Virus record (IMG/VR): IMGVR_UViG_3300025131_000372 | Location: 1 to 25,736 of that record | Source: a virus | Reading direction: 5' to 3' (one strand) | Length of the DNA: 25,736 bases | In this document: positions 1 through 25,736 of the stretch, one piece after another | Numbering within the stretch: position 1 is the stretch's first letter | Layout of the letters: the number at the start of each line of letters is the position of its first letter | Translations under genes and position numbers: made by a program | Notes under the pieces: model-generated | What the model was told of the DNA's origin: nothing | The model's input: only the letters and a program-made list of their open reading frames with translations | The model's database searches: none

Positions 1-707
1 TCATTGCTAGACCGTAAAAGACCAAGAACGAAATCAGCATCATTCATCCCATCAAGTGACTTAATGAATGAGCCTAGTTTCTCAGCCTTCACAGGCAATG
101 CACCGAATTCAGCTTTTGCGATGGCGACACATTCAGAGAGCCGCTTTTCGTCTTCGGCTTTCTTGATCTTGGCTTCAAGCTCTTCGGCTTTTGTGATTGC
201 TGATTTGTTAGATTTCCAAAGTTGCTCGACCATCGAGCGCATATTCTTAGGCAAGGCAGCAAGGCGCTTTTGCATTTCCTCTTCATCCTCTTCTTCATCC
301 TCTTGCTTTTCTGCCTCTTCCTCTTCATCAGCTTCGGGGGTCTCACCTTCGGGGGCGGCTTCCTCTGCTACTTCGGGCTTCTCTTCTTCTTCTTCTTCTT
401 CTTGCTTGGAAAAGCCACCGAGGGCCATAAGGTCTTTTAGAAGATTCGCTGGAACCTCTTCTTGAAAAGCGCTTAGGATTTGAACAGCGCTCTTGATTCC
501 TTCAACCGCTTGCTCGCTCAGTTCTGCCTTCTTTAGCCGCTCAATGATGGCCTCACCCTTTTCAAAGGGGGCCGCCAGAATTGCTTCAATCACATCCATT
601 TCTTTTTTCTCCGATTTTTTGATTGCAAAAGTGCGCTTGTTCGCGCCTTTATCAACGAGACTAACCTCAACGGTTTCAAGTTCTCGCAGTTCAGTTTTTT
701 TCGACAT
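1..707 (-). CDS. Probable prohead scaffold / XkdF-associated head protein (3' end cut by window edge)
   Basis: The frame is open from an ATG at 707 to the left edge (235 full codons), so the C-terminus is missing. The N-terminus has VSLVDKGANKR (about residues 15-25), a signature I associate with N-termini of XkdF-like prohead protease and scaffold proteins. The middle (about residues 100-145) is an extremely acidic Glu-rich stretch with poly-GAA runs, followed by a Lys/Glu-rich, coiled-coil-prone helix. This composition fits a scaffold that is cleaved and expelled during head maturation. The start overlaps the end of the upstream protease gene by 17 nt, suggesting translational coupling. The acidic stretch makes the opposite strand look open (Ser-rich); that is a shadow. 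I infer a scaffold role from the motif and position only; it could also be a capsid fusion whose coat domain lies beyond the edge. Confidence 0.72.
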   Translation of the reverse strand, partial: MSKKTELRELETVEVSLVDKGANKRTFAIKKSEKKEMDVIEAILAAPFEKGEAIIERLKKAELSEQAVEGIKSAVQILSAFQEEVPANLLKDLMALGGFSKQEEEEEEEKPEVAEEAAPEGETPEADEEEEAEKQEDEEEDEEEMQKRLAALPKNMRSMVEQLWKSNKSAITKAEELEAKIKKAEDEKRLSECVAIAKAEFGALPVKAEKLGSFIKSLDGMNDADFVLGLLRSSN

Positions 708-1707
708 TCTCAGCCTCTATGAATTCCACTTGGGGAGCATCACTAGCAGCTAGCTCGCTCCTCTTGCCAAAGCCGCCGATTGAATACGCATTCAACTCGC
801 CGCTTTTGACTGCCGCCCATTCTTCTTTTCCTAGTCGCGTGCCAAGAATCCAGGTTCCCGAATGCACAACATCAGAGCCGAAGGCGGCTTTGTTCGCTTT
901 GTGGGGCTTGCCAGCCATCGCGGCCTTGTAATCTTCCTTGGATGGGTAAGGCACAAGCCATGACTCAACCGGGACCGCGTTTGCCATTTCCGAATGCTGT
1001 AGACCCACGATACGGCTTTTCGCCATCCAACCATGAGCGGTTTTTTCCACTTCGGCAGGAGGTATCAAATCCCCGTGGGCGTCTACTTTATAAGGATCAA
1101 GCACCACACCATAAACGATGCGCTTCTCATCATCGGCTTTTGCAATCTCAACCGTGAGTGCCCCATTGGACTCGGGGCGCTTATCCGCATCTTGACATTG
1201 TAAAGGGGGTTTAGTCAATAAGTTCCTAATGGCCTTAGCCTTCCGCGCTACCTCGCCACTGTCGCCGAGCTTTCTAATCGCTGTCGGATGGGGCATTGAT
1301 ACCGTTGCGCGGTCACCTAAACCCGCTTTAGCTCCCTTGCCTAAAGCAACTAGGGTTGTATTCCCTACTGACTGAGGCAGCTCATCAAGGGTGAACACGC
1401 CCACATCACTCCTAGAGAGGTCCAGAGCTTTAAGATAAACATCGTTAAACGTAACACCATCGGCACCGACCAAGAGTTTCCCTCTTGCGGCCTCTAGCTC
1501 GTTAGACTCAGAAACAACGAAAACAACTTCTAGCCCGTCGATGCTCTTCGCTTTGGATTGTTCAGGGGCCTTCTTTACTAGCCCCCCTTTTCCTCCTGCG
1601 TAACCTCTAGCGGCTTGGTGAATCATGGCCCAAGCCCACCCAGGGAGTTGCTGTTTTGCAAGCGTTAGCGCTTGCTCCAAATAATCACGGCTTTTCTCTT
1701 TAGACAT
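691..1707 (-). CDS. XkdF-like prohead serine protease with N-terminal UDG-fold-like domain
   Basis: 338 aa. The C-terminal half (about residues 190-320) matches the XkdF/Peptidase_S78_2 prohead protease family: RIVYGVVLDPYKVDAHGD at 196-213, a candidate catalytic His in LQHSE (H238), GTWILGTRL at 284-292 and the candidate nucleophile Ser in AYSIGG (S309). It is expected to cleave scaffold and capsid precursors inside the procapsid. The N-terminal half is unusual: residues 58-165 read like a uracil-DNA-glycosylase-type fold, with RGKLLVGADG (75-84), LVALGKGA (119-126) and MPHPTAIRK (138-146), the last resembling the HPS motif. The usual GEAPG catalytic motif is replaced by VSESN, so glycosylase activity is unlikely. 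The gene overlaps the portal gene by 8 nt and the downstream scaffold-like gene by 17 nt. The protease call is firm; the UDG-fold reading is inference. Confidence 0.85.
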   Translation of the reverse strand: MSKEKSRDYLEQALTLAKQQLPGWAWAMIHQAARGYAGGKGGLVKKAPEQSKAKSIDGLEVVFVVSESNELEAARGKLLVGADGVTFNDVYLKALDLSRSDVGVFTLDELPQSVGNTTLVALGKGAKAGLGDRATVSMPHPTAIRKLGDSGEVARKAKAIRNLLTKPPLQCQDADKRPESNGALTVEIAKADDEKRIVYGVVLDPYKVDAHGDLIPPAEVEKTAHGWMAKSRIVGLQHSEMANAVPVESWLVPYPSKEDYKAAMAGKPHKANKAAFGSDVVHSGTWILGTRLGKEEWAAVKSGELNAYSIGGFGKRSELAASDAPQVEFIEAENVEKN

Positions 1708-3067
1708 TTTGAGCCTCTCCCTCTTCTTCTAGCGGCAACTCTGCCTCGTCTTGAAATTCTTCTGATTCTCTACCAGTTGAAACGTCGGGCATGGGCATAT
1801 TCCCAAAATCCCGAACCCATTTCTCAAGCTCATCGTCCGGTGTAAGAACCCCAGCTGAAGAAAGAGTGCCAATAGCCCCCGCCAATTCATTCAAATCAGG
1901 GGTTTCGATATCCTCGAAAGCTAGCCTTGGGAAATATTCAGGGGGTACGCCGTTGTATTTAAGCAGCTTAGGTATTGCGAATTGGGTGAACACTTCAGAG
2001 ATTTGTTGCAAATAACTGCCAATTGCTTGGCTGAAAAGGTGCGTTTTATTACTACTAAGGGAAAAGCTCCCAACGCTATCCATCCCCAGAAGAACAAACT
2101 CCCCGAGAACGCTCATGGCGATTCTTGATTCGTAGCGTTTGACAATCTCGTTCACGTCAATAGGGCGCCTTCCGCCGCTTGCTAGAAGTGAGAACTTGAA
2201 GCCGCTCGGGTTCCCGTCAACATCAGTCTCAGCGGGGAATACTACGCCCTCGAATTCGTTTCGTTTAACCTTTCGGACCATTTCAAAGATATTGGCTAGA
2301 GATGCTTTTTGTGCAGAGCTAGCGCTTGGACTTAACATCTCAAGAGGGACGTGAGCGACTGGCAAGCCTGCTAAATCACGCTCGATCCCGATGGCCTCGA
2401 TCTCCTGAATTCGCTTAAGGTAGAACCACGAGCGATAAGCATTTCTAAGAATGCTCCGGCCTTCGGGGTTTGCCTTGTGCGTTTCGGTTCTGAATAATAG
2501 CGCTTTCTCAATCGGAATATATCTCAGTCGATAATCTGGCGGGGGTTGTTGCCACATGCCAGCCGGGGAGCCGTCCTCGTCCAGCTCCCACTTGCAAAGG
2601 GTTTCCTGAGCCCGGATTGAAATCTTCCTCCAACCGATTTTACCGTCGTTATGCTTAGAGCGCTCTGAGCCATCTTTTGCGTCGGGTCCGCGTCTATACT
2701 TGTAGACACATTCAAAATAAGCCCAGCCAAATGTCAACATCGACAAGATTTCAGAAAGCAGGTCATGCCATGAGTGGGCCATGTCTTGACGACATTCCTC
2801 CACAAAATCAGCCGCCGCTTTATGTTCTGGGGTATCGCCGCTAGGTTCTATTCTCCACTCAGTTTGTCTAACAAGGGTCTTGATTGCATAAAGGATTGCA
2901 CCGACAACCGGGTCGTTGTCGCGCATCTCCTGGAATGCCTTGATTGACTTCTCACCTTTGAGTTGTCTTAACCATTCCTCGTCAACCTTGCCCCCGTATT
3001 CCTTTAAGCCCGGTTTCCCAAGCGTGTCTAAAATTCCGAATTCTTCTAGCTCTTCATTCTCTGGCAT
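1700..3067 (-). CDS. Portal protein (DUF935 / Mu gp29-like)
   Basis: 455 aa, a normal size for a portal. The dodecameric portal forms the head vertex through which DNA is packaged and to which the tail joins. Family-like features are the N-terminal segment around MRDNDPVVGAILYAIKTLV, then WRIEP and ADFVEE, matching the DUF935/Mu gp29 pattern of 'DP.v.a.l......v....W.vep...'. A long central region with KRIQEIEAIGIERDLAGLP and a C-terminal acidic tail (DEAELPLEEEGE) follow. Position between the gpF-like head protein and the prohead protease is the canonical head-gene order. The start ATG follows AAAGGCGAG. It lies 12 nt after the gpF-like gene and overlaps the protease gene by 8 nt. The exact portal subfamily is uncertain. 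Confidence 0.85.
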   Translation of the reverse strand: MPENEELEEFGILDTLGKPGLKEYGGKVDEEWLRQLKGEKSIKAFQEMRDNDPVVGAILYAIKTLVRQTEWRIEPSGDTPEHKAAADFVEECRQDMAHSWHDLLSEILSMLTFGWAYFECVYKYRRGPDAKDGSERSKHNDGKIGWRKISIRAQETLCKWELDEDGSPAGMWQQPPPDYRLRYIPIEKALLFRTETHKANPEGRSILRNAYRSWFYLKRIQEIEAIGIERDLAGLPVAHVPLEMLSPSASSAQKASLANIFEMVRKVKRNEFEGVVFPAETDVDGNPSGFKFSLLASGGRRPIDVNEIVKRYESRIAMSVLGEFVLLGMDSVGSFSLSSNKTHLFSQAIGSYLQQISEVFTQFAIPKLLKYNGVPPEYFPRLAFEDIETPDLNELAGAIGTLSSAGVLTPDDELEKWVRDFGNMPMPDVSTGRESEEFQDEAELPLEEEGEAQNV

Positions 3068-3079
3068 AACTCGCCTTTC

Positions 3080-3913
3080 TTAAGTTTCCCCATTGGGGCC
3101 GCGTCTAGTTGCTACAACTCGACATCTGCAGTTTGCTATTTGATGTATTGGGCCAATTTTAGGGGAGGACATCGGGGTTCCATCGGGGAGAATAAACTTA
3201 GCATCAATCGGGACGGTGACGCCGTTCATTTTCCAGTGTTTCCGGTTTCCTGATTTCTTATCATCTATGACCGCAACCCATTTTTTCCATCTGATTCCCG
3301 CTGATTTCATACCCTCAACCCGACCTTGTGCCCTGGCATTCCCTATCTCTGTTCGAGCTATTAACTCAGCTCTCCCGTGAACAGTCCGCACCAAGCCCAC
3401 ACCGCCGGGAATTTCTTCTAGCCTTTCCCTTCCCTCTTGCTCTGGTTTAATGAAAAAATTCGTTCTGATTCTTCTGGCAACTTCGCCCATGCTCGGGGTT
3501 GGCTTTTCTCCGAGCCATTTAGACATCGCTCCCGATAACGACCTTTTAAACTCCCAAGAGATGCTCCGAGTTATCCCAGTGACAAGAATCTCTTTCTCGC
3601 GAATATAAGCCTCAACTCTTCTTTGCGGAATTCTAAAGGCCTTATTCTCTTCCTTGCCTGCGTCCTCCATTTGCCTTAGGCCGTGACGCTGCAGAATTGC
3701 TAGGAGCTGTCTTTGCTTATCAGTCAAAACTGCTTTGGTGATTCGATTCCTGACGCCCTTACCTCTTAAATCAGAGACTGCCTCTCTGATAAGCTCATCC
3801 CCGTAGGATGCCAACCAGCTAGAAATATCATTGGTAGCGGCCTTGGCTCTAGCGTCTTCTTTGCCTAAGAGTCTTCTCTCTCTTCTGCTTACTCGTCTTT
3901 TTCGTTGGGGCAT
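3080..3913 (-). CDS. Mu gpF / SPP1 gp7-like minor head morphogenesis protein
   Basis: 277 aa. The C-terminal third carries the Phage_Mu_F pattern: RAELIARTEIGNARAQGR (about 185-202), then WVAVIDDKKSGNRKHWKMNG (with the conserved H in KHW), GTPMSSPKIGP and the closing NCRCRV motif (about 262-267). In this family the protein binds the portal, enters the procapsid in few copies and helps head assembly or DNA delivery. The N-terminus is very basic (RKRRVSRRERR) and mostly helical. The start ATG overlaps the stop codon of the large terminase by one base (TAATG), so translation is probably coupled. The gene order terminase, gpF-like, portal differs from the more common terminase, portal, gpF order. 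Confidence 0.85.
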   Translation of the reverse strand: MPQRKRRVSRRERRLLGKEDARAKAATNDISSWLASYGDELIREAVSDLRGKGVRNRITKAVLTDKQRQLLAILQRHGLRQMEDAGKEENKAFRIPQRRVEAYIREKEILVTGITRSISWEFKRSLSGAMSKWLGEKPTPSMGEVARRIRTNFFIKPEQEGRERLEEIPGGVGLVRTVHGRAELIARTEIGNARAQGRVEGMKSAGIRWKKWVAVIDDKKSGNRKHWKMNGVTVPIDAKFILPDGTPMSSPKIGPIHQIANCRCRVVATRRGPNGET

Positions 3914-5256
3914 TAAAAGAACACCTGAGGGGAATAGTTCTCACCTGGGTTTATAGTTATCTCCCGGCATGACTTTGAATCAAGTTCAGAGATTGCCCAA
4001 ACCAAAGCATCCATACGGTCGGGTGAATCTGAATTGCTACCGGGGAGAAAATTACACATTTGATCTTCAAGGTCACTAAATACCCCAACATGATGAACCC
4101 GGCCTTGCTCATATCTTGCGGCGACCGGTTCCGACCTTGAAAATTTCCCGCGAGATGCATGAACGTTCTTGGTCGCGGCTTGGGGATTTATTCCGTTGAT
4201 AATTGTTCGCCAAGTATCGCCGCCCTGATTTGCTTCAAAAACGATACGGTCTGCCATGTGCTCCTGGTAAGCCATTATTGCTTTCCGACACACCGCATCA
4301 GGAGAGCCCCTAAAAGAATAATCGGCAAGGACATAAAAATCCTTTGCAGCTCTTCCGACGACGACAACCCCGCTCTCATCGCTTGTTGCCTTGCTCGTGG
4401 TTGCCGGGTCCACTGCAACCACTATCCTATCAAGAGGAGGGTGGTCCTTAACTCTTGCAGCCTCTATTAAATTTCTCGTGAATAGAGCGCCGGGGATTTC
4501 ATCCAGAAGCTCACCTTCTAGCTCTTGTCTTCCTAAGTGCGTGTCACCGTATCGGTCAAAAATAGTTTGGATAAATACCGGGGATAAATTGCTCTTATTT
4601 TCCATCGTCGAACCGGTGGTCGTGATGGTGGACTCTAGCTCGGCGAGGTCCCTAAGGAACCTCCTCGGCCTCGGTGTCGTTGTTACAATCACGCGGGGAT
4701 GAATCCCAAGCCGGAGTCCGAAAAGGAGCATATCCCAGGCCTCGGTATATCTCCAAGAAGCGAGTTCATCACACCATGCAAAATCACATTGAGGCCCCCG
4801 GAGCTGGTCAGGTTGTTCACTTGAAAAGGTCGTAGCCGTTGCCCCGTTGGGCCAAGTCAACCGGCGCTTAGATGGTTCATATTCGGGGCGGAAGTCTGGA
4901 GGGGATACGGACAAGATTCCGCTCTCGCCCTCAACCATGACATCCCGAACATCAGAAGCCGCACGGGCCACAAGATGCACCCTCTTGGCTACTCCAGAAC
5001 GCACCGCATCAATCACGCTCTCTGCACCTGTTCTAGTCTTGCCCCATCCTCGTCCAGTTTGAATCAACCAGCAATTCCAATCCCCCACCGGCAGAATTTG
5101 TTCAGGTCTTGCCTTAAAGCACCATTCATTTTCAAGCGCTTCTAGCTCATCGGGGGCCATCTCATTAACTATCTTCATCCTCTGCAATTCGTTTAGCCTG
5201 CACAGCCAGCTTGTCCAAGACTCGTTCTCTCGCATCCTTGACTTCAACTCTTGCAT
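3913..5256 (-). CDS. Terminase large subunit (ATPase/nuclease)
   Basis: 447 aa packaging motor of the Terminase_6-like group. The ATPase domain has Walker A TGRGWGKTR (67-75) and Walker B DFAWCDE (158-164), with the coupling-type motif VTTTPRPRRF near 191-200. The RNase H-like nuclease domain has the acidic residues in AVDPATT (D283), FEANQGGD (E341) and DSPDRMDALVWA (410-421). It pumps DNA into the procapsid and cuts concatemers. I keep the long start at 5256 (92-nt overlap with the small subunit) because SWTSWL before LEALENEWCFKARPEQ matches the usual N-terminus of this family, and GGAGG lies 9 nt upstream. ATGs at 5235 and 5178 are alternatives. The downstream gene starts on its stop codon. 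Confidence 0.93.
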   Translation of the reverse strand: MQELKSRMRENESWTSWLCRLNELQRMKIVNEMAPDELEALENEWCFKARPEQILPVGDWNCWLIQTGRGWGKTRTGAESVIDAVRSGVAKRVHLVARAASDVRDVMVEGESGILSVSPPDFRPEYEPSKRRLTWPNGATATTFSSEQPDQLRGPQCDFAWCDELASWRYTEAWDMLLFGLRLGIHPRVIVTTTPRPRRFLRDLAELESTITTTGSTMENKSNLSPVFIQTIFDRYGDTHLGRQELEGELLDEIPGALFTRNLIEAARVKDHPPLDRIVVAVDPATTSKATSDESGVVVVGRAAKDFYVLADYSFRGSPDAVCRKAIMAYQEHMADRIVFEANQGGDTWRTIINGINPQAATKNVHASRGKFSRSEPVAARYEQGRVHHVGVFSDLEDQMCNFLPGSNSDSPDRMDALVWAISELDSKSCREITINPGENYSPQVFF

Positions 5257-5620
5257 CTATGGTTGCCTCCACCTCTGCTTTAACCTTTGGGATAAACATG
5301 GCCCGACGCCGCTCTAGCTTCCATGCCGCCGCTTGCCACTGGCCACCCTGGGCCGCTTTCTCGATTATTGCCAACCACCTTTGAGTTGCTAAGCCTTCAG
5401 CTTCTTTTATGCGCTCCCGGAATTTCTGATAGACTGCCGCGTCCTTGCGGTCTGAATCAGCCCATTCCATCCATTTGTAGAAGGTCGTTTCCCCTATACC
5501 AGCACACCCACAAGCGTCTTTTTTGGGGCACCCTAGCTTGATTGCCTGGACAAAAGCGTCCTCGATTTCTTTGTTTAGCTTAACCTTTCGGCCTACTCTT
5601 TTCTTCGGACTCTTAGCCAT
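5165..5620 (-). CDS. Terminase small subunit
   Basis: 151 aa. It lies directly upstream of the large subunit, the usual place. After a basic N-terminus, residues about 17-60 form a helix-turn-helix typical of small terminases (CPKKDACGCAGIGETTFYKWM, split here as CPKKDACGCAG and IGETTFYKWM), followed by a helical oligomerisation region with WLAIIEKAAQGGQWQAAAW and LERRR. Small subunits recognise the packaging site and hand DNA to the large subunit. The start overlaps the methyltransferase end by 8 nt and its end overlaps the large subunit by 92 nt. The C-terminal segment (VEATIDARVEVKDARERVLDKL) is probably the portal- or motor-facing tail; this last point is inference. Confidence 0.88.
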   Translation of the reverse strand: MAKSPKKRVGRKVKLNKEIEDAFVQAIKLGCPKKDACGCAGIGETTFYKWMEWADSDRKDAAVYQKFRERIKEAEGLATQRWLAIIEKAAQGGQWQAAAWKLERRRAMFIPKVKAEVEATIDARVEVKDARERVLDKLAVQAKRIAEDEDS

Positions 5621-6818
5621 TCACCAGCTCGGCAGTCTTCCCCGTGAAGTCTTCCCAACGCTTGATCACCACATCGCAATAGACCGGATCGATCTCCATC
5701 CCGTAACAGTCTCGATCCAGTTGCTCACACGCGATCAGGGTGGAGCCGCTACCCATGAACAGATCCGCAACCAACTGACCCGCGCCACTGCTATGGCTGA
5801 TCGCATGGGCGGGAACATGAACGGGCTTTTGTGTTGGGTGTAAATCGTTCTTTGGATTAGGGGCCAAACCCCAAACGCTCAAGGCGTGACCTTCGGGCGG
5901 AAAATTAAAGGTGTGTTTCCCTCGGGTGGCATAACAGATCATTTCGGCGCACCATGTCCAATGCCTCTTAGTCAAGGAGGGCATCGGGTTAGGTTTCGAC
6001 CAAACGCACCAACTAAAATGATCGGCCCATTGGTCCATCCACTCCCAAATGCTCCCCGCCAGATGGTGAGAGGTGCAAACATAAACAGAACAGTTTTCAG
6101 CCATAGCCAAGGCGAACGACTCCTCGACGCTTTGAAAACTAAAGTCCCGATCCCACTCACTCCTCATTAGCGCGGCGTGTGTCTCCCTCACCGAAGCGGC
6201 GACCCCCTTGTTTTTCTCCGCTATGTTATAAGGCGGATCAGTGAATACCAGATCGGCCCGTTGCCCGTTCATGAGCGCAGCCACATCCTCGGCCTTGGTC
6301 GCATCTCCGCACATAAGCCGGTGATCTCCCATCGCCCAGATCTGGCCAGGCTGGACCGTTGGATCCTCGGGTGCTTCGGGTACTTCGTCGGGGTCCGTTT
6401 GCCCCTCATTGATCCCGGTCGTGTCATCGACAAGCGCCGCAAGTTCATCAGAGCTAAACCCGGTCGAAGTCAAAAGCGCCTCATCTTCGATTTGAAGAGC
6501 CGAGAGAATTTCAGCAAGTGCGCCATCATCCCACTCGGCGAGGTCAGCCGTGCGGTTGTCTGCTATTGCATAGGCCGTCGCATCTGAACCCTCAAGCTCT
6601 GTTCTAACGACGTTGAGTGTTCTCCAGCCCAAAGCTTTGGCCGCTGCAAGTGTACCATTGCCAGCAACCACGATACCCTCTGAATTAATGACAATCGGCT
6701 TTTGCTGGCCAAACTTGGCAAGGCTCCCTTTGATAGCATCGAGGTTCTTATTGTCGTGCGTTCTTACGTTCGCCGGGTCAAAGATTAGTTTATCAATGTG
6801 TACAGATTCGATTTGCAT
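5613..6818 (-). CDS. DNA methyltransferase (beta-class N4/N6) with N-terminal ParB-like domain
   Basis: 401 aa, two domains. Residues 2-90 are a ParB/Srx-like nuclease-fold domain: the start IESVHIDKLIFDPANVRTH, then VVAGNGTLAAAKALGW in the place of the ParB 'GERR' box. Residues 155-395 are an amino-methyltransferase with catalytic TDPPYNI (193-199), HPTQKPV (327-333) and the AdoMet-binding DLFMGSGST (352-360). Catalytic motif before AdoMet motif is the beta-class order. It would methylate adenine N6 or cytosine N4 in phage DNA, probably guarding against host restriction or marking DNA for packaging. No cognate restriction gene is seen. Such ParB-methyltransferase fusions commonly sit beside phage terminases. 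It overlaps the small terminase gene by 8 nt. The ribosome site is weak (GGGGGC 4 nt before ATG). Confidence 0.92.
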   Translation of the reverse strand: MQIESVHIDKLIFDPANVRTHDNKNLDAIKGSLAKFGQQKPIVINSEGIVVAGNGTLAAAKALGWRTLNVVRTELEGSDATAYAIADNRTADLAEWDDGALAEILSALQIEDEALLTSTGFSSDELAALVDDTTGINEGQTDPDEVPEAPEDPTVQPGQIWAMGDHRLMCGDATKAEDVAALMNGQRADLVFTDPPYNIAEKNKGVAASVRETHAALMRSEWDRDFSFQSVEESFALAMAENCSVYVCTSHHLAGSIWEWMDQWADHFSWCVWSKPNPMPSLTKRHWTWCAEMICYATRGKHTFNFPPEGHALSVWGLAPNPKNDLHPTQKPVHVPAHAISHSSGAGQLVADLFMGSGSTLIACEQLDRDCYGMEIDPVYCDVVIKRWEDFTGKTAELVNG

Positions 6819-6826
6819 ATTGCCCC

Positions 6827-6854
6827 CAAAAGAAAAGGGGGCCTTAAGCCCCCC
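6827..6854 (-). terminator. Intrinsic terminator on the minus strand
   Basis: Read on the minus strand, GGGGGC-TTAAG-GCCCCC forms a 6-bp G/C stem (6848-6853 with 6837-6842) followed by TTTTCTTTT (6836-6828). It lies between the small gene ending at 6895 and the methyltransferase start at 6818. It would therefore separate the leading small gene from the late packaging block, or act as a site where a late antiterminator is needed. Confidence 0.75.
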
Positions 6855-6894
6855 GTTCTAGTTTAACCGATATTAGAAAAAAACCAAGAGGCCA

Positions 6895-7194
6895 TTAGAA
6901 CAGGTCCTGAGCTGGTTCTCTTTGCTGCCGATAACCAGATGATTCTTCCTGCTTTGGCTTTTGACGGGATACGCATAAGCGGTGAGTAGGTTGTTTTGAG
7001 CCTTCTTCTCTCCGGTCATTCTTAAAGACCCAGTATTTCATAGCACCCGCCGAACCGCTCATGTAGCTAGTTCCTGGTTCATGCCAAAGCCCACAAACCT
7101 CGTGCGCTGAGTGTCTGGCTTTGGTGATTACTTCCTGAACTTCTGGAATTTGTAAAACATCCTCGACGGTCCATCCTTGAGGTAAACGTTTCAT
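6895..7194 (-). CDS. Small protein of unknown function, first gene of the minus-strand unit
   Basis: 99 aa. I place the start at the ATG at 7194 because AAAGGAGAG lies 6-8 nt upstream; an in-frame extension to 7260 has no such site. The N-terminus (LPQGWTVEDVLQIPEVQEVITKAR) is helical and resembles no family I recognise. The C-terminal third is basic and Gln/Ser-rich (RRQPKQEESSGYRQQ-like composition), so it may be disordered or bind nucleic acid. It is the only minus-strand gene with the AATTCAACC leader found before the plus-strand early genes, which suggests early expression and separate control from the late block beyond the terminator at 6827-6854. Function unknown. Confidence 0.6.
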   Translation of the reverse strand: MKRLPQGWTVEDVLQIPEVQEVITKARHSAHEVCGLWHEPGTSYMSGSAGAMKYWVFKNDRREEGSKQPTHRLCVSRQKPKQEESSGYRQQREPAQDLF

Positions 7195-7222
7195 TTTAGT
7201 CTCTCCTTTAAGAGGTTGAATT
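7195..7222 (-). promoter_or_regulatory. Start-associated leader, minus-strand copy (AATTCAACC + AAAGGAG)
   Basis: On the minus strand AATTCAACC (7222-7214) is followed by TCTTAAAGGAGAGACTAAA and the ATG at 7194. The core-to-ATG gap is 19 nt, the same as at the copies before 12409 and 15590 (19-20 nt). This is the only copy found on the minus strand. Confidence 0.6.
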
Positions 7223-7391
7223 GGTAAAGCCACTTTATCCCAGGTATGAGCCGCAACCAATAAATTTGACTAACATGGGGAAAAAGAACCCCGAAATGGG
7301 GACAATTAAACCCATGTGATTTTTGCGGGTGGATGTGTCTTCGCCAAGATGGGCCGGTTGGGCCGGAAAAAGAAACAAGGCAGGCTGGGTA

Positions 7392-7436
7392 GTTTGTAGT
7401 GTTTGTAGTGTTTGTAGTGTTTGTAGTGTTTGTAGT
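7392..7436 (+). repeat. Five tandem copies of a 9-bp iteron GTTTGTAGT
   Basis: Perfect head-to-tail units at 7392, 7401, 7410, 7419 and 7428. The same 9-mer appears in reverse orientation (ACTACAAAC) at 7543 and 7628. The array has no unique spacers, so it is not a CRISPR array. It probably binds an initiator or regulator. Confidence 0.9.
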
Positions 7437-7542
7437 GTAATTTCCGGATTTCATTTATACTTTTTTTCTCGTATCTAAGCCCCCTAATATCATTACGCTT
7501 TTCCGTATTATATATTTTAACTCTTATGAATTAGTAAAATAC

Positions 7543-7560
7543 ACTACAAACACTACAAGA
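7543..7560 (-). repeat. Iteron pair in inverted orientation (ACTACAAAC + ACTACAAGA)
   Basis: Two 9-bp units in the opposite direction to the five-unit array, the second with changes at its last two positions. The same pair recurs exactly at 7628-7645. Confidence 0.85.
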
Positions 7561-7595
7561 AATGAGTTTATCTAACAATATCAAATGGTTAGCTT

Positions 7596-7621
7596 GTAGC
7601 GGAAGGAATCGCTTACGCTAC
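7596..7621. repeat. 26-bp element, copy 1 (GTAGCG...CGCTAC)
   Basis: Exact copy of 7682-7707, 86 bp apart. Each copy has 6-bp inverted ends GTAGCG/CGCTAC around a 14-nt centre (GAAGGAATCGCTTA), so it can form a small hairpin. In addition, CGCTACTTTTAC (7616-7627) pairs with GTAAAAGTAGCG (7676-7687), which would draw the two copies into a larger stem. Confidence 0.85.
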
Positions 7622-7627
7622 TTTTAC

Positions 7628-7645
7628 ACTACAAACACTACAAGA
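7628..7645 (-). repeat. Iteron pair, second inverted-orientation copy
   Basis: ACTACAAAC followed by ACTACAAGA, identical to 7543-7560. It lies between the two copies of the 26-bp element. Confidence 0.85.
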
Positions 7646-7681
7646 TTTGTAGCGTTAGACACACCGCGTTAGAGCGTAAAA

Positions 7682-7707
7682 GTAGCGGAAGGAATCGCTT
7701 ACGCTAC
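7682..7707. repeat. 26-bp element, copy 2 (GTAGCG...CGCTAC)
   Basis: Exact repeat of 7596-7621. The segment between the copies also holds two GCGTTAGA octamers (7652-7659 and 7666-7673). Confidence 0.85.
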
Positions 7708-7778
7708 AAAATAAAAGTTCTAATAAAGGGGGGGGGTTATTGTAAGAACCGACCCAATCGCCTCAACTGGCCAAAACG

Positions 7779-7820
7779 CATGGCCATTAATGGGGCAGAT
7801 TGGTCCCATTTAAGGCCATG
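7779..7820. repeat. Imperfect 16-bp inverted repeat
   Basis: CATGGCCATTAATGGG (7779-7794) pairs with CCCATTTAAGGCCATG (7805-7820) at 14 of 16 positions, with a 10-nt loop. The left arm contains its own palindrome CCATTAATGG (7784-7793). No T-run follows, so an operator or origin structure is more likely than a terminator. Confidence 0.7.
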
Positions 7821-7928
7821 ATCCACCGCCGGTTTCTCTCTGTTAGTGCTAGTTTCTTACCCCGTAAAATTTACCCATTTCATAACCAAAGGGTTAGTCA
7901 TATTCTGCCCCCCCTTTAATGTTAAGCT

Positions 7929-8014
7929 GTCAAGTCAAAAGCCCACCCCCCTTTTGACTCGCTTGATATTATTAGGCTTTTCTCATGTGTACAAAAGTAG
8001 TCAAATTATTGACA
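7929..8014 (+). promoter_or_regulatory. Clustered GTCAA/TTGAC half-sites with a -35-like TTGACA, upstream of the helicase
   Basis: GTCAA half-sites begin at 7929, 7934 and 8000, and TTGAC at 7954 and 8009. They form two inverted repeats: AGTCAAAAG (7933-7941) with CTTTTGACT (7951-7959), and GTCAA-ATTA-TTGAC (8000-8013). The second overlaps a perfect -35 hexamer TTGACA (8009-8014), but no good -10 follows (TAGTTC at 15 nt is the best). The set looks like operator sites for a phage regulator controlling the rightward early transcript. Role inferred. Confidence 0.45.
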
Positions 8015-8192
8015 CCGAAAAGTTTACTTTAGTTCCCCAGCAATTTAAATTGAATCTGTGGACATAGGAGAGCGAAAAATTAATCGAAAATAAGTTAGAG
8101 GACCGCCGCTACCATTTGCGCACCCGCGCTCTCCCTTTGTCCACCCAAAGCGGTGGCGGTGGTTCTCTCTTTTCACTCGGGAGGGTAATGCG

Positions 8193-9947
8193 ATGGGCCA
8201 TGCGACGGGGCCAAGGTCGGGGAATTCAGAAAGAAAAATAAGAAACAACCTTCGGGGGCTCAACCACATCCCTGAAGATGATTGGGTTGAACACGAGCTA
8301 CTCGACGACCCAGGATTCAATTGTCCCCCGCAATGGGGGCAGCTTGAGAAGGAAACCGGGCCAGCTCACCCAGTCCCAGCGCTTGGGGATTGGAGCAAAG
8401 ATGGTGCTCTTCTTATTCAACTCAAAGCATTCTTCTCCGAATATATCAACGAGACCGATAATAGCGGCAATCCTTGCCGGATGGTCAAACACAACGATGA
8501 GGTTGACTTGTGGGGGGTTATCAAAGCCGGGTGGAAAAGACAGAACGGGGCTGAGCCAGTCATCACCGAGGGGCAGATGTGGCTCTACCAGAGGAATATT
8601 GGAATCTGGGCAAAAGCAGACACACCGGAGAGGCTTTATTTGTTCAGGCTCCTGCATGGCTTAAGCGCTGGCGATGGCTACCAAGATTTTGATGGCAAAA
8701 CGATTATGATGAACAAGAGAAATCTCTTGGCCCTCGATTTCATGGCGATGCATGACCACGCAATTATCCATAAGAAAAGCCCTTTTGCTGATGAAGTCCC
8801 TGGAGTTGTGCTTCTTACAAATTTACAGCCTGAGAGAAACCCGGCTTATTCAGTCAAGCAAACCCTTATTCACATGCCCGACAAGGATGGCCACGTCCAT
8901 TACATGGCTCCCGGTTTTGAAGAATTCAAACGCCACACGTATAACGAGCCGACGCCACGCCCCAAGCTCTCGGAAGTTGTTAATCTTAGATCTGAAAAAA
9001 ACAACCCGGCGGCCTGGCACCATTACATGAAATCACTCTTTGCGGGGGATGAAGATGCAAAGGCAAAGGTGCAAACGATTGAAGAGCACTTGGGTGCCTC
9101 CCTATGCGGGCTTGCTACTAAATTTCAGCGCGTGGTGGTTCTAGAAGGCTCAGGGGCCAACGGGAAATCGCTCTTCATGGAAATAGCCCGCCGCCTATTT
9201 AATGCTGAAGATGTGACCGTGACGAGTCCCGACACTTGGGGCCGTTTTGGAACAGTTGACCTTATGGGGAAGAAAATCAATCTAGTCACTGAGCTAGATG
9301 AGGGTTCAGTCTTTAAAAGTGATACCTTCAAAAGTGCAGTTACTGGGGATTTAATACGCGGGGAGTACAAGGGAGGGGCAAGTTTCTCGTTCAGGCCGGT
9401 GGCCGGGCATATTCTATCATGCAACTCTTTACCACCAGCAGCGGACCAGTCCCCCGGATTTTATCGGAGATTCATCTTGGTAAAGTTTGGGCGGCGATGG
9501 AGCCACTCAGACCCCGGATATCGAGAAGCGGACCAAATCCTAGATTCTATTATGGAAGTAAGGCACGAGATAGTTCAGCGCCTTGTTTGGTCTTGTGCTG
9601 AGTTGATGAAGCGGGGGCAATATCCGAACCTTTCAAGTCACAATTCAGCAATGAAAGACTGGGCTCAGAATTCTGATTCAGTGACTGACTTTGCGAATTC
9701 ATGCCTTAAGAAAGATGATGAAGGAGACTTTATTAAGGGAATCGAAAAGCAACCAGACTTACATGGGGCCTTTCTGGTGTTTACCAAGAACACCGGGAGG
9801 AAGGGCATGGGGAATCGAAATTTCTACAGAAGGCTTGCAGCGATTGAAGGGGTAGACAAAAGAGAAAAGCACTACAACGGGAGTGCCTGTTTTAATGTCA
9901 AGCTAAACTATCAGGCGGACTGGTTAGAGGGCTCAAAGGATATATAA
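8193..9947 (+). CDS. D5/P4-type SF3 replicative helicase
   Basis: 584 aa. The C-terminal half is a superfamily 3 helicase of the D5/P4 alpha type: Walker A EGSGANGKS (318-326), Walker B INLVTELDE (362-370), motif C HILSCN (406-411) and the arginine finger in GFYRRF (422-427). It would unwind phage DNA at the origin as a hexamer. Residues 130-300 fit the D5_N region seen before such helicases. I do not see a clear archaeo-eukaryotic primase motif or a Toprim in the first 130 residues, so priming may depend on the host or on another protein. GGGAGGG lies 7 nt before the ATG at 8193; an ATG five bases earlier is out of frame. It directly follows the iteron-rich region, as expected if it acts there. 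Confidence 0.9.
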   Translation: MGHATGPRSGNSERKIRNNLRGLNHIPEDDWVEHELLDDPGFNCPPQWGQLEKETGPAHPVPALGDWSKDGALLIQLKAFFSEYINETDNSGNPCRMVKHNDEVDLWGVIKAGWKRQNGAEPVITEGQMWLYQRNIGIWAKADTPERLYLFRLLHGLSAGDGYQDFDGKTIMMNKRNLLALDFMAMHDHAIIHKKSPFADEVPGVVLLTNLQPERNPAYSVKQTLIHMPDKDGHVHYMAPGFEEFKRHTYNEPTPRPKLSEVVNLRSEKNNPAAWHHYMKSLFAGDEDAKAKVQTIEEHLGASLCGLATKFQRVVVLEGSGANGKSLFMEIARRLFNAEDVTVTSPDTWGRFGTVDLMGKKINLVTELDEGSVFKSDTFKSAVTGDLIRGEYKGGASFSFRPVAGHILSCNSLPPAADQSPGFYRRFILVKFGRRWSHSDPGYREADQILDSIMEVRHEIVQRLVWSCAELMKRGQYPNLSSHNSAMKDWAQNSDSVTDFANSCLKKDDEGDFIKGIEKQPDLHGAFLVFTKNTGRKGMGNRNFYRRLAAIEGVDKREKHYNGSACFNVKLNYQADWLEGSKDI

Positions 9948-9955
9948 CCAAGGGA

Positions 9956-9988
9956 GGCAGCGGGGCCGTGATTAGCAGCCCCGCTGCC
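9956..9988 (+). terminator. Strong hairpin after the helicase, terminator-like
   Basis: GGCAGCGGGGC (9956-9966) and GCCCCGCTGCC (9978-9988) form a perfect 11-bp stem with an 11-nt loop, 8 nt after the helicase stop. Only GTTTCAG follows, so it lacks a full U-tract. It may attenuate read-through or protect an mRNA 3' end. Confidence 0.6.
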
Positions 9989-9996
9989 GTTTCAGC

Positions 9997-10010
9997 AACT
10001 CAACCAAAAG
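9997..10010 (+). promoter_or_regulatory. Start-associated leader core AACTCAACCAAAAG
   Basis: Exact AACTCAACC core at 9997-10005. Here the core-to-ATG distance is 35 nt, outside the two usual classes (12-14 and 19-20 nt). A GTG at 10014 is only 8 nt away. The gene at 10041 has its own GGAGG. Confidence 0.5.
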
Positions 10011-10040
10011 AAGGTGAAACAGGCATTAGCCGGAGGCACA

Positions 10041-10604
10041 ATGACTAAGAAAAGACAGAGCATAGAATTTGATCGCGGTCAAGAAACCGAACAAATAGCA
10101 CGATTCAGAAACGCATTGAGATTTGCAGGGCACGCACTCAACTGCGATGAAGGCTCCTATTGTCGGTGCGGTTTCGGGGAGTTAGAGAAGGCGCTAGCTC
10201 GAGCACAACGAGAAAACAAACCACCGACCGAGGATGCTTTTTATTTGTTTCGAGAATGCGCCGCAGAGATAACAGGGCACAGAGGGGAATCATGTGCTGA
10301 CAGGCGGTGTAAGTGCGGCGCAAAAAAAGCACTGAGAAAGCTAAACATCAAGAGCCCTGACGCAGACCAATTCGTTTCGTACTGGTGCTCTCGGTGTTCA
10401 AGGGAGCACCATCAAGAGGACCTTGAATCATTCTGGAAAGAAAAAGACGCTTTAAACGTCCCTTTGGATTCAACCATTGAAGCGCTAAAAGAATCAAATA
10501 GAGAAAAGTGTAGGATGGGCAACTGCCCCACTAAAAACTGTGCTGGGCCTGTTAGACGGTCAATTTTATCATTAAAAAGAATGATTCCGGATGTCCCATT
10601 TTAG
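10041..10604 (+). CDS. Cys-rich, probably zinc-binding protein of unknown function
   Basis: 187 aa. I use the ATG at 10041 because GGAGG lies 6 nt upstream (10031-10035 region); an in-frame GTG at 10014 has no separate site. Four Cys clusters are spaced along the chain: CDEGSYCRCG, CADRRCKCG, WCSRCSREHH and CRMGNCPTKNC. The first two each contain a closing C-x-C-G, suggesting repeated zinc-binding knuckles; the third, C-x2-C with H-H, resembles a treble-clef half-site. This suggests a nucleic-acid-binding or structural zinc protein, but I recognise no family. It is the first gene after the helicase and its terminator-like hairpin. Confidence 0.65.
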   Translation: MTKKRQSIEFDRGQETEQIARFRNALRFAGHALNCDEGSYCRCGFGELEKALARAQRENKPPTEDAFYLFRECAAEITGHRGESCADRRCKCGAKKALRKLNIKSPDADQFVSYWCSRCSREHHQEDLESFWKEKDALNVPLDSTIEALKESNREKCRMGNCPTKNCAGPVRRSILSLKRMIPDVPF

Positions 10605-10635
10605 GAATATTGTCAGGGATGAATAATAATAAACA

Positions 10636-10652
10636 AACTCAACCAAAGGATT
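10636..10652 (+). promoter_or_regulatory. Start-associated leader AACTCAACCAAAGGATT
   Basis: Full 17-nt form before the ATG at 10659 of the nuclease gene. AAAGGA serves as the Shine-Dalgarno sequence; 14 nt separate the AACTCAACC core from the ATG. Identical over 17 nt to the copy at 11858-11874. Confidence 0.7.
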
Positions 10653-10658
10653 AAAACC

Positions 10659-11813
10659 ATGAAATCATTATTTATCAGGTGCTCTTCTCTCAAAGGGGTT
10701 CTTAGCTGCCCCTCTTACGGGCTAACGGATAAACCCTGGAACCCCGAAAGCGTATATAGCCAACAAGGTTCGGCCGGACACCTGGGGGCTCAGTATTACA
10801 TTGATCCTCTTCTCGGCATGGCGGGAGAGGTCCCTGATTTCCCAGAGGTCCAACTCAAGTACCCGCTAATTGATATTAAGGACCTCGAAATCTGCTTCTG
10901 GCTTTTTAAACGAATGTGGGACGAACACCTTGCGCCATTTATGGGGGAAAACATTAGTTGTGAGGTTAAGATGAAGGCTCGTCTTGGTGTTGTTGAAATA
11001 GACGGAGAAGAGACTGAGGTTTTTCTAACTGGCCACGCTGACATTATAGCCCAAACGGCCATGGATTTAATCGTCTATGATTGGAAGTTTGGAAGAGCCC
11101 TTGGCGCTTCTCACTTTTCACAAACTGCAGGTTATGCAGCTCTAGCGGTGACTGTGTACGGGTGGCCAGAGTCCGGAGTGGTAACCGCTGGTGAGGCCTA
11201 CCCCCGCTTTGGGAAATGGAAAGACCACACTCAGAAAATCGATAAGGTTTATCTGGGACAGTTCAAAGAAACGGTTCTTGAGACTTTAAAGCATAGGGGC
11301 AAAGTAAGAAACCCATCACCCGACGGTTGCAAGTTTTGCTCAGCCCGGCTTGACTGCCCAGAATACCCGCGAATGTTTCAGGATAGTTTTATCGCTGTGA
11401 AGGGGATGGTAGACGGAGATTCTAGCGTTGTTGACCCTGAAGAACTGGCTCATCTTCATTCAGCGTTTAAAACCCTCGAATATGCTTGCAGCTCTTTCAA
11501 AAAGCTATTTGCAACAACCCTCGAAACAGCCAACGCTGTAGGGAAAGACAACGCAATAGAAGGTTTTTATCTTCAAGAGAAAACTAGGCGAAGTGTAGAG
11601 CCCCAAGCGGCATGGCCTCACCTTGCTAAAGTTCTTAATCAGGATGAAATTGCATCAGTTCTTTCTATGCCGCTAGCCAAGGTGAAAAGCGCGGTTATGA
11701 GCAAGACACCAGAAGGAATGAAGAAAAAAGAATTTTGGGCAGAGTTTGAGAAAGCCCTCTATGAATCAACCGCTATCATCGAAAGCTCTTCTTTGACCGT
11801 AGCAAAAAAATAA
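10659..11813 (+). CDS. Cas4/RecB-like PD-(D/E)XK nuclease (DUF2800-like)
   Basis: 384 aa. N-terminal CSSLKGVLSCPSY (8-20) and GSAGHLGAQYY (37-47) match the opening of RecB/Cas4-like phage exonucleases. The catalytic core is GHADII (125-130, candidate D127) and LIVYDWKFGRALG (137-149, with the D-x-K pair D141/K143). A C-terminal cluster CKFCSARLDCPEYP gives Cys 224, 227 and 233; with Cys17 this could hold a 4Fe-4S cluster as in Cas4/AddB. The likely role is double-strand DNA end resection to produce single strands for the RecT annealase encoded two genes downstream, in a lambda Exo/Beta-like pair. The start follows the full leader AACTCAACCAAAGGATT. Confidence 0.82.
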   Translation: MKSLFIRCSSLKGVLSCPSYGLTDKPWNPESVYSQQGSAGHLGAQYYIDPLLGMAGEVPDFPEVQLKYPLIDIKDLEICFWLFKRMWDEHLAPFMGENISCEVKMKARLGVVEIDGEETEVFLTGHADIIAQTAMDLIVYDWKFGRALGASHFSQTAGYAALAVTVYGWPESGVVTAGEAYPRFGKWKDHTQKIDKVYLGQFKETVLETLKHRGKVRNPSPDGCKFCSARLDCPEYPRMFQDSFIAVKGMVDGDSSVVDPEELAHLHSAFKTLEYACSSFKKLFATTLETANAVGKDNAIEGFYLQEKTRRSVEPQAAWPHLAKVLNQDEIASVLSMPLAKVKSAVMSKTPEGMKKKEFWAEFEKALYESTAIIESSSLTVAKK

Positions 11814-11819
11814 GAAAAC

Positions 11820-11846
11820 TTTACACGCTCTGGGGTTGTATATACT
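11820..11846 (+). promoter_or_regulatory. Possible promoter with TGTATATAC element
   Basis: TTTACA (11820-11825) and TATACT (11841-11846) are separated by 15 nt, slightly short for a sigma70 promoter. The TGTATATAC at 11837-11845 recurs as the palindrome TGTATATACA twice before the gene at 15226, so this may be an operator or a shared early-promoter element. Confidence 0.4.
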
Positions 11847-11857
11847 TTGGAGTCACT

Positions 11858-11874
11858 AACTCAACCAAAGGATT
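11858..11874 (+). promoter_or_regulatory. Start-associated leader AACTCAACCAAAGGATT
   Basis: Exact 17-nt copy of the leader at 10636-10652. 12 nt lie between the AACTCAACC core and the ATG at 11879. Confidence 0.7.
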
Positions 11875-11878
11875 TGAA

Positions 11879-12244
11879 ATGATTAAAACCACAGAAGACA
11901 TTCTAGGTGGCGGTATCGCCACAAAAACAACTATCAGCACAGGGTATTTCACCCCAGGCGGTGGAAGGTACCACCTCATCTGGGGGCACGTTCCAGACAT
12001 TAACGACCCGGACGGGCCTCTTAAGTTCATCGGTACATGGATGAACAGAGGCGGCGGCGGTGTCACAGTTATGCACCAAATTGGGACATTCTGTCATTGG
12101 ACTTACGTTGATGAAAAAATGGGCATTGGAGAAGAGAACGCAAAGGCAATCGCCCACTTTATCAACTCAGTAAACTTTTTTGACTACAAGCCAGAGAACT
12201 ACCTGGCCGATTTGCCACGAGGCGTCAAAGGGGCTCTGTCATGA
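11879..12244 (+). CDS. Protein of unknown function in the recombination cluster
   Basis: 121 aa. The start follows the full leader element with AAAGGA 6-7 nt before ATG. The sequence has glycine-rich turns (GGGIATKT, TPGGGRYH, RGGGGVTV) and aromatic residues, suggesting a small beta-rich fold; no known motif is evident. It sits between the nuclease and RecT, where phages often keep single-stranded DNA-binding or accessory recombination proteins, but it lacks a recognisable OB-fold SSB acidic tail. The stop overlaps the start of the next small gene (ATGA). Function unknown. Confidence 0.65.
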   Translation: MIKTTEDILGGGIATKTTISTGYFTPGGGRYHLIWGHVPDINDPDGPLKFIGTWMNRGGGGVTVMHQIGTFCHWTYVDEKMGIGEENAKAIAHFINSVNFFDYKPENYLADLPRGVKGALS

Positions 12245-12405
12245 GATTAAAAACGGGGGATAGCGTTACAATTGACCACCAGGTTTTTGGCGCAAAGGTG
12301 ATAGCTCAAAGCAAAGACGGAAAAAGAATCAAGGTAAAATACCACTGCCCTCGAGAGGGGCAGATTGTTAAATGTGTACAACTCAACCAAATTACAAAGG
12401 ATTAA
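12241..12405 (+). CDS. 54-aa small basic protein, KOW/SH3-like in composition
   Basis: 54 aa, starting at an ATG that overlaps the previous stop (ATGA) and ending 3 nt before the RecT start. The chain (MRLKTGDSVTIDHQVFGAKV, then a basic KDGKRIKVKYH segment) looks like a small SH3/KOW-type beta barrel, with 'GDxV' near the start and a 'V.....G..I.VKY' strand pair. Its last codons (QLNQITKD) are written over the leader element for RecT, so the coding region and the regulatory element share DNA. That the element stays intact although translated supports both readings. Function unknown. Confidence 0.6.
   Translation: MRLKTGDSVTIDHQVFGAKVIAQSKDGKRIKVKYHCPREGQIVKCVQLNQITKD
12380..12403 (+). promoter_or_regulatory. 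Start-associated leader with 7-nt insertion, before RecT
   Basis: AACTCAACC (12380-12388), AAATTAC, then AAAGGATT (12396-12403). Compared with the 17-nt form it has a 7-nt insertion between core and Shine-Dalgarno part, giving a 20-nt core-to-ATG gap. It lies inside the end of the 54-aa gene. Confidence 0.65.
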
Positions 12406-12408
12406 AAA

Positions 12409-13311
12409 ATGGGTAATTTATCAGAAGCTCAGATGGCGATAGTAACGCTAATGGATAGAAAGTTTGAGGTGCTAAAAAAAGCACTTCCGGCGAACGTCAA
12501 CCCGACACGATTTAAACAAGCCGCAATCATGGCCGCAACGGAAAACCCTAAAATCGTTTTAGAATGCACGCCCGTCTCAGTATTCACAGCCATCTTGCAA
12601 GCGGCCCAGCTTGGTTACAATCTCGGCTCTGCTTATAACGAGGCATATTTAATCCCATATAGGGACAAGCGCCGAGGCGTTACAGAGTGCAAACTAACTC
12701 CCGGCTATGTTGGAATGAGGCGAGCCCTAATTCGTTCCGGAGCTGCTGATGTAGTTCACGCGTCTATCGTGCATCAAAACGACATTTGCACAATCTCTCA
12801 CCACCCACCAAGCGTTAAACATGAGATTGACTTAAAAGGGGATAGGGGGGAATGGCTGGGGGTTCTTGCCTGTGCTTATCGCCTTAATGACGGGGTTCAC
12901 CAGCTCATTGACTTTGAGTATTTGAGCGAAGAAAGAATCCTCGCAGCTAAGGCCCAGGCGAGGGATAAATCGCTATGGAACAAGCACCCCGAACAATTCT
13001 GGAAAAAGACCGGAGTGCGGGCATTGGTTAAACTCTTTCCCCTGGTCAACGATGAACTCGTCACAATGGTTTCGTGGGACAATGAGAGCAACATCCCTTT
13101 GGAAGAGCAAGCCCCCACAATCCACCAGGACACCGCTACAGCGGTCGCGGCTGTAAAGGAGCTACCACAAGCGGAAGTTCTACCACCGCCACCAGAGAGC
13201 CCACAGGCAGCTGAGGCGAAGAAAAAGACCAAGCCGCGCAAAAAGCGCACAACTAAGAAACAAAAAGAAGACAACGGGCTTAATGTGCCTGTGCCTTTCG
13301 GGTTTGCGTGA
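12409..13311 (+). CDS. recT: RecT-family single-strand annealing protein
   Basis: 300 aa. Typical RecT features: PTRFKQAAIMAATENPKIVLECTPVSVFTAILQAAQLGYNLG at about 30-70 (shown here for its conserved spacing: 'F....l......P.l..c...S...a...aa.lGl'), AYLIPYRDK and the KLTPGYVGMRRALIRSG segment, then WNKHPEQFWKKTGVRALVKLFP before residue 215. RecT proteins coat ssDNA and anneal complementary strands for phage recombination and concatemer formation; the partner exonuclease is probably the Cas4/RecB-like gene upstream. The C-terminal 80 residues are low-complexity, Pro- then Lys-rich (KKKTKPRKKRTTKKQKED), an unstructured tail. The start follows the leader variant with the long spacing; the end overlaps the next gene (TGATG). 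Confidence 0.9.
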   Translation: MGNLSEAQMAIVTLMDRKFEVLKKALPANVNPTRFKQAAIMAATENPKIVLECTPVSVFTAILQAAQLGYNLGSAYNEAYLIPYRDKRRGVTECKLTPGYVGMRRALIRSGAADVVHASIVHQNDICTISHHPPSVKHEIDLKGDRGEWLGVLACAYRLNDGVHQLIDFEYLSEERILAAKAQARDKSLWNKHPEQFWKKTGVRALVKLFPLVNDELVTMVSWDNESNIPLEEQAPTIHQDTATAVAAVKELPQAEVLPPPPESPQAAEAKKKTKPRKKRTTKKQKEDNGLNVPVPFGFA

Positions 13312-13541
13312 TGAGAAGCAAAGAACAAGACTCTAACTCGAGACTAGCTAAAGCCATCAAGACCTATCTCCGGTGGGTTAATAGGACGGTAGCTCTTGAA
13401 TACCTTGGGGGAGAATATCACCCGCTCGGTGAGGGGGAAAGGGTGTTTAGAGTGGACACAATGAGAGACCTGGCAAGCAGTATAGGAAAAGAGGCTCGAA
13501 ATGTTGCGGAAGAAAACCACATAGAGGGGGGAGCAAAATGA
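13311..13541 (+). CDS. Small protein of unknown function
   Basis: 76 aa. The ATG at 13311 overlaps the RecT stop (TGATG), so translation is probably coupled; a GTG one codon earlier is also in frame. It is a soluble, mixed-charge, mostly helical protein with an aromatic middle (YLRWVNRTVALEYLGGEYHP). I recognise no motif. It is the first of five genes joined by 1-4 nt overlaps. Confidence 0.6.
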   Translation: MRSKEQDSNSRLAKAIKTYLRWVNRTVALEYLGGEYHPLGEGERVFRVDTMRDLASSIGKEARNVAEENHIEGGAK

Positions 13542-13735
13542 AGACAGAGAAAGAAATTCTAAAAGAAGGAAACGCGGATTCTTGGAACCGTGACGTTTTG
13601 CAATTCTTGCTTGCAGAAACAGAAGAGCGCCAGGCAAGAGAACGGGCAGAGGAAACAGCAACTAGGAAGTTTTACCGGTGGGTGCTTTCTACGCTCTTAC
13701 TCACTGGATTAGTTTGGGTGGGGTTGGTGCTATGA
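13538..13735 (+). CDS. Small tail-anchored membrane protein
   Basis: 65 aa. ATGA overlap with the previous gene. About 45 residues of charged helix (coiled-coil prone: LAETEERQARERAEETATRK) are followed by one hydrophobic segment at 47-65 (WVLSTLLLTGLVWVGLVL), leaving a cytoplasmic N-terminus and C-terminal anchor. Function unknown; see the note on the cluster of tiny membrane proteins. Confidence 0.6.
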   Translation: MKTEKEILKEGNADSWNRDVLQFLLAETEERQARERAEETATRKFYRWVLSTLLLTGLVWVGLVL

Positions 13736-13890
13736 AAAACCAATATTTAAGAAGAAAGCAAAAGCAATCTTTCAGAATACCTTTTGAGCGATTCGGTCCA
13801 ACTGAATGGATTGGTTTGGCTCTTGCTTCTTCGCTCTTGTTGTCTTGTTCTACGATATTTCTTTTTGAAGTTTTGGGGGGGTTATCATGA
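13732..13890 (+). CDS. 52-aa single-pass membrane protein
   Basis: 52 aa, starting at the ATG at 13732, which overlaps the previous stop (ATGA); an upstream in-frame start would lie inside the preceding membrane segment and is less likely. A very basic N-terminus (LRRKQKQSFR) precedes one transmembrane segment at about 26-48 (WIGLALASSLLLSCSTIFLF), so the N-terminus should stay inside. Function unknown. Confidence 0.55.
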   Translation: MKNQYLRRKQKQSFRIPFERFGPTEWIGLALASSLLLSCSTIFLFEVLGGLS

Positions 13891-14159
13891 AAAATTTACC
13901 AGAGAGAGGCGGCTCTTTATCTTATGGCCTATTTGACGAGAGGCCCCCAATCGGTCGGTGGCTTATGATGGGTATAGTCTTCGGCGCGGTCGGCTTAGTC
14001 TGTTACGGTGGATACCATCACGGAGTAAAGCTTGAGCAGGCAGCATTGGGGAGCCCAAAGCCAGAGGCTCGTGCCACTAAGAAGCAGGAGAAGAAAGCCA
14101 GCCAGATAACAGAAGGCAATCGTGAATGGCTCACAAGCATAGCAAAAGGGGGTGAGTGA
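13887..14159 (+). CDS. Small single-pass membrane protein
   Basis: 90 aa. ATGA overlap with the previous gene. One transmembrane segment lies at about 25-44 (WLMMGIVFGAVGLVCYGGYH), followed by a Lys/Glu-rich, probably disordered tail. Function unknown. It belongs to the run of coupled tiny membrane proteins. Confidence 0.6.
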   Translation: MKNLPERGGSLSYGLFDERPPIGRWLMMGIVFGAVGLVCYGGYHHGVKLEQAALGSPKPEARATKKQEKKASQITEGNREWLTSIAKGGE

Positions 14160-14428
14160 TGGGATTCTGGGGAAAGAAGAAAACAAGAAAGAATTTAGTC
14201 AAGCATGACATTCAACAAACTCATGATGTTCTTGATTACATCAACCACACAGCATTAAAAACGGCTGGGATGGGTGCAGAGTACAAGAAGCGGTTAATAA
14301 TGGAGGGGGATGAGAATGACAAAGTAAGCATGGACATTTGCGACGCTGTGACTATTCAACTCAAAGGGGCGTATGAGACTATGTTCGAGCTGGTAAAAGA
14401 AAAGCAAAGCCAGCCGGAGATAAAATAA
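14159..14428 (+). CDS. Small soluble protein of unknown function
   Basis: 89 aa. The ATG at 14159 overlaps the previous stop (TGATG). A basic start (GFWGKKKTRKNLVKHD) is followed by a helical body. No membrane segment and no recognised motif. It closes the series of overlapping genes that began with RecT. Confidence 0.6.
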   Translation: MGFWGKKKTRKNLVKHDIQQTHDVLDYINHTALKTAGMGAEYKKRLIMEGDENDKVSMDICDAVTIQLKGAYETMFELVKEKQSQPEIK

Positions 14429-14443
14429 CAAAAGGGAGGGGAT

Positions 14444-14617
14444 ATGAATTTATTGCTAGAGAGTTTTCATTCACTGAGTCCAGGAGGGATTGCAATTTTA
14501 ATTAGCTCTTCTGTGATTTTTGCTTCAGTTAGTATCAGGGCTTCCGGGATGTGGAGGGCAAATAGGCGGCTAAAAAAAGCCATCAACGCGATAAACATCG
14601 GGTTGCCTTATGGATGA
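14444..14617 (+). CDS. 57-aa single-pass membrane protein
   Basis: 57 aa. The ATG at 14444 follows GGGAGGGG at 4 nt spacing, a strong site. One transmembrane segment at about 14-33 (GGIAILISSSVIFASVSIRA) is followed by a basic tail (WRANRRLKKAINAI). The end overlaps the VRR-NUC gene by 8 nt. Function unknown; it is the fourth tiny membrane protein in about 1.1 kb. Confidence 0.6.
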   Translation: MNLLLESFHSLSPGGIAILISSSVIFASVSIRASGMWRANRRLKKAINAINIGLPYG

Positions 14618-15065
14618 GCAGACCCCCGAAGAGAAGCGGAAGGAGAGCACCAAGCGTGCGATCCTCCGCTTCTATAAAGGGCAAGAGCCCAAGAAAAGAA
14701 ACAAGCGCCTAGACGTTCCTTATGAATGGCAAGAGGCACGGGACTTCGTTCAATGGATGCGGTCCATGAACATCCTGCATACGCATATTCCGAACGAGGG
14801 TAAGCGCAGCGGTCAACGCGGTAAAGCAATGGTTGAGGGCGGCTTAAGCAAAGGGTTTCCGGATTTCATTATCCTTGGCCCCCGCCCCCCGTGTGGCGCT
14901 CCAGGGATAGCCATCGAATTGAAGCGGACGAAATACTATTCTCACCCACGTGAGCAAAAAGCTTGGCTTGCAAAGCTGCGCCAATACGGCTGGAAAGCTG
15001 ATTTTGCCCACGGAGCTGATGAAGCCATCGAGCTGGTGTCGAAATGGCTTAATCTACCAAAATAG
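14610..15065 (+). CDS. VRR-NUC family nuclease (PD-(D/E)XK)
   Basis: 151 aa. The C-terminal two thirds fit the VRR-NUC fold: GFPDFIIL (82-89, catalytic D85), GIAIELKR (99-106, E103 and K105), then REQKAWLAKLRQYGWKADFAHGADEAIELV with Gln116 in the place of the family's conserved Q. Phage VRR-NUC proteins cleave branched or junction DNA, so a role in resolving recombination intermediates before packaging is likely. The N-terminus (about 1-40) is Lys/Arg-rich. It overlaps the 57-aa membrane protein gene by 8 nt. After its stop comes about 160 nt of non-coding DNA with repeats. Confidence 0.88.
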   Translation: MDEQTPEEKRKESTKRAILRFYKGQEPKKRNKRLDVPYEWQEARDFVQWMRSMNILHTHIPNEGKRSGQRGKAMVEGGLSKGFPDFIILGPRPPCGAPGIAIELKRTKYYSHPREQKAWLAKLRQYGWKADFAHGADEAIELVSKWLNLPK

Positions 15066-15133
15066 ATCGAGCAAAGTACATTTATTTTTTCTTATGATTT
15101 CAAGGGCTTAGATGCAAGACGTGAGTCCCCCCT

Positions 15134-15175
15134 GCTTTATTGTATATACATCTACTGAGCTTTATTGTATATACA
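15134..15175. promoter_or_regulatory. Twin palindromic operators TGTATATACA in a 17-bp direct repeat
   Basis: GCTTTATTGTATATACA occurs at 15134-15150 and 15159-15175, 25 bp apart (about 2.4 helical turns). Each ends in the perfect 10-bp palindrome TGTATATACA (15141-15150, 15166-15175). A related TGTATATAC lies at 11837-11845 before another early gene. They look like operator sites with overlapping -10-like sequence. Regulator unknown; the 51-aa ribbon-helix-helix protein at 17295 is a candidate. Confidence 0.55.
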
Positions 15176-15181
15176 AGGGGT

Positions 15182-15196
15182 GCCCCGCGATGGGGC
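15182..15196 (+). other. Small G/C hairpin in the leader of the gene at 15226
   Basis: GCCCC-GCGAT-GGGGC, a 5-bp stem directly after the twin operators and just before the leader element. It could structure the 5' end of a transcript beginning at the operators. Confidence 0.4.
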
Positions 15197-15203
15197 GCAC
15201 GAA

Positions 15204-15220
15204 AACTCAACTAAAGGATT
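15204..15220 (+). promoter_or_regulatory. Start-associated leader AACTCAACTAAAGGATT
   Basis: One mismatch to the 17-nt form (T for C at position 9). 13 nt lie between the core and the ATG at 15226. This leader supports 15226 as the start, rather than an in-frame ATG at 15112. Confidence 0.65.
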
Positions 15221-15225
15221 TTAAA

Positions 15226-15561
15226 ATGACATTTTCAGCAACAATTATAAAAGCAGTCAGCACTCTTGGAGGTGATCTCCAGACCGTCTTAGAAAGCATG
15301 GTTTCGTCGGCCGATATTAACGCTATTGACACAAACGGCGACTATGAGGAAATCTTCACGGGTACATGGAACGGAATCGACACGGCCGATCATGTCGAAG
15401 ATATCGACGAAGACAAGCGGGAGGCCATGGCGGATCTAGCCCGTGCTTGGATGGACGCTTGGCCAGATGCATCTAAGCTTTCAGAAATCGAATCGGTAGC
15501 CGCCAAGCTCGCAGCGCAGGCGGCTGAGATTGAATTATTAAAAGCGCAATTAAACAATTAA
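15226..15561 (+). CDS. Small acidic protein of unknown function
   Basis: 111 aa. I place the start at 15226 because the leader element with AAAGGA precedes it; the open frame extends upstream through the repeats but that part is Cys-rich and unlikely to be coding. The middle is acidic (NGDYEEIFTG, DHVEDIDEDKRE) and the C-terminus is a heptad-like helix ending in IELLKAQLNN, probably a short coiled coil. No known motif. The stop is followed almost at once by a degenerate leader for the next gene. Confidence 0.6.
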   Translation: MTFSATIIKAVSTLGGDLQTVLESMVSSADINAIDTNGDYEEIFTGTWNGIDTADHVEDIDEDKREAMADLARAWMDAWPDASKLSEIESVAAKLAAQAAEIELLKAQLNN

Positions 15562-15581
15562 AAATCAACCAAAATTAGGAG
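15562..15581 (+). promoter_or_regulatory. Degenerate start-associated leader
   Basis: AAATCAACC (15562-15570) has one mismatch to AAYTCAACC. AGGAG follows at 15577-15581 and the ATG at 15590; core-to-ATG gap 19 nt. Confidence 0.5.
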
Positions 15582-15589
15582 CAACTAAA

Positions 15590-15952
15590 ATGGAAGACCT
15601 GGATATTTTACGACAAAACGTCGAAGACCTCGTCTGTGACCCGCCAGTTCGGGGCACTATGGAATATGCCCAAATGGTGCTTATCAATGCACTTGAAGCC
15701 GGGCTAACTAAGACGCGGAAAGCCCTAGCCGTCGCCCTTGACATTAAAACAGGCACTCCCGTTCCTGTTCACGCCCCTATTGAAGCCGCCCCTGATCGTA
15801 AGCTTTCGGCGTTGGATAAATTGTCCAAAATCAATATGCACCGCAACGAACGCATCGCCGAACTTGAAGCCGAAGTTGCCGAGCTTAATGCCGAACTTAA
15901 AGACTGCAAGGAAGCCTGCGGCATAGCTATCCGCTTGTCCGCTTCTAGCTGA
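15590..15952 (+). CDS. Coiled-coil protein of unknown function
   Basis: 120 aa. AGGAG lies 8 nt before the ATG. The N-terminal half is helical and ends in a Pro/Val-rich linker (TPVPVHAPIEAAP). The C-terminus (about 85-112) is a clear coiled coil with leucine heptads (RIAELEAEVAELNAELKD). It has no recognised family. Like its neighbour at 15226 it ends in a coiled coil, so the two might form a pair; this is speculation. A terminator follows. Confidence 0.6.
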   Translation: MEDLDILRQNVEDLVCDPPVRGTMEYAQMVLINALEAGLTKTRKALAVALDIKTGTPVPVHAPIEAAPDRKLSALDKLSKINMHRNERIAELEAEVAELNAELKDCKEACGIAIRLSASS

Positions 15953-16010
15953 AATCAGGGAAACGGAATCGTCTGGAGAAGGAGCAACCAATAACTAACC
16001 AATGCCTAAG

Positions 16011-16033
16011 AGCCCGCCTAGTGCGGGTTTTTT
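16011..16033 (+). terminator. Intrinsic terminator
   Basis: CCCGC (16013-16017) and GCGGG (16023-16027), extended by wobble and A-T pairs (AG before, TT after), are followed by TTTTTT (16028-16033). It ends the transcript of the two coiled-coil genes. The next gene has its own leader element about 25 nt downstream. Confidence 0.82.
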
Positions 16034-16056
16034 GCGTGTAGCTTAGACAAGTAAAC

Positions 16057-16070
16057 AACTCAACCAGAGG
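16057..16070 (+). promoter_or_regulatory. Start-associated leader AACTCAACCAGAGG
   Basis: Exact core at 16057-16065, with AGAGG in place of AAAGGA as Shine-Dalgarno. 12 nt to the ATG at 16078. Confidence 0.65.
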
Positions 16071-16077
16071 TAAGACA

Positions 16078-16401
16078 ATGGAATTCAAGATCTACAAGGC
16101 ATACGACATCGAAACGCAACTCGCTAATATCGAGGATTTTATCAAGCAAGTACCTAACTTTAGAGCCACTGCAAAATATATCATCAACAATTCCAGCGAG
16201 AAAATTGTTGATTTACAAGAGCTGGTAGACGGTGAGACTACGCTGTCTAAATATTGGACGTCATCTGACAAGCAGTCAAGCATCGGCTTCTGGTCAATCG
16301 AGACTCCAGACGATGAAATCTGGGAAATTCTAAAATCAGAAGGCCACGATGGCACGGGCGAAATCGAAAACTGTCTCGTTGAGCCTCACGAAATCGCATA
16401 A
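16078..16401 (+). CDS. Small protein of unknown function
   Basis: 107 aa. The start follows the leader element with AGAGG at 7 nt. It is an acidic, soluble, mixed alpha/beta protein with several Trp (KYWTSSDKQSSIGFWSIE, DEIWEILKSEGHDG). No motif is recognised. It lies after a terminator and before another leader, so it is probably an independently translated early gene. Confidence 0.6.
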   Translation: MEFKIYKAYDIETQLANIEDFIKQVPNFRATAKYIINNSSEKIVDLQELVDGETTLSKYWTSSDKQSSIGFWSIETPDDEIWEILKSEGHDGTGEIENCLVEPHEIA

Positions 16402-16404
16402 GAC

Positions 16405-16419
16405 AATTCAACCAAAGGA
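16405..16419 (+). promoter_or_regulatory. Start-associated leader AATTCAACCAAAGGA
   Basis: AATTCAACC (16405-16413) then AAAGGA. 13 nt from core to the ATG at 16427. It decides the start: the open frame continues upstream to 16349 but inside the previous gene. Confidence 0.65.
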
Positions 16420-16426
16420 AAACAAA

Positions 16427-16933
16427 ATGAAGATTAAATCAATAGAGATGGACGCGGACCCACAAGTATTCAACCCCGAGGGTGTCCCTTATATCAAAAT
16501 TAGTTTCGAGATAAACGGGGCAGATTTTCAGTGGTGCGAGTGGACGGATGGGGACGTTTTAGAAGTGACGGATTCAATGGAATCGGCAGGCGGGAATGAT
16601 TGGATGTGGGGAGAACTTGAAAACGCAGGAGAGGAAAAAGATGTCATTCTTGAGCATCTTAGATTCATCGCAAAATCTTTTCTTGCAAACTCAACGTTAA
16701 ATCAAATCCAACGATGTGAAGAGCATTTCAAAAATCTTCCTCTGGGAATGAAGTCTGATACCTACAGGCTAGAGCCAGACCCAAGGGTCACCGAAGAAGT
16801 GGACGCCGAGCGGCTTGATAGAGAGAGCGAGCGAGAAGAATTTAAGAGGGCTCTCCGTGTTAGGCAAGCAATGCCTACGAACGATTCTTGCTATGAAGTG
16901 GACGCCGAGCGGCTAGAAGAGGAGGTAGCGTAA
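16427..16933 (+). CDS. Acidic protein of unknown function with an internal duplication
   Basis: 168 aa. Start chosen at 16427 by the leader element. It is strongly acidic, with a beta-like N-terminal half (FEINGADFQWCEWTDGDVLEV) and a helical C-terminus. An exact 20-bp direct repeat at 16796-16815 and 16895-16914 encodes EVDAERL twice, 33 codons apart. The second copy nearly ends the protein, which suggests a recent in-frame duplication or slippage. No known domain. The stop overlaps the next start (TAATG). Confidence 0.6.
   Translation: MKIKSIEMDADPQVFNPEGVPYIKISFEINGADFQWCEWTDGDVLEVTDSMESAGGNDWMWGELENAGEEKDVILEHLRFIAKSFLANSTLNQIQRCEEHFKNLPLGMKSDTYRLEPDPRVTEEVDAERLDRESEREEFKRALRVRQAMPTNDSCYEVDAERLEEEVA
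16796..16914 (+). repeat. 20-bp in-frame direct repeat pair
   Basis: GAAGTGGACGCCGAGCGGCT is present at 16796-16815 and again at 16895-16914, exactly 99 bp apart and in the same reading frame. Codons are identical although synonymous change would be free, consistent with a young duplication. Confidence 0.9.
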
Positions 16934-17298
16934 TGGCCTCTGAACCATGCCTTTGCGGCGCTCTTGATTGCAAATTCTGCAACCCCAGCGGGTGGCGGGA
17001 AGTTCTTAATCCGCCATCGGGGGATTGCTACTGGTGCAAAGATACCGTTGAAGCAACGCCCGGAGATGATGCCATCTGCAGCGGTTGCCTTTACCCATTC
17101 ACCGACAATCCCGATGTGATTATTGAATTTTCAATCAACCAAAAAGACGAAGACGAGAAGAAAATCAAAGAGCTATCTGAAAAAATTGACGAAATAACGA
17201 TTATCACTCGGCACTTGAATCAGCAAAATATGCGTTTCAGAGAAGAGCGAGAAGCTGATTCTAAACCCAAGCCACTCAACGGAGAGGCTACACTATGA
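16933..17298 (+). CDS. Zinc-finger-like small protein
   Basis: 121 aa. The ATG overlaps the previous stop (TAATG). The N-terminal half has two Cys sets: PCLCGALDCKFC (6-16) and YWCKDTVEA...ICSGC, i.e. a C-x-C-x5-C-x2-C knuckle and a C-x2-C / C-x2-C zinc-ribbon-like pair. The C-terminal half is a charged helix, likely coiled coil (DEDEKKIKELSEKIDEITII). It may bind DNA or RNA, or act as an adaptor; no family is recognised. Its stop overlaps the start of the ribbon-helix-helix gene (ATGA). Confidence 0.62.
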   Translation: MASEPCLCGALDCKFCNPSGWREVLNPPSGDCYWCKDTVEATPGDDAICSGCLYPFTDNPDVIIEFSINQKDEDEKKIKELSEKIDEITIITRHLNQQNMRFREEREADSKPKPLNGEATL

Positions 17299-17450
17299 GC
17301 AACAACGAACAGCTCTCAGAAACGATTCTGATAAGGATTTCCCCAGAGATGAAGGCAAGCATCAGGAAAGAAGCAAAAGCCCGTGGGAAGGCGTCCTCGG
17401 CGCTCATACGCGATGCAATCAGTAAAGCAGTTACCCAGAAGAAAAAATAA
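17295..17450 (+). CDS. 51-aa ribbon-helix-helix (Arc/CopG-like) DNA-binding protein
   Basis: 51 aa, ATGA overlap with the zinc-finger-like gene. The pattern ILIRISPEMKASIRKEAKAR then GKASSALIRDAISKAV fits the MetJ/Arc fold: one beta strand (ILIRIS, 11-16) that pairs in the dimer and contacts DNA, followed by two helices (17-29 and 33-46) with the usual small-residue turn. Such proteins are dimeric repressors or copy-number-type regulators that bind short palindromes, so it is the best candidate regulator in this window; possible sites are the TGTATATACA pair (15134-15175) and the GTCAA cluster (7929-8014). Binding is inference. It is the last gene of its transcript, with a hairpin just after it. 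Confidence 0.78.
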   Translation: MSNNEQLSETILIRISPEMKASIRKEAKARGKASSALIRDAISKAVTQKKK

Positions 17451-17456
17451 AGGAAC

Positions 17457-17474
17457 GGGGCTCGCGCAAGCCCC
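17457..17474 (+). terminator. Terminator-like hairpin after the ribbon-helix-helix gene
   Basis: GGGGCT-CGCGCA-AGCCCC, 6-bp stem, followed by CGCCCTTTACC with only a short T-run. It lies 6 nt after the stop codon, in the expected terminator position. Confidence 0.55.
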
Positions 17475-17627
17475 CGCCCTTTACCCTCCGCAAGTCTGCA
17501 TAAATTGGCAGATGGCAATCAAGACAATCGCAGCAACAAACCATTCGTCTTTATCAATTGCAAACCGCCCGCGTCGATTCTTCATGTATGCTATTGTAAG
17601 CGGTTTCCCCTGACAAAAGCCAGAAGC

Positions 17628-17656
17628 TTGCCGCTGTGCTCCATGTAAGCTATCAT
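17628..17656 (+). promoter_or_regulatory. Sigma70-type promoter for the phosphoesterase-endolysin unit
   Basis: TTGCCG (17628-17633), a 17-nt spacer and TATCAT (17651-17656) form a good sigma70 promoter about 80 nt before the ATG at 17737. It follows a terminator-like hairpin, so the 17737-20001 genes can be transcribed separately from the replication genes. Confidence 0.6.
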
Positions 17657-17736
17657 AGAAGCAGGTAGGCACGCGGTTGTTCATGTGTGAATCTACCCAC
17701 ATTTACCGACAGTTTCCCCAGGAGGGCGGGGCAACG

Positions 17737-18480
17737 ATGGCAAGCAAGGCTTTTAAGAAGGTTCTTTTTATACCGGACGTCCATGTCCCGTACCATGACC
17801 GGTGCGCCTGGAGGATTCTTATTAAGTCAATAAAGCGGTTTCAGCCAGACATACTGGTTATTCTCGGAGACTTCGCCGACTGCTTCTCAGTCTCAAAACA
17901 CGACAAATCCCCCGATAGAAAAACACTTCTACATCAAGAAATTGATTCAGTAAGAGACCACCTCGAGCAACTCGAGGGGCTAGAAATAAAGCGCAAAATC
18001 TATGTTGCTGGGAACCATGAGTACCGGCTTGAGCGTTACATCACTCAAAAAGCCCCCGAGCTGTTTGGCCTTGTTGATATTCCTACCCTACTGCACCTCA
18101 AAAAAAATAAGTGGGAATATGTGGAATATAAGAACCATATAAGCATCGGCAATCTCGCCGTAGCGCACGACTATGGCTCCGCAGGTCAAACAGCTCACAG
18201 AGTTGCCTCACAGCGTTTTGGAGTGCCGGTTGTTATTGGGCACACTCATAGGGCCGCTTCTTTATCCCGCAGAACGTTTAACGGGAAACATATCCAATCG
18301 GCCATGTTTGGCTGGCTCGGGGATATCAAGGAAATCGATTACATGCACCAAGCCGCAGCTAAGACCAATTGGACGCTGGGCTTTGGTATTGGCTACCTTC
18401 TCAGAACTGGTGAAGTAATTCTTCATCATATTCCAATCGTTAACAATTCGGTGATTTTAGAAGGGAAGATAATCAAGTGA
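17737..18480 (+). CDS. Calcineurin-like metallophosphoesterase
   Basis: 247 aa. I choose the ATG at 17737; AGGAGGG lies about 11 nt upstream. The metal-binding motifs are all present in order: DVH (14-16), GDFAD (44-48), GNHEYR (92-97), AHDY (143-146) and GHTHR (168-172), giving a two-metal site. Phage members of this family act as phosphatases or phosphodiesterases on nucleic acid or nucleotides, and some are DNA-repair-like nucleases; the substrate cannot be read here. It opens a plus-strand unit with its own promoter, next to lysis genes. The next gene starts at a GTG overlapping its stop (GTGA). Confidence 0.87.
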   Translation: MASKAFKKVLFIPDVHVPYHDRCAWRILIKSIKRFQPDILVILGDFADCFSVSKHDKSPDRKTLLHQEIDSVRDHLEQLEGLEIKRKIYVAGNHEYRLERYITQKAPELFGLVDIPTLLHLKKNKWEYVEYKNHISIGNLAVAHDYGSAGQTAHRVASQRFGVPVVIGHTHRAASLSRRTFNGKHIQSAMFGWLGDIKEIDYMHQAAAKTNWTLGFGIGYLLRTGEVILHHIPIVNNSVILEGKIIK

Positions 18481-18758
18481 AAATCCCGAAAGAGGTAAAA
18501 ATGGGGGGTCACAAGCTGAAGGTAATAATGAGAAACTTAGACAAAGAAAAGATTGATGATGCTGTGGGGGTCTTCGGATATTTTGATTCTGAAAGGCTAG
18601 AAATCCACATCAGCACAACAGCCCCCGAGAGTATTCAATGGGAGACCTTCATCCATGAAATAATCGAAGCAACCTGTTTTTTCACTGAGACCAGTCTACC
18701 CCACCCAACAATTCAAGCCTTCGGGCTTCTCATCTCCCAGGCGGTTGCTGATGTTTAA
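18477..18758 (+). CDS. Zincin-like small protein with HEIIEA motif
   Basis: 93 aa. GTG start overlapping the previous stop (GTGA). After a short strand region (KLKVIMRNL, LEIHISTT) comes WETFIHEIIEAT (about 54-65), which resembles the HExxH helix of small phage metalloproteases but with Glu instead of the second His. A His follows in LPHPTIQAFGLLISQ (about 75-89), as in a family of phage proteins with 'HEIIEA...H..I..L'. A metal could thus be held by His, Glu and the later His. Protease activity is unproven. It overlaps the next gene by 8 nt. Confidence 0.6.
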   Translation: MKIPKEVKMGGHKLKVIMRNLDKEKIDDAVGVFGYFDSERLEIHISTTAPESIQWETFIHEIIEATCFFTETSLPHPTIQAFGLLISQAVADV

Positions 18759-19332
18759 GTTTGAAAACGTCCTTTTGTTTATCATTTTCATCGTTTTATG
18801 GACGGCTACCTTCCTAACTATCTCCGCCTTGATTTCAGGTTGTGGGAAGCCCCATTTTTACGGTGAAAATACTGGGCAAGAAACCCCAGCTCCCGACGCT
18901 ACAAAATGGATTCACATCTCACCGGAAGAAATGAATGAGCCATTGGAAGCGGGCACCTATAAAGTAGGCACCTACGTAGAGCAGCCGGGGTGCGGCGTGC
19001 CATACGGGCCAGCCGGGATGGACACTTGGCAGCTATGGAGCCAAGATGGGCAACGATATCTCGCGCAAGTTGGGCAGCCTCATGTAGTTGGAGCGGTGGC
19101 TATAGCAGAAGCTGGGCAGCCGAATACATACACCCACCGAGCGCATCACTATAGCGCTGGATGCGTTTACGAATACGTCACTCAGATAAAATTACGGAAG
19201 CATTTCCCATATCAATTCCAGGGTGACTGGGCGCAGCTTGTGAACGTCGCCGATTATGAAGGCGCAGGAGGGTGCAGTCTATCAGGGGCCGTCTGTCAAT
19301 ATTCTATGAAAGTAGCGGGCAATGGCGAATAG
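18751..19332 (+). CDS. Membrane-anchored or lipoprotein-like protein, possible spanin partner
   Basis: 193 aa from the ATG at 18751 (AGGCGG 7 nt upstream; a TTG at 18745 is in frame but poorer). A hydrophobic segment at 7-29 ends in ISGC (28-31), a lipobox, so it may be an export signal with lipidated Cys31 or a plain anchor. The exported part has Cys pairs and short repeats (EAGTYKVGTYVEQPGCG, QVGQPHVVG, EAGQPNTYTH), probably beta-rich. It lies just before a second lipoprotein and the endolysin, which suggests a role in lysis or the cell envelope. As an inner spanin it would be unusual, since no long coiled coil is seen; superinfection exclusion is another possibility. Confidence 0.6.
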   Translation: MFKFENVLLFIIFIVLWTATFLTISALISGCGKPHFYGENTGQETPAPDATKWIHISPEEMNEPLEAGTYKVGTYVEQPGCGVPYGPAGMDTWQLWSQDGQRYLAQVGQPHVVGAVAIAEAGQPNTYTHRAHHYSAGCVYEYVTQIKLRKHFPYQFQGDWAQLVNVADYEGAGGCSLSGAVCQYSMKVAGNGE

Positions 19333-19594
19333 AATAAACCAGAAAAGCCGAATTTTCTTCAGCCTGGCCTTGTGCTCGTCTATCGTGCTAACAGCGTGCA
19401 ACGGCTGTGCCCTTAGACCTCTTGGTGTGTCTTGTAAATCGATAGCGGTGGGGCAAGTTAAGAATAGAGGAGTGACAAGAGAAGAGATTTCTCTTTCTGA
19501 ATCTCACGGGGCCCAAGAATCAAGAACGGTTTGCAGGATCATCTATTCACTAGAGGACATCGAAGAAGAGCTGGCGGGAGAGGCTGACTTATAG
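19322..19594 (+). CDS. Small lipoprotein, possible o-spanin
   Basis: 90 aa. The start overlaps the previous gene by 11 nt. A basic N-terminus (NRINQKSR), hydrophobic stretch (IFFSLALCSSIVL) and lipobox LTAC (23-26) predict a lipoprotein with mature N-terminus Cys26 and Asn at +2, an outer-membrane pattern. The rest is short and acidic at the end (LEDIEEELAGEADL). Size and position beside the endolysin fit an outer-membrane spanin subunit, but it is not Pro-rich as Rz1 is and is not nested in the upstream gene. Gram-negative host inferred partly from this gene. Confidence 0.62.
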   Translation: MANRINQKSRIFFSLALCSSIVLTACNGCALRPLGVSCKSIAVGQVKNRGVTREEISLSESHGAQESRTVCRIIYSLEDIEEELAGEADL

Positions 19595-20001
19595 TGCCAA
19601 AACGATACACTAAAAATTTCTTAGTGAATGAATTTTCGTGTAATTGCGGCTGCCCTCATGGGACGATGGACCAGAGGCACATGGACCTTCTCCAACGGTT
19701 GCGTGATGTAGCTGGCCCTTTAAAAGTAACATCTGGAATAAGGTGCGCCACTTACAATAAGCTAATCGGTGGGGCTAAAAGGTCACAACACATCCCAGAT
19801 GCAAACGGGGTTTGCTGTGCTTGTGATATTACTTTTATCACTGGTTTAAAAAGCAATAGACAAATGCTTAAGCTATATACCTTAGCAGATCAAATACACT
19901 TCAAAGGAATTGGCCTTTATAGGGGTCGCATTCATGTTGACAGCCGTCCAGGTAGACGCGCCAGGTGGATTGATCACTTTTGGAATTGGAAAGACACCTA
20001 G
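19594..20001 (+). CDS. M15-family peptidase endolysin
   Basis: 135 aa. GTG start overlapping the previous stop (TAGTG). It follows Peptidase_M15_3: FLVNEFSC at 9-16, SGIRCATYNKLIGGAKRSQH (47-66), then ACDIT (76-80) and GRIHVDSR (111-118). H66, D78 and H114 are the expected zinc ligands. The enzyme cuts peptide cross-links of peptidoglycan to release progeny. It has no signal peptide, so export would need a holin; holin-like genes lie on the opposite strand just beyond (20196-20447). Extra Cys (16, 18, 20, 51, 74, 75, 77) are unusual for this family. Last gene of the plus-strand unit. Confidence 0.86.
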   Translation: MPKRYTKNFLVNEFSCNCGCPHGTMDQRHMDLLQRLRDVAGPLKVTSGIRCATYNKLIGGAKRSQHIPDANGVCCACDITFITGLKSNRQMLKLYTLADQIHFKGIGLYRGRIHVDSRPGRRARWIDHFWNWKDT

Positions 20002-20033
20002 TCACCAAGTGACCTTAATACCAGCCATCCCTG

Positions 20034-20195
20034 CTAATCTCTCGGCGGTGGCTGTGACTTCAGCAAACACTCTAGTGTTTTCTCTAATGCTAGAATCAAT
20101 TCTAATAAAGCCTTCCGGCTTGATGCTTCCGCCAGAAATAAGCCAGTCATAATCCCCCCGTATGCCAGCAGTAAGCATACGAGAAGACGGTCCAT
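20034..20195 (-). CDS. 53-aa small membrane protein at the end of the late unit
   Basis: 53 aa on the minus strand, starting directly after the stop of the holin-like gene (TAGATG, zero gap) and ending 33 nt from the endolysin stop. A hydrophobic segment at 3-22 (RLLVCLLLAYGGIMTGLFLA) is followed by a leucine-rich helix (RKALLELILALEKTLECLL). The zero-gap start and location suggest a real gene, perhaps a second holin/antiholin or a spanin-like anchor. No clear Shine-Dalgarno sequence precedes it, so it would depend on translational coupling. Function unknown. Confidence 0.5.
   Translation of the reverse strand: MDRLLVCLLLAYGGIMTGLFLAEASSRKALLELILALEKTLECLLKSQPPPRD
20159..20181. terminator. 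Hairpin near the convergent junction
   Basis: CGTATGC (20159-20165) and GCATACG (20175-20181) form a perfect 7-bp stem with a 9-nt loop. It lies between the ends of the plus and minus transcription units, but within the 53-aa minus-strand gene. There is no T-run on either side, so terminator function is uncertain. Confidence 0.35.
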
Positions 20196-20447
20196 CTAAT
20201 CCGATGAGCTTTTTTTTAGAAGGGTCTCGGCAATTGTCTTGGCATTAACCGCCGCTGAATCTGCCTTGCCCTTGGCCCAACTTCTTCCAATTGTATAAGA
20301 CGCCCCGCATACTGCTGACAAGATGCCCCCAACTATATTTGCCCATGGGCTTTCTGGCATTACAGAGAGCACAAGGCCCCCAACAAGGCCCACGCAACTG
20401 AGCCAAAATTCTGTGCTTTTGTATCCCGGCTTTGAATTATTGCTCAT
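20196..20447 (-). CDS. Holin-like small membrane protein
   Basis: 83 aa. After a polar start with YKSTEFWLS, typical of phage holin-like proteins, there are two hydrophobic segments (about 15-31, CVGLVGGLVLSVM, and 36-53, ANIVGGILSAVCGASYTIG), a short turn with PESPW, then GRSWAKGKAD and a basic C-terminus. Two-segment holins time the permeabilisation that lets the endolysin out. The start overlaps the upstream gene by 4 nt (ATGA). The endolysin itself is on the opposite strand, an uncommon split of a lysis cassette. Confidence 0.72.
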   Translation of the reverse strand: MSNNSKPGYKSTEFWLSCVGLVGGLVLSVMPESPWANIVGGILSAVCGASYTIGRSWAKGKADSAAVNAKTIAETLLKKSSSD

Positions 20448-20689
20448 TTCTCGTTCTCCTCTTTCGCTTTTTGAACGCTAGATTCTATCCTATATTCTTC
20501 TCTGAACTCATAAAAGCACCGGGAGAAATCAGCTAGTTTATCCCTCATTTCAATGATCTGAGTTTCGAGTAAACCCAGGCGATATTCTATTGAGCCCCCG
20601 GATGATTTTTGCATCCCCTTTTCAACGAGCTTAACCAGCGCCATCACAACGCCAACCAATGCGGCCGTGGTGTAAGCGCTATCTTCCAT
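20444..20689 (-). CDS. Small membrane protein with coiled-coil tail (XhlA-like)
   Basis: 81 aa from the ATG at 20689, which overlaps the stop of the tail-fibre gene by one base; a TTG two codons earlier is also in frame. A hydrophobic N-terminal segment (about 7-21, TTAALVGVVMALVKLV) precedes a charged coiled coil with leucine heptads (YRLGLLETQIIEMRDKLADF). It is the reverse of the classic XhlA order (coiled coil then C-terminal anchor), but the position before a holin-like gene is the same. Its role in lysis is inferred. Confidence 0.62.
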   Translation of the reverse strand: MEDSAYTTAALVGVVMALVKLVEKGMQKSSGGSIEYRLGLLETQIIEMRDKLADFSRCFYEFREEYRIESSVQKAKEENEK

Positions 20690-22533
20690 TACCAATTGCG
20701 CCCGAGTTTGTACGTACCCCCGTTGCTGTCGACAATGCAGATATTGGTCACCGGGTACGCCGAATGGGAAGGGGTAAAATTTGAAGTGTAGCGACCGACC
20801 CCTTTAACTATCGTGAATTCGTCAATGTAACCGTAAAATGAATCGCTGTTATCTGCGGCCCACGTACCAATTTTAAGCAGCGGGCTAGTGTAGCCCGAAA
20901 AGCTCAAGCTTGGCATCGCGTTGCTGGATGCGTCCACAACAAACTTTCTCTCGATTCCGTTCACAAATAACCGAGGATCGCCTGATGCCTCCGTTCTCGA
21001 TAATGCTAGGTGTACCCAAACGTCAGTTTCCATGTCTGAAGCATCCGCCGCGAGCAGTCGTCCCGTGGTCTGCCAGCTTCCCCCATTGTAAACGACGAAT
21101 TCAAATTTAGTGCCGCTTGGCTGATAAGCGAAAGTCCAGTAACGGTCATCGGTGATGCTTCCGAAAGAAACAATTCTGTCAAAGCTGTTAACGGCACTAA
21201 ACCGCGCCCAAAATTCGACAGTAAATGCCGCAGTTCCGAAGTCAAAATCCGTTGAGTTTGCGACGGTTAGATAATCTCCGGTTCCGTCAAAATATGCGCT
21301 TGCAGTGCCAAAAACTTTTTGCCCAGTCTTGGTTACAGCATTGGTTGGGGTGACTGTGTGGGTGCTAGCAGAAGAGTCAGTAAACGTGGTCCCGTCGTCT
21401 GAACCATCCATGTGGAGCAGAAGTTTAACATCGGAACTATTGCCGTATTCCTCCGTGTAAATCTTTGCATAGTCGGCAGTCGCGGAAGGTGCAGAAGACT
21501 GTTCTTTGATCGCCATTGCCCCATCAACGTCGATCATTTCTGCCGGTGCGGTGACCCCGCCGAAGCCGACATTGCCGGTTGTTTTCTGGACTACAATCCT
21601 CGGATTTCCGCCGAGAACGCCGGAACTTCCCTCTGTGATCTTGAACGAGTCGCCGTCGTCGTTGTCGATGCCCATGCCGTAGCTGGTCGCCCCGCTGACA
21701 TGAAACCACATTCGAGGATCTGCGGCGCTCTCACCCCCCGTCTCTAAATGAATAGCTGCCGTTGATTCGTCCGGTGCCCAAACATGCAAAAGACTGTCGG
21801 GGTCTGTCCCAGTGGTTCCAATCCCAACGTGCCCGGTCGATTCAACTTGGAGCCCTTGATAGTGAATCTTGTAAGCTTGAGAAGAGACGGTTTGGCTAGT
21901 CGTTACGGTGATTGACGTATTGCTCCCACGAGCCGTGATAGCGCCGGAGGTTGTTCCGTCAGCGTAGACAAATTCTGAGCCGACCATCGCATCAGTCCAG
22001 GTTGTGCCTGACCCGGTGACAGTTGTTCCTGACTGGCTCGCGGTCCCCGTCTCATACTGAACTGGGGATGCTGAAAAGAATTTCGGTGGAGTCTTGATCC
22101 CAATGCCAACACGATCGGCGCTACCATCAACGAGGAGCATGTGATCGTTCCCGTTTGACTCAACGCGAAAATCGAAAGAATCTGAATCGTCGTTCACGCA
22201 TATTTCAGAGTCCGTTATGGTAAGCTGATCATCGTTGCTCGAACTCTGATCATCGATGCCTGTCAACGCGCTACCGCTAGAAGCCGCAATTGTTAGTGTT
22301 CCCGCGGCATCGTCGTATGTCTTTGTAACGTTAGAACCTGCAACGATCACCCCATTAACAAAGTCTTCTACCTGCTCTTGAGTTAGCTGCGTGTTAGTAT
22401 CAGTTTCAGCACCAGGTTCCCATTCCTCAGAAGAAGAGTTATATTTTAAAACCTGCCCGTTTGTGGGCGCTGTTTCGGAAACAGCTTTGCTTGATATCTC
22501 CGAGGCATTTTGCCCGACTTCTTTGATTGCCAT
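20689..22533 (-). CDS. Tail fibre / receptor-binding protein with LamG-type domain
   Basis: 614 aa. The N-terminus (APTNGQVLKYNSSSEEWEPG, about 24-43) is typical of phage fibre proteins that attach to the tail. The middle has spaced repeats of a fibre motif: DRVGIGIKTP, GHVGIGTTGTDP and GNVGFGGVTAP, as in trimeric fibres. Residues about 367-600 form a concanavalin A/LamG-like jelly roll: VKLLLHMDGSDDG, SAYFDGTGDYLTV, FTVEFWARF, WVHLALSR, RLFVNGI, IGTWAADNSDSFYGYIDEFTIVKG. Such domains bind glycans and would recognise the host surface. No S74 chaperone or lyase motif is seen. The gene precedes the lysis-type membrane proteins. Confidence 0.85.
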   Translation of the reverse strand: MAIKEVGQNASEISSKAVSETAPTNGQVLKYNSSSEEWEPGAETDTNTQLTQEQVEDFVNGVIVAGSNVTKTYDDAAGTLTIAASSGSALTGIDDQSSSNDDQLTITDSEICVNDDSDSFDFRVESNGNDHMLLVDGSADRVGIGIKTPPKFFSASPVQYETGTASQSGTTVTGSGTTWTDAMVGSEFVYADGTTSGAITARGSNTSITVTTSQTVSSQAYKIHYQGLQVESTGHVGIGTTGTDPDSLLHVWAPDESTAAIHLETGGESAADPRMWFHVSGATSYGMGIDNDDGDSFKITEGSSGVLGGNPRIVVQKTTGNVGFGGVTAPAEMIDVDGAMAIKEQSSAPSATADYAKIYTEEYGNSSDVKLLLHMDGSDDGTTFTDSSASTHTVTPTNAVTKTGQKVFGTASAYFDGTGDYLTVANSTDFDFGTAAFTVEFWARFSAVNSFDRIVSFGSITDDRYWTFAYQPSGTKFEFVVYNGGSWQTTGRLLAADASDMETDVWVHLALSRTEASGDPRLFVNGIERKFVVDASSNAMPSLSFSGYTSPLLKIGTWAADNSDSFYGYIDEFTIVKGVGRYTSNFTPSHSAYPVTNICIVDSNGGTYKLGRNW

Positions 22534-22544
22534 TTTAAAGCTCC

Positions 22545-22868
22545 TTAGTAGATCATGCCTTCAGCGGTAACGGTCGAAGCAGATGATGATCCCATCGTTA
22601 CATAAAGTTTAGCTTGAGGCACTGAGAAATCAATATCAATAACGGTTGCATCAGTACCACCAGCAGCGACGGAGGCAGTCGTAAGGATGCGCTCCCCGCC
22701 ACCGGGCTCAACATATTTGACGGTTGCAGTCGCAGCCACCACAGAAGAATAAACGATGAAAGTCATTCCTCTGTGCCCGCCTGAAGCAGAAGAATACACT
22801 TCTAGAATCTCAGTTTCTGCTGTAGAACTCATCGCTGTGCTTGAGTTTGGCCATTCTAATCTTACCAT
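22545..22868 (-). CDS. Small beta-rich virion-associated protein (unknown)
   Basis: 107 aa. AGGAGAG lies upstream of the ATG. The chain is rich in Thr, Ser, Ala, Val and Gly with alternating hydrophobic strands (TFIVYSSVVAATATVKYVEPG, split at the centre, and AKLYVTMGSSSASTVTAEG). This looks like a small beta-sandwich such as a fibre-accessory or decoration protein. It lies between the large tail protein and the LamG fibre, so a structural role in the tail tip is probable; no family is recognised. Confidence 0.6.
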   Translation of the reverse strand: MVRLEWPNSSTAMSSTAETEILEVYSSASGGHRGMTFIVYSSVVAATATVKYVEPGGGERILTTASVAAGGTDATVIDIDFSVPQAKLYVTMGSSSASTVTAEGMIY

Positions 22869-22890
22869 TTTTTTTCTCTCCTAAATTTGT

Positions 22891-22933
22891 GCCACCGGCT
22901 AACCTAGCCGGGGGGATACGATCAACCGGTGGC
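22891..22933 (-). other. Nested inverted repeats between tail genes
   Basis: GCCACCGG (22891-22898) pairs with CCGGTGGC (22926-22933), a perfect 8-bp stem enclosing a competing hairpin CCGGCT-AACCT-AGCCGG (22895-22911). The two overlap, so they are alternative structures. They lie in the 94-nt gap between the two minus-strand tail genes, and could act as an attenuator or an mRNA processing or stability site. Confidence 0.5.
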
Positions 22934-22962
22934 TGAGAGACTAAAGCCCCCCATTTTCGTTT

Positions 22963-25736
22963 TTACTGAATTTGAGCCCCCGAAAAGTAGTTTTGAGTGG
23001 TGGAACCGGTACAAGCTGAATCACTAGCGTGGCCGCTATAATAAACCACTTGAATATAATCGGCGGCAGCAAGTTTTATTGGCCCCGTCTCTATGCGATA
23101 ATCATATTCGTCACTTGTGCCGGTATAAGATTTTGCGCCCCTCAAAAGCTCACCCCCGTTCTTGGCTAGCCATAGGTAAGAATCCGCGTGGCCGTTAGTC
23201 ACGTTACCCCCCAACAGCTGAGCCGAAAAAGTGTAAACTCCATCAAATGGCGCGGTGAATTTGTTTTGCCCTAAAGTTGAATTGAAGTTGTCGCCGTCAT
23301 CATGAGCTTCGGTGTCAAAATCGACTAAAGTATTCGCGCCCTTACCCAATGTTTGAGAAGTGTTTGTGACGAAAAAAGAAGGCATAGCACGAACCATGCG
23401 GATCGCATCAAAAATACCGTTCTCAGGAGAAGCGTCGGACCACTTTGAAAGAAGAACTCTAGCATAAGCGGCGGTAGCTGGTGCGGTGGTAAAGACATCA
23501 TAACGGGTCATATCGGTAGTATCAGCGCTTGCGTTATGATTCACCAAGATCGGCGCAGAAACTTGAGCCTTTGCCTCGGTTAGCCATTCGATTTGAGCCA
23601 TGCACTGAGCGGTGGTTGAGGACCCTTTCACAGAAATGCCAAACTGATAAACCCTATCTCGCTCAATCCTAAAGGGGTGGCTCTGAACATACGATCCGGC
23701 AAGAGAACTTAAATTTATGTTTAGGGCATAATTCCCTGAGTAGGCTGTAGTCTCCTCCCTTGCAGCATCAGTGCCCCACGTAACAACGGCGGTGTTTCGT
23801 ACTTCCCAATTGTCTGGGGGATACCCTGGGCCACGGGACCACGTTTCAAAATCTGGATTAGGCACCAGATTGCCCCCCGCCTCAAAATCAGTTGTGCTTA
23901 TGTTTCGGGGCCTAACCGCGCCGAATTTTCTTAAGTCTGTTATTGTACAAGATGAGCCACCGGCAACAACTTTTGCAATCACGACCGAGGACCTCCCTAA
24001 GTCAGGCTGCGCTGCTCCGGTCGTGACGGTTTGAACAGCTATCTGACCCGTTTTTAAATCGGCTGAAAAATAGTGGTCTCTGCTTGCGACAACTGTGATT
24101 ACTTCATCAGTCTTAAAAGGAACAACTTTGGAGCCGCAACCAGCGGTTCCCCTTTTAATTGTAACATTCAAGCCTGAAGATGTAGCACCGAGTCCCATCA
24201 CGGTATGTCTTGAAACCCCAACCTCAACTTCGTTCGCGTAACGGATTCCTGGGATGGTATCTAACGGACCCCTCACACCAGCAGCGGGCCAAGTATAAGT
24301 AGCATTGATTGCTGGCGGACTTGATTTTGTTGCGTAGGCAAGCTTCCACTTTATGTGTGCGGAGTTATCATCAAGGCTTAGCTCTTTTCCAATTACTTCC
24401 CACTTGTGTCCTGAGTCAATTCCATCAAAGCCATAGCTCAAAAAGCTCTCATTGGTAACGGTTACAAAATCAGCAAGCTGAACAGCCCATTGCGAAAGGT
24501 TCGTTGTTACTTCGATTATCTCACAACCGTTTGAAAATCTTTGCAACTGAGTGAGTGCGAAATCTCGGTGCATTGTTACATCGAAAGCTTTTGCGGCTGG
24601 CTCTAGAACATCAACATCACCGCCGGGCTCGAAAGGGTCTCGATGCTGTGCTGCCGTAGTATTGAGAGCCCCCCTGTTCATCGATGCTATTGTTAGATCT
24701 GCGAACATTGGTTTATGGGAATCCCCTGGAGAGCCTAAGATAAAATGATCAGGAATAATAAGTTTCGAGCCTTCAACAAGGTCTAAAGAAATGCACTTCA
24801 TCACCTCATCGTTAACAAGGATGTAAAGGGGCTTGGACCCGCTCAACTGGGCCTCTGAATCCTGCATGTTTTCCCAAGGATTTGAATAAACAGCATCATT
24901 GACACGAGTACCAGAAAGCCCAAAAGGATAAGCAACCCGCAAGGGGCTCAGCGCTCCGGTGGTTGTTACTTCCGACTGAATATCCGCGTGCCAATTAATC
25001 CCCAAAAAATTATCAGAACGGACGAACAGTCCCACCGATTCACCAGGGTATGCGTAGTTTGATTGGCTAGTTGTGTCTTTAAGCGTAACTGAACCCTTGT
25101 AGGGTTCGCCATGAGTTGGGCGTTCCCCCGTGACTGACATCTCTATTTGGTTAGCGATGATTGTTTGGACTTGAGTCATCTCATTAATATCGTTGTCAGT
25201 CCAAGCCACTGAGGCCGCTGTAGTCGTGTCGAATCTCACAAATCGGACTTGGCCATCCTCCCCAAAATAAAGACACCCGACAAGAATTTTGACAAAATCT
25301 TGAATGGTGATGTTATAGTCAACCGTCACGCCGTAGGGGATGATGTGATTGTAGGCGGCAACATCGATCCGGTCCCACCCATTCCACCGCTCAAGGTAGA
25401 TATATTCCGGCCCATGAATTCCCCCCGTATGATGTCCTGAATGAGTGACGCAATAATGACCTATCGTGCTCGCGTAGTCTGCATGCGTCGGGTCAAACAT
25501 ATCATCATCGACATACTCTGAAGGAATACCCTGAGCCAAAAGAAGTTGCTTAATTACTTGCAAAGGGTGCTTATTCATCCACATGTCAGTTACCGCCTGA
25601 CCTCCCCAGCGATAAAAATCCTGGCATTCTAAATCGATTCCATCATCTCTAGGGTTTATCTCTTCGATTACTCCAGAAAAAGCGTGGGCCCAATGAAGCT
25701 CCGTTGTTAAACCCCTGGTGCCAAGCTTCACCGTTA
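22963..25736 (-). CDS. Large tail-tip protein with CBM-like and C1q-like C-terminal domains (5' end cut)
   Basis: At least 922 aa; the frame is still open at the right edge. A GTG at 25731 begins VKLGTRG but need not be the real start. The N-terminal and central region (about 1-600) is of the large baseplate-hub/tail-tip kind: IEEINPRDDGIDLECQDFYRW, repeated beta segments and a PDHFILG segment. From about residue 621, NLVPNPDFETW opens a CBM4/9-like beta sandwich (SGNYALNINL, VYQFGISVKG). From about 782 a C1q-like jelly roll follows: FFVTNTSQTLG, VDFDTEAHDDGDNF, KFTAPFDGVYTFSAQLL, LWLAKNGGELLRG, ending NYFSGAQI. These tip domains probably bind host glycans. It likely precedes the LamG fibre in the same operon. 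Confidence 0.8.
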   Translation of the reverse strand, partial: TVKLGTRGLTTELHWAHAFSGVIEEINPRDDGIDLECQDFYRWGGQAVTDMWMNKHPLQVIKQLLLAQGIPSEYVDDDMFDPTHADYASTIGHYCVTHSGHHTGGIHGPEYIYLERWNGWDRIDVAAYNHIIPYGVTVDYNITIQDFVKILVGCLYFGEDGQVRFVRFDTTTAASVAWTDNDINEMTQVQTIIANQIEMSVTGERPTHGEPYKGSVTLKDTTSQSNYAYPGESVGLFVRSDNFLGINWHADIQSEVTTTGALSPLRVAYPFGLSGTRVNDAVYSNPWENMQDSEAQLSGSKPLYILVNDEVMKCISLDLVEGSKLIIPDHFILGSPGDSHKPMFADLTIASMNRGALNTTAAQHRDPFEPGGDVDVLEPAAKAFDVTMHRDFALTQLQRFSNGCEIIEVTTNLSQWAVQLADFVTVTNESFLSYGFDGIDSGHKWEVIGKELSLDDNSAHIKWKLAYATKSSPPAINATYTWPAAGVRGPLDTIPGIRYANEVEVGVSRHTVMGLGATSSGLNVTIKRGTAGCGSKVVPFKTDEVITVVASRDHYFSADLKTGQIAVQTVTTGAAQPDLGRSSVVIAKVVAGGSSCTITDLRKFGAVRPRNISTTDFEAGGNLVPNPDFETWSRGPGYPPDNWEVRNTAVVTWGTDAAREETTAYSGNYALNINLSSLAGSYVQSHPFRIERDRVYQFGISVKGSSTTAQCMAQIEWLTEAKAQVSAPILVNHNASADTTDMTRYDVFTTAPATAAYARVLLSKWSDASPENGIFDAIRMVRAMPSFFVTNTSQTLGKGANTLVDFDTEAHDDGDNFNSTLGQNKFTAPFDGVYTFSAQLLGGNVTNGHADSYLWLAKNGGELLRGAKSYTGTSDEYDYRIETGPIKLAAADYIQVVYYSGHASDSACTGSTTQNYFSGAQIQ

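Follow-up and report, generated by a model that had tools for sequence, protein, structure and literature searches.

A degenerate uracil-DNA glycosylase domain fused to a head protease looks like a remnant of larger protease polyproteins with DNA-repair domains

Among described systems, the polyvalent proteins of phages and conjugative elements (Iyer et al., 2017; PMC5512222) come closest to the protein reported here, and in the main text of that paper their assemblin-like peptidases are always C-terminal. The likeness lies in the several unrelated enzyme domains per chain, the virion-gene context and the C-terminal assemblin-like peptidase, but a term search of the main text found no mention of a uracil-DNA glycosylase (UDG), any glycosylase or a DNA ligase. 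Their architecture is that of the large relatives described below, whereas our protein keeps two domains, one of which is probably inactive. Arthrobacter phage Ottawa gp87 also carries a C-terminal XkdF domain behind an enzyme domain (2'-5' RNA ligase/2H), but matches to UDG, DNA ligase and the LigD-type phosphoesterase are absent from it. XkdF is further treated in a passage of PMC7824862, the subject of which is the head peptidases of jumbo phages. The fusion of a UDG or a DNA ligase to a head protease is polyvalent-protein-like, and no earlier description of it was found in the literature, with subscription papers mostly outside the scope of the search.

Family 4 UDGs (PF03167; PDB entries 1ui1 and 4zby) share with the domain studied here a descent that can be followed through the large relatives, the predicted fold and the HP of motif 3, and differ from it in that its GxxPG motif 1 is replaced and its motif 2 is missing. 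Escherichia coli Pol III psi (HolD; PDB entries 3sxu_B and 1em8_B) resembles it in structure only, as closely as the UDGs do, and offers an analogy for a UDG-like fold serving as a connector, although in another setting than a head protease: as part of PMC3290774 describes, the psi N-terminus tethers the chi–psi pair to the clamp loader. The LigD 3'-phosphoesterase (PF13298; PDB entries 3p43 and 3n9b) has its fold and a His/His/Asp set in common with a domain of the large relatives that is absent from our protein, and belongs to an NHEJ ligase setting rather than to a head-protease polyprotein.

The window, that is the whole stretch of viral DNA that was analysed (IMG/VR record IMGVR_UViG_3300025131_000372, 25,736 nucleotides), contains a gene with the following parts.

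691–1707, minus strand: whole gene, 338 amino acids, comprising an N-terminal helical segment, a degenerate UDG domain and an XkdF head protease
1588–1707, minus strand: conserved helical segment at the N-terminus with AGGK as its last residues (residues 1–40), shared with the large relatives
1213–1539, minus strand: degenerate UDG domain (residues 57–165), from hhalign, VIA-align and dN/dS
1501–1515, minus strand: VSESN (residues 65–69) at the place of motif 1, from alignments
1372–1377, minus strand: point at which about 27 residues including motif 2 are absent (residues 111/112 by MAFFT)
1249–1290, minus strand: HPTAIRKLGDSGEV, the retained motif-3 loop (residues 140–153)
757–1149, minus strand: XkdF/S78_2 protease domain (residues 187–317), from PF14550

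The PF14550 match at residues 187–317 has an E-value of 2.5e-22 and a score of 79.7 bits (cut-off 24). The protease motifs read LQH, HSGTW and YSIGG, and we take His238, His282 and Ser309 to be the candidate catalytic residues. The protein joins a degenerate UDG domain to an XkdF/S78_2 head protease that looks intact. A preliminary description, made from the sequence of the window, had proposed this open reading frame, the XkdF-like protease and an order of motifs typical of the UDG superfamily; the PF14550 match agrees with it, and VSESN, RGKLLVGADG (residues 75–84), LVALGKGA (119–126) and MPHPTAIRK (138–146) were located in that order. In the AF2 model the N-terminal segment forms helices 3–20 and 23–36, predicted with low confidence. 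An assembly or frame artefact was ruled out, as the related loci L002, L003 and L004 keep the frame and have dN values far lower than dS.

The protease fusion gene sits in a portal-to-capsid block of head genes.

3–707, minus strand: acidic open reading frame downstream, cut at the window end, in the same position as L003:5950–6897 (phrog_13547, unknown function)
1700–3067, minus strand: portal protein, the upstream neighbour (PF06074, E 2.8e-35; phrog_113, E 5.5e-78)
3080–3913, minus strand: MuF-like head morphogenesis protein (phrog_2468, E 7.4e-15; PF04233, E 1.2e-5, below cut-off)
3913–5256, minus strand: terminase large subunit (PF03237, E 3.6e-25; PF17289, E 3.8e-16)

In L003 the gene is flanked by the portal protein (phrog_113) upstream and the major capsid protein (phrog_1005) downstream, and in L005 by a MuF-like head morphogenesis protein upstream and phrog_1005 downstream. 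From its position and composition, the acidic reading frame at 3–707 is probably the scaffold. Just upstream of the terminase (5613–6818, minus strand) lies a fusion of a ParB-like domain and a DNA methyltransferase (phrog_498, E 2.2e-106, and several ParB-like families), and replication and recombination genes occupy the opposite strand at 8193–13311.

8193–9947, plus strand: primase/helicase-like protein
10659–11813, plus strand: exonuclease (phrog_69)
12409–13311, plus strand: RecT-like annealing protein

The window protein alone could not settle whether its N-terminal half is a UDG, since this half matches nothing notable: there is no Pfam match at E 10, and the best match among PDB sequences (E 0.8) is an unrelated nanobody. 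A profile of four window-type domains likewise gave zero matches in the PDB at E 10. Homology to PF03167 is absent when sought directly and is found by way of the relatives. The large relatives L005, L006 and L007 match the UDG family PF03167 with E-values of 1.4e-20, 6.8e-20 and 8e-21, and in the PDB the L005 domain comes closest to the family 4 UDG 4zbx (E 4e-11). In these three proteins the stretch reads VGASPGR..E.ARREP..GP.GETFNDVYLKPLGL, then LPHPSAVRRFGD. Aligned with hhalign, the four window-type and the three large-type domains give a probability of 99.6, an E-value of 6e-25, which is generous because both profiles are shallow, and 42% identity over 109 columns, which is not inflated in this way. 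The resemblance is above chance, because the PF03167-positive domains of the relatives align with the window domain, and the same matches and alignment rule out coincidence as well as an unrelated Rossmann-like fold. By sequence comparison, which decides the matter where fold alone does not, the window domain is a descendant of a UDG. That it might be a spare copy beside another UDG was ruled out as well, a PF03167 search of the record, which is possibly a fragment, having given 0 matches.

The AF2 model of the window protein was built with 13 alignment rows, and its input alignment contained UDG relatives. Its pLDDT is 68 overall and about 51–81 along the domain, with a pTM of 0.45. In VIA-align the window domain superposes on the family 4 UDG 1ui1 with Z = 9.1 (107 residues, 2.5 Å) and on psi (3sxu_B) with Z = 9.2 (98 residues, 2.8 Å); 4zby follows with 9.0, UdgX entries with 7.3–7.9 and MUG with 6.8. 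Foldseek assigns probabilities of 0.98 to 4zbx and 0.99 to 4zby, but with E-values of 0.03–0.05. The similarity to the UDG superfamily that had been anticipated for a predicted structure is therefore present, in a model of middling confidence, and since psi and UDG tie in Z-score the fold alone cannot choose between them.

A scan of IMG/VR with the complete protein found relatives at seven loci, and one with the domain alone at six. The short-type relatives are 96% (L002), 76% (L003), 64% (L004) and 67% (L008, over the part present) identical to the window protein. L005, L006 and L007 are proteins of at least 1124 amino acids in which PF03167 is combined with the ATP-dependent DNA ligase family PF01068 and with PF14550. 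A scan with the combined alignment reached 24 viral loci, and the large viral relatives span about 480–1660 amino acids, with UDG domains that match PF03167 at E-values down to 2e-25. Among cellular contigs, one locus (L019, a Bacillota MAG) came from the scan with the UDG alignment and zero confirmed relatives from that with the polyprotein alignment. Pfam was run on 18 proteins, 17 from the viral and cellular scans together with L015: PF14550 is found in 18/18 and PF03167 in 17/18, the one miss, L040, being cut near the HP motif. In a phage collection, tblastn of the window protein matched 239 records, zero of which cover 80% of it; among the 40 matches listed, only residues from 149 on are covered and no annotated phage has a UDG-like domain. 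The best BFVD model, A0A516MCN4 (892 amino acids), aligns over 280 columns with 37% identity and may be a fusion of the UDG–protease type.

The ATP-dependent DNA ligase is joined to the UDG domain and the protease in 15 relatives, and the protease is always C-terminal. Besides the ligase, most of these proteins contain a LigD-type 3'-phosphoesterase, and a methyltransferase is often present too. The contents of the middle vary and include the ligase, Methyltransf_11, a Dam-type methyltransferase (L025) and an AAA_33 kinase-like domain (L022). Between the UDG domain and the protease most members have a further domain, in whose 19-row alignment His42, His43, His67, Gly68 and Asp69 are invariant and the QHH and HGD columns as a whole invariant or nearly so; LigD_N matches this domain in 17/19 at E-values up to 0.1 (best 7.6e-5), below the curated cut-off where bits are given. 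Its AF2 model (pLDDT 91.6) superposes on LigD 3p43 with Z = 13.5 over 123 residues at 2.4 Å, and the next unrelated chain reaches 3.5. Weak Pfam matches (0.035 and 0.0083) suggest that perhaps a nucleotidyltransferase-like domain precedes the ligase. At the N-terminus the pattern LPxW...[AS]GG[RK] is seen in 20/26 rows; of the remaining six, five are truncated at their 5' end and L038 is without it. Used as a query, the N-terminal segment retrieved 28 loci and added eight non-redundant proteins, with PF14550 in 8/8, PF03167 in 5/8 at E ≤ 0.01 (three of those over the cut-off) and a match to the UDG profile built in this analysis in 8/8. With the N-terminal segment and PF14550 shared and the middle domains variable, the family changes in its middle and stays constant at both ends.

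The window domain looks like a remnant of a UDG from larger protease polyproteins that carry a DNA ligase and repair domains. A degenerate UDG-superfamily domain fused to a head protease, as put forward in the preliminary description, is upheld by sequence intermediates, predicted structure and selection, and the Pfam counts above confirm that the domain is still fused in relatives. The idea that a DNA-handling fold had been recruited to the protease holds for the UDG fold and fails for a lone recruitment, the domain appearing to be what is left of a canonical-looking UDG.

Motif 1 of an active UDG is a GxxPG-type loop. Large relatives read GASPG here, and the window reads VSESN in the alignments, as the earlier suggestion of a degenerate catalytic motif had it. 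In the 32-row alignment used for the motif counts, V-x-[ED]-x-N replaces GASPG in nine sequences (window, L002, L003, L004, L008, L048, L049, L053 and L057). Motif 1 and HP are 75 residues apart in the window clade compared with 102 in most others, 27 fewer. The motif 2 region (N..P; REP..E in relatives), about 27 residues, is missing from the window, and the remaining members of the nine are shortened at the same place in the alignment. Motif 3 (HP[ST]) is retained as HPT at residues 140–142; HPTAIRKLGDSGEV is identical across the window, L002, L003 and L004, and the eight full members of the subfamily all share Pro139-His140-Pro141, Ala143, Arg145, Gly148–Glu152, Arg155 and Lys156. Val65, Glu67, Asn69 and Asp83 are fixed in these eight and uncommon elsewhere, and Asp replaces Glu67 in L008. 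Bootstrapping of a protease-part tree separates these eight members from the other rows in 80% of trees, which is weak support (80/42). Judging from these motifs, UDG catalysis is expected to have been lost in the window domain. The relatives make the passage from an enzyme fold to a conserved, apparently non-enzymatic domain readable through intermediates (GASPG, GASPS, EASLD and V-x-E-x-N).

Other ligase-less members read GASPS, GASPN, EASLD, TAAPS, AASPG or GTKQD at motif 1, and L022 retains GANPG. Motif 1 is intact in 12/15 ligase-bearing versus 1/17 ligase-less rows (Fisher 2.9e-5, with many rows kin). Because of this kinship independent pairs are the fairer test of a link between ligase and motif: the 4 pairs on starred branches fall 3.1 the same way and 0.1 the opposite way, which is not significant, and an earlier, smaller set (10/12 versus 1/12 intact, 5 pairs) was likewise not significant. 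The counts leave out sequences that are cut (L039 and L040, before motif 1; L046; L065; L058 and L059, which both contain the start of L057; and L060, a near-copy of L062), duplicates (L036, with the same protein as L025; L050, identical to L048; and L051, one difference from L049) and L061 and L063, whose frame ends inside the UDG domain. L002 and L003 (338 and 358 amino acids) and L008 count as ligase-less with their own proteins outside the Pfam scans; L008 is cut, yet its N-terminal segment leads directly to the UDG-like domain. The contigs of the ligase-less relatives L003, L004, L015, L022, L028, L032, L034, L037 and L038, possibly fragments, contain an ATP-dependent ligase in 0/9 cases.

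Head proteases of the XkdF class act inside the prohead. The reading towards which we lean is that the window protein is a small member of a head-protease polyprotein family, in which large members would carry repair enzymes as cargo and the window member a non-catalytic adaptor with a UDG fold. The middle of the large members would comprise an ATP-dependent DNA ligase, a family 4-like UDG and a LigD-type 3'-phosphoesterase, often a methyltransferase and perhaps a nucleotidyltransferase. The C-terminal protease would bring the fused N-terminal part into the prohead and later free it, perhaps at the variable linkers. As the protease would cut them free inside the prohead, the repair enzymes would remain in the head and might enter the host along with the DNA. 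The intact-looking UDG and ligase in one protein may mean that some phages load a DNA-repair kit into their heads. The window subfamily would have lost UDG catalysis along with the ligase and the phosphoesterase, with a rebuilt V-x-[ED]-x-N loop and with the motif-3 loop and last helix kept. By analogy with the psi connector, the UDG fold of the window would most likely serve the protease in the prohead as a nucleic-acid- or protein-binding adaptor. Binding of DNA, the portal or the scaffold is possible; the domain as a whole carries a net charge of −1, so that DNA binding is not obvious, and the motif-3 end (residues 134–165) is basic (+4). More tentatively, some tailed phages might load into their heads a polyprotein of UDG, ligase and phosphoesterase, often with a methyltransferase and perhaps with a nucleotidyltransferase, to mend the entering DNA, the leftover UDG of the window, with its rebuilt V-x-[ED]-x-N site, having become a new working part of the protease. 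Repair enzymes ahead of a prohead-located protease would have a direct and testable route into the head, which bears on whether phages bring repair enzymes with their DNA and on how large enzymes enter heads.

Selection on the window domain bears on whether it could be a passive leftover of the lost enzymes, with no function beyond that of a spacer. Both catalytic motifs are lost, and other ligase-less relatives are damaged in different ways (GASPS, GASPN, EASLD, TAAPS and GTKQD), as would suit such a spacer. Against this, the window and L002 differ in the UDG-like domain by 47 synonymous and six non-synonymous changes (dN/dS 0.025), compared with a dN/dS of 0.051 in the protease, 0.016 in the N-terminal segment and 0.080 in linker 166–183; in most wider comparisons synonymous sites are saturated. 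This value indicates that the domain is maintained rather than decaying, and about as strictly kept as the protease. Val65, Glu67, Asn69 and Asp83 are fixed while linkers vary freely: linker 166–183 is 39% and 22% identical to L003 and L004, respectively, the UDG-like domain 81% and 65%. We regard a passive spacer as highly improbable. It is distinctly unlikely, too, that the rebuilt V-x-[ED]-x-N loop forms a new active site, which would make the domain an enzyme with a changed reaction instead of an adaptor. The invariant acidic and amide residues at the old site (Glu67, or Asp in L008, and Asn69) across widely differing sequences would fit such a site, but the loss of motif 2 together with its helix should leave the pocket open.

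A different objection concerns the large members, whose fusion might couple expression only, the enzymes acting in the producing cell or being trimmed off outside the head. The polyproteins are known here from genes of uncultivated viruses alone, and a ligase with a phosphoesterase-like part occurs in ANMV-1 without a protease match, both of which leave room for this explanation. The fusion of ligase, UDG and protease in 15 rows and the action of XkdF-class proteases inside the prohead speak against it. Packaging has, moreover, been proposed for polyvalent proteins with C-terminal assemblin-like peptidases in the main text of PMC5512222. We consider it unlikely that the polyproteins are not head cargo.

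The ligase of the archaeal virus ANMV-1 (L017:3200–5797, 866 amino acids; PF01068, E 5.9e-17) has a LigD-phosphoesterase-like part by alignment and resembles the middle of the large polyproteins, with UDG and protease matches both absent. At L061:5959–8319 and L063:5995–8352 the polyprotein frames end within the UDG domain just past motif 1, through a frameshift, a sequencing error or decay. L065:4838–6835 joins the shared N-terminal segment to GNAT acetyltransferase and zinc-ribbon matches, perhaps as other cargo, and is cut at its 3' end. Two BFVD matches of the window model from uncultured phages, A0A6J5PIT0 and A0A6J5M6S8, bear the annotations zeta-toxin-domain protein and ChaB protein, which suggests a wide range of N-terminal domains on XkdF proteases.

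Public records name XkdF-fusion proteins incorrectly or for a single part of the chain. Ottawa gp87 is called 'RNA ligase' after one part of its chain. The 150-residue XkdF protease of Pseudomonas phage VCM (L041:2426–2875, phrog_1530) is called 'DNA methyltransferase', which seems wrong as Pfam gives only PF14550 and a sub-threshold DUF1643. Finally, a domain of the pattern RGGTEVGVARARDLSN...FARH...W.LWGGDAG recurs at about residues 94–216 of L007 and 60–160 of L004 and in L053 and L057, and it matches genes of the portal/capsid region of Roseobacter phages and a 'putative DNA-binding protein' of phage PaBG.

Follow-up and report, generated by a model that had tools for sequence, protein, structure and literature searches.

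The Start-Associated Sequences (SAS) of cluster K mycobacteriophages, with the consensus GGGATAGGAGCCC, are short asymmetric repeats that contain a Shine-Dalgarno sequence (SD) and lie just before start codons, in the orientation of the gene (PMC3203893; PMC12699233, PMC11373665). They occur at non-structural genes only, favour gapped starts, precede different gene families and are kept in relatives. About half of the SAS copies have upstream of them an ESAS, a 17-bp imperfect inverted repeat (PMC3203893). In other systems, enhancer activity has been proven for sequences immediately 5' of the SD (PMC3879156; PMC8748333). The T7 gene 10 leader carries a 9-nt enhancer upstream of its SD; its enhancement was measured, and S1 rather than rRNA pairing was proposed to explain it (PMC8748333). 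ACA motifs upstream of the SD enhance translation in Salmonella, in GcvB targets (PMC3879156). Further short repeats present in many copies in phages are the cluster A stoperators, asymmetric and oriented with transcription, and the palindromic 17-bp repeats of cluster O, often situated inside genes (PMC4351075).

The DNA analysed here, called the window, is the whole 25,736-base stretch of the IMG/VR virus record IMGVR_UViG_3300025131_000372. It encodes a Mu-like portal, a terminase, RecT, a DUF2800/PD-(D/E)XK exonuclease and a DUF5906 (D5-like) primase. Searches with the exonuclease, primase and RecT found a sole other contig with this early region, IMGVR_UViG_2811995110_000316 (G001), whose exonuclease, RecT and primase are 69-78% identical to those of the window; exonuclease and RecT alignments made for more relatives returned G001 again and nothing further. 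A terminase search gave a near relative of 5.5 kb (fragment L017, terminase 98% identical). The comparison rests on these two full early regions and the one fragment. A primase homologue was sought in cellular genomes to assign a host, and none was found there.

The early genes of the window are preceded by a repeated leader. Its layout is a G-free 9-mer, AACTCAACC, followed by a modest SD (AAAGGA) and an A/T-rich spacer. The copies are as follows.

7195..7222, minus strand: leader of the gene at 6895-7194; AATTCAACC TCTT AAAGGAG AGACTAAA, then ATG
9997..10013, plus strand: leader before GTG 10014; AACTCAACC AAAAGAAG; ATG 10041, with its own GGAGG, 35 nt downstream
10636..10658, plus strand: leader of the exonuclease gene, 10659-11813; AACTCAACC AAAGGA TTAAAACC
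11858..11878, plus strand: leader of the gene at 11879-12244; AACTCAACC AAAGGA TTTGAA
12380..12408, plus strand: leader of recT, 12409-13311; AACTCAACC AAATTAC AAAGGA TTAAAAA; overlaps the end of ORF 12241-12405
15204..15225, plus strand: leader of the gene at 15226-15561; AACTCAACT AAAGGA TTTTAAA; one mismatch
15562..15589, plus strand: leader of the gene at 15590-15952; AAATCAACC AAAATT AGGAG CAACTAAA; one mismatch
16057..16077, plus strand: leader of the gene at 16078-16401; AACTCAACC AGAGGT AAGACA; a terminator-like hairpin lies ahead, at about 16009-16032
16405..16426, plus strand: leader of the gene at 16427-16933; AATTCAACC AAAGGA AAACAAA; starts 4 nt past the preceding stop codon

The core, written AAYTCAACC, occurs in seven exact copies in the window (7214-7222 on the minus strand, 9997, 10636, 11858, 12380, 16057 and 16405) against 0.67 expected, and none of 100 shuffles reaches seven. 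All seven precede starts, as the preliminary description had claimed; each is within 60 nt of the start and on the strand of its gene. G001 holds eight exact copies, every one before a start, so that the count over both phages is 15 of 15 within 60 nt upstream of starts and in gene orientation (binomial p of 2e-10 and 6e-12). The motif is thus neither equally frequent away from starts nor absent from the relative. With one mismatch allowed, the window gives 25 matches in all, exact copies included, against 13.2 expected; two of them, at 15204 and 15562, also lie upstream of starts, where such forms had been noted before 15226 and 15590, and the remaining 16 are at about background level. The 9-mer TCAACCAAA is common to 13 of 67 upstream regions of the two phages, the best of 200 dinucleotide shuffles being four, and the two phages take ranks 1 and 2 among 118 viral contigs for a shared upstream 9-mer. 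The copies at 10636 and 11858 are identical over 17 nt, which bears out an earlier observation on the leaders of 10659 and 11879.

Seventeen aligned copies carry 0.17 bit per position in the 5' flank, 1.86 in the core, a figure inflated because the copies were gathered by pattern, and 1.12 over the next six positions, which hold the A-rich run and the SD. Position 3 of the core varies mostly between C and T. In G001 the core is mostly fused to the SD as AACTCAACCAAAGGA; six of the eight copies have (A)AAAGGA directly after AACTCAACC. The distance from core to ATG is 12-22 nt, and the two spacing classes recognised previously can be traced to the interval between core and SD, which is either 0-1 nt or about 4-8 nt: the extra nucleotides are found at 7194, 12409 and 15590, and elsewhere AAAGGA usually adjoins the core. 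Predicted folding is weaker at leader starts than at other starts (p = 0.0015 for minimum free energy, p = 0.03 for accessibility). Anti-SD pairing of the leader genes is somewhat weaker than that of other genes, without reaching significance (p = 0.08); the SDs of leader genes are thus not significantly weaker. An extended anti-SD pairing was rejected: the core is 5' of the SD, beyond the reach of the 16S 3' end, and its duplex energies match those of shuffles with the 16S and 23S rRNA of E. coli and two other 16S rRNAs, three species that may not include the host. The 16S complementarity check proposed earlier gave nothing unusual with the same rRNAs.

The presence of the leader follows the gap to the gene ahead. 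We tallied the starts of both phages by hand from the gene calls: the leader is found at 16 of 20 starts that stand 20 nt or more from the gene ahead and at 1 of 19 that stand closer (Fisher p = 2e-6), tallies that vary with the chosen starts, these being predictions. The single leader start with a gap below 20 nt is that of the RecT gene. Its copy at 12380 is coding sequence of ORF 12241-12405 (...QLNQITKD and stop), and is therefore not intergenic. The proposal that independently translated genes carry the leader holds as a strong tendency and fails at 8193, 17737 and 14444. The first two, like 12279 and 17500 in G001, are uncoupled genes without a leader; the third has a 15-nt gap. No exact copy precedes a late gene in either phage, as expected from the earlier account; the highly expressed late genes are among those without it. 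The start served by the copy at 9997 can be read in two ways: as GTG 10014, which adjoins the motif, or as ATG 10041, which has a GGAGG of its own and was formerly treated as an outlier in spacing. At the same position G001 keeps AACTCAACCAAAAG (AACTCAACCAAAAGCAG, then ATG), and its main ATG, which has an SD, follows after 45 nt. In both phages this first copy is 35-45 nt from the better start.

Between the two phages, the leader is retained at three orthologous pairs (7194, 10041 and 10659), including the exonuclease at 69% protein identity. The T variant AATTCAACC before 7194 is kept in the window, in G001 and in L017. At recT, G001 keeps TCAACCAAATTACAAAGGA and loses the first three bases, within a conserved coding context. 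In contrast, blastp finds no homologue in the early region of G001 for the window's leader genes 15226, 15590, 16078 and 16427, nor any in the early region of the window for the five leader genes of G001 at 19017-20594. A natural experiment is provided by gene 11879: it lies 65 nt from the gene ahead and has a leader, whereas its G001 orthologue starts 3 nt past the preceding stop and has none. Judged from the sequences, leader and downstream genes are uncoupled in evolution.

We then consider how far the leader extends beyond this lineage. IMG/VR has 58 stretches in which an ATG comes 3-9 nt after AACTCAACCAAAGGA, against 52 for a 9-mer shuffle of the same dinucleotides; counted by distinct genes, the figures are 39 and 23. 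Outside the window, only G001 has the leader in several copies. Across 85,000 cellular genomes we found scattered single matches in many phyla and no clusters. Deposited phages gave weak partial matches only (E of 2-8), and Rfam gave nothing. Since the control scan is nearly equal, G001 alone is multi-copy and the cellular matches are scattered, the leader is, as far as such scans tell, specific to this phage lineage.

Nearly all positional traits of SAS are shared by the leader. The 15 exact copies are all upstream of starts in one orientation, nearly all have an SD at or next to their 3' end, and the four window and five G001 genes that lack a homologue in the other early region attest to different gene families. 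The two differ in sequence, GGGATAGGAGCCC being unrelated to AACTCAACC-AAAGGA, and in the phage lineage, which is unrelated to cluster K. SAS are conserved 3' of the SD as well, the leader 5' of it only; from core to ATG there are 12-22 nt in the leader and 3-7 nt in SAS. The upstream flanks of the 17 copies share no ESAS-like inverted repeat, TTGTATATACA standing before three only. By this comparison the leader resembles SAS in its working and is not a member of the SAS family as defined.

The T7 gene 10 enhancer is likewise a 9-nt element a few nucleotides upstream of the SD, but it is A/U-rich and serves one late capsid gene, whereas the leader is C/A-rich (its core has four C and one T in nine) and precedes many early genes. 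The ACA and CA-rich enhancers are closer in composition: like the leader they are C/A-rich, largely G-free, placed right before the SD and tolerant of spacing changes (PMC3879156). However, they are not one fixed sequence running through a phage regulon, and the leader core contains no ACA. Stoperators and cluster O repeats are not tied to start codons, unlike the leader, which is fixed to SD and start.

The transcriptional contexts of the copies are varied. Some follow terminator-like hairpins (16057; 19631 and 19980 in G001), others come directly after stop codons (15562 and 16405; 20574 in G001), and one lies within a gene end (12380). Three leaders (11858, 15204 and 18993 in G001) have a promoter- or operator-like site, TTGTATATACA, 12-55 nt upstream. 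No element recurs at a constant upstream distance among the 17 copies, nor does a promoter at a fixed distance; only the SD and the start codon stay constant beside them, which argues for an action in the mRNA, at initiation.

With a probability of about one half, the leader is an RNA-level, start-associated translation-initiation element of this lineage, a 30S landing site or enhancer at uncoupled early genes. The G-free 9-mer 5' of a modest SD would offer a single-stranded site to the 30S subunit, perhaps recruited through ribosomal protein S1, and would supply ribosomes to early genes that cannot draw them, through coupling, from translation of the preceding gene. The presence of the leader at gapped 11879 and its absence at the abutting orthologue support this, as does the weaker predicted folding at leader starts. 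Points that speak against it are the uncoupled genes that lack the leader, its absence from the highly expressed late genes, the SDs of leader genes, which are not significantly weaker than others, and the distance of the first copy from the better start. The leader is repeated, oriented, positioned at starts, conserved in a relative with different genes and excluded from coupled and late genes; its translational action, the positive sign of the effect and the S1 or 30S step are what we infer. A phage-specific translational element resembling SAS, as first suggested, is the best reading, and the initial interpretation as a whole finds partial support.

It is possible, at lower probability, that the leader is a translational operator. 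An RNA-binding protein or a small RNA, encoded by the phage or by its host, would read AACTCAACC beside the SD and repress or activate the whole early regulon, in the way that T4 RegA and GcvB act on their targets. The core is stricter in sequence than an unstructured enhancer requires, and with so strict a core a regulated operator stays a serious rival to an initiation element, and the main one. The near-invariance of the core within diverged flanks, partly a product of how the copies were collected, agrees with this, as do the regulon-like confinement of the leader to the early region of each phage, its attachment to unrelated genes, and the C/T variation at position 3, which is what pairing to G would allow. 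On the other hand, the window contains no exact complement of the core except the antisense of the copies themselves. A phage antisense RNA from the window was dropped for this reason, and the suggested small-RNA target found no complementary small RNA there. The small early proteins tested included no RNA-binding regulator of a known kind, and Rfam was silent; the RHH/CopG protein at 17295-17450 is more likely a DNA-binding than an RNA-binding regulator.

A doubtful extension of these ideas is an early-gene translation code, in which a phage factor or small RNA would modify or redirect host ribosomes to initiate preferentially on AACTCAACC-SD mRNAs, and newly acquired genes would be wired in by receiving the leader.

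It is unlikely that the leader is a recombination linker, a short homology for cassette swaps conserved mainly by travelling with incoming genes. This idea, raised at the outset, has local support: in G001 the copies at 19631 and 19980 share a duplicated block of about 40 nt, terminator plus leader, before unrelated genes, and leaders persist while the downstream genes differ between phages. Elsewhere the flanks are dissimilar (the 0.17 bit per position given above), which means that most copies did not arise by recent duplication, and a linker would have no need to keep one position with respect to SD and start, or to be missing at abutting genes. As a sole explanation it was rejected, nearly all copies differing in their flanks.

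A DNA-level transcription element, such as a repressor site of the stoperator kind or a promoter part that stands at gene starts by happenstance, is very unlikely. The leader is asymmetric and co-oriented with transcription, like the cluster A stoperators (PMC4351075), and the three TTGTATATACA sites would suit such an element; but the 17 copies lack a constant upstream element at a fixed distance, in several the preceding gene or terminator comes too close to the core for a promoter to fit in between, and no near-fixed spacing to the SD would be needed.

Finally, ordinary phage ribosome-binding sites, with an A/C-rich stretch before AAAGGA repeated by chance or general preference, are extremely improbable: AACTCAACCAAAGGA-N3-9-ATG does occur in single copy before real genes of unrelated viral contigs, but the control is nearly as common, which shows no general preference for the sequence, and many copies are found in the window and G001 only, at 13 shared regions where 200 shuffles reach four. 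The control scan and the single-copy pattern elsewhere likewise rule out a general phage signal.

What is new here is an SAS-like architecture with an unrelated sequence outside the mycobacteriophages, in a leader that probably signals translation initiation. Conservation beyond the SD is confined to its upstream side, so the function of the leader should be easy to isolate in a reporter. SAS have been known since 2011 and are still unexplained; a like architecture, with an unrelated sequence and in an unrelated lineage, suggests a recurring strategy rather than a mycobacteriophage oddity. If the translation code were real, cluster K, with its SAS, would have arrived at that strategy independently.

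A control region lies between divergent genes and adjoins the primase gene. Its repeated elements comprise iterons in both orientations:

7195-8192, the control region, flanked by divergent genes
7392-7438, five 9-nt iterons, GTTTGTAGT
7540-7560 and 7625-7645, inverted copies of the iteron GTTTGTAGT

This iteron-bearing region may be a replication origin. Two of its blocks, 7274-7319 and 7747-7821, are kept in the close relative G001 (IMGVR_UViG_2811995110_000316) in inverted orientation, at 93% and 83% identity, respectively; the nearby stretch 7411-7694 is colinear in L017, a 5.5-kb near relative. Part of the control region may have flipped.

The G001 control region also holds a further copy of TTGTATATACA, a palindrome or promoter-like site present in the window at 11836, 15140 and 15165. 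It lies 5′ of the leader genes 11879 and 15226, and likewise of the gene at 19017 in G001. The window encodes an RHH/CopG protein at 17295-17450, and a similar-looking protein is encoded in G001.

Outside the set found as relatives, contig L118 (IMGVR_UViG_3300037010_001285; GC content 0.61) carries a single copy of GGCCTTTTGGGGTGTAACTCAACCAAAGGAG at positions 36-66, resembling the terminator and leader block of G001.

Finally, a perfect 27-nt inverted repeat connects two places in the window, with 5.8 kb between its copies: one arm (9876-9902) lies at the primase gene's 3′ end, the other (15737-15763) within the small gene 15590-15952. No repeat of at least 18 nt links the two corresponding places in G001. 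The repeat may be a copied scrap; alternatively, the mRNAs of the primase gene and of gene 15590-15952 could pair through it.
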